NCBI GenBank assembly: GCA_018700525.1
Contig: JABITN010000117.1
Span: 1-51,654, forward strand
Direction of reading: 5' to 3'
DNA: 51,654 bases
Source of the DNA: Opitutales bacterium
GTDB taxonomy: Bacteria; Verrucomicrobiota; Verrucomicrobiia; Opitutales; Opitutaceae
Shown: positions 1-51,654 of the stretch, one piece after another
Layout: each line of letters starts with the position of its first letter
How positions within the stretch are numbered: the stretch's first letter is position 1
Made by a program: the position numbers and the translations under genes
The notes under the pieces: generated by a model
Told to the model about the DNA's origin: nothing
Database searches by the model: none
Seen by the model: only the letters and a program-made list of their open reading frames with translations

Positions 1-269
1 CCAGGGGTTTTGAGCCGCGACTTTGGATTGAAGCATTGCGGGTCGCCATAACCCATATCATCCACAAGAATCAGGAGGATGTTCGGCTTGCGTGAGTCGG
101 CGGCGGCTTGGGCGCGGGTGAATTTCTTTACCTCCGTTTTCGGGATCGGGTCATTGGGATGCGGGACGATGTTTTTTTCGCGATCAGCAGCGTTTGAAAA
201 ACCCGCTAATAATAGCGAAATTAGAATCAGCTGGCCGGGTGTAGAAATAAGTTTAGGGATGACATTCAT
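1..269 (-). CDS. Sulfatase, N-terminal part (runs off left edge)
   Basis: The minus strand gives an 89-codon open 5' end starting with ATG at 267-269. The product opens with MNVIPKLIST and a hydrophobic signal peptide (LILISLLLAGFSNA), then a polar spacer and the type I sulfatase opening KPNILLILVDDMGYGD, whose paired Asp residues bind calcium in the family. The sequence stops at the edge before the formylglycine Cys motif, so activity cannot be judged. The spacer between signal peptide and catalytic domain (about 35 residues, with HPNDPIPKTEVKKF) is longer than in the other sulfatases here. Family-level identity is secure; the substrate is unknown. Confidence 0.85.
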   Translation of the reverse strand, partial: MNVIPKLISTPGQLILISLLLAGFSNAADREKNIVPHPNDPIPKTEVKKFTRAQAAADSRKPNILLILVDDMGYGDPQCFNPKSRLKTP

Positions 270-299
270 TCCGTTGTGTTTTGGCTGCTAAGATTGTAA

Positions 300-486
300 A
301 AAATAATTTACAACTTTTCGATATAGACGTAGTAAGCAGGAGATACTCGCCTGTTTCTTTCCTTACGAGTCCTTTCGGTTTATCAGGGGCGAGCTTCAAG
401 TCGGAAACGGCGAACTAATTCCCCGCGTTTTTGAACGCGCCAAGATAACCGTCGGGAAACAGTAGCCCGGGATTGTTGTCGCGTAT
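300..486 (-). pseudogene. Possible decayed coding remnant downstream of the ThuA-like gene
   Basis: In the same minus-strand frame as the ThuA-like gene, reading past its stop gives LLFPDGYLGAFKNAGN, one TAG, then FAVSDLKLAPDKPKGL and ETGEYLLLTT. The composition looks protein-like, and the pattern GYLGxFxNAGN followed by FAVSDLKL resembles the last strands of a jelly-roll (LamG/DUF1080-like) domain. It may be the tail of a lost gene or of a once longer ThuA fusion. The family guess is weak, and the stretch could be non-coding by chance. Confidence 0.25.
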
Positions 487-1281
487 TTAGGGAATAAAGG
501 GGGCGAAGGGTTCGCGTAGGCACCAAGCGATACCCCGTAGCAGGATGGCCTGGTAGACAGGGCTGTTGCGCATTTCGTTGAAATGTCCGAGGACTGCTCC
601 GAATGCACGGCCTCCGTCAGCGTTGCCGATGGAGGGGTGCTGGACGGTCCAGAGAATGGGCCATTTTTGGTCGGCTTGCGATTCCTCGACTCCGGGTGCA
701 GTCGTCTCGCCGAGGATGGTGATTTCACCGCGGCTTGCTTTTTTTAGATTCCAGTACAGTTCGTCGCTGAATGTTATGCTCGCTGGGAAGTCGCTAAGTA
801 TTTTGGAGCTAGTATCGAGTGTGATTCGATGGTTGTTGAATTTTCCCCATTTAGATCTTTTTTCGCCTTCCTCCCAGTTGAAAGCGAATCCGATGCGCTC
901 CGCCCATTGGTTGTGGCTTCCTCTTTGGACAAGCCCTTGGTGGAGCGCTAAGATGGACTTGCCTTGTTCCAAGTGTTTGTCGATTTGGGCGAATTGCGAA
1001 TCGGTCAATCGATTCTGGGTCAGGAAAAAGACGACGAGGTCGGAGTCGGCCCATTGTTCGTCGCTTGGAAATCCTCGAACCTCTTGGGCTTCAATGTTGT
1101 CGATGCGGCTGAAAAGAGCGGTCATCGAGTGGGCGAATTGCTCGTAGGCGTGGGTTCCTATTGCATGGTCGGGTGGGGACCAGCAGAATAGCACTTTCTG
1201 CGGAGTCGAAGCATTTACTTGGAGAGCTGAGAGTAATGATATGATGAATAGGGCTGCGGTTCCGAGGGTATGTTCTTTCAT
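487..1281 (-). CDS. Secreted ThuA-like domain protein
   Basis: The 264-residue product has a signal peptide (about residues 1-24, ending VNA) followed by one ThuA-like (trehalose-utilisation, class I glutamine amidotransferase-like) domain. Family features are the opening KVLFCWSPPDHAIGTHAYEQ, the segment DLVVFFLTQNRLT, the nucleophile-elbow region ILALHQGLVQRGSHNQWAER, and a C-terminal VQHPSIGNADGGRAFGAVLGH followed by a final helix. In Verrucomicrobiota and Planctomycetota such proteins usually sit in polysaccharide or sugar-modification loci; a defined reaction is mostly lacking. It lies between two sulfatase genes on the same strand. Its start is directly preceded by a 37-bp repeat also found upstream of a distant sulfatase, so shared control is possible. 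The family assignment is firm, the function open. Confidence 0.8.
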   Translation of the reverse strand: MKEHTLGTAALFIISLLSALQVNASTPQKVLFCWSPPDHAIGTHAYEQFAHSMTALFSRIDNIEAQEVRGFPSDEQWADSDLVVFFLTQNRLTDSQFAQIDKHLEQGKSILALHQGLVQRGSHNQWAERIGFAFNWEEGEKRSKWGKFNNHRITLDTSSKILSDFPASITFSDELYWNLKKASRGEITILGETTAPGVEESQADQKWPILWTVQHPSIGNADGGRAFGAVLGHFNEMRNSPVYQAILLRGIAWCLREPFAPFIP

Positions 1282-1317
1282 TTTGTCGATAGGAATTTAG
1301 ATTGTTTCGATTTGATT
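1281..1317 (-). repeat. ~36-bp dispersed leader repeat, copy A
   Basis: This AT-rich element (ttttgtcgataggaattt at its left end) lies immediately upstream of the ThuA-like start codon on the minus strand. It matches copies at 40131-40166 and 41436-41471; A and the 41436 copy share about 30 of 37 positions, including CGATTTGATT and GATAGGAA. Copy B is also just upstream of a minus-strand exported-protein gene. It could be a shared promoter/5' leader or a small repetitive element. Confidence 0.6.
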
Positions 1318-1424
1318 AGGAGGGAGTTTTTGTTAATGCTATTGACCGGGATTTCCTTGCCCGCAGGCGTGGTGTAGACCAAGCGCAGGATCCCTGAGCT
1401 CGCTCTGGGGAATTTATTAAGAAC

Positions 1425-1616
1425 CTACTCCAAAGGCCTGGTTCTGCCATTGTTAATGTAAGCTCGTAGTTGATTTTTAAATTCATTCACAAGCTCTGGA
1501 TATTCATTGTATACGTTCGTCGTTTCGTATGGATCATTTTCGGCCTGGGTAAACGCCATAGTAGAAATCAGAACTAGTCCTGCGAAATGAGTAGGGAACC
1601 TGAAAAGAGAATTCAT
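1425..1616 (-). pseudogene. Sulfatase remnant: signal peptide joined to C-terminal tail
   Basis: The 63-residue frame starts with a convincing signal peptide (MNSLFRFPTHFAGLVLISTM, ending AFTQA). It then jumps straight to the extreme C-terminus of a sulfatase: NDPYETTNVYNEYPELVNEF, then KNQLRAYINNGRTRP. This matches the common pattern D-P-x-E-x-x-N-x-Y-x-x-Y-P-E-x-V ... Y-I-x-x-G-R-x-x-P. The whole catalytic core of roughly 400 residues, with the formylglycine Cys, is missing, as expected from one in-frame internal deletion. The frame is open, so a small secreted peptide could still be made, but it cannot be a sulfatase. It sits between the ThuA-like gene and a full-length sulfatase on the same strand. 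Confidence 0.75.
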
Positions 1617-1658
1617 TGGTTATATTGGTTCGATTGAATCTACAAAAAGCCTTTGTGG

Positions 1659-3029
1659 TTACTCGATGCTTGGGTGCATCGACCTTTGCCAATTATCGAA
1701 CAAAGAGCTCAACTCTTTGACGATTTCTCCGTGTTTTTCCGAAATATCATTTTGTTCTCCGATGTCTTTCGCTAGATTGTAAAGATGCCAGGGTGAGGGG
1801 CGGTCACCGGATTCAAGCTTTTCGTTCAGCCTTACCAGTTTCCAATTTCCTTTGCGAATGGCACTGTTATGAACCTTACGAGTGGGAACCACAAAACCGC
1901 CCTCCGTTTTAGGTAGCCAGCTGCGGTTTTGCCAGCAGAGCCACTCGTGCGGTTTGGTTTTGTTTTCGCCCTGGATGAAGGGAAGCAAGTCGACACCGTC
2001 CGTTGGTTGGCCTTCTGGCACCTGCAATCCCGCTGCTTCGATAAGTGTAGGGAATACGTCCATACTGGACACTATCTTGTCATAAACTTTATCTGGGGGA
2101 ACTTGCCCCGGCCAACGAATAATCATGGGAACGCGGACACCCCCTTCGAAGACATCGAACTTGTAGCCTTGAAGGGGTTTGTTGTTGGCGAAGTTTCGTG
2201 AATGAGGGGCGTATCGTTCGGTGCTTTCACCACCGCCATTATCATTGAGAAAGACGACGATCGTGTTGTCGGTTAACCCGTGTTTATCCAGTCGTTCTAG
2301 TACGCGTCCGATGCTTCGGTCCATGGCCAGCAGCATGCCATCGTAGATGCGACGGTTCTCGTTATTCACGCCCGGAAACTGATCCTGGTCGTCATCGAGC
2401 GCATGCATGGGCGAATGAACGGCATTAAATGCTAGGTAGAGAAAAAACGCGTGAGACTGGTTCCGGTCAATGAAGTCACAGGCTTCGCTACCCCATAGAT
2501 CAGTCAGGTATTCTGGTGATGGATACGGATCGCCGCCGCGATTGACAGGCGTGCCTTTCCAGAACGGTGAGTCTCCGCCGAGAAAACTAATGTGTTCGTC
2601 AAAACCACGCTGAAGCGGGCTGCCTCTGGAATACTGTTCGCGCTTGTTTCCATTGAGGTGCCATTTGCCCACAAAAGCGGTTCTGTAGTCGGCTTTTTGA
2701 AACACTGCGGGCAAAAGCGTCTGGTTAAGGAAAAGTCGAACTTTGTCTTCTCCGTAGATGTTGTCATACATTCCAAACCGCTGCTGATACTGACCGGTCA
2801 GTAAACCCATTCTCGAAACGACGCAAACCGGGGCGGTCACATAAGCATTGGTAAATAGGGTGCCCTCATTTGCGAGACGATCGATGTTCGGAGTAGGAAT
2901 CTCCGACTTGCCGAACTTCGGCAGATCCGAATAGCCCATGTCGTCCGAAAGGATGAGGACCACATTGGGTTTAGCCAAGGCCACCAACGGAAGTAGGATC
3001 AAGGCTGGAACAAGGAAGAATGGTTTCAT
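1659..3029 (-). CDS. Secreted type I sulfatase with atypical CVVSR active-site motif
   Basis: The 456-residue product has a signal peptide (1-19), metal-binding DD at 29-30 in LILSDDMGYSD, and a complete alkaline-phosphatase-like core: GKWHLN, then VHSPMHA, then VVFLNDNGGG, then EGGVRVPMIIRWPG. The C-terminal subdomain ends in the usual WKLVRLNEKLESGDRP ... LYNLAKDIGEQNDI. The formylglycine site reads C69-V-V-S-R73. The usual motif is C-x-P/A-x-R, so the position normally occupied by proline is valine; the DNA (tgcgtcgtttcgaga on the coding strand) confirms this. The Cys and Arg remain, so modification may still occur, perhaps poorly. Length and all other blocks are normal. The natural substrate is presumably a sulfate ester on a glycan, but cannot be named. 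Confidence 0.88.
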   Translation of the reverse strand: MKPFFLVPALILLPLVALAKPNVVLILSDDMGYSDLPKFGKSEIPTPNIDRLANEGTLFTNAYVTAPVCVVSRMGLLTGQYQQRFGMYDNIYGEDKVRLFLNQTLLPAVFQKADYRTAFVGKWHLNGNKREQYSRGSPLQRGFDEHISFLGGDSPFWKGTPVNRGGDPYPSPEYLTDLWGSEACDFIDRNQSHAFFLYLAFNAVHSPMHALDDDQDQFPGVNNENRRIYDGMLLAMDRSIGRVLERLDKHGLTDNTIVVFLNDNGGGESTERYAPHSRNFANNKPLQGYKFDVFEGGVRVPMIIRWPGQVPPDKVYDKIVSSMDVFPTLIEAAGLQVPEGQPTDGVDLLPFIQGENKTKPHEWLCWQNRSWLPKTEGGFVVPTRKVHNSAIRKGNWKLVRLNEKLESGDRPSPWHLYNLAKDIGEQNDISEKHGEIVKELSSLFDNWQRSMHPSIE

Positions 3030-3108
3030 GTGTTTGGGTTGTATTCAGAATATTCGACAAAATCTAGCAGGTTTGCGTCCGCCAATAAAGAGCAAAATCT
3101 CCGGACTA

Positions 3109-3132
3109 TTTTTTTTTAAAAAAAAGGGGGGG
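3109..3132. repeat. T9-A8-G7 homopolymer block
   Basis: Nine T, eight A and seven G follow one another without interruption, 80-103 bases upstream of the minus-strand sulfatase start. Such runs are prone to slippage, so length variation could alter promoter spacing. It may also be a sequencing or assembly weak point. Confidence 0.7.
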
Positions 3133-3327
3133 TAAAGCAGAAGTGTTGGGTAGTGCGCAATGGGCGTGTTGCTCAACGTGTTCCATCTCAGGAAGCCAAA
3201 GCCAAACTATTTGGTTGAAACTTCTGAGGATATCGGAACGTTTAATTTATCGAACGGCGTTTCTTGCGCCAAATGAAGCGTGAGCGGATTCCTGGAGCTT
3301 AACCTTTTCGATATTCAATCGGAAAAC

Positions 3328-3366
3328 GGTAGGTTTTGGAACCTATAGCTCGCCTGAAAACCTACC
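3328..3366 (+). promoter_or_regulatory. Inverted repeat with competing hairpin in sulfatase leader
   Basis: GGTAGGTTTT (3328-3337) and AAAACCTACC (3357-3366) are perfect 10-base complements with a 19-base loop, ending 10 bases before the ATG at 3377. The left arm also takes part in a smaller hairpin, AGGTT-ttgg-AACCT (3331-3344). The two pairings exclude each other. The larger one would lie over the ribosome-binding region. It could be an operator or a leader switch; no known riboswitch class is recognised. Confidence 0.45.
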
Positions 3367-3376
3367 CTCGTCTATT

Positions 3377-4930
3377 ATGAAAATATTGTTCGTTAACCAG
3401 AGTTATTGCCAAAACGTTATAAAAAGCTTCTTGGTGTTGTTCGTCGCCTCAGCGGTTTTCATTACTTTGGCGGCCGATACTTCGCCCAATGTTGTTCTCT
3501 TAATTTCTGACGACCATGGTTGGGGTGACGTGGGCTATCATGGCAGTGAAATAGCCACGCCGAACATTGACCGGCTCGTTCATGATGGAATGGAGCTGAA
3601 TCGCTTTTATACCTACCCGATTTGCTCGCCCACTCGCACAGCGCTTCTAACTGGGCATATCTCCATGCGCCACAAAGTCTTTATGCCGTTCGATGCAGAT
3701 TCCGGCGACTTGACATTGACCCACGACGATCAACTTATGAATCAGGCATTTAAGGATGCGGGATACATGACCATGACCGCCGGTAAGTGGCATTTAGGCC
3801 ACACTCACGTGAGGGATTTTCCGATCAACCGCGGTTTTGACCACACCTACGGTTCGCTAGAGGCTTTTCCAGACTACTGGACGCACAATGGTCGTGGTGG
3901 TTCAAAGGACTGGGCTCGCGACGGGAAAACTGTTTTCGAGAACGGCTATATGACGGATTTGTTTGGCAACGAAATCAGCCGCCTGATACGCGATCGAGAT
4001 CGATCGAAACCTTTTTTTTCATACGTGGCGTTCACAGCGCCTCATACTCCCTTCCAAGCCCCTCAAGAGTACGTAGACAAATATGCCCATATTGAGGACG
4101 AGAGCCGCCGTATTTATTGCGCAATGGTTGAGGTATTGGATGTGGCTATTGGCAATATCCTCCAAGCGATTGATGACGAAGGTATTCGGGATAATACTAT
4201 CGTGATGTTCTTTTCAGACAACGGTGCGGGGCCTGTCGGTGATAACGGTAGTTTTAGAGGTCAAAAGAGTAGCTTATATGAAGGTGGTACGCGTATGCCT
4301 GCAGTCATTCGTTGGCCGGGTAAAATACCCGCCGGGGTTCGCAGCGATCAGCCGATGGTAGTTTACGACCTGTTTCCTACATTGGTGGACGCGATTGGCC
4401 TCGAGACGAATTTGAGAACGCCCTTTGATGGAGAGAGTGTGTGGGACACATTGCAATCGGGAAACGCCCGTCCTCGCAAAACGGATATCGTTATTGGAAA
4501 CGGAACCGGCTTCTCGGTTCATTCTAACGATTTCAAATTGGTTCACGATAATATCAATAAGAACGCGCCCGATAATGGCCCGCAGAAAGTAGTAGAGCTC
4601 TTCAAAATATACGAAGATCCCAATGAAACAACTAATGTTGCGGACGTACATCCTGACGTCGTTGAGACGTTATTGGCCAACAACGCTGAATGGGCCGACT
4701 TGATAAGCAATGCTCCATATCGAGCGCGACCTGGCGGACGGGGAGCTCGGGCAGCCGGTGGCCCAGGAGGCAGACCCGGAATTGGGGCACCGGGTGGTAG
4801 ACCTGGGGGGCGTCCAGGCGGAGGTGCCGCTGGTGGTAGACCTGGAGGTCGCTCCGGCAATCGACCGCCCCCACCACGCGATGCGGATGGAAATATTATC
4901 CATCTCCACGAAACAGTATCCGGATCGTAG
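3377..4930 (+). CDS. Secreted type I sulfatase with Gly/Pro/Arg-rich C-terminal tail
   Basis: The 517-residue product has a signal peptide (about 1-33), metal ligands D45-D46 in LLISDDHGWGDVGYHGSE, a canonical formylglycine motif C83-S-P-T-R87 followed by TALLTGH, and the further sulfatase blocks GKWHLGHTHV, FTAPHTPFQAP, FFSDNGAGP and YEGGTRMPAVIRWPGK. The C-terminal subdomain ends near residue 448 (VVELFKIYEDPNETTNVAD). A 69-residue low-complexity tail follows, built from GGRPGG-like units, a PPPPR stretch and an acidic end. Such a tail is not part of the sulfatase fold and recurs in other exported proteins of this window. Architecture resembles arylsulfatase A/B-type S1 subfamilies; the substrate is undetermined. 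Transcribed divergently from the sulfatase at 1659-3029. Confidence 0.9.
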   Translation: MKILFVNQSYCQNVIKSFLVLFVASAVFITLAADTSPNVVLLISDDHGWGDVGYHGSEIATPNIDRLVHDGMELNRFYTYPICSPTRTALLTGHISMRHKVFMPFDADSGDLTLTHDDQLMNQAFKDAGYMTMTAGKWHLGHTHVRDFPINRGFDHTYGSLEAFPDYWTHNGRGGSKDWARDGKTVFENGYMTDLFGNEISRLIRDRDRSKPFFSYVAFTAPHTPFQAPQEYVDKYAHIEDESRRIYCAMVEVLDVAIGNILQAIDDEGIRDNTIVMFFSDNGAGPVGDNGSFRGQKSSLYEGGTRMPAVIRWPGKIPAGVRSDQPMVVYDLFPTLVDAIGLETNLRTPFDGESVWDTLQSGNARPRKTDIVIGNGTGFSVHSNDFKLVHDNINKNAPDNGPQKVVELFKIYEDPNETTNVADVHPDVVETLLANNAEWADLISNAPYRARPGGRGARAAGGPGGRPGIGAPGGRPGGRPGGGAAGGRPGGRSGNRPPPPRDADGNIIHLHETVSGS

Positions 4931-5342
4931 TCGGTTTTTATTAGGTATGTTGAACGGGGATTGAGTGTAACTCGATGGCACCGTCGATTGGGCATATGCT
5001 TGCCAGATCATGTCTCTTGGTTTCTATCGTGCGATTCCATAGGAATTCCCCAGGTTTCAATTTGTAATATCTCGTAACATAAATTGAGTAAGAGGGAATT
5101 TGCTTTGCTATCTAATAAATAGGATACTCAAACCTTAGTTTTAGTCGTGCTTGCATCCATGGTTGGATGCATCCAGGATAAGAGGTAGCGTTGGGATTGT
5201 TTTTTTTACGGTGGGAGCCTCTGAGGCGAGGATTCATTTGATGAAGGCCTCTTGAATTTATCAGGTTTCAATATCGTTAATATTGGATTAGTATACTCAA
5301 TATTTGCATTTACTAAAAAAAATGAAAACATAGTTAATTCAT
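4931..5342. other. Intergenic region, no gene seen
   Basis: These 412 bases lie between two plus-strand genes and are AT-rich. They hold an 8-bp hairpin (TGCATCCA 5152-5159, TGGATGCA 5164-5171) without a clear T-tract, and a palindrome CAATAT-cgtta-ATATTG (5269-5285) about 60 bases before the next start. The latter could be an operator. No open frame looks coding. Confidence 0.5.
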
Positions 5343-6320
5343 ATGCTAATAAATACTATAAAAAGGCTCGTAATGAGTGCTATCCTGTTCGCATCTCTCC
5401 TGGCTGCCTATCATGATGTGCAGGCCAGTGAAGAAGCCGATTTTGAAGTCATCATGTTAGGCGTAGGCTCACCGCCACCGTTCATGAACCGTTTTGGCGC
5501 CGGAACGCTTATCAAAGCCGGTGGCAAGTACCTGTTAGTAGATGCCGGCCGCGGTGTTACCCAACGATTGTGGCAAATGAAAATTCCCTTGGGGCGCGTT
5601 GATGGCCTTTTTGTTACGCATTTGCATTCAGATCACGTCGTCGGCATTCCAGACCTTTTGTTGACCGGCTGGTTAAGCTCCCCTTTTGGTGGCCGGAAAG
5701 GCAACTTCAACGTCTGGGGACCTGAAGGTACTAAGTCCATGATGCATCATATTCGGCTCGCCTATCAAGGGGACGTTGACATCCGAGTCAAAGATCAGGG
5801 CTTCAGCTTAGAGAATGTGACCCCTAATACGGTCGAAATTCAAGCCGGTCTCATCTATGATCAAGACGGCGTCAAGGTCACTGCGATTGAGGTCAACCAT
5901 GGCGAACTTATCAAGCCCGCTTTCGGCTATAGAGTGGATTACGATGGCAGGTCCGTTGTGATTTCCGGGGATACGAAATACCATCCGCCCTTAGCAGAGG
6001 CGGCCAAAGACACTGACTTGTTCATTCATGCCGTCGGCGCAGCCAAGCCTGAACTGTTGGCATCGAGAATTGCTTGGAAGACAATCCTAAACCACCACAC
6101 AGAACCTGAAGATGTAGGTCGCATCTTTGAACAGGCTCAGCCAAAAATGGCGGCGCTGCATCACTATGTGACGCTTACGAACGGGCAAATCAAGCCACCG
6201 ACACTGGATGATATTTTGGCCCGCCTAAAGACGACTTACAGTGGCCCAGTGACCATGGGCGCAGACTTGACCCGCTTCGTTATTGGGAAAGACAAGGTAA
6301 TTGTCATACCACCAAAATAA
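5343..6320 (+). CDS. Exported metallo-beta-lactamase-fold hydrolase (RNase Z/arylsulfatase-like)
   Basis: The 325-residue product starts with a signal peptide (1-28, ending VQA; an internal Met at 11 is an alternative start) and continues as one metallo-beta-lactamase domain. The zinc motif is H93-x-H95-x-D97-H98 (VTHLHSDHVVGIPD), preceded by LLVDAGRG. Further ligand regions are VNHGEL, the SGDTKYH motif with its metal-bridging Asp, and a C-terminal ALHHYV. The order and the SGDT motif place it with RNase Z/arylsulfatase-like (AtsA-type) beta-lactamase-fold enzymes, but the signal peptide argues for an envelope hydrolase, not a tRNase. Its position among sulfatases makes an ester or sulfate-ester substrate plausible. 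A good intrinsic terminator follows, so it is probably monocistronic. Confidence 0.85.
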   Translation: MLINTIKRLVMSAILFASLLAAYHDVQASEEADFEVIMLGVGSPPPFMNRFGAGTLIKAGGKYLLVDAGRGVTQRLWQMKIPLGRVDGLFVTHLHSDHVVGIPDLLLTGWLSSPFGGRKGNFNVWGPEGTKSMMHHIRLAYQGDVDIRVKDQGFSLENVTPNTVEIQAGLIYDQDGVKVTAIEVNHGELIKPAFGYRVDYDGRSVVISGDTKYHPPLAEAAKDTDLFIHAVGAAKPELLASRIAWKTILNHHTEPEDVGRIFEQAQPKMAALHHYVTLTNGQIKPPTLDDILARLKTTYSGPVTMGADLTRFVIGKDKVIVIPPK

Positions 6321-6344
6321 ACGGTTAGCTGTAATCACCCGATA

Positions 6345-6374
6345 CGTCGCATCTTTTAAAGATGCGGCGTTTTT
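6345..6374 (+). terminator. Intrinsic terminator of the metallo-hydrolase gene
   Basis: CGTCGCATC (6345-6353) pairs with GATGCGGCG (6361-6369) over nine base pairs with one G-T, closing a 7-base loop, directly followed by TTTTT (6370-6374). It lies 25 bases after the stop codon of the gene at 5343-6320. Confidence 0.85.
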
Positions 6375-6377
6375 CTG

Positions 6378-6548
6378 ACCATTCAGTTGCGAAGTGTGCT
6401 CTCGAACTTGAATAGGATTACCGTCTGGGTCGACGATATTGCAGACTTTGAAAATGGGTTTATCCCAGACGATTGCCAGTATTTCGCTACCCCGTTCCAG
6501 CACTCTCTTTTTTGCTTTCTCATGAATGTTGGGACCATATTTCCCGGG
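6378..6548 (-). pseudogene. C-terminal stub of a VOC (glyoxalase-like) protein
   Basis: Immediately downstream of the minus-strand sulfatase, another frame reads HEKAKKRVLERGSEILAIVW, then DKPIFKVCNIVDPDGNPIQV, then REHTSQLNG. The pattern x-x-x-RG-x-E-I-L ... F-K-V-x-x-I-x-DPDGN-x-I-x-x-RE is the end of a vicinal-oxygen-chelate/glyoxalase domain, with a Glu near the usual metal-ligand position. No start codon or N-terminal half is present; upstream lies the sulfatase tail in another frame. The gene has therefore lost about two thirds of its length, probably when the sulfatase gene came to its present place. Confidence is moderate because only about 45 residues support it. Confidence 0.55.
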
Positions 6549-6549
6549 C

Positions 6550-8085
6550 TTATCGCGCGGCCTCTCCACGAGGACCTGCCTGAGGTCGCCCTGCACCCGG
6601 TCCTTGCTGTCTTCGTGCTCCACCAGGTCCTTGCCGTCCGGGGCCTCCACCCGGCCTGCCACCGATTTGTGGCGCGTTCTTTTTTGGCAACCACTCGCCG
6701 AGTCTGGTTTTATGTTCAGCATAAGCGGGGTCGGAAGCCAAGTTGTTCCACTCGTGTGGATCCTTTTCAATATCGTATAATTCTTCGGAACCATCGGGGT
6801 AACTGAGATAGCGAAACCGTTCTCCGGAGACGACATGGGTCTTGAAGGCTGATGTAGATATTACGGCGCGATTTGAAGATTGGTTCGGGTCTTTGAGGAT
6901 GGGTACTAGACTGGTTCCTTGAACATGCTCCGGCTTGTCCATCCCGGCTAACTCTGCCAGAGTAGAATAAATATCGAAGGTCGAAACCGGGGTATTGGAT
7001 ACACTTCCTGGGGTTGTGACTTTCGGCGCTGCAATGATAAGTGGAACCCGGTGAGATTCACCCCAGAGGCTAGCTTTACGCCAACGACTTTTTTCTCCCA
7101 GATGAAATCCATGATCGGACCACATGACGATGATGGTATTATCCGCCCGCCCGCTTTGATCCAGCGCATCCAAAACCAAGCCAAGCATTGTATCGGCAAA
7201 GCTTATACTCGCGAGGTATGCCTGAACGCCTTCCTTCCATCGCTTGAGTGATTTATCTTCAAGTACCCAATCATGGAGCGCATAGGGACTGGTTCTGCCA
7301 GGGGGGCCTCTCAGCTGCTTGGCCGTCTCAGGTATATCATCCAAATCTCCCTCGATGACGGGTGGAAGCTGAATATCCTCCAATGGATACAAATCGAAAT
7401 AGCTTTGAGGAACGAACCAGGGTTCGTGTGGTCGGTAAATTCCGACGGCGTTAAACCTAGGGTCATCTCCTTCAGCAAGAATCTTTTCAACGGACCAACT
7501 TACTACCTGTCCGTCGCCGATGGCTGAATCGAGCGCAACGACCGGCGACCAGTCAAAATTTCTATCAGGACTGCCATTGGCCGGCCGATCATGAGGAGTA
7601 AGTTCATTGGGTAATTGTCGATCCAGGGATGGCCAGAAAGCATCCCAACCATTAGGGTCATTATAGCCTGCGTATACTGCAGGATCGAACGTGGCAGCAT
7701 GGAATAGTTTGCCTGCTCCAACGGTCTGGTAGCCTGCCTCTTTGAAAAAGCGGGGAATGGTTATCTTATCCTTAGTAGCGTCGATGCTTCTCCAATCCGG
7801 TCCATTGCCAAAGATGCCGGTGCTCGAAGGGTGGAGGCCTAACATAATGGCGGTACGGGATGGATTGCAAACCATCGATGGACTGTGGGCATTGGTAAAT
7901 ACCATGCCGCGTTCCGCGAGACGGTCCATGTTGGGCGTCTTGGCCTGCTCGTGCCCTAAGGGCCCGATCCAGTCATTCAGGTCGTCAATTGAGATGAACA
8001 ATATATGAGGTCGGTCATTTGCATTGAGCAACGACGAACCAAGCAGGAACATTACGGTTAGGAGGATTGGTCTAGGTCTTGTCAT
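6550..8085 (-). CDS. Secreted type I sulfatase, iduronate-2-sulfatase-like, with Gly/Pro/Arg/Gln tail
   Basis: The 511-residue product has a signal peptide (1-22), the opening PHILFISIDDLNDWIGPLG typical of iduronate-2-sulfatase-like members (metal ligands D34-D35), and a canonical C73-N-P-S-R77 formylglycine motif followed by TAIMLGLHPSSTGIFGN. Other blocks are GAGKLFHAA, GIYRPHEPWFVPQ, VMWSDHGFHLGEKSRWRKAS and LWGESHRVPLIIAAP. The catalytic unit ends near residue 474 (EWLPKKNAPQI). The last 37 residues are low complexity, rich in Gly, Pro, Arg and Gln, like the tail of the sulfatase at 3377-4930 although the catalytic domains belong to different subfamilies. The D-D-L-N-D-W opening and W-x-K-x-x-L-W-x-E block support the iduronate-2-sulfatase-like call; the true substrate is unknown. 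Confidence 0.9.
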   Translation of the reverse strand: MTRPRPILLTVMFLLGSSLLNANDRPHILFISIDDLNDWIGPLGHEQAKTPNMDRLAERGMVFTNAHSPSMVCNPSRTAIMLGLHPSSTGIFGNGPDWRSIDATKDKITIPRFFKEAGYQTVGAGKLFHAATFDPAVYAGYNDPNGWDAFWPSLDRQLPNELTPHDRPANGSPDRNFDWSPVVALDSAIGDGQVVSWSVEKILAEGDDPRFNAVGIYRPHEPWFVPQSYFDLYPLEDIQLPPVIEGDLDDIPETAKQLRGPPGRTSPYALHDWVLEDKSLKRWKEGVQAYLASISFADTMLGLVLDALDQSGRADNTIIVMWSDHGFHLGEKSRWRKASLWGESHRVPLIIAAPKVTTPGSVSNTPVSTFDIYSTLAELAGMDKPEHVQGTSLVPILKDPNQSSNRAVISTSAFKTHVVSGERFRYLSYPDGSEELYDIEKDPHEWNNLASDPAYAEHKTRLGEWLPKKNAPQIGGRPGGGPGRQGPGGARRQQGPGAGRPQAGPRGEAAR

Positions 8086-8156
8086 TGTATGAAAACGGGG
8101 TTGGGGAAAACGAAAATCGACTGATTGAGAAATGGGTGATGCAAAGGATAGGGGGG

Positions 8157-8819
8157 CTAAAACTCTACCACCTTAATCACTTTGCCGTCCACGGCGCGGT
8201 ACATTTCTTTATGTTCCTGCCAGTAGCCGCTTACCTTTAATCGCACGGTGATGGGCCCCTCTTCGAGGTTCATGAGGTACCAGCCGTGATAACCAGGAAA
8301 GGGAGTGGTGAACGATCCGCTTTGTGTAGTGCCTTCGCCTTTACTGTAGGCTTGTTCAAAGTCTTCTGGATAATTGACGGCATCATCGCTGGACGGATGG
8401 CCGTGGAATTCGTAGTAGATGCCCTCACCTTTGGCCTCCAGCACTTCCCACGAATAGACCAGGGTGGTGTCGGTTGGCATAATAAATTTGTGCTCGATTT
8501 CACCGAAGTCTTCGATTTTCAAGTCGATCGTCACTGTGCGGAAAGGTGTATCCTCCAGTTGGATAAGGCCTTGAATCGATTGTTCTATTTTTTCCGCTGT
8601 GACGTCGTATTCGGCGATATTAAACTGCATTTTCTGGCCGAAATCATGACCCGCAGCCGGCGCAGTTTCAGATAGTTTTCCAATGCTAGTCAGGCGCCCG
8701 AATCCAGTCGGATCGATGCCATACTCGGCCGGTAGAACCACAGTTACCAACAAGATGGCAGCGCCCAGGGAAGCCAGTCCCAGTTTTTTCCCGATAGACC
8801 ACGATTTTTTTTCAGTCAT
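8157..8819 (-). CDS. Membrane-anchored periplasmic protein, last gene of the DUF6152/HupE operon
   Basis: The 220-residue product has a short basic N-terminus, one membrane segment (about residues 13-31, LGLASLGAAILLVTVVLPAE) and a soluble domain of about 185 residues with no Cys pair or known catalytic motif. Near the C-terminus GYHGWYLMNLEEGPITVRLKV looks like a beta-sandwich edge. It follows the HupE-like gene after nine bases and ends the operon. Proteins of this size and layout, annotated as transmembrane anchor proteins, occur beside HupE/UreJ-type genes in other bacteria, so a partner role in metal or envelope chemistry is plausible. The SDD and EFHGHPSSDD region holds several potential ligands. 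No function is claimed. Confidence 0.7.
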   Translation of the reverse strand: MTEKKSWSIGKKLGLASLGAAILLVTVVLPAEYGIDPTGFGRLTSIGKLSETAPAAGHDFGQKMQFNIAEYDVTAEKIEQSIQGLIQLEDTPFRTVTIDLKIEDFGEIEHKFIMPTDTTLVYSWEVLEAKGEGIYYEFHGHPSSDDAVNYPEDFEQAYSKGEGTTQSGSFTTPFPGYHGWYLMNLEEGPITVRLKVSGYWQEHKEMYRAVDGKVIKVVEF

Positions 8820-8828
8820 AACTTGAGA

Positions 8829-9524
8829 TCAATAAATGAAATAACCGGTTGTTTGCAGACCAAATAGGATCAGGCCAGCACCGAATAATAGAATATTAGC
8901 ATTGCACGAGATACGTTCGAAATCTGGACGCTCACGCAGCCAGGTTAGTGCAATGAAAAGAAATACAAGTCCGACCACTTGACCCATTTCAACCCCGATA
9001 TTAAAGAAGATCATGTTGGCCACTAGCCCGTCACTGGAAAGTGCAAGATCCTGCAATTTGGTCGACAACCCAAAGCCGTGGACTAGGCCAAAACCGAATA
9101 CGGCCAGTTTTGGATCGAGACAACGAATTGAGCCCAGGTTTTCGAGAGCCTTGTAGCAAATTGAAAGCCCAATAATTGCATCGATAACGTACGGACTGAT
9201 GTGAATGTGCGCTAACACTCCGACTAGCAACGTGATGGAATGGCCGAGTGCGAAGAGACTGACGAATTTGACCACGTCAGACAGTTTTCCCAGAAAGAAA
9301 ATGACTCCAGCCAAATAGAGTAAATGATCATAACCGGTGACCATGTGTTTGGCTCCCAGATACATAAACGGACTTGCCCATACCCCTTCGGCCCTAGCGA
9401 GAAAACCCTGGTCTCTTTCTGCTACTCCGTGCGCGAAAGCCTGATCGGCAAGTATCAGACCTAGGATCGACAGTAGTAACCACCGGCAGTCCATTAACAA
9501 GAGGCCACGCTTATTTTTCGACAT
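8829..9524 (-). CDS. HupE/UreJ-family membrane protein with predicted N-terminal His
   Basis: I start at the ATG at 9522-9524 (MSKNKRGLLLMDCRW), giving 231 residues; a longer frame would run deep into the upstream gene, while this start overlaps it by only 14 bases, as in coupled genes. A signal peptide ends AFA at residue 31, so the mature protein would begin H32-G-V-A. Six or so membrane helices follow, with family motifs GAKHMVTGYDHLLYLAG, FALGHSITLL and LVHGFGLS carrying conserved His and Asp. HupE/UreJ relatives move nickel or cobalt or serve hydrogenase and urease maturation; no hydrogenase or urease gene is here, so the metal is open. Operon partners are the DUF6644-like proteins and a DUF6152 protein. 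Confidence 0.8.
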   Translation of the reverse strand: MSKNKRGLLLMDCRWLLLSILGLILADQAFAHGVAERDQGFLARAEGVWASPFMYLGAKHMVTGYDHLLYLAGVIFFLGKLSDVVKFVSLFALGHSITLLVGVLAHIHISPYVIDAIIGLSICYKALENLGSIRCLDPKLAVFGFGLVHGFGLSTKLQDLALSSDGLVANMIFFNIGVEMGQVVGLVFLFIALTWLRERPDFERISCNANILLFGAGLILFGLQTTGYFIY

Positions 9525-9993
9525 AGGGTATGATGCGTCCCAGTACGATGACGCAGGTCCATAGAGTGAGCGAAAGGGCCGCAACATAACGAGCCCCGCC
9601 AGACAGGTCTTTTCCCTCAAGCCCACGCAGGACTTGGGGGCGCAGTCGCCACGTATAGTAGAGAACATTCAGCCCGGCGACCAGGATCAGGATCATTTTG
9701 ATGCGAAAGGCAATATTGGGCAAATAACGATCAGGATCTCCGATGATGAATACAATTCCAGTGATCAAGTTGATTGCGAAGCCAACCGCCGCCGAAACCA
9801 TAAATGTTTCGATGCGGATAAGAGGCACCTCGCGCGCCACGCCCAATGCTCGAAGATCAAAGATTATTACGGAACCCAGCAGGAGGCACAGCCCGAAGAA
9901 ATGAAATATTTCCAACGTAGGCCACAGCCAGGCCTCTGACATGATGTACTTGTTGAGAGCGGTGCTGTTCAGGAATTCTATAAGCGTTTCCAT
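9511..9993 (-). CDS. DUF6644-like four-helix membrane protein (copy 2)
   Basis: The start is placed at the ATG at 9991-9993 (METLIEFLNST), which has an AAGGA Shine-Dalgarno-like stretch nine bases upstream; a frame nine codons longer would overlap the previous gene. The 160-residue product has four to five membrane helices (LEIFHFFGLCLLLGSVIIFD, MVSAAVGFAINLITGIVFII, IKMILILVAGLNVLYYTWRL and a last one ending VLGRIIPYVEK). The EIFHFFGLCLLLG segment with His matches the equivalent SLHALGMAVLVG segment of the upstream gene, so the two are divergent tandem copies. The family is annotated as DUF6644; its role is unknown. Confidence 0.7.
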   Translation of the reverse strand: METLIEFLNSTALNKYIMSEAWLWPTLEIFHFFGLCLLLGSVIIFDLRALGVAREVPLIRIETFMVSAAVGFAINLITGIVFIIGDPDRYLPNIAFRIKMILILVAGLNVLYYTWRLRPQVLRGLEGKDLSGGARYVAALSLTLWTCVIVLGRIIPYVEK

Positions 9994-10003
9994 TTGTTTG
10001 TCC

Positions 10004-10462
10004 TTATGAGAAATAGCCAATCAGACGACCCGCGACCAGCGCCACCGCCCAAGCCAATATGGATCCCCCCGCAATACCTCGGTGAGTCGTGGACACCTCT
10101 CCATTTCCACGCACGCAAATTTTAACCAGCCACCAAGTGAGAGCCAAACCAATGAATACTCCGATTAGTTTGATGTGGAAGGCCGTGTTAAAAAACAGGG
10201 TCGAAGCGCTACCTGTAAACAAAGCCGCTCCGGAAAACAGATTAACTACGAATCCTCCAATTGCCACGCTCCAGTAAGGTCCCAGCACGGTTACCGGAAT
10301 CGCTTTACCGAGACCCAAAACTCTCATCGCGAGTAACAGAGAGACACCAACCAGCACAGCCATACCTAAGGCATGCAGAGACAATACTATTGGGTAGCCC
10401 CACTCGGAGCTCGAGACGAGCATGCCGAGCTTAGAGTCCTCAATCCACCACAGTGTTTCCAT
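10004..10462 (-). CDS. DUF6644-like four-helix membrane protein (copy 1)
   Basis: The 152-residue product begins METLWWIEDSKLGMLVSSSE and has four membrane helices, the first with SLHALGMAVLVGVSLLLAMR and the last WAVALVAGRLIGYF. It shares length, helix order, a His in helix 1, an Arg at the end of helix 1 and a Gly-Arg-x-I-x-Y end with the next gene, so the pair probably arose by duplication and may form a heteromeric membrane complex. It follows the DUF6152 gene after 69 bases that contain a stable hairpin. The function of DUF6644 is unknown; no catalytic motif is visible. Paired membrane His residues beside a secreted His-rich protein suggest metal or heme handling, which is inference only. 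Confidence 0.7.
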   Translation of the reverse strand: METLWWIEDSKLGMLVSSSEWGYPIVLSLHALGMAVLVGVSLLLAMRVLGLGKAIPVTVLGPYWSVAIGGFVVNLFSGAALFTGSASTLFFNTAFHIKLIGVFIGLALTWWLVKICVRGNGEVSTTHRGIAGGSILAWAVALVAGRLIGYFS

Positions 10463-10492
10463 TACGAACTTTAATTATAACTTAGTAATTAG

Positions 10493-10522
10493 TTTTAGTA
10501 CCCCTAGATGGGGTAACTAAAA
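10493..10522 (-). promoter_or_regulatory. Intercistronic hairpin inside the DUF6152 operon
   Basis: TTTTAGTACCCC (10493-10504) and GGGGTAACTAAAA (10510-10522) form a 12-bp stem with one bulged A and a 5-base loop, between the DUF6152 stop and the next start. No U-run follows on the coding strand, so it looks more like an attenuator or mRNA-stability/processing hairpin than a full terminator. It could set a high ratio of secreted DUF6152 protein to the membrane proteins. Confidence 0.6.
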
Positions 10523-10531
10523 GCGCGTAGT

Positions 10532-11734
10532 TTACTGCTGCGTATCGTCCATCAGCTCTTCACACTCGTAGGCGATGAACTTGTCGGTAGTATATAAAGA
10601 CGAGTTCGAGCCCGAGTATGGTTTAGCTAAGTAAACGGGGTCTATTACCGTATATTCGCGGGTCAACTCATTGCCATCCTCACTCATTGTGAAACGTTCA
10701 GTGATTTCCATCTGATCACCGTGTCGTACGGCACTTGCGGATCGTCCACCAGGAGCTTGAAGAAAACCAGGTTTAAAACCTTTGGTATGGACGACCAAGG
10801 TGTCGTCTTCCCATTCCCCAACAGAGTAACCAGCAACACTAGGTTCAATCTCATCTGGAAAATCTCCGACCAAATTGATGATCCGCACTAAGTCCATAAA
10901 CCCATAAGAAAGGACGATGGCAGATCCAGTTTGTTCGATCTTGTTCATCATCTGGTCAAAGGCATAATCAAATATGATATTGGTGGGCTCGCATTTGAAC
11001 CGAGGATTCTGATCGCGTGTAAAATTCCCTGTTTCATCTTGGCCGATTTGCGTAAGCGCATATTGGGCGGGACGTGGTCTGTTGCCTCCGCCACCTCTTT
11101 GACGTCCGCCACCCGGACCAGCTGGTCTTGCCCCGCCCGCTGGCCCGGGCATAGCAATTTTCGAGGCGGAACCGTCAGCAGCGAGATTGAGTCCTTCAGG
11201 TGGACCCTCCGATCTTGGACGAGGACCTTGCGGTGGTGGACCGTCTCTTACGGGTTCGGACCAGTTTCCTGCTAGATTGGGCGTTCCGTCTTCACGTTTG
11301 AGCTCGCGTTCTCCAGCGACAATACTTCCTGAGTTGTCCAAAGCATCGTAACGTGCGACAACCGTTCCATCTTCAAAAGTAATCGTTTCGGTATAGCAAG
11401 TCTTAGGGTCTCGGCGGTCGGGTGAGCCAAAAACTTTGATTGTAGTGCCAATCTCAAACATGTCTGTCGTCCAGCCTTTGCGTTTGAGCAAGCTGCCCGA
11501 GCGCAATTCGCAGCGCCATTGTTCTTCCTCGCCTTGTTCGTTGGTGACTTTGAAGTAGACGTAAGCATGGGGGTTAACAAATCGAACCCGGTTCACTACA
11601 CCCGTAACCGTCAATACCTGCTCAAGGTCGAACTGCCCTGTGACACCGTGGTGGGCCAACGAAGTTGAAGGTAGAAGGCCTATACTGCATAGGGATGCTA
11701 TCGCGGCCGCCATAAATGTTTGTTTGATTGTCAT
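10532..11734 (-). CDS. Secreted DUF6152-family protein with Gly/Pro-rich linker (copy 1)
   Basis: The 400-residue product has a signal peptide (1-27, ending SLA) and a mature N-terminus H28-H29-G. An OB-like DUF6152 domain follows (TVTGVVNRVRFVNPHAYVYF, then EEQWRCELRSGSLLKRKGW and GSPDRRDPKTCY), a low-complexity Gly/Pro/Arg segment (about residues 160-225), and a C-terminal beta-rich domain with YALTQIGQDETGNFT, SVAGYSVGEWEDDTLVVHTK and ITERFTMSEDGNELTREYTV. Two single Cys (in WRCEL and KTCY) may form a disulfide. The HH and the NPHA His (H56) are shared with the paralogue at 46393-47520. It heads the membrane operon, and its upstream region matches the one before dctP. The molecular role is unknown; metal binding through the terminal His is inferred. 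Confidence 0.85.
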   Translation of the reverse strand: MTIKQTFMAAAIASLCSIGLLPSTSLAHHGVTGQFDLEQVLTVTGVVNRVRFVNPHAYVYFKVTNEQGEEEQWRCELRSGSLLKRKGWTTDMFEIGTTIKVFGSPDRRDPKTCYTETITFEDGTVVARYDALDNSGSIVAGERELKREDGTPNLAGNWSEPVRDGPPPQGPRPRSEGPPEGLNLAADGSASKIAMPGPAGGARPAGPGGGRQRGGGGNRPRPAQYALTQIGQDETGNFTRDQNPRFKCEPTNIIFDYAFDQMMNKIEQTGSAIVLSYGFMDLVRIINLVGDFPDEIEPSVAGYSVGEWEDDTLVVHTKGFKPGFLQAPGGRSASAVRHGDQMEITERFTMSEDGNELTREYTVIDPVYLAKPYSGSNSSLYTTDKFIAYECEELMDDTQQ

Positions 11735-12255
11735 AGTCTTAATTTCGTGGGTAATGGGTGGAGTTTCGTCATTGAGCGGATAACGAGCAAACCTAGTTGA
11801 ATGGTTACGAATAAGGTCAGCCAGTCATTATAATCTTCTCATTTGTAGCTCAGCCGTGGACCGTAGAGTGTTTTCATGTTTTGAATTGTGGTCCTTATTA
11901 ATCGCTCCGAGATTATGCATTACATTATTGTATCGTATGTCAAGCTGTTGAGTTCACAATACAAGACGAAATGCACTTGACGAAGTCAGTGAAATAGGCC
12001 TTTGGTGGAGGTAGGAAATCTTCGATTGGAGGGAGAGAGACGCAGAGGCTCTCGCATCTTGATCATGGGGCATTTTCTGAGACCAAGGTAGTAGATCATT
12101 AGATGTTGATTGAGTCCAAAGAATTATTTCTGGTTTCAATTTCTTTTTTAACACTTTATGACCATTGACGGATAGAAGTGAATCTTCGGATTCGTTTTAC
12201 AACATATAAACTGCACATGTATTTCCTGTGTGAAAAATAGCCCTCAGCCAATATA
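11735..12255. other. Divergent intergenic region before DUF6152 operon and lipoprotein sulfatase
   Basis: These 521 bases separate two divergent transcription units and hold no convincing gene; the 66-codon minus-strand frame here has no recognisable content. The notable part is 11876-12006, which matches the dctP upstream region. The remainder before 12256 is AT-rich and should carry the sulfatase promoter, which I could not pin down. Confidence 0.55.
11876..12006 (-). promoter_or_regulatory. Shared upstream element, copy 1 (before DUF6152 operon)
   Basis: About 130 bases align with 22021-22153, upstream of dctP. The best-conserved part is an identical 19-mer, TTGTATCGTATGTCAAGCT (11928-11946), containing the imperfect palindrome TTG-N10-CAA; AGACGAAA and GTGAAA blocks lie beside it. 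Read on the minus strand the 19-mer contains TTGACA. It may be a regulator site next to a promoter. The IclR regulator encoded beside copy 2 is the obvious candidate. Confidence 0.6.
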
Positions 12256-13968
12256 ATGCAAAAACATCATCTTGATTGGGCACTGATCTGCTCGTTCGCG
12301 CTCATTCTAGTTGCTTGTGGAGGCAGCGCTAAGAATGGAAATAAGGATACCGTTGCCGCTAAAGGTTCGCGGCCCAACATTCTGCTCATAGTGGCGGATG
12401 ATTTAGGATACACCGATTTGGGAGTATATGGCGGGGAGATCGACACGCCCCATTTGGATCAGTTGGCCAAAGCTGGCCTGATACTGACTGACTTTCACAA
12501 TCAAGCCGTTTGCGGTCCTACAAGAGCGTCGATTTTGGCTGGAACAGACAATCGAAACGCCGGCGGAGCGATGCATCAAACCCCGAATCAGATAGGAGTA
12601 CCTGGATACGAGTCTCACTTGAGCCGCGATGTGGTGGCGTTTCCTGATCTGCTGCGTCAAAGCGATTATAATACGTACTTTCTGGGCAAGTGGCATTTGG
12701 GCAACGAGCCCGATCTCTTGCCGCCTGCCCGAGGCTTTGATCGCTCGTATGCCCTCATGGAAGGCTTTGCCAGTCACTTTCACGATAAGGGTCGCTTTCG
12801 GCCTGACCAATTGGGCACCTATTACGAGGACGGAACGTTTGTTGAGAACCTGCCGGAGGACTTTTTCTCTACCGATTTTTATACCGACCAACTGATTGAT
12901 TATATCGACGCTGACGTGGGAAGTGGAAAGCCTTGGTTTGCCTATTTAGGGTACACCGCGCCCCATTGGCCTCTGCAAGCGCCCGATGAATACATTGACA
13001 AATACAAAGGGGTTTATGACGAAGGCTACGAGGTTCTTAGAGCGGAAAGAATTGCCCGCGGTAAAGCGCTCGGCGCGATTCCTCAAGAAGCCGTAATGTA
13101 TCCACGCCTTCAAACTATCCCGGCGTGGAATGATCTCTCCCCGGGAGAAAAAACGGTAGCTTCAAGAGAAATGGAAATCTATGCGGCGATGGTAGATGGC
13201 ATCGACCAAAATTTGGGGCGACTCTTGAACCACCTGAAAGCAATTGATGAATACGATAATACGCTGATCATCTTCATATCAGACAATGGTGCCGAAGGGG
13301 TAGACCGAGGAGGACCAGCGAGCGGCTGGGATAATCGGCTGGAAAATTTGGGGCGCATAAACTCCTATGTTTATTATGGCGATAAGTGGGCTCAAGCGGG
13401 CGTAGGCGTTGGACGTTACCACAAATCGTTAAGCTCTGAAGGCGGATCGCTCGGTCCCGCGTTTTTCTACCACAAGGATATGAGTAAGAAGGGTCAGATG
13501 AACGATGAGTTTATGTCCGTAATCGATTTTTACCCAACGTTTGTGGAACTCGCTGGAGCCGACCATCTTAAAACAGGGAGCAACGGTACGCCTATGCATG
13601 AGGTGCAAGGGCAATCCCTATTGCCCGTATTGTTTGGCGACGAAAATTCGGTCCGAACTGAAGACTTCACCTACGGCTGGGAGGTCTTCGGTCATCGAGC
13701 CCTTCGCAAAGGGGATTACAAATTGCTTTGGTTAACTTCAAAGCCTTCAGAGAGAGGGCAGGTAGTGCCGGAACTGGCTGACCAATGGGGTCTCTATGAC
13801 CTTTCCGTCGACCCTGGCGAAACGAATGATCTTTCCGAATCTAAACCCGAAATTAGAGCGGACCTTCTGAAAGAATGGGATGCGTATATGGAGAAAAATG
13901 GGATTGTATTACCGGTTGCAGGTCCCCCTCGAGGGGGACCTCTGGGGGCTAGGAGAAACCGACCCTAG
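12256..13968 (+). CDS. Lipoprotein type I sulfatase (arylsulfatase)
   Basis: The 570-residue product carries a lipoprotein signal (LILVAC, lipid Cys at 21) with Gly-Gly-Ser after the Cys, so it is likely membrane-anchored, unlike the other sulfatases here. The catalytic domain opens NILLIVADDLGYTDLGVYGG (metal D48-D49), has the canonical C86-G-P-T-R90 motif, GKWHLGNEPDLLPPARGFDR, LGYTAPHWPLQAPDEY, IFISDNGAEG and a long C-terminal part ending LYDLSVDPGETNDLSESKPE. The PPARGFDRSYAL block and the insertion between LQAPDEY and the second metal site (IFISDNGAEG) are typical of large arylsulfatases near the Pseudomonas AtsA/PAS group. A short tail (AGPPRGGPLGARRNRP) is Gly/Pro/Arg-rich. It stands alone between divergent and convergent neighbours. 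Confidence 0.9.
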   Translation: MQKHHLDWALICSFALILVACGGSAKNGNKDTVAAKGSRPNILLIVADDLGYTDLGVYGGEIDTPHLDQLAKAGLILTDFHNQAVCGPTRASILAGTDNRNAGGAMHQTPNQIGVPGYESHLSRDVVAFPDLLRQSDYNTYFLGKWHLGNEPDLLPPARGFDRSYALMEGFASHFHDKGRFRPDQLGTYYEDGTFVENLPEDFFSTDFYTDQLIDYIDADVGSGKPWFAYLGYTAPHWPLQAPDEYIDKYKGVYDEGYEVLRAERIARGKALGAIPQEAVMYPRLQTIPAWNDLSPGEKTVASREMEIYAAMVDGIDQNLGRLLNHLKAIDEYDNTLIIFISDNGAEGVDRGGPASGWDNRLENLGRINSYVYYGDKWAQAGVGVGRYHKSLSSEGGSLGPAFFYHKDMSKKGQMNDEFMSVIDFYPTFVELAGADHLKTGSNGTPMHEVQGQSLLPVLFGDENSVRTEDFTYGWEVFGHRALRKGDYKLLWLTSKPSERGQVVPELADQWGLYDLSVDPGETNDLSESKPEIRADLLKEWDAYMEKNGIVLPVAGPPRGGPLGARRNRP

Positions 13969-14067
13969 CAGGACTTTCCTAAGTAAGGATAATCTGCGAA
14001 GACCCAGTGGGTCCTCCATTTCTGTTATGTCGGCAGGGTGAGGGCTTCTCGTTCCGAAGCGTTAGTC

Positions 14068-14706
14068 TTAAAGAATTTCGCACACCTTATCAAAGCCCAG
14101 GCGCGGGCCGCGCGGGTGTAATCCTTCGGTATCCCCATATCCAATACAGCAGAGAAAGTTCGATTTATAACGTCCATCCGCAAAGAACGCTTCGTCGATG
14201 ACTTCGTTGTGAAATCCGGAAATGCCATTGACGTCCAGACCAATAGCGCGGGCAGCGAGCATGAAGTAAGCGCCCTGAAGCGAGCTGTTGCGGAGGGCAG
14301 TCGATTCGGCTTTGGCTGGATTTTCCCGGTACAAGCCACTGACGTCCTTTACCGGAAAGAGCTCGGGTAAGTATTCATAAAATTGAGTATCATATGAAAT
14401 GATCGCAACTATGGGAGACGCTTTGATCTTGGGGATATTTCCTTCGTGCAAAGCAGGAATCGTCCGATTCTTGGCTTCTTCGCTTTTCAGGAATAAATAA
14501 CGCGCCGGGTTGGAGTTTTGCGAAGTGGGTCCCCACTTCATAACTTCAAACAATTCCTGAAGAACAGAGTCCTCAACCACCCGGTCTTGCCATTTTTTAA
14601 AAGAGCGGGCCTCTCGGAATATCAGGTCTAGACCATTTTTATCCAGGTTTTGGATGCGATTTCTAAGCTTTTCTATAGCTACGCCGGGTGTTGTGCGTTC
14701 GGACAT
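14068..14706 (-). CDS. RutE/HadB-type nitroreductase-family flavoenzyme
   Basis: The 212-residue product matches the RutE/HadB branch of the FMN nitroreductases, the group that includes malonic semialdehyde reductase of the Rut uracil pathway. Family blocks in order are LQELFEVMKWGPTSQNSNPA, RYLFLKSEEAKNR, VAIISYDTQFYEYLPELFP, ALRNSSLQGAYFMLAARAIG, LDVNGISGFHNEVIDEAFF and NFLCCIGYGDTEGLHPRGPR. It is cytosolic and is the last gene of the catabolic operon. No rutABCDF gene is nearby, so a role in pyrimidine use is unlikely here. Next to malonyl-CoA decarboxylase, reduction of a semialdehyde or of an activated double bond from ring cleavage is a reasonable hypothesis. Confidence 0.85.
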   Translation of the reverse strand: MSERTTPGVAIEKLRNRIQNLDKNGLDLIFREARSFKKWQDRVVEDSVLQELFEVMKWGPTSQNSNPARYLFLKSEEAKNRTIPALHEGNIPKIKASPIVAIISYDTQFYEYLPELFPVKDVSGLYRENPAKAESTALRNSSLQGAYFMLAARAIGLDVNGISGFHNEVIDEAFFADGRYKSNFLCCIGYGDTEGLHPRGPRLGFDKVCEIL

Positions 14707-14714
14707 GGTTCTAA

Positions 14715-14798
14715 CTAGTCAATTTGTTCGCCGACATTCGGACTAATCGAAAGGCCGGCACCTTGGATCTCTACTTCGATTTCTTCACGATTTACCAC
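14715..14798 (-). pseudogene. Short frame resembling a flavoprotein-hydroxylase fragment
   Basis: Between the HMGL-like gene and the nitroreductase, a 27-codon frame (possible GTG start at 14796-14798) contains EIQGAGLSISPNVGEQID and stops nine bases before the nitroreductase ATG. GAGLSISPN is the pattern seen in FAD-dependent aromatic hydroxylases of the salicylate-hydroxylase type (GAGIxLxPN). It may be the last trace of a hydroxylase that once fed the dioxygenase, or a small leader peptide coupling translation. Support is one motif only. Confidence 0.3.
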
Positions 14799-14817
14799 TT
14801 AAACCGAAGTCTTGCAG

Positions 14818-16044
14818 CTAGGCCAGCCCTCCCTGGGTGACATTAGCTAATATCGTTCTGAATTCGTCGTCTGTGAGAATTCTCTTTTTAGCGATTCCCT
14901 CACTCTTTACCGCTGCTAGCAACTCTGGCATCTGTTCATCGCTAACACCGCTTATACCGAGTTCGTTGAGTTTGTAAATGATGGATGCCTTCCCGCTTTT
15001 CTTGCCTAATACGATGTCGCCTGTACGTCCGGTCAGCGACGGATGTGTGCCGAACATTGCAAGCGGCTTCTCGACGACCAAGTTTACACCGATGCCGGAT
15101 TCGCGTGTAAAGTTTCTTTCTCCAAGAATGGGCTTATTTAGAGCGTACGGAATGCCTGTAATGTCTGCTAGCAATGCTCCCAGTTCAGGCAGTTTTGCGA
15201 GTTCGTATTTTGATTCGAAGCCGTAAAGTAACTCGAGGCAAAGAATCAACTCTTCGAGCGCTGCATTGCCGGTTCGTTCGCCGAGCCCTCCAACGCAACT
15301 ATGGACACACGATGCTCCAACCGTGACTGCCGCCAGTTCGGTGGCAACACCTGTTCCAAAATCGTTGTGCGTGTGAATTTCGACTGGAAGGCTAGTCAGA
15401 TCAGCGACTTTTCGCACCAAATACTTGATCGCTTCGGGAGTCGCGCAGCCCATCGTGTCAACGACACCGATCGAATCAGGCTCTGACTCTTTCATAATGC
15501 CGGTGAGCAAATTGGTCAGGTCGTCTTCGCGTGCCCGTGTTGTGTCATAAGGAAAGAAGACCGCGTGGAGTCCTTTGCTCTTGGCGTAGTTGATTACATC
15601 TGCGCTCTTTTTAAGCACGTCTTCCCATGTCCAATTGAATTGGTACTTGAGCTTAGGATACCCAATCGGCACTTCGATTATCACACCGTCGGCTCCGCAT
15701 TCGACCGCTTTGTCAATGTCCGCTTTCATGGCGCGAGCGAACGTGTAAATTTTGGCGTTAAGACCGAGTGCCGAGATTTTCTTAATCGCTTCAAAGTCTT
15801 GTGGTGAAACCGCCGGCATTCCTGCCTCGATCCTATCGATACCGACCTCGTCCAACTTTTTCGCAATCGCAACTTTTTCTTCAACAGAAAAGACAAGGCC
15901 AGGGGTTTGCTCTCCATCTCGAAGCGTCGCATCATGGATTTCGACCTTTTCTGGCAAGTTTAGCTCGCCGGTAACTTGAGGATGAAAATTGTATGGGCTA
16001 ACCCAATACTGATCTTCTTTGTAGTGTTTGCCGTTTTCAATCAT
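14818..16044 (-). CDS. HMGL-like (DRE-TIM) carbon-carbon lyase/synthase
   Basis: The 408-residue product belongs to the DRE-TIM metallolyase superfamily (isopropylmalate/homocitrate synthase, HMG-CoA lyase-like). Motifs are IHDATLRDGEQTPGLVFSVE (catalytic Arg and metal Asp), RIEAGMPAVSPQDFEAIKKI, VEIHTHNDFGTG (metal His pair) and VHSCVGGLGERTGNAALEEL. The C-terminal part (GERNFTRESGIGVNLV, then LGKKSGKASI) matches the post-barrel subdomain of homocitrate-synthase-like enzymes; the LeuA allosteric domain is absent, so leucine biosynthesis is unlikely. It could join acetyl-CoA to a 2-oxo acid or run in the cleaving direction. Lying directly after malonyl-CoA decarboxylase, which makes acetyl-CoA, condensation is attractive. 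The exact substrate cannot be read from sequence. Confidence 0.82.
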   Translation of the reverse strand: MIENGKHYKEDQYWVSPYNFHPQVTGELNLPEKVEIHDATLRDGEQTPGLVFSVEEKVAIAKKLDEVGIDRIEAGMPAVSPQDFEAIKKISALGLNAKIYTFARAMKADIDKAVECGADGVIIEVPIGYPKLKYQFNWTWEDVLKKSADVINYAKSKGLHAVFFPYDTTRAREDDLTNLLTGIMKESEPDSIGVVDTMGCATPEAIKYLVRKVADLTSLPVEIHTHNDFGTGVATELAAVTVGASCVHSCVGGLGERTGNAALEELILCLELLYGFESKYELAKLPELGALLADITGIPYALNKPILGERNFTRESGIGVNLVVEKPLAMFGTHPSLTGRTGDIVLGKKSGKASIIYKLNELGISGVSDEQMPELLAAVKSEGIAKKRILTDDEFRTILANVTQGGLA

Positions 16045-16105
16045 GTGTTTATTTTTATATTTCTAAAATGTAGTTTGTCGATAGTTCTTTCCGAATACGA
16101 AGCCT

Positions 16106-17518
16106 TTACTTTAACAATCCCGACACGGTAGACGACACGGTGATTTTACCGCTTCCGGAATACTTCTCATGATGTCGCTCTATGCGATCGAGACGGTAGT
16201 GGTAGTTGATCATTAAACCACACGATTCACGCAGCCCTTTTCCGGAAGTGTCGGCCATCCAGTTGAGTTGTTGTATACTCGCTCCGTTGCTCAGATGAAA
16301 ATGCGCGACTGGGTCAAGGGCATGCGCGCTGTCTCGGCCTTTAGCCTTTAGTAAATAGATAGCCGCGAATCGCTTCAGTACAGTTTGCAAGGCTTCCGCT
16401 AACGGTTCGTCCTTGGCCCACTTGATTGAGCTCAGTTGCTCACTCAAAATTCCCAGTGTAGGAATCTTCCCGATTACGGCTTTGAGCTTTTTCTGTTCCG
16501 CTCCCTTAAAATCCAATTCATTTTCCTTCAAGGATTGCTTTAACCAACCCATGAATCCGGGAATGGGTGACAATGTTGAAAATTGCTTTAAATTGGGCTG
16601 CTCGCGACGCAAACGATCTACGACTTGTTTGATAAGAAAGTTGCCAAATTTGATTCCTGCTAAACCGGGTTGCGTGTTGGAAATGGAATAGAATATCGCT
16701 GTATCCGCTTCTCCAGGATCGAGCACGGGAGCCTTCACATCCAGAAGAACTTGAATCTGGCTGGCCAGTCCGTTGACGAGGGCCACTTCAACAAAGATAA
16801 GCGGCTCATTCGGCATGCTGGGGTGAAAAAAAGCATAACACCGCCTGTCTGCATCGAGACGGTTTTTCAAATCATGCCAACTGCGCACGCGGTGTACCGC
16901 TTCGTAAGCGCCTAGCTTTTCCAAGAGGGAGGCAGGTGCGTCCCAGTTAATACTGCGCAGATCCAGGAAGCCGATATCAAACCAGGCAATCAGTAAATTC
17001 TTCAGATCGCGTTCCAAAAAACGAAGCTCTGGATGGGCTTTTTTGAGCTCGAGCAGTTCATTTCGCAACTCTACTAAAAATTGCGGACCAGATTGCAAGG
17101 TACTGAATTTGCGCAGCAGAGCGACACGCGATGGTTCGAGGGCGCGACGCAATGTGCGTTGATTGGCTTCTAGTTCCTCTTCCCCTGAAGCATGTTTAAG
17201 CAAATTAAACGCCTCATTGAACTTCGCGTTTTCGACGCCAAAATTTCGAGCTAGAATTTGCAAGAATACCAACCGCTCTTTTGCAGAAAAATCGAGATAC
17301 GATTGTGCTAGTTGAGCGGCCCGCGCTCGCGCCGACACTTCTCCTCCCTGCTCAGCCAGGCAGGCTTCAATCTGCGTTTGCAAGGCATTGGGTCGGCTAT
17401 CCTTATTGGAGCCATTTCGCCCGGACAATCGTGCGATCTCACGCCACATGCGCCCCAAGCTATGAAGCGAATTATTAAAAATCCCCTCTTGATTGGGTCG
17501 ACTAGCTTTCTTGGCCAT
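16106..17518 (-). CDS. Malonyl-CoA decarboxylase
   Basis: The 470-residue product fits malonyl-CoA decarboxylase: an N-terminal helical oligomerisation domain (about 40-200, with ARAAQLAQSYLDFSAKERLV) and a C-terminal GNAT-fold catalytic domain. Diagnostic blocks are EAVHRVRSWHDLKNRLDADR, RCYAFFHPSMPNEPLIFVEV, AIFYSISNTQPGLAGIKFGN, FSTLSPIPGFMGWLKQSL (with the Ser of the active site) and HFHLSNGASIQQLNWMAD (with the active-site His), then MINYHYRLDRIERHHEKY. It converts malonyl-CoA to acetyl-CoA and CO2. In this operon it probably consumes malonyl-CoA arising from the imported substrate. The start gives MAKKASRPNQEG with no signal peptide. Confidence 0.93.
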   Translation of the reverse strand: MAKKASRPNQEGIFNNSLHSLGRMWREIARLSGRNGSNKDSRPNALQTQIEACLAEQGGEVSARARAAQLAQSYLDFSAKERLVFLQILARNFGVENAKFNEAFNLLKHASGEEELEANQRTLRRALEPSRVALLRKFSTLQSGPQFLVELRNELLELKKAHPELRFLERDLKNLLIAWFDIGFLDLRSINWDAPASLLEKLGAYEAVHRVRSWHDLKNRLDADRRCYAFFHPSMPNEPLIFVEVALVNGLASQIQVLLDVKAPVLDPGEADTAIFYSISNTQPGLAGIKFGNFLIKQVVDRLRREQPNLKQFSTLSPIPGFMGWLKQSLKENELDFKGAEQKKLKAVIGKIPTLGILSEQLSSIKWAKDEPLAEALQTVLKRFAAIYLLKAKGRDSAHALDPVAHFHLSNGASIQQLNWMADTSGKGLRESCGLMINYHYRLDRIERHHEKYSGSGKITVSSTVSGLLK

Positions 17519-17648
17519 AAGTCCTAACCAGCTATTTTATTACCGAAAGAAAATGCGGCAGACCTGTCCTGCCAAATTTCGAGCTGATTGCATCGCAGTT
17601 TACTATTTAGCTGCTAGACAGCAGAGGTTGTGTATGCATGTGAGCGTT

Positions 17649-18041
17649 TCAAATTACGGATCGTTTGCCATTCGAATAAGTGACATTAATTGTGATGGAT
17701 CCCTCGTTCATCATCCAAGGCCTAACCCGGAATGTGCGAGCCCCGCTTCGGTGCATCGGATCGTTCTCCGCAATGTTCTTGGCCTCTTCTAGGGAATCTG
17801 CGCGAAGGATGACCATACCTTCGCCTTCCCATTCCTGCTCTTCGTCATCGGCGAAGGGTCCAGCGGCAAACATCGCTCCGTTAGCCTCCAACTCCAATTG
17901 GTATTTGAGGTGTTCCTGCAAATTCTCTATCACCGCTTCCATTCCACCGGCAGGCTTTGTGAGGACTACATAGAATTTCTTAGCTAACAGGCCTTTTTCT
18001 TTGACGTGCTCGTGATGCGCTTCCCAAGAGGATTGTGCCAT
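17649..18041 (-). CDS. YciI-family (dimeric alpha/beta barrel) protein
   Basis: The 130-residue product has a YCII-related domain from about residue 22 (KKFYVVLTKPAGGMEAVIEN), with ANGAMFAAGPFADDEEQEWEG, GMVILRADSLEEAKNIAENDP and MHRSGARTFRVRPWMMNEG. The AGP-F-x-D and ENDPMH(R)SG blocks are characteristic. Relatives occur as accessory or isomerase/dehalogenase-like enzymes in aromatic degradation clusters, and the fold is shared with muconolactone isomerase. It sits 18 bases after the dioxygenase gene, so it may act on the ring-cleavage product. That step is inferred. Confidence 0.82.
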   Translation of the reverse strand: MAQSSWEAHHEHVKEKGLLAKKFYVVLTKPAGGMEAVIENLQEHLKYQLELEANGAMFAAGPFADDEEQEWEGEGMVILRADSLEEAKNIAENDPMHRSGARTFRVRPWMMNEGSITINVTYSNGKRSVI

Positions 18042-18059
18042 GTTTTTAATTTTTTGAGG

Positions 18060-18917
18060 CTAGAGAGTTTCGAGTTCGAAATCGAATTCGACCCGGTGAA
18101 AAGGGGAGGCAACGCCATACTTTTCGGCTTCTTCTTCAGAGGTGACTAGATTGTAAGGAACCGTCAGCGATTGTCGGACACCAAAAACGGAATCCTCCTC
18201 GATGTATTCGTCCCCTTCATCGAATACTTCGGTTATCAAGTTGCGGTGTCCGTCGGCGCTCACCTTGTAATGCAAATGAGACGGGCGCCAAGCGTGCCGT
18301 CCCTGCAGATCGAGCATTCTGCCTACCGGGCCGTCGGTCGGAACTTTATAGCTGACCGGCTTGATGGTGGTGAATTGGTAATAGCCGTCTTTGTTGGTTC
18401 GCATTCGGAAACGCAGGTTGTTTTCCGGTTGATCGGGGTCCTGGTTTTCATACAAGCCGTTGGCGGCGGTCTGCCAAAGATCGATTATCGCGCCTTCGAT
18501 TGGATCGCCACCGAGGGTGCGGACGGTGCCTGAAACCACCGTCGGTTCTCCCTCGCTGTCTCCGATCAAATTTGCGCCGATTTCAACCATCTTCGAACCC
18601 TCTATGTAAAAGGGTCCCAACACGCTTGCTTCTGTGCCCCCATCGGGATTGCTGTTGATAATATCTACTAGGGATGAAATCCCCAAGGTGTCAGAAGTGA
18701 GAACAAACTCATTGCGGGTTGGCCCTGTGATCTGTCCTGTGTCGTACAAATACTCAATGGCCGCTTCCCATTCCGCCTGGGTCAATCGGACATCTTTGAC
18801 GAAGGCATGAAGGTGCCGAATGAGACTCGACATCACCTCTTTTGCGCGAGGGTCTTTAGTTCCCTTAATAGCTTCAATGACTGCTTCGGTAATATTGCCT
18901 TCTGTAAGATTCTTCAT
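18060..18917 (-). CDS. Hydroxyquinol/catechol-type intradiol ring-cleavage dioxygenase
   Basis: The 285-residue product has the N-terminal helical dimerisation domain of catechol-type enzymes (about 5-95), the linker ASVLGPFYIEGSKM, and the C-terminal beta-sandwich. Non-heme Fe(III) ligands can be placed as Y156 (GLYENQD), Y190 (VSYKVPTDGPVG), H214 and H216 (RPSHLHYKV). A single-gene enzyme with catalytic and helical domains rules out the two-subunit protocatechuate type. The form with DGPVGRMLDLQGRHAWRPSH fits hydroxyquinol 1,2-dioxygenases, which open 1,2,4-trihydroxybenzene to maleylacetate. No maleylacetate reductase gene is nearby. It lies 31 bases after dctM in the same operon. Confidence 0.88.
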   Translation of the reverse strand: MKNLTEGNITEAVIEAIKGTKDPRAKEVMSSLIRHLHAFVKDVRLTQAEWEAAIEYLYDTGQITGPTRNEFVLTSDTLGISSLVDIINSNPDGGTEASVLGPFYIEGSKMVEIGANLIGDSEGEPTVVSGTVRTLGGDPIEGAIIDLWQTAANGLYENQDPDQPENNLRFRMRTNKDGYYQFTTIKPVSYKVPTDGPVGRMLDLQGRHAWRPSHLHYKVSADGHRNLITEVFDEGDEYIEEDSVFGVRQSLTVPYNLVTSEEEAEKYGVASPFHRVEFDFELETL

Positions 18918-18948
18918 GGTTTGTTATAATATTTCGTATTCAAAGCCC

Positions 18949-20268
18949 TCAAATAAAGACCAGTGAAAGGGAAGGGAAAAGGATGATCAAAATGAGTACC
19001 GCCAACATGATTAGCGCAAAGGGGAACGCCCCTTTAAAAATGTCAGACAGCGAAATATCTGGATCATTCAATGAACTATGGATCACGAAACAGGATACGC
19101 CCAAGGGTGGGGTGAGTAGTCCGATTTCGGCTCCAATCACGGTTACAATTCCGAACCAAACTAAGTGGATGCCCATGGGTTCTAAAATTGGCAGAAAGAG
19201 AGGTACGATGATGAGAATGATAGACACTGTATCCAAAATCGTCCCCATAAGTATCAGGACGACGACATAGATGACCATGATCGCAGCAAACCCCAATGCT
19301 TGAGCTTGAATCCACTCGCTAAAGATCGTAGGTAAACCCGCTATCCCCAGCATCCGACTGTACATAGAGGCGGCAATCAAGAGGAGTAGGATGGAAGCGG
19401 TAATGTGACCGGTTTCAATGAGCACTTTCCAAAGCCCTTTGAGATTCAACCGTTTTTTGAATACGGCCACGATCAGAGCACCCATTGCTCCAGCCGCTCC
19501 CGCTTCGGTCGCGGTAAACCACCCCGTGTAAATTCCGCCTAACACGATACCAACCAATAGCAGTATGGGCAGCACCATCCGCAGGATTTGGAGCCCGTTC
19601 AAAGAAGGCTTATCCACCACCTCGATTGGCTCGGCGGTTTCATCCATGACCAATTTCGGAAAAAACGTGGCCATTGTGAGAATTGCCACCCCGAATGCAA
19701 CAGAGAGCAGAATGCCCGGGATTACGCCCGCAATGAACATGTGCCCGACTGATTGCTCTGTTATGATGGCATAAAGAATGAGCATTACACTCGGGGGTAT
19801 GAGCATGCCAAGTACTGAGCTGCCGGCCACAACGCCCACCGTAAATCGAGGGTTGTATCCGAAGCGTTTCATTTCAGGAATGGACACTTTGGTGAACACC
19901 GAGGCCGAGGCGATCGAAGACCCGGTGATGGATGCGAAGATGGCATTGGCCACCACGGTAGCGATTCCCAAGCCGCCTTTGAGTCTGCGGAAAATAAAGT
20001 TGGAGACATCATAAATGTCTCTCCCTACACCTGCTTCGCTAATAAGGAGTCCCATCAAGGCAAAGAGTGGCACTACTGCAAAGGTGGGTTCCGCAATCGT
20101 GTCAGCCGCGGCTAAAGAAAGCAGATAAATGGGTACTTCGATATCACCTCGAAGCAGCCAAACTCCAAGAAAGGAAACCAAGCCCAAGGCCACTGGGATA
20201 TACAAGCCCGAGTAAATCAGGACTAGGATGAGCCCCACTGAGATCAAACCAACTTCGATTTCCGTCAT
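18949..20268 (-). CDS. dctM: TRAP transporter large permease (DctM family)
   Basis: The 439-residue product is a polytopic membrane protein of about 12 helices and normal length for the TRAP large subunit. Characteristic stretches are FAVVPLFALMGLLISEAGVG, TVVANAIFASITGSSIASAS, VVAGSSVLGMLIPPSVMLIL (the GxLIPPS motif) and IGAEIGLLTPPLGVSCFVIH (the second LTPP motif). It moves the bound substrate across the inner membrane with sodium. It follows dctQ after four bases, so the two are translationally close. Confidence 0.93.
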   Translation of the reverse strand: MTEIEVGLISVGLILVLIYSGLYIPVALGLVSFLGVWLLRGDIEVPIYLLSLAAADTIAEPTFAVVPLFALMGLLISEAGVGRDIYDVSNFIFRRLKGGLGIATVVANAIFASITGSSIASASVFTKVSIPEMKRFGYNPRFTVGVVAGSSVLGMLIPPSVMLILYAIITEQSVGHMFIAGVIPGILLSVAFGVAILTMATFFPKLVMDETAEPIEVVDKPSLNGLQILRMVLPILLLVGIVLGGIYTGWFTATEAGAAGAMGALIVAVFKKRLNLKGLWKVLIETGHITASILLLLIAASMYSRMLGIAGLPTIFSEWIQAQALGFAAIMVIYVVVLILMGTILDTVSIILIIVPLFLPILEPMGIHLVWFGIVTVIGAEIGLLTPPLGVSCFVIHSSLNDPDISLSDIFKGAFPFALIMLAVLILIILFPSLSLVFI

Positions 20269-20272
20269 TTCA

Positions 20273-20830
20273 CTAATCTATTGCTGATGCATCCGTTGGT
20301 TCGATTTTCGTTCGGGTCAAATTTCGTCTAACAAAGACAAGAAACTGCAAGAGCGTGACAGCACACCCGATTACAATGATCAATTTGATCGGCCAAACAG
20401 GAGCTGTGAAAAGTCCTTCGACCCCAATATAAAAATCCGATTGATACGATTCGATAAATAGCGGAATGCTTCCATAGAGTATTAGCCCCATGAACACTGC
20501 TCCCAATAGATCGAATAAAGCCCCGTGAAAGCGGCCGAAATTGGGCCATCGCCTCCCGATGAAATTGAATAGCCCATCCGAGCGAGGTAAACGCCCTTTC
20601 CGAGTAGCATCGCCCAACTGTAAGAAAACAATGCCTACGATGGACAACTCGACGATTTCGTTGACCCCATCGATGGGTGAGTGGAAGAGTTTTCGGCCAA
20701 AAGCGTCTGCGTTGATCAGAATCGTGAGAACGAAAATCCAGACCGACCCGATACTATTCAAATTGGATAAAACAATTTCCAGTATCCGGTCAAACTTACC
20801 GTTGGATCGCGTCGGACTTACATTTTCCAT
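20273..20830 (-). CDS. dctQ: TRAP transporter small permease (DctQ family)
   Basis: The 185-residue product has four membrane helices: VWIFVLTILINADAFGRKLF, DGVNEIVELSIVGIVFLQLG, GALFDLLGAVFMGLILYGSI and KLIIVIGCAVTLLQFLVFV. The layout, size and position between dctP and dctM fit the TRAP small subunit, and the motif NEIVELSIVGIVFLQLGDATRKG matches the family's E-x(5)-V-F-x-x-x-A-x-x-x-x-x-H-like helix 2 region. It bridges the periplasmic receptor and the large permease. Confidence 0.88.
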   Translation of the reverse strand: MENVSPTRSNGKFDRILEIVLSNLNSIGSVWIFVLTILINADAFGRKLFHSPIDGVNEIVELSIVGIVFLQLGDATRKGRLPRSDGLFNFIGRRWPNFGRFHGALFDLLGAVFMGLILYGSIPLFIESYQSDFYIGVEGLFTAPVWPIKLIIVIGCAVTLLQFLVFVRRNLTRTKIEPTDASAID

Positions 20831-20836
20831 AAATAT

Positions 20837-21919
20837 CTACTCCCGGTCCCAGTGTCTGGAAATATTCTGGCCATTGGTTCGCATTGTATCCATATAAAAC
20901 TTCAAGATTTCATGACCAGGGAGCCCTTTTTCTTCTAATCCTTCGGCCCATTCTTTGGCGATGTTTGGCATGTTTTTAGCCCATTGGTCACGTTCGCTGG
21001 CCGACAGCGTGGCGATGGTGCCCCCGTTTTCTTGGAACAATCTGAGGCTTTCAGCTCCTTTGGAAACAGCCAGTGCTGCAACATGGTCGCGATAATCTAC
21101 GGCAGTTTCAGCAAGGATTTCTTGGACTTCGGCGGGCAGTTTATCCCACGCCCGCTTATTGACGGTTATGGCTTTGGAGTTCACTGTCCCCATGTCTGCT
21201 TGAAGCATGTAGGGAGCTACTTCGTGCATCTTAAAGGAAACGGCGGCTTCGGGCCAAATCATGGCGGCATCCACGACTCCTGTATTGATATTTTGGAAAT
21301 ACGTAACCAAACTTCCCGCGACGCCAGCGGATCCCAATCCTTGCAGATACCTCAGGTTCGTGCCTGCCCCATTGATCTTCAATCCGTTTAAGTCGGAAAG
21401 CGCTTCGATCGGTTCTTTTGAGAATAACTGGTAGCTGTCAAGCACCACCATGTTGGTCAGGTACACTTGATTGTACTTCTCCCAAGCTTCTCTCATTTCA
21501 GGAAATTTCTCGGCAATCTCATCGACGGTCCTGGCCACCAGTTCGGGGTCAGTCGTCACGAAGGGCGTGACGTACGCGATGGCTTGAATGGGGACTTTGT
21601 CTTGGTGGAAGACCGTGGTCACGATGCCAATATCCCCCAAGCCTTTTTGAAGGCCGGGAAGCACATTTCGCGTTTTGACAATCTGCCCGCCCCAAGCCTG
21701 GTTCCATCTGATTTTGAAATTTCCTTTGGCAGTCAATCGCTTTTCGACTTCAGGAATATAGTATTCGACAAACTCTTTTACCCACAGCGATTGGGTCGGA
21801 TACCCATCCACGACCGTTAGTCGGATCGTTTCTTGAGTGGATCCAGGTCCGGAACATCCAATCATGGATACCAGTGCGAGTAAGACGAATGTTGGGATAA
21901 CTGATTTTTTTGGTAGCAA
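20837..21919 (-). CDS. dctP: TRAP transporter substrate-binding lipoprotein (DctP family)
   Basis: The 360-residue product has a lipoprotein signal (ALVSMIGC, lipid Cys at 22) and a DctP solute-binding domain. Recognisable blocks are FKIRWNQAWGGQIVKTRNVL, LQKGLGDIGIVTTVFHQDKV, SDLNGLKINGAGTNLRYLQ and TYFQNINTGVVDAAMIWPEA, the last two forming the carboxylate-binding region with its conserved Arg. The ligand is most likely an organic acid; with a ring-cleavage dioxygenase in the operon an aromatic carboxylate is plausible. Lipid anchoring is less common for DctP than a free periplasmic form. Its promoter region carries the element shared with the DUF6152 operon. Confidence 0.92.
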   Translation of the reverse strand: MLPKKSVIPTFVLLALVSMIGCSGPGSTQETIRLTVVDGYPTQSLWVKEFVEYYIPEVEKRLTAKGNFKIRWNQAWGGQIVKTRNVLPGLQKGLGDIGIVTTVFHQDKVPIQAIAYVTPFVTTDPELVARTVDEIAEKFPEMREAWEKYNQVYLTNMVVLDSYQLFSKEPIEALSDLNGLKINGAGTNLRYLQGLGSAGVAGSLVTYFQNINTGVVDAAMIWPEAAVSFKMHEVAPYMLQADMGTVNSKAITVNKRAWDKLPAEVQEILAETAVDYRDHVAALAVSKGAESLRLFQENGGTIATLSASERDQWAKNMPNIAKEWAEGLEEKGLPGHEILKFYMDTMRTNGQNISRHWDRE

Positions 21920-22020
21920 AACGAATTTCTCCTTAATTGAACTAGAAAACCTAACAACTCTTTCCCAGCCAGTTATGACTGTCCATATGATTGTTGCTCT
22001 GTCGTGAGCAGTACTATGTT

Positions 22021-22153
22021 TTGATGTATTGAATTATGATTCTTAATTATAGCTCTGATATTTTTTATTGCCACTTTGTATCGTATGTCAAGCTATAGAA
22101 ATCATAATGTGAGACGAAAATACTTACCGAAATCTGTGAAACCGACCTATTGA
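22021..22153 (-). promoter_or_regulatory. Shared upstream element, copy 2 (between iclR-type gene and dctP)
   Basis: This stretch matches 11876-12006 and contains the identical 19-mer TTGTATCGTATGTCAAGCT at 22076-22094. On the minus strand a perfect TATAAT (22046-22051) stands 17 bases from GTGGCA (22069-22074), a plausible -10/-35 pair for dctP. The palindrome TTG-N10-CAA (22076-22091) then lies just upstream of the -35, a usual place for an activator or a roadblock operator. Confidence 0.6.
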
Positions 22154-22168
22154 GGGGATGGGGAGCTT

Positions 22169-22996
22169 TTAGTCGGCGAGCGAAGGTAGCAGGTTTTCTC
22201 TTAAATCAGTCAGGGCCTGAATAATCAGCTTTTTGGATTTAACGAATCGAATGGTAGGAACGGGTACGGAGACCGCAAAAACTCGGCCCAGAGGATCACG
22301 AAAAGCGGTTCCAATGGCACAAATACCCTGAGTATGCTCTTCGTTGTCGATGGCAATCTGAGTCTTCCTGGTTTTCGCTAATTGCGTTATCAGGTCGGAT
22401 ACATTGGTAATGGTATTAGCGGTTTTCTTTGCTAGACTGCCGGCCAAAAGCCGCCTTATTTCATCTTCTTCCAGCAACGCGAGCGCAGCCTTTCCATGAG
22501 CTGAGCTAAACATATGAAAACTTTTACCTACAGCTGAAACGGCGCTCAAACGGTGATTTGCTGTAATCTGATCAATGAAGACCATTTTGTCTCCGCGCTG
22601 TATGGATAGGTCCACGGTCTCGCCCGTGCGCTGCGCCAGTGTTTCAAGGTGTGGTCTCACATGGGCCGCGAAATCAAAATCGGTATTTGCTGCGAGGCGG
22701 AGAATGGAAGGCCCCAGCTTGACCCGAGCGTTGGGAGTCGCCCTGATCAATAAATTCTCTTCGGTCAAAGCATTTACGATGCGTTGAATCGTGGAACGGG
22801 GCAGATCAACCCGATTGGCGATTTGCCCCAGGCTCAATCCGTCCTTTTCATTTTCCAGCGAGCGCAGAATGGAAGCCGCACGGGCGATTACTTGAATTCC
22901 GCTGCCACTTTTCCGGCCCGCTTTGGGGCCTTTTGCTGCGTGCGCGTCCAGCTTCAATGCAGCGGTCGCTTTTCCGGTCGAAGCGGTTTTAGTCAT
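22169..22996 (-). CDS. IclR-family transcriptional regulator of the catabolic operon
   Basis: The 275-residue product has a low-complexity, lysine/alanine-rich N-terminus (1-35), an IclR winged helix-turn-helix (about 36-95: IQVIARAASILRSLENEKDG, then LSLGQIANRVDLPRSTIQRI) and the IclR effector domain (about 100-270: FAAHVRPHLETLAQRTGETV, then MFSSAHGKAALALLEEDEIR and GICAIGTAFRDPLGRVFAVS). IclR proteins often control aromatic-acid catabolism and bind the substrate or an intermediate. It is encoded directly upstream of dctP on the same strand with the shared element between them. The long basic N-terminal tail is unusual for the family. Confidence 0.92.
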   Translation of the reverse strand: MTKTASTGKATAALKLDAHAAKGPKAGRKSGSGIQVIARAASILRSLENEKDGLSLGQIANRVDLPRSTIQRIVNALTEENLLIRATPNARVKLGPSILRLAANTDFDFAAHVRPHLETLAQRTGETVDLSIQRGDKMVFIDQITANHRLSAVSAVGKSFHMFSSAHGKAALALLEEDEIRRLLAGSLAKKTANTITNVSDLITQLAKTRKTQIAIDNEEHTQGICAIGTAFRDPLGRVFAVSVPVPTIRFVKSKKLIIQALTDLRENLLPSLAD

Positions 22997-23398
22997 ACTC
23001 GGGGACTATCGTTTAGATAATGCTTATGTCGATATGATTGTACCGTTATTCAGTGCAACTGGCAAGGTTCCGCCTGCTTCCATTGCTGAAACGCCTCGCT
23101 CAAAGTGGGGCGCTTTAACGAATGTTCGAAACAATGGCGTAGGACGGTCAACCAATCGTGTGCATCCCTTCATTCGTATGCATTAACATTGCTCCTGCGT
23201 CGCTAGAACCGCTTCGCGGCGAGGTTGGCCACAATATGGCTCTTTTGTATCCGTGATGGGGTATGCTCGTTAGCCGAGCGAGGACGGGATCGCTCGGTTA
23301 ACGGGTAATGTAAATCTTGGTTCGTGGACTTTTATCGATTCTATGGGATGATCAGGTTGGTTGGAGTTTGCAGCGAATAGTGCTCCCTTTCACCCCCT
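22997..23398. other. Intergenic region with a REP-like hairpin
   Basis: The 402 bases between the IclR gene and the symporter pseudogene hold no coding frame I believe. The left part should carry the IclR promoter on the minus strand. A strong hairpin is at 23268-23303: CGTTAGCCGAGCGA and TCGCTCGGTTAACG, 14 bp with one G-T around an 8-base loop. It has no T-tract and resembles repetitive extragenic palindromes; no second copy was found in the window. Confidence 0.5.
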
Positions 23399-23848
23399 AT
23401 GAGCGATTATTTCAATAGCTTCGACCTCATCCCTATTACAGCTTATCTCCTCATTTTGAGCGCTGTTGGCATCTATTTGAAGCGGAAAGCCTCCGGCAAT
23501 CTGGAGGAGAATATCGTCGGAAGAAAGAAGATGCCTCTCTGGGCCTTGTGGACTTCCGCTACGACTCAGTTCCTCGATTTGTCGGGTACGGCGGTGGTTG
23601 TGTCGATTTCTATCTGATGGGACCGCAAGGCTTTTCATCAATTTCAAATGGCATGCGATTCTCTTCGTTTCGATCGTTATGCTTTGGTCGGGCAAGTGTC
23701 ACGGGCAATCCGGTTGCTAGACTGCGGCGGAGTGAAACATCTTTCGTTTCGGCGATGGGACGGGCTGTCGATTCGATCAGGTCATGCAAGTCGCAGCGGC
23801 GGTTATGATAGCCTTTGGCTTTTTCGACATCTCCGTGCAGCGGTAAAG
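23399..23848 (+). pseudogene. Sodium:solute symporter (SSS family) pseudogene
   Basis: The first 60 or so codons (MSDYFNSFDLIPITAYLLIL, then YLKRKASGNLEENIVGRKKM and PLWALWTSATTQFLDLSGTA) match the N-terminus of SSS-family symporters, including the GGRKMPxWALxxS-like block. The frame ends after VVVSISI. The homologous sequence goes on in other frames: YLMGPQGF, then INFKWHAILFVSIVMLWSGK, then VMQVAAAVMIAFGFFDISVQ, then a stop. At least two or three frameshifts and a truncation to about a quarter of the usual 500-600 residues mark it as dead. The likely former substrate is a sugar or similar solute. Confidence 0.75.
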
Positions 23849-24215
23849 TAGAGCTGTAGAGTGGCGAGGCAATTGTGGATTGATGCACTGAACGAGGATG
23901 CCATAATCCTATAGTCTTCTTCAAGAGTGTCTAATGACTTGAGAGTAATAGGGCTGGCTTGCACCGTGTCGCGATACCAAATCCCTCTCGAAATACGCGG
24001 TGCGATCCGCGCTAAGGGGACTAGCGCTACGCTAGAACTGGGCGCGTGATTTGGTACTTTGATGACTTAATCCGATCAAATATGAAGATACGTATTCAAT
24101 AGTTGGAACAATTATCTGTTTTAAAGATTGCCCCTGGAGTAGATAATCGTCTCTTTTGGCTGTTCCTCTAACCAATGAGAAGCCGCTGGAAATTAGGTAA
24201 AAGGATTAGGCGAAG
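23849..24215. other. Intergenic region with inverted repeats
   Basis: These 367 bases hold no gene. TACCAAATC (23975-23983) and GATTTGGTA (24048-24056) are inverted 9-mers enclosing about 64 GC-rich bases with a compact palindrome CTAGCG-cta-CGCTAG near 24021-24035. This could be a small palindromic repeat element or remains of a mobile unit. Confidence 0.4.
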
Positions 24216-24806
24216 CTAGTTTTCGCCGATTCCGATTAGGGGCGCGTTTACGCTTTTTCTCTCCTCTAGGGTGGGAAAATGTCTAAACAAGTCGTCCATC
24301 ATTATTCGCAGGGGCTTGCGGATTACATCGCGAAAAGCCTCATCCATTCGTTGACGATTCGCGCCTGCCGGGGGTGTTTCACGCTGGCTGTAAGTTCCTA
24401 GTGTATTCAGTTCTCCATGCTTGGTTAGCCTGGCTTGGATCGTAGCGACCAAATCGCCGGTTCGATCCTGTTCGAATCGCATGGCGTAGATTTTCAGAAC
24501 CGGACCATCGCCAGGCTCTTCCCGTTTTCCTAAGACATAAGTTTGTATCGGAAGTTGGTAATCGTGGAGCAACTCTTGCATCACTTGCGTAAAGTCCTGT
24601 CGTCGATCTTTCTCCATGTTGTTTGCAAGCTCAGGCATGCTCGATTCGTAGAGCGGATTCCCCGAGTGATTGAATTCGATGAATAGGGCTTCCGCTTCCT
24701 CCAGAAAGATGTATTGTTCGGTGTCTTGAGAGTCGATGCTCGCGCAAGCGGCAAGCAACAACCCTAAGAGCGGAGCGACGACATTTTTTGTCGATTGGAA
24801 ATTCAA
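24216..24806 (-). CDS. Putative lipoprotein of unknown function
   Basis: A TTG start at 24804-24806 gives LNFQSTKNVVAPLLGLLLAAC, a clear lipoprotein signal (LLLAAC), followed by about 175 residues of soluble protein. The longer frame from ATG at 24917 would place 37 polar residues before the signal, which is unlikely. The mature part has YIFLEEAEALFIEFNHSGNP, QELLHDYQLPIQTYVLGKRE, LKIYAMRFEQDRTGDLVATI and EAFRDVIRKPLRIMMDDLF. The I-x-A-x-R-F-E-Q-D-R-T-G-D-L pattern and overall size resemble small outer-membrane lipoproteins that resist assignment. I do not recognise the family. Neighbours on both sides are pseudogenes. Confidence 0.65.
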   Translation of the reverse strand: MNFQSTKNVVAPLLGLLLAACASIDSQDTEQYIFLEEAEALFIEFNHSGNPLYESSMPELANNMEKDRRQDFTQVMQELLHDYQLPIQTYVLGKREEPGDGPVLKIYAMRFEQDRTGDLVATIQARLTKHGELNTLGTYSQRETPPAGANRQRMDEAFRDVIRKPLRIMMDDLFRHFPTLEERKSVNAPLIGIGEN

Positions 24807-24983
24807 TGTTTTCGGTTCGGTTGGTGTAGTGCCTGGGGTGGGTTGCCCATGAAGGCAGAATTTAAATTCGATTTGCGTATCCTGGGCGTAGTTAGAATGC
24901 AGCGTATCAAATCTCAAATTTCAGGGTTATGTCGAGCGAGTACTGTAATTGAGGAAAGGGTGGAAGGGAGCATTGCAGAATTT

Positions 24984-25643
24984 TAAAAGGAAAATGACTC
25001 TACCTCGCTTACAATGCTGTTCACGCACCCGCCCAAGCGGCTCAAGAAGACATTGATTTCTACTAAACGAAATACCCGCATCTTTCGTAAACGCGAGCTA
25101 TCCTCATAGCGATGCTCAGGTATCTCGACGACGGAGTCGGTTCTGTTGTCAAGAAGCTGAAAGACGAAGATGTCTGGGAAAATACACTGCTCTTCTTTTC
25201 TCACCGATAACGGCAGTGCTTCTGCTATGGATGCCGACAATGGGCTTCTGCACGATTTCAAGCACAGCGTTTAGGAAGGGGGAATCCGCACCCCTTGAAT
25301 GGTTAGCTGGCCCGGTGAGTTTAGGGGTGGACGCGTCATCGATACGCCCATCATCTCTTTCGATATTCTTCCCACCGTCCTAGACGTGCTGAACGAGTCA
25401 CCCCCTGAAACGAAGGACTTCGACGGCAAGAGCATTCTTCCGCTTTTCAAGGGAAAAGATCATCCCCACCACAATGTACTGTATTGGGATACCGGCGACG
25501 AGAAAATGGGATGGGCAGTTCGAAAGGGCAATTGGAAGCTAATCGGCAAGCGACAAAAGCTCGAACTGTACGATTTAAATAAAGACTCGTCCGAAGCGAC
25601 GGATCTAGCGAAGAGGTATCCTGAAATTGTAAATTCACTATAA
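24984..25643 (+). pseudogene. Sulfatase pseudogene (C-terminal half, frameshift and stops)
   Basis: The plus strand reads LYLAYNAVHAPAQAAQEDID, a stop, TKYPHLS, a stop, then AMLRYLDDGVGSVVKKLKDE and DVWENTLLFFS, a frameshift, TDNGSASAMDADNGLLHDFK, SV-stop-EGGIRTP-stop, and finally an open 114-codon end (MVSWPGEFRGGRVIDTPIIS ... WKLIGKRQKLELYDLNKDSS). Each piece matches the expected order of a type I sulfatase C-terminal half; for instance GSVWEGGIRTP has TGG changed to TAG. At least four stops and one frameshift are present, and the formylglycine half is absent. The last open part might still be translated but lacks the active site. Confidence 0.85.
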
Positions 25644-26103
25644 ACCCTTTACCAGAACTGGTGCACCGAAATGCCTGAACCACTGTAGAAGCGAAATACG
25701 AAGTAAAGGTAGGGGAGTTTAGGTCCCCATTTCCGCGAAATTATGTTACGAGTGCGTAAGTTTCAAGGAGTCGCAGCAATTTTAATTTCGGAAAGCGATA
25801 CCATGGGGTTAATTTTTGCCTCGTGATCTCTTGAGGCTTTAATTCCCTTCGGGCAAATACCTCGAAGCTGGCTTAGTTTCTGACGTTGGTCGCTACCTTT
25901 AAAATACCTCGGGGCTCTTCACTCGGCGTACTTCTAAGGATGGAAGCGGTTGCGCCGGGGATGATTTATTCCAGAAAAGTCTGTGCCATAGACAGGCGGG
26001 TGTTTTGGGTGGGTGAAAAATTGCTTGCTTTGTACAGTGTGAATTGCCCCATTATGGATTTCAGGTATCCAACCCGCTTGTACTCTTTGTTAAAAACCTC
26101 CTG
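25644..26103. other. Intergenic region before the orphan secreted protein
   Basis: The 460 bases hold no recognisable gene. They contain the first copy of a 27-bp direct repeat (25888-25914) and a related AATACCTCG at about 25857. The short plus-strand frame at 25886-26104 has no protein-like pattern. Confidence 0.5.
25888..25914 (+). repeat. 27-bp direct repeat, left copy
   Basis: The sequence starts GGTCGCTACCTTTAAAATAC and ends CTCGGGG. The right copy at 27626-27652 agrees at 25 of 27 positions in the same orientation. The two copies bracket one gene (26104-27474). Confidence 0.7.
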
Positions 26104-27474
26104 ATGCTTCACTTCTCTGCTCGCGCTAAACAAGTGGCTTTTTCGTTGCTGCTAATCTTGTCGATACCTACCGCGGTATGGTCTCAGTCCGCGCTTTCCG
26201 AAGCGGGGGTGGGCGACAATTCGAGTTTTCTCTTTGAGCTCGAAGCCTACGCGAAATACGGTGGAGATATCGATGTAATCGACGGTATGACTGGAAAGCG
26301 TTACCACCGATCGAATGACGTGGTTAAGGCGATCAATGCGAGTTTCCCAAAAATAATGGGGGGACTCCACACAATGCTACTCGTTTTAGAGCTGAAGCAC
26401 ATGGAGGTTCACATGACGAAAGGCATTGAGCACACTAAGAAGCTTGGCGACTTGGCGGATTCGTTTGGGATCAAGAGATTTATGGTCGAGGATGATTCGT
26501 GGTTTCTGAAGGAGCGAAGGATACTCGCTCGACTGAGAAAAGAGCCGTTTTTTCAGATCAAGGAACTGGTCGTATGGCATCGCGATGAACTTAGTTCTAT
26601 AGGGCTTCGCGGTAACGAACGGGCGAAGAACTTGCGATTCAATCCAGAAATACTCGATTGGGAACGCCGCGTTTTAACGGAATGGGAAGTGAATATCCGC
26701 ACGCGAAAAAGTTTTAGACGGGTTAATAAATGGCAGGGGTTGAATCTGGATACGAATAGGGGGTTTCATATTAGCGACGGCCTGCCGACCAATATTAGTA
26801 CGTCGAGTTTTAGAGAAGTCAAAGTTTCGTATCCTATAATCGTTTACAGTGATAGAGACGAGCAGGAGCAGATCGATCATTTGCAACGATTGATCGTGAA
26901 GAATATGAGCTACTTGTATGATCCCTTTTCCTGGGGAGCAAAACGGGCTACGCGTTTTAGAGGAAGAATTGCGGGTGAGTTGCTTAAGCACATGAAGGAT
27001 CGGAGCTACCGTGTGACTGATCGCGAATGGTTTGATCCAACGATATGCAATTTCCTAAACGACGTAATCGCGTTGGAGATATACGGATTGAAGGAGATTT
27101 ATGATTTTTATGTGGTGAAGCGGTTTGACTCGAACCCGAACCTGATGGGGGAGGAAATGGATCCGCTAAACTGGAACCCTGGCGAGGAGCGCGAAACCTT
27201 TAAAAAGCGGACGAATCCTAAGGTACGGCTCAATTTCAATAACCCAACGGGCGCGCGGTTTGCGATGCTTGACGCGTATTTGCGTTATGGGGATGTTTTT
27301 TTGGATAATTTGCGATTAAAGCTCACCAGTCTGGAAACCAAAGAAGCGGGTAGGGGGATTATAGAAGAATCCATCAGCGAAGTGAGTGGCGTTCCAGCGA
27401 AGACTTACATTAAAGCCGGCCTCAAAGCCCAAGCAGACGGAATCATGCGCTTTCATGAACAATCAAGCGGTTAA
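26104..27474 (+). CDS. Secreted protein of unknown function (orphan between direct repeats)
   Basis: I choose the ATG at 26104 (MLHFSARAKQVAFSLLLILS) because it gives a clean signal peptide ending near VWSQSA; an ATG 60 bases upstream would add 20 residues before it. The 456-residue product is charged and mainly helical, with a predicted N-terminal helical part (FLFELEAYAKYGGDIDVIDG, then LELKHMEVHMTKGIEHTKKL), a central part with DLNKWQGL-like Trp/Arg motifs (SFRRVNKWQGLNLDTNRGFH) and a C-terminal LRYGDVFLDNLRLKLTSLET. I see no Cys pairs, metal motif or known fold, and do not recognise the family. It is flanked by 27-bp direct repeats and by pseudogenes on the left. Confidence 0.7.
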   Translation: MLHFSARAKQVAFSLLLILSIPTAVWSQSALSEAGVGDNSSFLFELEAYAKYGGDIDVIDGMTGKRYHRSNDVVKAINASFPKIMGGLHTMLLVLELKHMEVHMTKGIEHTKKLGDLADSFGIKRFMVEDDSWFLKERRILARLRKEPFFQIKELVVWHRDELSSIGLRGNERAKNLRFNPEILDWERRVLTEWEVNIRTRKSFRRVNKWQGLNLDTNRGFHISDGLPTNISTSSFREVKVSYPIIVYSDRDEQEQIDHLQRLIVKNMSYLYDPFSWGAKRATRFRGRIAGELLKHMKDRSYRVTDREWFDPTICNFLNDVIALEIYGLKEIYDFYVVKRFDSNPNLMGEEMDPLNWNPGEERETFKKRTNPKVRLNFNNPTGARFAMLDAYLRYGDVFLDNLRLKLTSLETKEAGRGIIEESISEVSGVPAKTYIKAGLKAQADGIMRFHEQSSG

Positions 27475-27625
27475 ATTGAGCCTAGAAACGTGCGAAGTAA
27501 GCCCGGTCTTGCACTAGGGCTGGTCTGCCTTCACGCCTTCGCTTTGCGATGGCGCTGTAGGCCAAGCGGTGAGTGAACCGACGAAGTTGTTCAGCTACTT
27601 TGACAGGAATGACCGCTCGGAGATC

Positions 27626-27652
27626 GGTCGCTACCATTAGAATACCTCGGGG
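27626..27652 (+). repeat. 27-bp direct repeat, right copy
   Basis: GGTCGCTACCATTAGAATAC followed by CTCGGGG, matching 25888-25914 with two substitutions. It ends five bases before the stop codon of the minus-strand dehydrogenase. Confidence 0.7.
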
Positions 27653-27657
27653 ATTCG

Positions 27658-29145
27658 TTATTCGTTGTTCTCTGGAGTCAGATGCAGGATCATACCGCGG
27701 CGGTCGGTGAGAACATAAATCGATCCGTCTGGGGCGGTTTTGATATCACGGACGCGGCCGGATTCGCGGAGAATGACTTCTTCTTTCACGACTTTGTGAC
27801 CATCTAACACGAGCCGGTAAATGTATTGATGTTTGAGCGCTGCGACGAGCAGATTGCTTTTCCAGGCGGGGAACAAGGGACTGTCAATAAATTCGATTCC
27901 GCAGACAGCGGGAGAGGGGGTCCAGTAATGAATAGGATCTACTATTCCGGGGAGAGACTTGTAGGGCGTCAGTACTGTCCCATCGCGATCTAATCCCTTG
28001 GTGGCTAGAGGCCAGCCGTAGTTGGCCCCTGCCTGGACGATATTGAGTTCATCACCACCCATCGGGCCGTGCTCGGCGGACCAAACTTCTCCGGTTTCAG
28101 GATGAATCGCAAGGCCTTGAGCATTGCGCGTTCCGTAGGCGTAAACGGTCGGTAGTGCACCATAACGCTCCAGGGAATTGTATGGGTTGTCACCGACGGG
28201 TTGGCCATCGTCGTGAATGCGGTGAAATTTGCCTTCCGGTCGGGATAGGTTCTGGGCATCCAACTTTCGGCCTCGGTCGCCAATCGAGAAATAGAGGTCC
28301 CCGCTATCGTCAAACACCATGCGTGATCCGAAATGATCTTGGATTAGCGTGTAGTCCTCCGGTCGGGGATCATAGACCACTTCCTGATCAATCCACGCAT
28401 GATTCTGGATTCGGCCTCGTACAATGCGGGTTGACCAAGGGTATTCCGTTTTGCCTGGTGGGATATCGCTCGCTTCATGGATATAGCAGAGATAGATCCA
28501 GCCGTTATCTGCGTATTGGGGGTGAAGAGCGACATCCATGAACCCAAAACCTGGCTTCTGGCCCGATCGTTGACGGGCAGGGGAGGGCGTTCCAGTAATT
28601 GGCTCAGGGATGACCTTGCGATCAATCATCAGTCGAAGCCTGCCGCTGAACTCCGAAAACAAAGCGGTTCGTTCATCCAGGAATTCTATGCCCCAGGGTT
28701 GTTTCAAGCCCTCCGCGAGAACCTCGACCTTGAGGTTGTAATTCTCGGTTTCGGAACGATCCCGAGGCGGTGGCGGTTCGACGCCCATCTCTTTTTCTTT
28801 TTCGAGGATGAATTTGAGGACCGTATCGATTTGAATCTCGCTGAGGACATTTCCCCAGGCGACCATCTGCGTGCCAATTATCCCGAATTCTATATTATTC
28901 CGTTGCAGGGCGTAGTAAGTGCCGTGGTTCCACATCCCATCCAGAAAGCCAGAAAACTGCCCGCCCTCGAGGTTCGGACCGTGGCATTGGGCACAATAAG
29001 TGGCATAGATGTCGGAGCCTTTGCTCAAATCTTGCGACGAGGCGTTCGGCGTGACCCATAGCGTGGGAAGTAAGAGACCGAACAATCCGCACACTGAGGC
29101 TAAACGGTTAGGGAAGATCTCCAAGTTATCTCTCGATCGATTCAT
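27658..29145 (-). CDS. Cytochrome c fused to PQQ-type soluble sugar dehydrogenase
   Basis: The 495-residue product has a signal peptide (about 15-37), a short c-type cytochrome (heme site C51-A-Q-C54-H55, likely axial Met in GTQMVAWGNVLSE) and a six-bladed beta-propeller of the glucose/sorbosone (aldose sugar) dehydrogenase family from about residue 135. Propeller blocks are GLKQPWGIEFLDERTALFSE, FGFMDVALHPQYADNGWIYL, DHFGSRMVFDDSGDLYFSIG, YAYGTRNAQGLAIHPETGEV and WSAEHGPMGGDELNIVQAGA. It oxidises an aldose in the periplasm with PQQ and passes electrons to its own heme. The heme domain precedes the catalytic domain, which is the reverse of many PQQ quinohemoproteins. No PQQ synthesis genes are in the window. 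Confidence 0.88.
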   Translation of the reverse strand: MNRSRDNLEIFPNRLASVCGLFGLLLPTLWVTPNASSQDLSKGSDIYATYCAQCHGPNLEGGQFSGFLDGMWNHGTYYALQRNNIEFGIIGTQMVAWGNVLSEIQIDTVLKFILEKEKEMGVEPPPPRDRSETENYNLKVEVLAEGLKQPWGIEFLDERTALFSEFSGRLRLMIDRKVIPEPITGTPSPARQRSGQKPGFGFMDVALHPQYADNGWIYLCYIHEASDIPPGKTEYPWSTRIVRGRIQNHAWIDQEVVYDPRPEDYTLIQDHFGSRMVFDDSGDLYFSIGDRGRKLDAQNLSRPEGKFHRIHDDGQPVGDNPYNSLERYGALPTVYAYGTRNAQGLAIHPETGEVWSAEHGPMGGDELNIVQAGANYGWPLATKGLDRDGTVLTPYKSLPGIVDPIHYWTPSPAVCGIEFIDSPLFPAWKSNLLVAALKHQYIYRLVLDGHKVVKEEVILRESGRVRDIKTAPDGSIYVLTDRRGMILHLTPENNE

Positions 29146-29677
29146 GAGTTTGATGGGGATTTACTTCAGATTCGGTCGTCTTCGACTCGGTAGAGCGGCA
29201 CAGCGGGACGGGCTGCCGAGCTGAGTGTTTTCTGAGACGATTCTCTGGGGTCATGAATGGGTATATTCGAGCTAAATATAATATAGTCACGTGTAATTTA
29301 GAATAGAGTCTTGATTGTACTCCGCCGCATCGCAAATTGAGGATTTCGATGCACTGTCTGTTATTGGAATTGTGATATTTTGAAAAGGTGAGGCTTTGCC
29401 TGGATTCGCGTTCCGACGACTATCCTATGCGTCGAGACGTGCATGAATATAGGTCGGCTTAAGGACGAATGGGCTTCACGTACGCTTCAATTTCGAAGAT
29501 GTCCTGGAAGGGACGTGCTCAGCGACCGGGCATCCGAACCTAGTGTCGCTTTAGCGATTCCTGCGTTGCCTTCGGCAACCTTGACGAATGCTTCTTTTTG
29601 ATAATCGTTGGGGGTTTGCTTAATGATCCGGATGCCGACAAATAAAAATTAATAATTATAGCGCTCCGGAGCATCAC
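29146..29677. other. Intergenic region with a possible short coding remnant
   Basis: These 532 bases separate two minus-strand genes. The right part (about 29525-29645, minus strand) reads FVGIRIIKQTPNDYQKEAFV, then KVAEGNAGIAKATLGSDARS, which looks protein-like. GIRII resembles the last strand of formylglycine-generating/SUMF1-type domains (usually GFRLV), but the match is too short to assign. The dehydrogenase promoter must lie in the left part. No complete gene is present. Confidence 0.35.
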
Positions 29678-29706
29678 ACAAAAAAAAGAGACCCGAAGGT
29701 CTCTTT
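29678..29706 (-). terminator. Intrinsic terminator of the Gfo/Idh/MocA gene (UUCG tetraloop)
   Basis: On the minus strand AAAGAGACC pairs perfectly with GGTCTCTTT around a TTCG tetraloop, followed by a run of T. UUCG closed by C-G is the most stable tetraloop class. It lies about 40 bases after the stop codon at 29749. Confidence 0.93.
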
Positions 29707-29748
29707 GTCGTGTCGAGAAAGTCTCGATTTTCAAAAGGTGCGATTGGA

Positions 29749-31146
29749 CTAGCCGTTGAGCACCCAGCCCTTTCGGTATTCCTTGCGCAGGCACTGGTTG
29801 GCTTCAGGGCTATTTCTAACGTACATCTTTTTCGGATCGTAGTCAAGTTTCTTGCCGACGTCGTAAGCTACAAGGCCTAGCAGTAGTTGCTCAATCATGA
29901 CACCCGAATAATCGAAATTACATGATGTCTTAAGATTCGTCTTACAGGCGTTTGTCCATTCGTGGCCGAAATCGGTGATGTTTGACTTCTCAACTGCGTC
30001 TTTGGCGGGTTCGTAGTAGGACATATTCGCTTTAGGACCATACGGGATGACCATGCGAGTAGTGAAATCGCAAACGAGGAATCCCTGACTGCCTTTGAAC
30101 AATGCGCCATGCCCAATCTTATTGAGGTCAAGAGCTCCGAGAGGGGACTTAGGCATGCTGCCGCCTTGGTGCCATGTGACGCTGATTTTGCCGCGCCAGT
30201 CATTGGCCGGATTAATGCAGGTCGAATTCATCAGAGAAGGCGCGATATCCTTATTGTAGGGATCCCCTTCGCCTTGCGCTGAAATCGGGTAGTCGGCGTC
30301 AAGCGGGTTGAATGCGAGATCCATCGTGTGACTTCCCATGTCGCCAATTTGCCAATTGCCGAAGTCGCGATACATATTCCATGAAAGACAGTTGGAGCCC
30401 GTTGGCCAATTTTTACTGTCGGAATCAAAATAACTGACCACGTTGTTTCGTTTCTCAGCAGTAAAGTAGGCTGGGTTAAAAGGGTGCATTGGGGAAGGGC
30501 CGACCCAAAGATCCCAATCGATGAAATCCGGGGCGGAGCCGCTTTCCGGTTGGTACCCAGTAATGTTATGCGTCCGGTTTCCCCAGGCGTGTACGCTTTT
30601 CAGGTCACCGATGGCGCCTCCCTTAACCAGCTCGCGGGTGCGTGCAAAGTTAGAACCGAAGTGGCGTTGCGTGCCGCATTGCGTAGCAAGCTTATTTTTG
30701 TTCTTCAAATAGGTGCTGCGAACGATGCGCGCTTCTTCAACGCTGTTGGCGAGAGGCTTTTCGCCGTAAACATGAAGACCGCGATTCATTGCCCAAATCG
30801 AGATGAACGCATGGTGATGATCTGGAGTGCAGCAGACGACGGCATCGATGTCTTTTTGGTCCAGGCACTTTCTCCAATCCTTGTATTTTTTCGCTCCAGG
30901 AAATTCCTTTCCAGCGGCTGCCAAGGCTTTCTCATTGATATCGCAGAGCGCCACAACGTTTTCGTTATGAAGCATATTCCTGTGAGCAGTGGCACGGCCC
31001 CAGCAACCAATAAGCGCGATGTTGAGTTTGTTTCCAGGGCGATTCTGACCAAAAAGCGTCCCGCTTGGGAGGATCAGAAGACCGGTGCCAGCAGCGGCAG
31101 CGGATTTAACAAAGTGGCGACGGTTTGGAGTGGTAGGGCTAATCAT
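29749..31146 (-). CDS. Tat-exported Gfo/Idh/MocA-family oxidoreductase
   Basis: The 465-residue product has a twin-arginine signal (R9-R10-H-F-V-K, then AAAAGTGLLILPSGTLFG), the Rossmann opening LNIALIGCWGRATAHRNML, and the family's EKP motif in GLHVYGEKPLANSVEEARIV. Further parts are VVCCTPDHHHAFISIWAMNR, TQCGTQRHFGSNFARTRELV and a C-terminal substrate domain with NWQIGDMGSHTMDLAF. Such Tat-exported members are numerous in Planctomycetota and Verrucomicrobiota; the NAD(P) is loaded before export and remains bound. They are thought to act on sugars or inositols, but the exact substrate is unknown. It has its own strong terminator. Confidence 0.9.
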   Translation of the reverse strand: MISPTTPNRRHFVKSAAAAGTGLLILPSGTLFGQNRPGNKLNIALIGCWGRATAHRNMLHNENVVALCDINEKALAAAGKEFPGAKKYKDWRKCLDQKDIDAVVCCTPDHHHAFISIWAMNRGLHVYGEKPLANSVEEARIVRSTYLKNKNKLATQCGTQRHFGSNFARTRELVKGGAIGDLKSVHAWGNRTHNITGYQPESGSAPDFIDWDLWVGPSPMHPFNPAYFTAEKRNNVVSYFDSDSKNWPTGSNCLSWNMYRDFGNWQIGDMGSHTMDLAFNPLDADYPISAQGEGDPYNKDIAPSLMNSTCINPANDWRGKISVTWHQGGSMPKSPLGALDLNKIGHGALFKGSQGFLVCDFTTRMVIPYGPKANMSYYEPAKDAVEKSNITDFGHEWTNACKTNLKTSCNFDYSGVMIEQLLLGLVAYDVGKKLDYDPKKMYVRNSPEANQCLRKEYRKGWVLNG

Positions 31147-31360
31147 AGTAAAGTTATGTACGAGTACAGGGCCTGCAGGTCAATAAACTATCGCTTTCTT
31201 AGTCATTTTGATTTTAAGTTAGAGCGGTTTCGCTATTTCCCCAAGTTCTACCAGCGGCGGTGGACCCTGTTGTTTCCTGAGGTCTTATCGCTCTATGGGA
31301 AACGGGTCTGTGCATGAATCTTGACAACTATAACGCAAGCCGACTTGAAGAAAGGTCCTT

Positions 31361-32344
31361 ATGGCGAGGAAATTGAGATTGGAATACCCTGGTGCGATCT
31401 ATAATGTGATTAACCGCGGGAGCTATCGTTCGTGGAAGTTTGAGAGCAAAGGGGCTAAGAACTCTTTCCGGAAGGCTATCTTTGAGACTTGTGAGCGGGT
31501 GGGATGGAGATTGCATGGGTGGGCGATAAAGGGGAATGATTACCAGTTTGCCGTCGAGACTTTGGAGTCGGATCTGTCGGAGGGGATGAGATGGCTCCAA
31601 GGCGTTTTTGCTAAGGGATTCAACCACCTTTGTAGGGAACGCAGAGCTCTTTTTCAGGATCGGTTTAAGGCGATCGTAGTCTTGGATTTCGAGCAATTCG
31701 GCTGGCTTTGTCATTGTATAAACTTGAGCCTTATTCGAGCGAAGGTTTGCAAAGTTCTAGAATTTAAGGCCCTCGAATATTCGAGTTACTGGCTCCTGCG
31801 GAAGAAGCGCTTGCGCCCGAATTTTCTAAGTTTCGAGGTATGTCTGGAAGGGGCAGGTGGTCTTGCGGACGGATCGTATGGATCGAAAAATTACGAGCAG
31901 TATCTGGAATGGTTGTCCGAGGATGGGCCTAGAATGAAGTCCATGAAGTTCGATCGGATCAGGAAGGATTGGGCTACGGGCAGCGCGGGGTTCAAGATCG
32001 GCTTGCTTGACGACGAGAAGCGAATATCCGCTTCGATCGCTCTTGGCGACTCGGACGCGAAAGCGGCTCGTGAGTTGGCTTGGGAGAAGTCATTTCTTGA
32101 GTGTTTGCGAATTGTCGGGAGAATGCATGACGATTCCGATTTGGGACGGAAGGCCGAGAATTGGAAAGTCGCGGTTGCGGGGTACCTAAAGTTGAAGCGT
32201 TTATGTCGCAATGGCTGGCTCGCGGATAGGTTAGGCATGGGTAGCGAATCGGAAGTAAGCCGCTATATTTCCCACATGCAATCAGGCGAGAGAAGGGAGG
32301 CGAAGGACCTCTTCGATCGGATAATTACAAAGATCAAGTGCTGA
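31361..32344 (+). CDS. RAYT-type (IS200-like) transposase homologue with lost catalytic residues
   Basis: The 327-residue frame is complete and matches the REP-associated tyrosine transposase family: MARKLRLEYPGAIYNVINRG, MRWLQGVFAKGFNHLCRERR, LFQDRFKAIVV and a C-terminal helix-turn-helix (NGWLADRLGMGSESEVSRYI). Yet the catalytic sites are gone. The HUH motif, normally N-H-x-H in PNHFHL or GNHFHL, reads G58-N-D60-Y-Q62-F, and the nucleophilic Tyr in CHYIHLNPVRA is Cys119 in CHCINLSLIRA. H15 is also Asn. The frame has nevertheless no stop or frameshift over 327 codons, and an AAAGG ribosome site precedes ATG. A non-catalytic, perhaps DNA-binding role is possible; recent inactivation is the alternative. 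Confidence 0.85.
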   Translation: MARKLRLEYPGAIYNVINRGSYRSWKFESKGAKNSFRKAIFETCERVGWRLHGWAIKGNDYQFAVETLESDLSEGMRWLQGVFAKGFNHLCRERRALFQDRFKAIVVLDFEQFGWLCHCINLSLIRAKVCKVLEFKALEYSSYWLLRKKRLRPNFLSFEVCLEGAGGLADGSYGSKNYEQYLEWLSEDGPRMKSMKFDRIRKDWATGSAGFKIGLLDDEKRISASIALGDSDAKAARELAWEKSFLECLRIVGRMHDDSDLGRKAENWKVAVAGYLKLKRLCRNGWLADRLGMGSESEVSRYISHMQSGERREAKDLFDRIITKIKC

Positions 32345-32386
32345 CCTTTTACGGTTTTAATCAAGAACAGACTTCTTGCTGGCAAA

Positions 32387-33823
32387 ATGACTTTCAATTC
32401 AATAGATTTTTTTATATTTTTACCCATAGTATTTGGTCTTTACTGGTTTGCTGCGAGAAATAGTATAAAACTACAAAATTTTATATTGTTGTTAGCCAGT
32501 TATGTTTTTTATGCTTTTTGGGACTGGCGCTTTTTATTCTTAATTTTGTTTAGCTCCCTGGCTGATTATTTTATCGGTCTTGGGCTATCCAGAACTGAGA
32601 AAATCCAAAAAAGAAAATACCTATTAGCTGGGAGTATAATAATTAACCTGGGTTTTCTTGGTTTTTTTAAGTATTATAATTTTTTTGCGGAAAGCTTTTC
32701 TGATGCGTTTAGCCTCATGGGGCACCCGATGAGGGTGAGTAGTTTAAGTATTATTCTTCCTGTGGGAATAAGCTTTTACACTTTTCAAACTTTAAGCTAT
32801 TCTATAGATCTCTATAAGAAAAAAATATCGCATGAAAAAAATGTTATAAATTTTCTAACCTTTGTCAGTTTCTTCCCGCAATTAGTTGCGGGTCCAATTG
32901 AACGAGCATCGAATCTGTTACCCCAGTTTAATAAAAAACGGTATTTCTCGTATGGCAATGCGGTAGATGGTTCACGCCAAATCCTTTGGGGCTTGTTTAA
33001 AAAAATAGTGATTGCTGATGGCTGTGCGGTATCTGTAAACTTGATTTTTAGTAATTATGAGCAATATTCCGGAAGCACGTTATTATTAGGAGCTATTTTG
33101 TTCAGCTTTCAAATATACTGCGATTTTTCAGGCTATTCGGATATCGCCATTGGAACTGCAAGGCTTTTCGGTATTGATTTAATGCAAAACTTTGCCTCTC
33201 CCTACTTCTCGAGAAATATGGCGGAATTCTGGCGACGTTGGCACATTTCTTTATCCACCTGGTTTCGAGACTATCTTTATATCCCATTGGGGGGAAGTAA
33301 GGTAAAAACGTTTAAGAATATTTTAAATGTTTTTGCTATCTTCATCGTCAGTGGTCTATGGCATGGTGCTAATTGGACTTTTTTGGCTTGGGGGTTCTTG
33401 CATGCCTTGTACTTTTTACCCTTGGTTGTGTTTAAAAACAATCGTAGATATTTGAATACCGTGGCAATGGGTCGGTACCTGCCGAGTTTTAGGGAACTCG
33501 TCAGTATGGTATCTACATATCTACTAGTAGTCTTCGCTTGGATCTTTTTCAGGGCCGAAAGTATAAGTCAAGCAGTTGATTATATAAATATAATTTTTTC
33601 AGAATCGCTTGTCAGTTACCCTGAGGTCGATCCCCGAAGCCTGATTGTTATCATCGCGTGCTTTTTGGCGATTGAATGGTTTGGTCGAGAGAAGCAGCAT
33701 CCACTTGCGGATATGAATTCAATCAAGGCTACAAGTCTAAGGTGGGGTTTGTACTTTTCTATAATCAGTATTATACTATTGTTTAAGACAAGTACGCAGC
33801 AATTTATTTATTTTCAATTTTAA
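32387..33823 (+). CDS. MBOAT-family O-acyltransferase (AlgI-like)
   Basis: The 478-residue product is a polytopic membrane protein. MBOAT signatures are FWDWRFLFLILFSSLADYFI, GFFKYYNFF, ILPVGISFYTFQTLSYSIDL, FFPQLVAGPIERASNLLPQF, YCDFSGYSDIAIGTARLFGI and SGLWHGANWTFLAWGFLHAL with the catalytic His. These are the marks of AlgI-type enzymes that pass acetyl groups to exported polysaccharide. The gene is clearly more AT-rich than its neighbours and lies next to the transposase homologue, so horizontal acquisition is likely. It is followed after two bases by an SGNH-like partner. The polysaccharide acceptor is unknown; no alginate polymerase is in the window. Confidence 0.92.
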   Translation: MTFNSIDFFIFLPIVFGLYWFAARNSIKLQNFILLLASYVFYAFWDWRFLFLILFSSLADYFIGLGLSRTEKIQKRKYLLAGSIIINLGFLGFFKYYNFFAESFSDAFSLMGHPMRVSSLSIILPVGISFYTFQTLSYSIDLYKKKISHEKNVINFLTFVSFFPQLVAGPIERASNLLPQFNKKRYFSYGNAVDGSRQILWGLFKKIVIADGCAVSVNLIFSNYEQYSGSTLLLGAILFSFQIYCDFSGYSDIAIGTARLFGIDLMQNFASPYFSRNMAEFWRRWHISLSTWFRDYLYIPLGGSKVKTFKNILNVFAIFIVSGLWHGANWTFLAWGFLHALYFLPLVVFKNNRRYLNTVAMGRYLPSFRELVSMVSTYLLVVFAWIFFRAESISQAVDYINIIFSESLVSYPEVDPRSLIVIIACFLAIEWFGREKQHPLADMNSIKATSLRWGLYFSIISIILLFKTSTQQFIYFQF

Positions 33824-33825
33824 CA

Positions 33826-34761
33826 ATGAAAAAATTTATTTATAAATTACTGTATTTTTTCCTTATGACTTGCGGCTTTATGCTGATTGTTGATTTTATA
33901 TATGTAGGACCAAACGATTCAAATTATATGGCTGCCATTGTTGATAAACATAAAAGGCTTGGGGAGATGAGTGATGGTCGGGTGATTTTTGCTGGTGGTT
34001 CTAATTTGGCCTTTGGTCTAAATAGTGAGCGTATAGAGAATGAGATTAACAATATAACTGTTGTGAATCTAGGGCTTCATGCCGGGTTAGGGATGGAGTT
34101 TCTGATTGGTGAAGTTCGGAGCTCGGTAAAAGATGGCGACGTCGTATTTCTGTCTTTCGAGTACCTGATTGGGGAAGGTCAATCAGGGGTCCTTGAGTTA
34201 ACCGCTGAGTGCTACCCTGAGTCGAAGAAATATGTCAATAACGAGTCATTAGCGTATAGCGATTTCAAGCTCTATCTAGATAGTGTCAGTGATAAGTTTA
34301 GGTCTATTGTATTCGATGCATCTAGTCGCAAGAGAGTTCAGCTAAAAGACCCTATATATTCAAGGTTGGCCTTTAATGAATTTGGCGACCATACTGCTCA
34401 TTTGGAAAGAGGTTCAATAAAGATATTAATCGATAACGTAGTTTTATCATATCGCTATTGGGAAGAAATTGAAAGACTGAATGAGCTAAATAAAATTTGC
34501 AAAGAACGTAATGTTAAGCTGTATTTTTCCTATCCCTGTATTGCAGAGTCTTTTTACGAAAAAAATCAGTCTGTTATAGATAGGTTCGAAAATGATATTA
34601 GTAACGATCTGCGCATTCCAGTGGTTAATCACCCTCGTACATTCGTGTACCCCGATAATCACTTTTATGACACGGTCTATCACTTGAATTCAGCGGGGAG
34701 AGATAAACGAACGGAAACGTTCATAGAAATCATCAAAAGCGATAAAGTCAGGTTGAATTAA
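33826..34761 (+). CDS. SGNH-like membrane-anchored protein, partner of the MBOAT enzyme
   Basis: The 311-residue product has an N-terminal membrane anchor (about 7-26) and an SGNH-hydrolase-like domain. VIFAGGSNLAFGLNSERIEN has the GGSN block (block I, Ser nucleophile region), VVNLGLHAGLGMEFLI the second block, and the C-terminal DNHFYDTVYHLNSAGRD has the Asp-x-x-His spacing expected for the catalytic pair. Such proteins are commonly paired with AlgI-like acyltransferases (AlgX/AlgJ, DltD-like roles) and transfer acetyl groups to polymer in the periplasm. The two-base gap and shared AT-rich composition mark it as one unit with the preceding gene. Enzyme activity is inferred from the motifs. 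Confidence 0.75.
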   Translation: MKKFIYKLLYFFLMTCGFMLIVDFIYVGPNDSNYMAAIVDKHKRLGEMSDGRVIFAGGSNLAFGLNSERIENEINNITVVNLGLHAGLGMEFLIGEVRSSVKDGDVVFLSFEYLIGEGQSGVLELTAECYPESKKYVNNESLAYSDFKLYLDSVSDKFRSIVFDASSRKRVQLKDPIYSRLAFNEFGDHTAHLERGSIKILIDNVVLSYRYWEEIERLNELNKICKERNVKLYFSYPCIAESFYEKNQSVIDRFENDISNDLRIPVVNHPRTFVYPDNHFYDTVYHLNSAGRDKRTETFIEIIKSDKVRLN

Positions 34762-34871
34762 ATACACGCCTTTGAATGGATTCAGAGAAAAGATGCCAAC
34801 GTATGATTGCAATCGATGATTAATGGTTCTGATAAAAGACTAGCCGACTTGCGCTTGGCGATGGGCTTGAC

Positions 34872-36596
34872 TTAGGGGCTCGGCGATATTGAGAATTGCT
34901 TGTCGCTTTCATCGAAGATCTTTCCATCTGCCGTGCTGACCCGGAGTGTTACCGTTTTCGATGAAATTGCAGGCACTTGCCATGTGAACGTCCCGTTGTG
35001 CGTGGTGGAATTCGTAATCACTTTCCACATACTGCCATTACTGTATTCCAATTTGACAGTTCGCACACCTTTCCAGAAGGGGCTCCAGGAGACGTTTACG
35101 GTTTGACCGGAAGTGAGCGTTTCGCCGCCATTGGGAAAATATAGTTTAAAGGCGGGTGGTAGCGGATTGTTTTTCAGGAGTCTTGGTTTACCTGACAGGG
35201 ATTTGTCGTCTTTAACCGCTTTCATGCGATCTTGAACCGCCTTGCGCATAGAGGCTAGTACATCCGCATACTGAGGATCATAAGCGAGGTTGTTTTCTTC
35301 GTAGGGATCCTCTTCAACGAGATATAATTCTTCTTTGGGTCTGGCATGGTAACGGTGCAGGAATTGAGCGGCCTCTTGATTGGATTCGGCAGCTTGAACC
35401 CACGCAGACCAATCATAGAACGTATGTTGGTTTCGTTGGCCAGCTCTCGTATGCCCTTCTCGGAAGACTTTTATGTCCATGTGGGTGGTGTTGTAGAACT
35501 CAGGGAACAGATTGAGCATGTATTTCCATTTGTTCGTTCTTACAGCCCGGGTGGGGTAAACGTTAACCGTCTTATCACCTTTGTGGACGGTGAAGATCTT
35601 TTCGCGATGGCGAGCGGTTTCGCCCAGCAATACGTTTTTAAAGGATTTGCCATCGATGCCTGCCACAGTAGGCGCTGCGGCGATATCGAGAAAAGTCGGG
35701 ATTAGATCTATCCAGCTGACCATGGCATCAGTGGTTGATTTTGGCTCAATCTTTCCGGGCCAAACGGCTATCAGTGGAACGCGTACGCCCGTTTCGTAGA
35801 GCGACCATTTCCCGAATGGCCAATTCTGGCCGTGGTCGGATGTATAGAGGATAAGGGTATTGTCTTCATCGAGTTGGCGTTTGACGATTTCGCGTACTTG
35901 GCCGACGGTTGTATCCACATTCTCAACGGACTGGTTGTAGCGGGCCATCAATTGGTGCGCCTCGGGTATATCGAATGTCTTGGGTGGCAGTACGGTGTCT
36001 TCAAGTTTGAAGTGAACGTCGCCTGGCTCGTTAGGCCAGATCGTGTGCGTGTCAGTCGGGCCGATGAACAGGGCAACCGGTTTGGTCTTGTCTTTCCGGT
36101 TTACGAGATAGGCTTCGACGTTTTCGGGATCGAGTAGATTATTGCTACCGGGTAGCCGTACTACTCCAGTGGGTACCACTCCTTTTCCATTGCCGTGGGC
36201 AACTTTACCCCTGAATACAACATCATAGCCCGCATCTATGAGTTGCTGTATCAAACTCTCGGATGCATCCAGTTTGTAATTTGAATTCTCGTGATTGCCT
36301 ACTACTCCATTTCTGTAGGGCATCAGCCCAGAAATTAGGGCATGCCGACTGGGGGCGCACGCAGGGGAGGCGACGTACGCTCGTGAGAAGGTCATGCCTT
36401 CATTTGCCAAAGATTGCATATGAGGCGTTTTCTGTTCCTTCGAGCCATAGACCGTCGAATGGTAGACGCCATGGTCGTCGGCAATAATAGCAACGATGTT
36501 TGGCTGGCCTGCAGCTGACAAATTTATCCCGAAGGCAAAAACGAGCAGGATTGCTTTGAGCGCAATGAGCAAGCTTTTCAGTTTTAGAGCGATCAT
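34872..36596 (-). CDS. Secreted type I sulfatase with C-terminal Ig-like domain
   Basis: The 574-residue product has a signal peptide (about 1-29), metal ligands D40-D41 (IVAIIADDHGVYHSTVYGS), a canonical C80-A-P-S-R84 motif followed by HALISGLMPYRNGVV, then GPTDTHTIWP, LYTSDHGQNWPFGKWSLYET and GVRVPLIAVWPGKI. The ADDHG and TSDHGQNWPFGKWSLYETG blocks are those of heparan N-sulfatase-like members. From about residue 478 a separate beta-sandwich domain follows (FPNGGETLTSGQTVNVSW, then VKLEYSNGSMWKVI and TFTWQVPAISSKTVTLRV), a fold used for carbohydrate binding or surface attachment. A fused Ig-like domain is found in no other sulfatase of this window. It ends FSISPSP. Confidence 0.9.
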   Translation of the reverse strand: MIALKLKSLLIALKAILLVFAFGINLSAAGQPNIVAIIADDHGVYHSTVYGSKEQKTPHMQSLANEGMTFSRAYVASPACAPSRHALISGLMPYRNGVVGNHENSNYKLDASESLIQQLIDAGYDVVFRGKVAHGNGKGVVPTGVVRLPGSNNLLDPENVEAYLVNRKDKTKPVALFIGPTDTHTIWPNEPGDVHFKLEDTVLPPKTFDIPEAHQLMARYNQSVENVDTTVGQVREIVKRQLDEDNTLILYTSDHGQNWPFGKWSLYETGVRVPLIAVWPGKIEPKSTTDAMVSWIDLIPTFLDIAAAPTVAGIDGKSFKNVLLGETARHREKIFTVHKGDKTVNVYPTRAVRTNKWKYMLNLFPEFYNTTHMDIKVFREGHTRAGQRNQHTFYDWSAWVQAAESNQEAAQFLHRYHARPKEELYLVEEDPYEENNLAYDPQYADVLASMRKAVQDRMKAVKDDKSLSGKPRLLKNNPLPPAFKLYFPNGGETLTSGQTVNVSWSPFWKGVRTVKLEYSNGSMWKVITNSTTHNGTFTWQVPAISSKTVTLRVSTADGKIFDESDKQFSISPSP

Positions 36597-36624
36597 GCGG
36601 TTTTTTCTATGAATCTACGACGAT

Positions 36625-37563
36625 TCAATTGACCCGAAGTTTTTGGAATTCCCGATAACCTTGCCAAGCGATATGTTGTAAATCGGCACGGTCTTTGTTG
36701 GAAAATACTTTGGTGATAGGAAGGCCATCACGGTCTTTTGTTTTGTCTCCCTCAAGAAATCTAATGTCCGTGACCTCGGTTATCGGTAGCCCAACAGGGC
36801 TTTTATTGAATATCGCTGCGTATAAGGCGCAGGCGCTCATGTAGGATAGGGTCTGGTTCAAGTGCGCATCGTTGATGAAGCGCAGGGGGAGATCTGGCCG
36901 TTGGGATTGGCTGCGATGAGCGATCAGGGCCATAGGAGCGACGTTGGCGTTTATACTGTTCGCCAATTTGGCTATCGACTTGGATTTCTTAAGGATAGGA
37001 GTTTTGTCTGGGGTTGATGATATCGTTTGGGCGTTTTGCGTTGTGGGTGTGGTCACGTACAAAATAACCCGAGCTCCCTGGGCCTTGGCCAGTTTGGCAT
37101 ACTTCGGAGCATACTGCATGTAGGGAGAATCATCGCCGTCCAGGTCATCACGGTAGGATTGCAGTACAATGATATCCCATTTTTCCCGACTGGGTGGATA
37201 GTTTTCAAGCAGAGCAACTTGTCGTTTTAAGCCAGCTGGCGCGTATTTGTCCTTCGAATCTTTGGAGGCTTCTTTAAGCGCGTCGACCGTCGCTTTGATC
37301 TCTTCTTTGGCAACGGCGTGTTGATTAATGATATGCTGCGTGCCTAGTCGCCAATGATCTTTTAAGGTGCGACCGCCGTAGATCACTGTGGAGACTTTGA
37401 ATTGCAGTCCAGGGTTTCCGACCTCCGCCATCTCTTTAACAACCTGAGAAAGAGTGTGCCGACCGGTGTAGCTGTTGCCGATGAATAGGACATTGAGCTC
37501 TTCAGAGCTGGCCTGTAGGGGAAGGAAGAATAATAGACTGAGAAGGAAGAATGAATGTTTCAT
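36625..37563 (-). CDS. Secreted SGNH/GDSL hydrolase-like protein
   Basis: The 312-residue product has a signal peptide (1-18 or so) and an SGNH-like fold: block I is LNVLFIGNSYTG with the nucleophile at S31, followed by STVIYGGRTLKDHWRLGTQH, WDIIVLQSYRDD and, near the C-terminus, INDAHLNQTLSYMSACALYA, where D and H four positions apart fit the catalytic Asp/His. It may remove acetyl or similar esters from glycans before or after sulfate removal. It lies 28 bases downstream of the sulfatase gene start on the same strand and precedes it in transcription, so the two are likely co-transcribed. The substrate is undetermined. Confidence 0.8.
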   Translation of the reverse strand: MKHSFFLLSLLFFLPLQASSEELNVLFIGNSYTGRHTLSQVVKEMAEVGNPGLQFKVSTVIYGGRTLKDHWRLGTQHIINQHAVAKEEIKATVDALKEASKDSKDKYAPAGLKRQVALLENYPPSREKWDIIVLQSYRDDLDGDDSPYMQYAPKYAKLAKAQGARVILYVTTPTTQNAQTISSTPDKTPILKKSKSIAKLANSINANVAPMALIAHRSQSQRPDLPLRFINDAHLNQTLSYMSACALYAAIFNKSPVGLPITEVTDIRFLEGDKTKDRDGLPITKVFSNKDRADLQHIAWQGYREFQKLRVN

Positions 37564-37624
37564 ATCACGAGTGTCCAGTTAAGCGGTTAATTGAGTTTTC
37601 TAAGTTCTTATTAATCTAGCCAGA

Positions 37625-38737
37625 TTATTGGGGTGCGGCGGCCATGAGGCCTTTCCAGAATTGGTTATTGAAGTCATTGGTTTCGGTCTGATTGCCGAGG
37701 CGGGTTATCACGAGATTCATGGAAGGAACTATATAGAGTTTTCTTTGCAGGGCGCCTTGGGCGGCGAAGAGATCGGCTGGGGCTTCTTTGATCAAGGGAC
37801 CCTCTTTCGGATTGAGGCCGGCACCTCCATTCACAATTGATTGTCCGTTTAGCCACCAGAGGTAGCCATAGGAGGGATTCATTTCCTGAGAAGGGTGTGA
37901 CATGTCGTGGATATAATCCTTGTCGGTCATTATGGGTTTTCCATTCCATGTTCCGCCGGCCAGGATCATTATTCCGATTCGGGCCAAGTCTCGATTGGAG
38001 GTACTCAGACCGAATATGTTGGTATCTTTGATGTTGGAGTCTTCCATGCCATTACGGAATATCCAGGTGGAGTCATCCATCCCAAGCGGATCGAACAGCC
38101 ATGCTTTCACGAGGTCTTTCGCGTTCATTCCGGCAGCGGCAGATGCCACATGCATAGAGTGGGAGTAAGCGGTGGTATTGTAACGCCAACGCGTGCCAGC
38201 TGGGGCTTCGAATGTGAGGTCGTCCTTCAATCCGGAGCTCATGCTGATCAGGTGCTTAACCGTGATCTTTGCTTCCTTTTCAGGAGAAGCTCGTGACCAA
38301 CCTTTACCCAGATACTTGTGGACGGGGTCTGAAATGGAAAGCAGTCTTTGTTGTTGAGCCATACCCACTATGATACCGGAGATGCTTTTTTGAGCGGATG
38401 CGACATCCTCTATGCTGTGACCGTCTTGGGTTTTGCCCAACATCATACGAACTCCACGGATCCCTCCCATTTTGTAGTTTTCGTCAGGCCAGTGTTTCTC
38501 GACGATAATTTTGCCGTTCTGGAGGATGAGCAGGCCAGAGGATTTTTGTTTGCCTACTGCATTGATCAATTTTTGCAGCTTCGCCTCATCCCATCCAGCT
38601 TCTGTCGGATCAATGGCTTCCCACTCTCCTGTATTGGGAGGGAAGTAGAGAGACTCTGCTACTGTGAAAGTCGGAGCTAGGAATAGTAAACTAATGAAGC
38701 CCATGACGAGCGGAGTGCTTTTAGATATCGAGCGCAT
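37625..38737 (-). CDS. Secreted serine hydrolase (beta-lactamase/transpeptidase-like)
   Basis: The 370-residue product has a signal peptide (about 1-27) and a class C beta-lactamase-like fold. The nucleophile motif is S114-A-Q-K117 (VASAQKSISGIIVGMAQ), the second motif lies at WRYNTTAYSHSMHVASAAAG with the family Tyr, and the region SYGYLWWLNGQSIVNGG precedes the third strand. The order and WWLN stretch resemble carboxylesterase-type members such as 6-aminohexanoate-dimer hydrolase, not true beta-lactamases. Its place in a sulfatase/SGNH gene row suggests an esterase role. The tail (RLGNQTETNDFNNQFWKGLM) is normal for the family. Confidence 0.83.
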   Translation of the reverse strand: MRSISKSTPLVMGFISLLFLAPTFTVAESLYFPPNTGEWEAIDPTEAGWDEAKLQKLINAVGKQKSSGLLILQNGKIIVEKHWPDENYKMGGIRGVRMMLGKTQDGHSIEDVASAQKSISGIIVGMAQQQRLLSISDPVHKYLGKGWSRASPEKEAKITVKHLISMSSGLKDDLTFEAPAGTRWRYNTTAYSHSMHVASAAAGMNAKDLVKAWLFDPLGMDDSTWIFRNGMEDSNIKDTNIFGLSTSNRDLARIGIMILAGGTWNGKPIMTDKDYIHDMSHPSQEMNPSYGYLWWLNGQSIVNGGAGLNPKEGPLIKEAPADLFAAQGALQRKLYIVPSMNLVITRLGNQTETNDFNNQFWKGLMAAAPQ

Positions 38738-38754
38738 CTTATGTTTCTAATAGT

Positions 38755-40119
38755 CTACTTCGATTTCGTATTGGGGATTCGGATATTATTTAGAATCGTC
38801 GGATCTTCCGCCTCAGGCGCTCGGTTAGCCAGAGCTAATAACTTTTGCACGATTTCCGGATGGTTCTTGGCTAGGTTTCGCGTTTCGCCTATGTCATTGG
38901 AAAGATCATACAATTCTACATTTTCCGATCCCCGGTCCTTAACGTAACCGTAGAAGGTTTGGCGATTGGGGAGAATCAGCTTCCAGTTATGGCGCCGAAC
39001 ACCCTGTAGCTCCCCTTTAATGTAGTAATAGAAATAGTCACGAGCTCCCATTTCGCTCTGCCCCTTCAACAGCGCCGTCTGGTCTACGCCATCCAACGGC
39101 CGATCCTTCGGCGCCTCAAAGCCAGTCAGAGCTGCAAAGGTTGGCAAAAAGTCTAAGGTAGAAAAAAGCGCATCGCTGACACGTCCCTCGGGAATCATCC
39201 CAGACCAACGCACCATGCAAGGCACGCGCACTCCTCCTTCGTAGCTCGATCCTTTCGCTCCGCGTAGGGGGCCGGACTCACCCCAGGCAATGGCTCCGTC
39301 ATGCTTGGGACCAAGGACTTCAGAGAAATTGCTCCAAGGGCCATTGTCCGAAGTGAAAATCACCAAGGTGTTGTCCCGCAGCCCTAGTTCGTCGATTCTA
39401 TCAAGCAAGCGACCGGTATGGAAATCGATTTCCTCGACCGTATCGCCATAGAGTCCGCCCTCGGACTGGCCTTTGAATTCGGGGGAGGCGCCGATGACCG
39501 AATGCACCATAGTATGGGCCAGGTACAAAAGGAACGGCTCGTCTTTGTGCTGCTCCAAAAACGCAATGCCCTTATCCGTGTAGCGTTTCGTCAGGCTGCC
39601 CATCTCATCGGTCCCGCCAATGGGTTCGTTGTTTTCATGAAAGGCTACCTTGCCGCCATCGTTCGCACCCAAGGTGCCCCAATAGTAGTCGAAGCCCTGA
39701 TTATTAGGCATGCGTTCGATTATGGCTCTGCGGTTGGAAACATCCCATTTGCCTATGCAGCCCGTCGTGTAACCGACAGTCTTGAGTTGCTCCGCGAAAG
39801 TGATCTCGCTCTCCGGCATGCTCCAGCCGAGACTACGGACCGGGTAGCGCCCAGTAAGCAAAGCCGAACGAGAAGGACCGCAAACCGTCTGAGCATAGAA
39901 GTTCGTAAATTTCGTTCCTTGCGTCGCTAATTTATCGATACGCGGCGTTCGAATCGTCTCTGATCCGAAACACCCCAAATCGCCATAACCCATATCGTCG
40001 ATAAAGATGATTACGACATTCGGCCGATCTTCCGACTGGGCAAACGAAACAAGGGCGAGCAGCATTGCAAGGGAGACACTGCAGCAAAAGGATTTTTTAT
40101 TATTAGTGCAAAGATTCAT
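38755..40119 (-). CDS. Secreted type I sulfatase (arylsulfatase A-like)
   Basis: I start at the ATG at 40117-40119 (MNLCTNNKKSFCCSVSLAML), which gives a proper signal peptide ending SFAQS; an ATG 114 bases further up would put 38 extra residues in front of it. The 454-residue product has D41-D42 in VVIIFIDDMGYGDLGCFGSE, the canonical C80-G-P-S-R84 followed by SALLTGRYPVRSLGW, then CIGKWDVSNRR, YLAHTMVHSVIGASPEFKG, LVIFTSDNGPWSNF and SYEGGVRVPCMVRWSGMI. GKWD replaces the usual GKWH, so the normal His of this block is Asp. It ends VELYDLSNDIGETRNLAKNH plus a short tail. A copy of the ~36-bp repeat lies directly upstream. Confidence 0.9.
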   Translation of the reverse strand: MNLCTNNKKSFCCSVSLAMLLALVSFAQSEDRPNVVIIFIDDMGYGDLGCFGSETIRTPRIDKLATQGTKFTNFYAQTVCGPSRSALLTGRYPVRSLGWSMPESEITFAEQLKTVGYTTGCIGKWDVSNRRAIIERMPNNQGFDYYWGTLGANDGGKVAFHENNEPIGGTDEMGSLTKRYTDKGIAFLEQHKDEPFLLYLAHTMVHSVIGASPEFKGQSEGGLYGDTVEEIDFHTGRLLDRIDELGLRDNTLVIFTSDNGPWSNFSEVLGPKHDGAIAWGESGPLRGAKGSSYEGGVRVPCMVRWSGMIPEGRVSDALFSTLDFLPTFAALTGFEAPKDRPLDGVDQTALLKGQSEMGARDYFYYYIKGELQGVRRHNWKLILPNRQTFYGYVKDRGSENVELYDLSNDIGETRNLAKNHPEIVQKLLALANRAPEAEDPTILNNIRIPNTKSK

Positions 40120-40130
40120 AGGGAGGGGTA

Positions 40131-40166
40131 GATTGTTGACAGGGAATTCAATTGTTCCGATGAGAT
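40131..40166 (-). repeat. ~36-bp dispersed leader repeat, copy B
   Basis: GATTGTTGACAGGGAATTCA then ATTGTTCCGATGAGAT. It agrees with copy C (41436-41471) at 31 of 36 positions and lies 12 bases upstream of the sulfatase start codon on the minus strand, as copy A does for the ThuA-like gene. Confidence 0.65.
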
Positions 40167-40190
40167 GAATACGTTGCAGATGTCGAATAA

Positions 40191-40640
40191 TCACCTGGTT
40201 GGAAGCATGTTCCGAATGGCTGCAATTTTCCACTGTTCATCTTGATGAGTCACAATAAAAGTGCTCCACATTTTCCGAATGCTACCGTCAGTGTTTGTCA
40301 CCTCGTAGCGTGCGTCTGCAATCCCGCTGGCTTCAGCTAAGAATCTTATTTTTTCAACAGTGAGAGTTCTGGAGCCCGGTCTACTCGTGGAACTTTGCAT
40401 CATGCCTTTGAGAGATTCATCAATCCCTCGTCTCCAGGTACCGGAGGACACAAGTTGATCAATATCCTTAACTAGAATCGACTTTAACAATTCCGCATCC
40501 TTGGTTTCACGGGCCTTACTGTATTGAGCTATTAAGGAAATTATCTGCTTTTCATCCTCATTACCACTCGGGTTCGGCTCTGCGCACGAAAAGGAAGCGA
40601 ACATCAAACTAAGCGAAGTTAAAAGTAGGAGTTTCTTCAT
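40191..40640 (-). CDS. Exported NTF2/SnoaL-like protein
   Basis: The 149-residue product has a signal peptide (MKKLLLLTSLSLMFASFSCA; the Cys at 19 could be a lipid site, though the lipobox is poor) and one NTF2-like domain: DEKQIISLIAQYSKARETKD starts the first helices, ADARYEVTNTDGSIRKMWST lies on the sheet and FIVTHQDEQWKIAAIRNML ends it. This layout (DUF4440/SnoaL-like) is used for small-ligand binding or isomerase roles; no catalytic residue can be named. It is encoded upstream of the sulfatase at 38755-40119 with 71 bases between, so may be co-transcribed. Confidence 0.75.
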   Translation of the reverse strand: MKKLLLLTSLSLMFASFSCAEPNPSGNEDEKQIISLIAQYSKARETKDAELLKSILVKDIDQLVSSGTWRRGIDESLKGMMQSSTSRPGSRTLTVEKIRFLAEASGIADARYEVTNTDGSIRKMWSTFIVTHQDEQWKIAAIRNMLPTR

Positions 40641-40867
40641 TATTTTTGGTTGGTTTTTTTTGATCCTTGGATTTGGGGTATCTCAATAAACAGTCATCGA
40701 CTAAGAATGTTTCGTGGCAGGTGAGCGTATAAAACATAGACAATTTATTTCGATCCGGCTACACATATTTACAAACCAATGCGCCTATGCTTAGCGAAAA
40801 GGATCAAGCTGTATAATCCCAAGGAACTTAGCTTGATTGTGCCAAGACAGTTCTTCAGTCTCTCGGC

Positions 40868-41404
40868 ATGAAATCGCTTCTATTCTGCCTCCAATCGTTG
40901 TTTTTGCTTCCCTGTGTTATCCAGGGCAAACCTAGTCCAGTGATGATACGATTGGTCGATCCATTAGACGAACCTGAATTCTACTGCGTCGATATTCCGG
41001 GATTCCGGCAGAACGTGCAATTGAAGGCTCCACTGATGGCCCACACTCTCAAGCGCTTCGGATCAGCGGATGAAATGTGGCTTATGGATAACCCATCCAA
41101 AGGACAAATTCTTGCCAGCGAATACGGACTTTGCATCGAAGCGGCTAGCGCCACAGCAGGAGCGGCATTATTTCTAAAAGAACCCAGCAAATCTTCCCTG
41201 CAACGATTTACGCTCACAGAGGAAGGCTTCCTCATACTGACCGACCATCCCGAATTCGGTTTCGCTATTGATGCTGGAATGGGTGCCAAAGCGGGGGGAC
41301 CCAGTCACCTGAGACGAGACTTAAGCCTAAAATCGCTTACCAAGTCGGAAGCCGCTCTCACCAGGTGGAAACTGGTCAAGGATGCTGCTAGCTGGCCTGA
41401 ATAA
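40868..41404 (+). CDS. Secreted protein resembling a ricin-type beta-trefoil lectin
   Basis: The 178-residue product has a signal peptide (1-20, ending IQG) and repeating strands that fit a beta-trefoil: IRLVDPLDEPEFYCVDIPGF with QLKAPLMAHT, then GQILASEYGLCIEAASATAG with ALFLKEPSKSSLQRFTL, then GFLILTDHPEFGFAIDAGMG and a final SRW-like LTRWKLV. The Q-R-F motif of ricin folds is visible once (SLQRFTL). Two Cys (YCVD, LCIE) may pair. It would bind glycans outside the cell. It is the only plus-strand gene between 34.8 and 45.4 kb. The fold call rests on pattern only. Confidence 0.6.
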   Translation: MKSLLFCLQSLFLLPCVIQGKPSPVMIRLVDPLDEPEFYCVDIPGFRQNVQLKAPLMAHTLKRFGSADEMWLMDNPSKGQILASEYGLCIEAASATAGAALFLKEPSKSSLQRFTLTEEGFLILTDHPEFGFAIDAGMGAKAGGPSHLRRDLSLKSLTKSEAALTRWKLVKDAASWPE

Positions 41405-41435
41405 AACGCGATTGAAGGATGATGCTTCGGTCTTC

Positions 41436-41471
41436 GATTGTTGATAGGAAGTTCAATTGTTCCGATTTGAT
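41436..41471 (-). repeat. ~36-bp dispersed leader repeat, copy C (solo)
   Basis: GATTGTTGATAGGAAGTTCA then ATTGTTCCGATTTGAT. It matches copies A and B but is not followed by a minus-strand gene: reading that way one enters the antisense of the ricin-like gene. It may mark a former gene start lost by rearrangement, or show that the element is an independent repeat. Confidence 0.6.
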
Positions 41472-41642
41472 TCGCTTGGTAGTTGAGGGTTTTTCCGATA
41501 TTCTCCCTGCGTGATTGTGAACATTTCGCTCATGGTTGCTACTGGACAGGTCTACGACCCGTCCGCAAGATCACCCACCGAGCACACTGAGATTTAGGCG
41601 GAGGGGGCTGTTGCATCTCTCCTCTGAGGATTTTACTTACCG

Positions 41643-44600
41643 CTAATGCAGAGTGGCCAAGTAGGCGACCAGGTCTCTCAATTCGCGGTTGCTAAGAATC
41701 CCTTTAATATCGGGCATCGTACTCAAGGGCTTGGTTTTCGACGCAATCGCAGTCTGGGAATATGTCGCTTGATTGCCGTCAGGCAATTTCACGACGATTA
41801 CATCAGAGGTCTCGCGCATCAAAATCCCCGTCACAGAGTTTCCGTTTTTAAGCGCCAAGGTAACGATTCCGTATCCCGGCGCCACTGCGGCTTGCGGGTC
41901 GACCAGGGACTGCAAGAGATAGGAGTGGGGGTGACGCGTCGCGATTCCCTGCAAACTGGGTCCAACCTGTTTATCGGAGCTTTTGAGAGCATGGCACTTC
42001 GAGCAGGCTGCTAAAGTATGACCAGAAAAAAGGGCCTCGCCAACTTCAGGGTCTCCTCCCAAGAGGACTGCGTCATACTGCGCTAACGGTCCTTTGCATT
42101 CGGTCTGAGCACGGTATCGTTCCAATTGGCCATTTAGTTTTTCATCGGTCTCGGCCAGAGCTGCCGCTGCCTCGAGCACGTCCAGCTTCAAATCGGCTGC
42201 AAGCGTGCCGTCGATCAATTGGTCGAGCAACCGACGCGCCACGGGATAGGGCGATGAGACCCTCGGCAGCCGCGACAAGGCATACTGCATTTCTCGAGTA
42301 TCCTTCGAACCTTTAAGCGTAGACGAAAGATAGCGTTGTACCTCCCGCTCGCCACCGTTCGCCGCGATCAGTTCCTCCGCCGCAGCGAGGCGCAAAACCG
42401 TGGACTTCGCGTCCAAAGCCGCAATGCCCACTTCAATGAACTTATCGGAATTCTGAATACGTAACCAGCGAAGCCACTCGACCCGTATGGCTTCGTTTTC
42501 GCTTCCGTCCATGACCTTTTCGACAACCTGTTGCCAGCTGGCATCGGAGGGCTTTAACTTTGCGAGAATCGCAATTGCCTTTTGAGAAATAGCCTCGTCC
42601 TTGACTTTCGATAGCGTCCACAGTCCTTCGCCAAAGGCTACCTCTAGAGCCTCTTGACCGAAGGCCGACAAGGGGAAATAGCGTCCATCGACAGGATCGA
42701 TCACCGTTGCCTCCGTCCAATATGATAAGGTGTTTAGCGCCTCCAAGCGTTCCAGTCTGCTTAGCTCTGGCGCCTCTAGAAACGTCGCTATGCGTTTCAC
42801 GGCCGCGACTGTTCCCAATCTCCGATTTGCGGCAAGCGCTCTCACGTTCACCGCAGCATCCGCCTTGGAGCTAAGCAATACGGCCAGAGCCTCGAGCACC
42901 TCGGGATGATCGGTAAATGTATCCGGAGTCGCTTCGTCATAAAGGGCACGCGTCGCTTCGGCAATTACCTGCGAAGAGCCGTCGCGTAGAAACGGCAGAA
43001 GTTCGACGGTCGCCCGACGCTGTCGCAGCGCCACCACTGCAGCGATGCGCATCGCTGTGGATGGATGCCTTGCGAATGCCTGGAGGTCCTGGCTCGAGGC
43101 AACGCCCGCCAGTCCGGCGATTCCTGCATGCCGCAAAACGGGAATCTTATTATCCGCAGTCACGATCAAATCCACAAGCGAACTCAGAGCCCTTTTACTC
43201 TTCAGTTTTCCAGTGGCGATGGCTGCAAAAGCCTGTACGCGCTGGGAAGGGTCCCCTAACAGTTTCAGTATTATCCCGTCCGGATCGTATCCGAGATTTC
43301 CGGCCCAACGAGCAGTCTGCGCCCGCAACTCGGGATCAGGGTCGGAGCTGAGTTTCTGCAATAGCGCTCGATTTCCGTCCTTAAGCTGGCCAAGAGCCCA
43401 AAGACTGTGCAAGCGCGGCAACTGTCCCGCGCTTGTATTCATCGCCAGTGTACGTAGGGGTTCAGTTTTACCACGAGCGACTAATTCGAATTGTGCCTCT
43501 TGTCGAATCCGCCGGTCCGCATGGCCGAGAAACGCCAACAGAGCCGCTGTCGATTTTGCTTGGAATCCCTTGCCCGAAAGAGCCTCCACCTCTGCCATGG
43601 CAGCGACAGCCGACTCTTGCGGCTCACTGTCTCGCAATGCCCACAACGGGCTCTTTTTTCCAGGCTTCCACAGGACGAAATACATGCGTCCATCGGGGCC
43701 AAACGCCGATGCCAACACCTGATTCGACAGCCCTTGAATAAGGAGGTCTTCCCCTTCGCGTCGAAAGCTCGCACCGTCCGTAACCATCTTGAAGGCACGG
43801 ATCTCGCCCACTCCTCCGAGCAGGAAATGTCCATGGTATTTGCCGCCGAGCGCCGTTCCCGGTTGATAGGAAAAGGATGCCGGAGCGTTCCAGCTGTTCT
43901 CGATTGGCGGCAGCATATGAGCAGGTTGACCTTCATGAAGGGGAACCCACATTTTCTCAGCCAGCCAAGGATTGTAGATATCCGACCGGTTCGTTTTCAT
44001 GTGTCGATTGGGAGTGCGGTACTGATAGTACATTCTCCATCCGGAATCCGAGCCTTCCGGCAAATAAACCAAACGCTCCCGTTCGCCTTGAAAATCGGCG
44101 TCATGGTCTATCGCGAATAAGTTTCCGTAGTCGTCGAAATCGAAGTACTGACAATTGCGCAGTCCACTGGCAACCACCTCGAATGCGCTTCCGTCGGGGT
44201 TGCAGCGGACGATGGTACCGCTGTGTGGGTAGGCCCATCGTTTACCTTCTTTCGACATCACATTGGTACCGCGATCCCCCATGCTCCAGTAAAGTTTGCC
44301 ATCGTATGCCTGCAGTACGCTATGCAGATCATGATTGCCATAACCGATGTGGTTGGCAAAGCCATGTACGAGACGCTCTCGCAGCTCGGCCCGTCCGTCG
44401 CCATCCTTGTCCTGGAGTTTCCACAGGTCGGGGATGATCGTCGCATAAATCGAGTCCCCGATCGGCGTCACGCTGTGGGCCACTCCTGTGACGATGTCAT
44501 TGAAGCCGTCGGCAAACAGCGTTGCCGCATCGAAGACGCCGTCCTGGTTCGCGTCTTGTAGAGTGAATATTTTCTCGCTGCGTACGGCGAGATCGGCGAG

Positions 44601-44987
44601 ATCGACTGTTCCATCGCCATTCACATCATGCATACCCTGGGCTTCGGCAATTTGCTGCGAATAGTTCCGCTCGATCCAGTTGCGCTTTGCTTCAACCGTC
44701 GTGAATCCCATGTCGATCGGATGCAGAAACCGCGACTGCAACAGGCTAAGCTCTTCTCTCATCTGCCTCACGGTTTCCGAGACGTAAACGGTCCCGTCCG
44801 AACTGACTCCTACTCCCATGAGTGCTTTGGGCAATTCACCGCCGCCCATTAAAGGCTCCGCCAACAGACCGTCGTGCCCCTTTAAAGCGCCTAGTATGAC
44901 TGTTTGGTCGCCATCCGCGGAAAACGCGACGCACAAGGTTGAGACGAGCAACCCAATCAATGCCGTGCGAAGGGGAATCCTCTTCAT
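41643..44987 (-). CDS. Large PVC-type dehydrogenase: propeller, HEAT repeats and cytochrome c
   Basis: Start taken at the ATG at 44985-44987 (MKRIPLRTALIGLLVSTLCV), which gives a signal peptide; an ATG 42 bases upstream would add 14 polar residues. The ~1114-residue product has an N-terminal beta-propeller (glucose/sorbosone dehydrogenase-like, with LQDANQDGVFDAATLFADGF, then SGLRNCQYFDFDDYGNLFAI and DHDADFQGERERLVYLPEG), calcium-type EF-like DVNGDGTVDLADL, a long central HEAT-repeat region (about 490-950) and a C-terminal c-type cytochrome (C-S-K-C-H in AACSKCHALK, about residue 1010; NGNSVTGILMRETSDV, then MPDIKGILSNRELRDLVAYL). Such proteins are hallmark envelope dehydrogenases of Planctomycetota and Verrucomicrobiota; substrates are unproven. 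Confidence 0.88.
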   Translation of the reverse strand: MKRIPLRTALIGLLVSTLCVAFSADGDQTVILGALKGHDGLLAEPLMGGGELPKALMGVGVSSDGTVYVSETVRQMREELSLLQSRFLHPIDMGFTTVEAKRNWIERNYSQQIAEAQGMHDVNGDGTVDLADLAVRSEKIFTLQDANQDGVFDAATLFADGFNDIVTGVAHSVTPIGDSIYATIIPDLWKLQDKDGDGRAELRERLVHGFANHIGYGNHDLHSVLQAYDGKLYWSMGDRGTNVMSKEGKRWAYPHSGTIVRCNPDGSAFEVVASGLRNCQYFDFDDYGNLFAIDHDADFQGERERLVYLPEGSDSGWRMYYQYRTPNRHMKTNRSDIYNPWLAEKMWVPLHEGQPAHMLPPIENSWNAPASFSYQPGTALGGKYHGHFLLGGVGEIRAFKMVTDGASFRREGEDLLIQGLSNQVLASAFGPDGRMYFVLWKPGKKSPLWALRDSEPQESAVAAMAEVEALSGKGFQAKSTAALLAFLGHADRRIRQEAQFELVARGKTEPLRTLAMNTSAGQLPRLHSLWALGQLKDGNRALLQKLSSDPDPELRAQTARWAGNLGYDPDGIILKLLGDPSQRVQAFAAIATGKLKSKRALSSLVDLIVTADNKIPVLRHAGIAGLAGVASSQDLQAFARHPSTAMRIAAVVALRQRRATVELLPFLRDGSSQVIAEATRALYDEATPDTFTDHPEVLEALAVLLSSKADAAVNVRALAANRRLGTVAAVKRIATFLEAPELSRLERLEALNTLSYWTEATVIDPVDGRYFPLSAFGQEALEVAFGEGLWTLSKVKDEAISQKAIAILAKLKPSDASWQQVVEKVMDGSENEAIRVEWLRWLRIQNSDKFIEVGIAALDAKSTVLRLAAAEELIAANGGEREVQRYLSSTLKGSKDTREMQYALSRLPRVSSPYPVARRLLDQLIDGTLAADLKLDVLEAAAALAETDEKLNGQLERYRAQTECKGPLAQYDAVLLGGDPEVGEALFSGHTLAACSKCHALKSSDKQVGPSLQGIATRHPHSYLLQSLVDPQAAVAPGYGIVTLALKNGNSVTGILMRETSDVIVVKLPDGNQATYSQTAIASKTKPLSTMPDIKGILSNRELRDLVAYLATLH

Positions 44988-45029
44988 ATTGATGCCGATT
45001 TGAGTTAGCTCGCTAGTGGTTTCGATCAT

Positions 45030-45485
45030 GAAAGGATTTGCTTGAAAAGTATTCGAACGTGTTGGACCGAACTCCGAGTAGTTGGGGCCCGTCGCTTTTT
45101 GGCTGAATGAGAAACGATATTTACGGCTCCGGCAATGGGATTGCTGGATTATTCCGGGCTTTTAAAATAACAACGAGCAAAAATCTTTGATTGCCTACAG
45201 ATTGCTCGGATCCATTGTTTATAGGATATGAGTTGGATCACTTCGATTCGGTTTGGCATTGACCAGCTCATTACCGAGTAGTTCATCACCTCGGGATAGT
45301 TCGTGGCCAGCGCTGTACTCGAGAGAATTGGTGATCAAGCGTGGTGTGAACGTGTCCTGGTTTTCGAGCAGATAGTTCTTAATGGGTCGCGGGCAATTCA
45401 GATGCTGGCCTTCCGGCGTGATGTCTTTAAGAATAGCACAAATGATCAAGCGTGGGATAATGGGGTTTTGTTAAAGTGTATTAAT
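45030..45485. other. Intergenic region upstream of the broken AraC gene
   Basis: The 456 bases lie between the divergent dehydrogenase and AraC-type genes. A minus-strand frame (45219-45449) has semi-protein-like content (TPRLITNSLEYSAGHELSRG) but no recognised family, start or context. No clear promoter was found. Confidence 0.4.
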
Positions 45486-46199
45486 ATGCAGATGCTTCAT
45501 TCCATTCAACGTTCGCTGGATCTTGTCGAGGCTCGGCTTTCCGAGCCGGTTTCGATAGGTGAATTTGCCGTGTCAGCAGGTATGTCGTTGTGGCATTTTT
45601 AGCGGACTTTTTCGGCTTTGGTGGGCGAGTCGGTGGGGCGTTACTTGCGGCGTCGGCGGATTGCGGAAGCGGCTCAGCGTTTGACTGAATATGAGGGGCG
45701 AGTGTTGGAGCTGGCATTCGATTTCCAATTCGAATCGCACGAGTCCTTTACTCGGGCTTTTAAAGCCGAGCTCTCGATGACTCCCAGCGAATGGAGAGAT
45801 GGGACTGGTCACCGTGTCGCATTGCGTCGGCCGGAGTGCCTGACGCAAGAGAATCTAAATCAACGCTATATGAATATTATTTTAACACCAATTATCGAAT
45901 ACAGAGACCCTGCCTCCTTCATTGGAGTGGAAGGGAGCTTTATTTCGGCGATGTCTGAAGAGGCGAATAACATGTTCATCATTCTAAAGCTTTGGGATGA
46001 GTACATGAATCGCATTTCGGAGATTCCTAGTTGGGAGCTAGGCGTTTCCTATGGCTTGGCTCATGATCTTGAAGTGCATGGACGCACCCGCACGCATGAC
46101 GACGAAACGCTTTACTTGGCAGCATCAAAGGTAGAGCAGGGGAGCGGTGTGCCGACAGGAATGAAAAATACTATCCTAAAAAACCAAAATTCATGGTAA
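45486..46199 (+). pseudogene. AraC-family regulator pseudogene with in-frame amber and decayed effector domain
   Basis: From the ATG at 45486 the frame reads LHSIQRSLDLVEARLSEPVS, IGEFAVSAGMSLWHF, then TAG (45600-45602), and continues in the same frame RTFSALVGESVGRYLRRRRI, AEAAQRLTEYEGRVLELAFD and FQFESHESFTRAFKAELSMT. The stop replaces the Gln of the WHFQRxF motif of AraC helix-turn-helix 1 (CAG to TAG). A GyrI/Rob-like effector domain follows (FIILKLWDEYMNRISEIPS, then YGLAHDLEVHGRTRTHDDE) but breaks off near residue 237 (GVPTGMKNTI), where relatives continue 40 residues more. Restart at TTG 45618 could make a protein without the first helix-turn-helix. It lies upstream of the second DUF6152 gene on the same strand. 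Confidence 0.8.
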
Positions 46200-46392
46200 C
46201 CATTTCGCGGCTACAGAAGTTATTAGAGAAAGAGCGTCCGCGCACAATTGGTTTCATAAAATCTGTCTTTTAAAACTCACTCATAGGCGTACCTTCACGT
46301 ATAACTTGCATAGAGGCGAGTAAGGGAGTCATTCTCTGCTAGGGTTATTTCTTCCCTTTGTTTAATAACCAAACACCCCTGGATTAAAGATT

Positions 46393-47520
46393 ATGACTAT
46401 TAAACAAACCATTATGGCCGCTGTGTTTGCCTCCTTGTGCAGCTTAGCTCTGTTATCCCCGACTGCGGTGGCACACCACGGTATCACCGGGCAGTTCGAC
46501 CTTGACCAGACATTAACCGTGACGGGCGTCGTGAACCGGGTTCGTTTTGTGAACCCGCATGCTTACGTCTATTTCATGGTTACGAATGATGCAGGCGAAG
46601 ACGAGCAATGGCGCTGCGAATTGCGTTCGGGCAGCTTGCTCAAGCGTGCCGGCTGGTCTGCGGACATGTTTGCCCCAGGTACCCAAATCATCGTAACTGG
46701 CTCACCAGACCGGCGTGATCCCAAGACATGCTATGCCCAATCCATTTCTTTTGAAGATGGTAGGGTCGTGAGGCGCCGCGATACGCTTAACGAGGCGGGC
46801 AAGGTAGTCCCCGGGAAACGCGAACCCACCCTTGAAGACGGAACTCCCAATATTGCCGGAAACTGGTTCGAGGCCCGAGGTGGTGGTCCCCCTCGAAGAG
46901 GTGGTCCCAGTCAACGAGTTGATCCCAGTCAAAGAGGTGGTCCCGGCCCAGGAGGCCGTCCTCCAAGACGCGGTGGTGGTAGGCCCCCAAGATTTGAAAT
47001 GACCCAAATCGGGCAGGATGAAGCCGACGACTATACGGAGGAGCAGAACCCTCGGTTCATCTGTCAGCCAACCAATATCATCTTTGATTATAACTTTGAC
47101 CAGATGGTTAACAAGATCGAGCAATCAGAAACTAAGATCGTGATCACCTACGGATTTATGGACGTGGTAAGGACCATCCATCTCGGTGGAGTATTTCCCG
47201 ATGAGATTGAACCCAGCGTTACAGGCTATTCAGTAGGTGAATGGAAAGACGACACCTTGATCGTTAAAACCAAAGGTTTTGCGTCTGGTTTTCTGGAGGC
47301 CCCTGGAGGACATGCTGTCAGGGCTGTCCGACACAGTGACCAGATGGAAATCACCGAGCGATTCTATGTGAATAAAGAGGGCACCGAGCTGACGCGAGAG
47401 TACACCGTTGTGGACCCGGTATACTTGGCCCAGCCGCACTCGCACCAGAATAAGTCTCAACTGACGAGCAACCTATTCATCTCCTACGATTGCGACGAGC
47501 AGTGGGACGTCAGTAAATAA
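46393..47520 (+). CDS. Secreted DUF6152-family protein (copy 2)
   Basis: The 375-residue product matches copy 1 (10532-11734) closely over most of its length: signal peptide 1-27 ending AVA, mature start H28-H29-G, TLTVTGVVNRVRFVNPHAYV with H56, EDEQWRCELRSGSLLKRAGW, GSPDRRDPKTCYAQSISFED and the C-terminal YSVGEWKDDTLIVKTKGFAS and ITERFYVNKEGTELTREYTV. The linker differs, with GGPSQRVDPSQRGG-type repeats. A paralogue 35 kb away implies duplication, but this copy has no HupE or DUF6644 partners; instead it precedes the DUF4956-VTC-CotH cluster after 103 bases. It may therefore work alone or be shared. It lacks the upstream element of copy 1. Confidence 0.85.
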   Translation: MTIKQTIMAAVFASLCSLALLSPTAVAHHGITGQFDLDQTLTVTGVVNRVRFVNPHAYVYFMVTNDAGEDEQWRCELRSGSLLKRAGWSADMFAPGTQIIVTGSPDRRDPKTCYAQSISFEDGRVVRRRDTLNEAGKVVPGKREPTLEDGTPNIAGNWFEARGGGPPRRGGPSQRVDPSQRGGPGPGGRPPRRGGGRPPRFEMTQIGQDEADDYTEEQNPRFICQPTNIIFDYNFDQMVNKIEQSETKIVITYGFMDVVRTIHLGGVFPDEIEPSVTGYSVGEWKDDTLIVKTKGFASGFLEAPGGHAVRAVRHSDQMEITERFYVNKEGTELTREYTVVDPVYLAQPHSHQNKSQLTSNLFISYDCDEQWDVSK

Positions 47521-47623
47521 TGGCTAATAAGTTTTTAACGTACCCATTCAATAACTATATACATAGCCAATCCTAGCGAATCTATCAATTTTCTATCTGT
47601 AAATCGTAAATCCCACATAATTA

Positions 47624-48310
47624 ATGCAATTGCAAAATAGCTTCACTGAATTGTTCTGGAACCCGGTGACCATCAAGTCGCTGCCAACGTTAGCCATTAG
47701 CCTGATTACGGCCGCCATATTGGGCGTGTTGTTGGGTAAAGCCTACGTTAGGTTTGGCACAGCTCTTTCAAACCGGAGTCAGTTCGCGCGGAACTTCCTG
47801 CTGCTGACCGTGACCACGACGCTGATAATCGGCATCGTCAAGTCGTCGCTCGCGTTGTCGCTTGGCTTGGTGGGCGCGCTGTCGATTGTACGTTTTAGAG
47901 CGGCGATCAAGGAGCCTGAGGAACTCGCGTTTTTGTTCCTGTCGATTGCAGTTGGCTTAGGCTTGGGAGCGGGCGAGGGACTGGTTACGGTGGTGGCCTT
48001 TATATTGATTATTGGACTCATTGCGCTGCGAAGTCTTTCTCGTCCAAAAGCTGATTCGGGGAATTTGTTTCTTACGATCAATAGCCCGGCTCCAGGCAAA
48101 CTTACGTCCGTGCAAATCCTGGAGGCTCTCTCTGCTGTCGGGGCCACGGCCAGCTTGAAGCGACTTGATGATGGGCCTGACGTGATGCGAGCTTCGTTCC
48201 GAGTCGATTCTGTTGACCCGGAAGGTATTGAAATGTTTAGCGAGAGCATCCGCAAACTCAGCCCGTCGGTCGAGATAACCTGCCTCGAGGATGGCGGCCT
48301 CAACCATTGA
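47624..48310 (+). CDS. DUF4956-family membrane protein
   Basis: The 228-residue product has four membrane helices (LISLITAAILGVLLG-like first segment, FLLLTVTTTLIIGIVKSSLA, LSLGLVGALSIVRFRAAIKE, LAFLFLSIAVGLGLGAGEGL) and a cytosolic C-terminal domain of about 80 residues. The stretch GALSIVRFRAAIKEPEELAF is typical of DUF4956. This family is regularly encoded with VTC-domain and CotH-like proteins in bacteria. Its stop overlaps the TTG start of the VTC gene by four bases, indicating coupled translation. Confidence 0.88.
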   Translation: MQLQNSFTELFWNPVTIKSLPTLAISLITAAILGVLLGKAYVRFGTALSNRSQFARNFLLLTVTTTLIIGIVKSSLALSLGLVGALSIVRFRAAIKEPEELAFLFLSIAVGLGLGAGEGLVTVVAFILIIGLIALRSLSRPKADSGNLFLTINSPAPGKLTSVQILEALSAVGATASLKRLDDGPDVMRASFRVDSVDPEGIEMFSESIRKLSPSVEITCLEDGGLNH

Positions 48311-49020
48311 TTCAATCCGCGACACCTGCTGAGAACGTGGCAACTGATGACTTTCGCTTCGAGCGCAAGCTGCTTCCTGCCGGCTATGCTAAGCCAGAGG
48401 TGTTGGCGTTGATCCGCCAGCATCCATCCGGATTTCGTGAGGCCTATCCGCCCCGTTGGGTGAACAATCTCTACCTCGATTCCCCCGGTTTGGATGACTA
48501 CAATGATCACGTCGCTGGCCTCGCTCAGAGAAGCAAGAGCCGCATCCGTTGGTACGGCGACCTGCACGGGCCGATTCCAAAACCTGTGTTCGAGCGAAAG
48601 AGCAAGCAGGGCACGGTGAGTGGGAAACGCGCGCACTCCATGCCACCGCTGGCTCTCAACGGTAGTCTGGTTGAACACAAGCTGCGAGCGATGCTGAGCG
48701 AGCTTGGCATGGAAGATCCCGTGTGGCGTTGTCTCGACCAGCGACAACCCAGTCTCATCAACCGATATCATCGTCATTATTACCTGAGCGGCGATGGCCG
48801 CGTCCGCCTGACCGTGGACTCTGATCTCGCGTTCTATGCGCCGGACCACACCACAGCAGCGCTAGCCAGTCGACCACCGGCAGATTGTGCCGTGGTGATC
48901 GAGCTCAAGTACGCACCAAGCGACTCCGATTGCGCCGCTGATATTGCTAACTGGTTTCCCTGCCGCATCGCGCGCTGCTCCAAGTACGTGCTGGGCATTG
49001 AAGCTATTCGGCACGCCTGA
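48307..49020 (+). CDS. VTC-domain (polyphosphate polymerase-like) protein
   Basis: The TTG at 48307 overlaps the preceding TGA (TTGA), giving 237 residues. The VTC tunnel-fold domain shows the basic and acidic residues lining the catalytic tunnel: FRFERKLLPAGYA, then YLDSPGLDDY, SKSRIRWYGDLHG, PKPVFERKSKQGTVSGKR, LINRYHRHYYL, RVRLTVDSDLAFYAP and VVIELKYA. Yeast Vtc4 makes polyphosphate from ATP; bacterial VTC proteins next to CotH are of unproven function. It is cytosolic, has no SPX domain, and is intermediate between a membrane protein and a CotH-like kinase in the operon. Confidence 0.88.
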   Translation: MIQSATPAENVATDDFRFERKLLPAGYAKPEVLALIRQHPSGFREAYPPRWVNNLYLDSPGLDDYNDHVAGLAQRSKSRIRWYGDLHGPIPKPVFERKSKQGTVSGKRAHSMPPLALNGSLVEHKLRAMLSELGMEDPVWRCLDQRQPSLINRYHRHYYLSGDGRVRLTVDSDLAFYAPDHTTAALASRPPADCAVVIELKYAPSDSDCAADIANWFPCRIARCSKYVLGIEAIRHA

Positions 49021-49046
49021 CCTGAAATCCAAAACCCGAGCAAACC

Positions 49047-51341
49047 ATGAAACGTCACCTTTTCAATCTCTCTCGCTCTTCCTTACAGGACTTGATCTTT
49101 GGGACGCTGGCCGTCGGACTCGTGGTGGCCGTCCTGGTCATTGTGAACGAGCCAGGGCCCTCATCTGTTGATGAGCCCAACGCTCGCGGACCCAACGTAG
49201 GTGGTCCACCAGCTTTCGGCGGTCCAGGAGCTGGAGGTCCAGGAGGTCGCGGCGGACCAGGAGGGGGCAGACCCAATCGCGAGACCGTAAAGCTGCTCAA
49301 GCAATTCGACGAAGGAGGCAATGGTTGGCTCGACGCGATAGAACGAAAGGCAGCCATCATGCATTTGGAAGCTCAGGCAGGCAATGGTGGCAACGCTGGT
49401 CCGGGTGCAAGAGGCGGTCGCCGTGGCGGGCCTGGATTTGGCGGCGGCGGAGGATGGGAACTGGGCGAACCCGAACCTGGCCCGCAGTTTACGCCGTCGG
49501 ATGTGTCCTCCTATCCAGACGTGCCATTGTATGATCCTTTTACGCTCCGTACTTTGTTTCTCGAATTCGAAAACGAAAATTGGGAGAAGGAACTTGAGTC
49601 GTTTCGGCGTACCGATGTCGATCTGCCGGCGAAACTTAATGTGGATGGACGAATGCTAGATCAAGTAGGCGTTCGATTCAGAGGGAATACATCCTATAGT
49701 TCGGTGGCGACCGGTCGGAAACGGCCGCTGAACCTTACCCTTGATTTAGTGAATCCGAAACAGGAGATCGGCGGCTACAGCACGCTGAATTTGTTGAACG
49801 CCAATGGGGACCCGACTTTTCTTCGCTCGGTCCTCTACTATGAAATTGCCCGGCATTACATCCCTGCATTCAAGGCGAATTTCATGCGGGTGGTGATCAA
49901 TGGCGAGAGCTGGGGCGTCTACGCTAACGTGCAGCAGTTTGATTCGAAATTCACCCAGGACTTCTTCGGCACTCCGAAGGGCGCTCGATGGAAAATCCCC
50001 GGCAGCCCAGCAGGGGAGGGCGGCATGATCTATCTCGGCGACGAGATCGATCCCTACCGTCAGATCTTTGAGCTAAAATCGAAAGAGGATCCCAAAAGCT
50101 GGGTGGGTCTCATGCTTCTCTGTAAGACGCTGAACGAGACGCCAAGCGAGTTGCTGGAAAGCGCTCTTGCTCAAGTTCTCGACGTGGACGGCGTCCTCAA
50201 ATTTCTAGCCTTGGACAACGTGTTGGTGAACAACGACGGCTTCTGGGTTCGAGCGAGTGACTACAGTCTCTACCAGGATACATACGGGCAGTTTCATGTC
50301 TTGCCCTACGATGCGAATGAGACTTTCGCCGTGGGTCGCGGCGGTGGACCTCCGGGCGGCGGTGGCGGACCTGGGGGTGGCGCCCGCGGTGGCCGTGGTC
50401 CAGGTGGCCGTGGTCCAGGTGGTTTTACGCCAGGGGCATTTTTGGCTCCAGCGTTGATCGCTGAAGCGGACGGAAACGAAGATGGAAAGACCGAGCGCCC
50501 CGAGCTCGTATCCCTGGCTGATGCGTGGTTTCGAGATGCGAGTGTGGATAAAACGGATACGCTAGGTCGCGATCGATTTATTACTAGTTTAACTAAGTGG
50601 GTGGACGGGCAAACCGAATCGAATGGACAGTCGCCACAAGGCCCTGGCGGTCGAGGCGGTTTTTCTCCGATTGAATTTATGGGTGGCGATCTATTCAGGT
50701 CTGTCGACGTCGACGAAGATGGATGGGTGGCGCACGCCGATTTACAGAAGCATCTAGGCGATTGGTTCACGAAATGGGATGTCGAGCAGAGTGGCGGGCT
50801 CACCGAGACGCAGTTTACCGCTGGTATCAATGAAACGCTTACAAACCTCCGTGCAGGAAATATGGGCGGATTTGCCCAGCCAGGCACAAGGCGAGGTCGA
50901 GGTGGCGCTGGAGGTTCGGGTGGTGGCCCTGGCGGTTTCAGGGGCCGAGGAGGACCAGGTGGCGCTCCTGGCGGAAGGCCCGGCGGCGGGGGCGTGGACT
51001 TGGACCCGCTGATTCTGGAGAATGACGAGAGACGACCGCTTGCTTCGAAATTGCTGGCTGTTCCAGAACTGCGGGCGCGTTACTTAAGCTACGTTCGCGA
51101 TATCGCCGAGAATTGGCTCGATTGGGAGAAGAGCGGGCCCCTGGTCCTCCGTTATAAGGCCCTGATTGAAGAAGACGTAAAATCCGACACCCGCAAACTT
51201 TTATCAACAGAGGAGTTCTACGCCGGATTCGAAGGCGCTCAGGGAGCCGAGGAGCGCAGTCTGCGCGGATTCTTCGAACGCCGCCGAGCGTTTCTGTTGG
51301 AGCATGAAGCAGTGAGGGGAGCCAAAGGGATCAGCCTTTGA
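49047..51341 (+). CDS. CotH-kinase-like exported protein with EF-hand and Gly-rich insertions
   Basis: The 764-residue product has an N-terminal membrane segment (about 15-34) and several modules: a Gly/Pro/Arg-rich stretch (45-80), an EF-hand-like FDEGGNGWLDAIERKA, a second Gly-rich stretch, then the CotH domain (about 165-430: LRTLFLEFENENWEKELESF, VGVRFRGNTSYSS, KRPLNLTLDLVNPKQEIGGY, LNLLNANGDPTFLRSVLYYE, FLALDNVLVNNDGFWVRASD and YGQFHVLPYDANETF). After this a long Gly-rich and EF-hand-like region follows (ADGNEDGKTERPELV, DVDEDGWVAHADLQKHL), with a final helical end. CotH domains are protein kinase-like; D-N-V-L-V-N-N-D-G-F-W and P-Y-D-A-N-E hold the catalytic Asp regions. Third gene of the DUF4956-VTC-CotH operon. 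Confidence 0.85.
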   Translation: MKRHLFNLSRSSLQDLIFGTLAVGLVVAVLVIVNEPGPSSVDEPNARGPNVGGPPAFGGPGAGGPGGRGGPGGGRPNRETVKLLKQFDEGGNGWLDAIERKAAIMHLEAQAGNGGNAGPGARGGRRGGPGFGGGGGWELGEPEPGPQFTPSDVSSYPDVPLYDPFTLRTLFLEFENENWEKELESFRRTDVDLPAKLNVDGRMLDQVGVRFRGNTSYSSVATGRKRPLNLTLDLVNPKQEIGGYSTLNLLNANGDPTFLRSVLYYEIARHYIPAFKANFMRVVINGESWGVYANVQQFDSKFTQDFFGTPKGARWKIPGSPAGEGGMIYLGDEIDPYRQIFELKSKEDPKSWVGLMLLCKTLNETPSELLESALAQVLDVDGVLKFLALDNVLVNNDGFWVRASDYSLYQDTYGQFHVLPYDANETFAVGRGGGPPGGGGGPGGGARGGRGPGGRGPGGFTPGAFLAPALIAEADGNEDGKTERPELVSLADAWFRDASVDKTDTLGRDRFITSLTKWVDGQTESNGQSPQGPGGRGGFSPIEFMGGDLFRSVDVDEDGWVAHADLQKHLGDWFTKWDVEQSGGLTETQFTAGINETLTNLRAGNMGGFAQPGTRRGRGGAGGSGGGPGGFRGRGGPGGAPGGRPGGGGVDLDPLILENDERRPLASKLLAVPELRARYLSYVRDIAENWLDWEKSGPLVLRYKALIEEDVKSDTRKLLSTEEFYAGFEGAQGAEERSLRGFFERRRAFLLEHEAVRGAKGISL

Positions 51342-51432
51342 GCATAAGGGAACCGCTATGTCGCCAATTCCCTGCGACACTTGAGCGAAATTGGGAGCTT
51401 TACGAGAAGAAGAGCGTTGTTTTCGATGGCCG

Positions 51433-51654
51433 TTAATTAGCCGTATTGGGTGCTCGGCCTTGACCGCCTCTGGGTCCACCGGGTCTGCCCTGACCGCGAC
51501 CTCCTGGGCAGCACGGTCCTGGTGGGGGTGCATTCGGGTCGTAGTCGGAATTTACTATGGGAAGCTGGGCGTTGACTGAACGTAGGCGATTATCCATTAC
51601 AGTTATAAGCTTCTGCAGCTTTTCTGGATAGGTGGCGGCCAGATCTCTTTTTTC
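51433..51654 (-). CDS. Sulfatase, C-terminal part (runs off right edge)
   Basis: The minus strand is open for 74 codons to the window edge and reads EKRDLAATYPEKLQKLITVM, then DNRLRSVNAQLPIVNSDYDP, then a Gly/Pro/Arg-rich tail (PGGRGQGRPGGPRGGQGRAP) ending NTAN. LAATYPEKLQKLI is the last helix typical of type I sulfatases, and NSDYDPN is the common last strand. Its tail resembles those at 4720-4930 and 6550-6660, the third of its kind. The catalytic part lies outside the window. Confidence 0.7.
   Translation of the reverse strand, partial: EKRDLAATYPEKLQKLITVMDNRLRSVNAQLPIVNSDYDPNAPPPGPCCPGGRGQGRPGGPRGGQGRAPNTAN

Follow-up and report, generated by a model that had tools for sequence, protein, structure and literature searches.

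A recurring bacterial gene set groups a hydroxyquinol-type dioxygenase with a distinct HMGL-like metallolyase and contains no maleylacetate reductase

The window analyzed here, the whole 51,654-nucleotide stretch of contig JABITN010000117.1 from an Opitutaceae-type Verrucomicrobiota genome, contains a single run of nine genes, all on the minus strand. An IclR-family regulator (22169..22996; PF01614/PF09339) stands upstream, separated by a 249-base gap from DctP, the TRAP solute-binding lipoprotein (20837..21919, with its start at 21919 or at a later codon; PF03480), which is followed by the small permease DctQ (20273..20830; PF04290) and the large permease DctM (18949..20268; PF06808, with TIGR00786 above cut-off). 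These three genes make up a complete TRAP transporter at 18949-21919, within the range covered by the initial annotation, which leaves them unmentioned. Next come a hydroxyquinol-type intradiol dioxygenase (DIOX; 18060..18917; PF00775 and PF04444), a YciI-family protein that is possibly TftG-like (17649..18041; PF03795), an intact malonyl-CoA decarboxylase (MCD; 16106..17518; PF05292 and PF17408), an HMGL-like DRE-TIM metallolyase belonging to a subfamily of its own (HMGL; 14818..16044; PF00682 and PF22617), and a RutE/HadB-type flavin nitroreductase (NTR; 14068..14706; PRK05365), whose HadB label comes from the initial annotation. From DctP through NTR, spacing is 4-130 bases. The last five genes, those originally named, are intact open reading frames placed and oriented as described, and profile searches agree on their families. 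A scan returned 8 promoter-like sites, compared with 9.4 (s.d. 2.8) in shuffles, and 14 terminator-like sites, compared with 10.8 (s.d. 3.5).

The regulator's best NCBIfam scores, 128.2 bits for BhcR and 97.5 for PcaR/PcaU, fall short of the cut-offs; it likely provides local control of the operon. The solved relatives of DctP are too distant to indicate a TRAP ligand. On the plus strand, a sulfatase gene (12256..13968; PF00884) adjoins the operon. Five sister operons lie on contigs that extend over this position, and all five carry a relative (79-98% identity) beside NTR, separated from it in genome G007 by a single small gene; the sulfatase is a possible accessory gene of the operon.

DIOX is closest in sequence to hydroxyquinol, rather than catechol, dioxygenases. 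Its best solved relatives are a 6-chlorohydroxyquinol dioxygenase and PnpC, both at E 8e-78, and the top five solved matches (E ≤5e-64) comprise these two, two hydroxyquinol dioxygenases, and one unnamed intradiol dioxygenase, while chlorocatechol and catechol dioxygenases match at 4e-39 or weaker. At the positions which we take, from 1tmx, to be the iron ligands and the hydroxyquinol pocket (the residues at those numbers were checked), Y156, Y190, H214, and H216 are present in 50/50 operon dioxygenases, and nine of the 11 pocket residues are identical in the window's enzyme. The pocket changes are leucine for F108, fixed in 50/50, and valine for I199, found in 46/50; the operon dioxygenases, with F108L, form their own clade. 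The substrate of the operon is probably a hydroxyquinol-type phenol bearing a further ring substituent, and 1,2,3,5-tetrahydroxybenzene is one candidate by analogy: Aspergillus degrades gallate through it, according to the available part of PMC12388069. The same part of that source proposes a DUF3500 protein as the ring-cleaving enzyme and reports that deletion of 17 putative dioxygenase genes, the hydroxyquinol one included, left growth on gallate unimpaired, so hydroxyquinol-type enzymes need not cleave tetrahydroxybenzene.

NTR scores 255.9 bits on PRK05365, whose cut-off is 152 and whose label is “malonic semialdehyde reductase,” a putative function here; the nine genes show no match to other Rut families in Pfam or NCBIfam. 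TcpB, a nitroreductase-like protein of a chlorohydroxyquinol pathway, is a quinone reductase. The excerpt of PMC3975901 available to us places tcpB with a 6-chlorohydroxyquinol dioxygenase and suggests a flavin reductase, and it also has TftG acting just ahead of hydroxyquinol dioxygenase; TftG, a YciI-type dehydrochlorinase, is the best solved relative of the YciI protein, by a weak match (E 4e-4). NTR may reduce the ring-cleavage product, as first proposed, but it is no worse a fit for a quinone reductase that works alongside a TftG-like YciI.

The initial annotation suggested that HMGL could join or split carbon units with acetyl-CoA from malonyl-CoA. HMGL reaches the NCBIfam cut-off of none of the families listed, scoring 352.8 bits against TIGR02090 (cut-off 484.75), 360.3 against PRK00915.1-2 (517), and 295.2 against NifV (462.9). 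In a FastTree tree of 31 sequences, with NifV and AksA sequences left out, it belongs to a separate clade with support 1.0 and to none of the synthase clades tested, so the biosynthetic placement that would contradict the initial annotation was not found. The metal site is kept, and HMGL still has the fold's Arg, Asp, His-x-His, and Asn as well as PF22617, the domain after the HMGL barrel in homocitrate synthases (29.1 bits vs 27). Meanwhile, Gly replaces the Claisen His in the 17/17 subfamily members included in the tree (His in 13/13 comparators), and Met (15) or Ala (2) replaces Tyr in all 17 (Tyr in 11/13 comparators); both residues are also replaced in 81/81 aligned near relatives. In the synthases, this His and Tyr deprotonate acetyl-CoA, so their loss makes splitting likelier than joining, and HMGL is probably a C-C cleaving enzyme. 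The joining half of the earlier proposal thus loses ground to the splitting half, and a biosynthetic synthase is rejected on the family scores, the separate clade, and the replaced residues.

Both domains of MCD exceed their gathering scores (347.4 and 68.9 bits). In one family of genomes, MCD occurs in 13/14 HMGL-bearing members vs 82/234 others (Fisher p = 2e-5), and it accompanies HMGL also where DIOX is missing from the locus (L037, L055, L072). Among seven verrucomicrobial operons, MCD is intact in two, a remnant in two, and missing from three, and HMGL is kept where MCD decays. Its membership of the operon therefore holds in the window and in 18 of 31 long loci, but not as a strict part, and the pathway does not necessarily yield malonyl-CoA. 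A simple malonate operon is rejected, as the run contains no malonyl-CoA synthetase (MatB).

Maleylacetate reductase (MAR) is missing, as initially claimed, from the window's run, and equally from 49 operon loci. The window's genome, 96.47% complete, contains only four iron-ADH genes, 22-27% identical to authentic MAR (22-30% in the best stretches), so a MAR hidden elsewhere in it is rejected and the co-regulated MAR that would speak against the claim was not found; 8/8 tested operon genomes outside its phylum also contain no close MAR. Two operon-type genomes among 248 sampled (G874 and G933) have MAR elsewhere, and MAR is not depleted, being present in 3/14 HMGL-bearing vs 32/234 other genomes (p = 0.43). 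A close MAR occurs in 6/29 HMGL genomes, and 9/15 HMGL genomes without the operon also have none. Given the two exceptions, the missing depletion, and these nine genomes, the absence of MAR is, by itself, weak evidence.

Sought in other genomes, the gene set recurs. We compared the best 80 of 331 relatives, picked by HMGL similarity, so the counts hold for the near subfamily. DIOX lies within the same fetched locus in 49/80, mostly in Alpha- and Gammaproteobacteria, with an HMGL-DIOX gap below 1.1 kb in 35 of these 49, while the 31 loci without DIOX include many short ones. Because DIOX shares so many HMGL loci though it is a single-copy gene in 17/18 HMGL genomes having it, the grouping is far beyond chance. 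Since short contigs hide neighbors, gene frequencies were taken from the 31 of the 49 shared loci that span at least 17 kb, many neighbor genes being assigned by eye: DctP and NTR are each present in 29/31, YciI in 28/31, MCD in 18/31, and MAR in 0/31. In loci picked by HMGL similarity, no other protein of the set is as well conserved as HMGL, whose median identity to copies outside Verrucomicrobiota is 69.5%, compared with 47.6% for DIOX and 39.2% for MCD. A plasmid-borne trait is rejected, as a search of 72,556 plasmid records at E 1e-60 gave no HMGL match. The open-licence literature yielded no account of a pathway built from this set, and the operon is unusual, as had been claimed.

From the gene set, its conservation, the missing MAR, and the altered HMGL active site, all read in the sequence, we infer a substrate, an order of steps, and an HMGL reaction. 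Our best reading, which we hold tentatively and at slightly less than an even chance, is that the operon degrades a hydroxyquinol-type phenol by an altered hydroxyquinol route and that HMGL, possibly with CoA, takes over from MAR, CoA transferase, and thiolase by cleaving what ring fission yields. DctPQM would import the phenol or its quinone, NTR would keep the imported phenol reduced as a quinone reductase, YciI would act on the ring substituent in the manner of TftG, and DIOX would open the ring. HMGL would then cleave the resulting six-carbon keto-diacid, and CoA would most simply enter at this step, as the nine genes include no CoA-activating enzyme. As a specific guess, 2,4-dioxoadipate and CoA could give malonyl-CoA and pyruvate, and MCD would convert malonyl-CoA into acetyl-CoA; we found no record of the proposed intermediate in the open-licence literature. 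We count for this reading the recurring set, the type of DIOX, the YciI-TftG match, the setting of tcpB, the absence of a close MAR, the residues and conservation of HMGL, its link with MCD, and the fungal tetrahydroxybenzene precedent; against it count the decay of MCD, HMGL without DIOX in Desulfobulbaceae, MAR in G874 and G933, its lack of depletion in HMGL-bearing genomes, its absence also from HMGL genomes without the operon, the weakness of the YciI-TftG match, and the Aspergillus deletions.

Contexts of HMGL outside the operon bear on an alternative that we consider unlikely, in which NTR reduces maleylacetate to 3-oxoadipate, replacing MAR, and HMGL and acetyl-CoA yield succinyl-CoA and acetoacetate, like a beta-keto acid cleavage enzyme. 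In Desulfobulbaceae, HMGL occurs without DIOX in 3/3 genomes, and in one of them, Desulfofustis L078, it is followed by thiolase and acetoacetate-CoA ligase, which points to acetoacetate. Among 247 genomes searched in the L078 phylum, four have HMGL relatives, the two most distant (54%) with unrelated neighbors, and the contexts in Gammaproteobacteria and Desulfobulbaceae do not settle the HMGL reaction. The frequency of NTR in long loci that all lack MAR suits this alternative, yet we know of no nitroreductase of the NTR family that reduces maleylacetate, and the link with MCD is left unexplained. Triacetate acetoacetate-lyase, a partial parallel, is a DUF849-type enzyme. Anaerobic phloroglucinol breakdown ends with it, according to the accessible portion of PMC10470551.

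Loss of the Claisen residues would also suit an aldolase acting without CoA, which would split a hydrated ring-cleavage product, giving either glyoxylate plus acetoacetate or pyruvate plus a further acid, with MCD topping up acetyl-CoA or being unrelated. Related DRE-TIM aldolases exist, 4-hydroxy-2-oxovalerate aldolase being among the matches; MCD is dispensable; and the regulator is nearest to BhcR, which senses glyoxylate. Nevertheless, a hydratase is absent from the nine genes and HMGL retains PF22617, and we regard this scheme as distinctly improbable. We give still less credence to an ordinary hydroxyquinol pathway completed by housekeeping enzymes encoded elsewhere in the genome, with HMGL and MCD serving another purpose: the loci without DIOX and the HMGL genomes with a close MAR speak for it, but the short HMGL-DIOX gaps, the absence of a close MAR from the window's genome, and the retention of HMGL while MCD decays speak against it. 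That HMGL makes a homocitrate-like compound from MCD-supplied acetyl-CoA and a pathway keto acid, as the initial annotation proposed, agrees with its fold, its best structural matches (homocitrate synthases), and acetyl-CoA as the product of MCD, but is very improbable given the replaced synthase His and Tyr, the scores below all cut-offs, and nine genes without an enzyme for such a product.

Returning to cleavage by HMGL in place of MAR, we put forward, as a rather doubtful extension, that the subfamily is a new class of CoA-dependent retro-Claisen metallolyase, derived from homocitrate-synthase-type ancestors by loss of the acetyl-CoA base, and that it converts the product of aromatic ring fission to a CoA thioester in one step, as 2,4-dioxoadipate would be to malonyl-CoA and pyruvate. 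This would define a route for substituted hydroxyquinols without MAR, CoA ligase, CoA transferase, or thiolase, horizontally spread among several phyla. If true, an undescribed way of consuming phenolic carbon would be shared by dozens of bacteria (Rhodobacteraceae, Rhizobiales, Granulosicoccaceae, and some Opitutales), many of them in groups known chiefly as marine. A biosynthetic enzyme family that has been studied in depth would, in that case, have given rise to a branch that cleaves C-C bonds in catabolism. These proteins may be called homocitrate or 2-isopropylmalate synthase by annotation pipelines, masking the pathway.

HMGL has the DRE-TIM barrel, metal ligands, and post-HMGL domain in common with the LEU1_arch, NifV, LeuA, and CimA synthases but differs from them in its own clade, the replaced His and Tyr, an N-terminal WVSPYN extension, and the absence of the regulatory domain. 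Malonate utilization (Mat) operons combine MCD, a TRAP transporter, a regulator, and malonyl-CoA synthetase; the operon shares the first three, lacks the synthetase in its run, and adds a ring-cleaving dioxygenase. The canonical hydroxyquinol pathway, in which dioxygenase and MAR lead to 3-oxoadipate (as at locus L110), uses the same ring-cleaving enzyme family, whereas the operon has no MAR and its dioxygenases form the F108L clade. The had chlorohydroxyquinol pathway is of the same kind as tft and tcp, and unlike all three the operon lacks MAR and the FAD-dependent chlorophenol monooxygenase and has a TRAP transporter, HMGL, and MCD. The lyase of the anaerobic phloroglucinol cluster belongs to an enzyme family other than that of HMGL. 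That cluster, which includes no oxygenase in the portion of PMC10470551 at hand, also ends in C-C cleavage of a polyphenol-derived C6 keto acid. The Aspergillus route is aerobic and passes through the candidate substrate but is fungal, with the DUF3500 protein proposed for cleavage (PMC12388069, in part). The tft and tcp pathways, as far as the available text of PMC3975901 describes them, have in common with the operon a hydroxyquinol-type dioxygenase together with a YciI protein (TftG) or the nitroreductase-like TcpB.

The window carries a run of nine genes on the minus strand, extending from 22996 down to 14068 in the order IclR-DctP-DctQ-DctM-DIOX-YciI-MCD-HMGL-NTR, where DctPQM is a TRAP transporter, DIOX a hydroxyquinol-type intradiol dioxygenase (18060-18917), MCD a malonyl-CoA decarboxylase, HMGL an HMGL-like DRE-TIM enzyme (14818-16044), and NTR a RutE/HadB-type nitroreductase. 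This run confirms the unusual gene grouping reported in the initial annotation. Intergenic gaps of 4-130 bases from DctP to NTR, with 249 bases between IclR and DctP, are compatible with a single transcript starting at DctP, a reading to which promoter and terminator scans of the run add nothing. The host genome (4.8 Mb, 96.47% complete) has Opitutaceae and Opitutales MAGs as its closest named relatives, judged by HMGL. The DctP protein (20837-21919) carries the motif GLKINGAGTNLRYL, whose first Asn corresponds to an Arg in the two solved TRAP proteins nearest to it. Since that Arg usually binds a carboxylate, DctP may have a ligand other than a simple carboxylate.

We used the HMGL protein as query against 84,980 genomes and retained the 80 best of its 331 relatives, among which 49 have DIOX and HMGL in the same fetched locus. 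Three of these 49 loci are verrucomicrobial (L011, L012, L014), and the hosts, by their names as deposited, are mainly Rhodobacteraceae, Rhizobiales-type, and Granulosicoccaceae. Among 31 of the 49 loci, each at least 17 kb long, a GntR regulator is present in 30, DctP and NTR in 29 each, YciI in 28, OsmC in 24, MCD in 18, and maleylacetate reductase (MAR) in none. Counted over all 49, an OsmC-family gene (e.g., L081 5518-5991) occurs in 29, sitting between NTR and DctP in the inspected loci L046, L081, and L111; the window has none. In the window's phylum this HMGL type is rare, being found in 6/115 near relatives and 2/387 evenly drawn genomes (the window's genome counted in both), and one bearer among the 115, at 92% identity, comes from a different family. 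The operon in this phylum was likely gained, we infer, from Proteobacteria. In the single-contig Opitutaceae genome G007 (L109 6549-17538), the operon is split, with HMGL about 15 kb from DIOX; its YciI and NTR are separated by genes resembling a metallo-hydrolase, a transporter, and an SDR, together with a cyclase and an FAH protein. Locus L087, deposited as a Klebsiella pneumoniae MAG, has DUF6152 and MCD neighbours beside HMGL, as in environmental gammaproteobacterial loci, and its MAG is probably mislabelled.

HMGL scores under the cut-offs of every synthase family shown. Its structure model (mean pLDDT 84.2, with block means of 52-67 over residues 301-350) has homocitrate synthases as its top fold matches (6ktq, E 2e-27). 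In a 31-sequence tree rooted on one shorter HMGL paralogue, with NifV and AksA left out, the 17 subfamily sequences form a single clade (support 1.0) beside four solved homocitrate/isopropylmalate synthases and nine synthase-like paralogues. Of the eight paralogues scanned (all except L147), seven attain a cut-off for IPMS or citramalate synthase, and L142 scores below its best one. Numbered from the first Met, Arg42, Asp43, His224, His226, and Asn260 are invariant in 81/81 near relatives, and so is Gly319 (17/17 in the tree), which replaces a His found in 13/13 comparators. Further subfamily replacements are Met330 (15) or Ala (2) for Tyr, Arg314 (17) for an earlier His, and Tyr166 (15) or Phe (2) for Glu, the comparator residue being present in 11/13 in each case. 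In synthases, the His at the Gly319 position and the Tyr at the Met330 position deprotonate acetyl-CoA, and their replacement points most directly to a cleavage reaction that would not begin with this step. HMGL forms a separate enzyme subfamily with a predicted function. By median identity to non-Verrucomicrobiota copies, it is also better conserved than any other protein in the set (HMGL 69.5%, DctM 58.2%, DctP 52.1%, DIOX 47.6%, NTR 46.6%, YciI 43.1%, MCD 39.2%), a comparison that favours HMGL, the loci being chosen by HMGL similarity.

DIOX-type genes occur in 18 of the 21 HMGL genomes searched and were not found in the three Desulfobulbaceae-type ones. In the Desulfofustis locus L078, a thiolase gene and one for an acetoacetate-CoA ligase (over cut-off) come after HMGL. 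Its gammaproteobacterial neighbours include an IclR-like gene, a MetE-like protein, FAH-family proteins, and a LigM/DesA-type O-demethylase, over the LigM cut-off in L063 (scanned) and recognized by sequence likeness in L072. These neighbours point to a role for HMGL in processing some product of polyphenol breakdown, without fixing its reaction. The window also encodes, at 9511-11734, a DUF6152 protein together with two small membrane proteins, one of which resembles DUF6644 (below cut-off); such genes, in some loci of one type only, lie near HMGL in Verrucomicrobiota (L011, L013, L124, L125) and Gammaproteobacteria (L037, L055, L063, L072, L020, L024, L029, L087).

MCD is linked to HMGL yet dispensable. 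It occurs in 18/21 HMGL-bearing genomes and, in a sample of 248 genomes from the family of G474 (Frigidibacter), in 13/14 HMGL bearers versus 82/234 others (Fisher p 2e-5); in 9 of the 14, the coordinates place it no more than 10 kb from HMGL. Among the 115 verrucomicrobial relatives, 3/6 with HMGL have it (the G002 copy broken) versus 2/109 without, and it also neighbours HMGL in gammaproteobacterial loci lacking DIOX (L037, L055, L072). Of seven verrucomicrobial operons, two keep an intact MCD (the window, G003), two have a remnant of it (G002, G010), and three lack it (G103, L014, G007). The G002 remnant (L012/L126 2347-3016) is internally deleted and stop-containing, and that of G010 (L125 9412-9513) is a 34-residue stub, both in otherwise complete operons.

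The absence of MAR is the rule in operon genomes, yet it is neither absolute nor peculiar to them, as the counts across operon, non-operon, and family genomes indicate. As query for 29 HMGL-bearing genomes we used the MAR of L110 (Sulfitobacter genome G477), which adjoins its own hydroxyquinol-type dioxygenase and has matches among solved maleylacetate reductases at 6e-118 and 1e-113. Close relatives were found in six genomes, G477 itself and G469, G471, G472, G482, and G483 (46-52% identity; interrupted by a stop in G471, G472, and G482), and in none of the six does the HMGL locus include the operon. No close MAR was found in the six verrucomicrobial genomes searched, in the eight other genomes with a contiguous or split operon (G474, G475, G476, G478-G481, G484), or in 9/15 HMGL genomes without the operon. 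In the 248-genome sample, MAR is not depleted (3/14 HMGL bearers versus 32/234 others, p 0.43), and DIOX adjoins HMGL in two of those three (G874, G933). A study of Yoonia (Roseobacteraceae) reports malonyl-CoA breakdown genes enriched in marine lineages and MAR with hydroxyquinol dioxygenase in lake lineages (PMC10673129). This pattern would be compatible with the canonical hydroxyquinol route being accompanied by a marine one linked to MCD.

The five best solved matches of DIOX are two hydroxyquinol dioxygenases, a 6-chlorohydroxyquinol dioxygenase, PnpC, and an unnamed intradiol dioxygenase, and its iron ligands are kept in 50/50 sequences. Checked in sequence at eleven positions that we take to form the hydroxyquinol pocket of 1tmx, the window protein is identical at nine; F108 is Leu in 50/50 and I199 is Val in 46/50. 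The 17 operon dioxygenases form one clade (support 1.0, 28-sequence tree) separate from the MAR-linked L110 enzyme. Together, these features make a hydroxyquinol the probable substrate, perhaps a differently substituted one. Six gammaproteobacterial genomes (L101-L106) have a more distant dioxygenase (33-38% identity) in another putative, unassigned ring-cleavage cluster, adjoining in L102 a dienelactone-hydrolase-family protein and a D-2-hydroxyacid dehydrogenase; visual inspection places similar genes beside it in L105 and L106. Next to NTR, on the opposite strand, lies a sulfatase gene (12256-13968) whose product begins, by eye, with a sequence resembling a lipobox, as in all five sister operons whose contig spans the place (L011, L012/L126, L013/L109, L124, L125), one of them from another family, with one small gene intervening in G007. 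Several further window genes resemble sulfatases by eye. A sulfate ester may be the form in which the operon substrate arrives.

Profile searches detected no CoA ligase or CoA transferase among the nine genes, so that, if MCD acts on malonyl-CoA made by the pathway, CoA must enter at HMGL. The main rival scheme has NTR reduce the cleavage product to 3-oxoadipate, which a beta-keto-acid-cleavage-like step would convert to acetoacetate; NTR passes the RutE equivalog model, a score that does not prove the RutE substrate. We hypothesize instead that the DIOX route yields 2,4-dioxoadipate, one of the plausible C6 products, either from 1,2,3,5-tetrahydroxybenzene or, once the substituent is lost, from a 6-substituted hydroxyquinol, and that HMGL would split it into malonyl-CoA and the stabilised pyruvate enolate, a species that lyases of the DRE-TIM superfamily handle. 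Cleavage of 2,4-dioxoadipate would account for the absence of MAR and the loss of the Claisen base, as well as for MCD and the nearby FAH-family proteins. The earlier interpretation of the operon is supported in part. From its sequences, the operon is best described as a variant hydroxyquinol route that includes a separate HMGL subfamily of predicted function. Open-licence literature yielded no publication on the gene set, no described pathway containing it, and nothing on 2,4-dioxoadipate as an intermediate; such a variant route would be new.

One portion of the set, YciI with NTR and DIOX, does appear to resemble a known module, as judged from the roles and neighbourhood of TftG and TcpB. 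A quinone reductase role is attributed to TcpB, and TftG is the best solved match of YciI, a weak one (E 4e-4). One account describes TftG as yielding hydroxybenzoquinone, right before its reduction and ring cleavage, and tcpB, a nitroreductase-like gene, as adjoining that of 6-chlorohydroxyquinol dioxygenase, a flavin reductase role being suggested for TcpB (PMC3975901). In the tft and tcp systems, either a YciI protein (TftG) or the nitroreductase-like TcpB stands together with ring cleavage, much as YciI and NTR accompany DIOX in the window.
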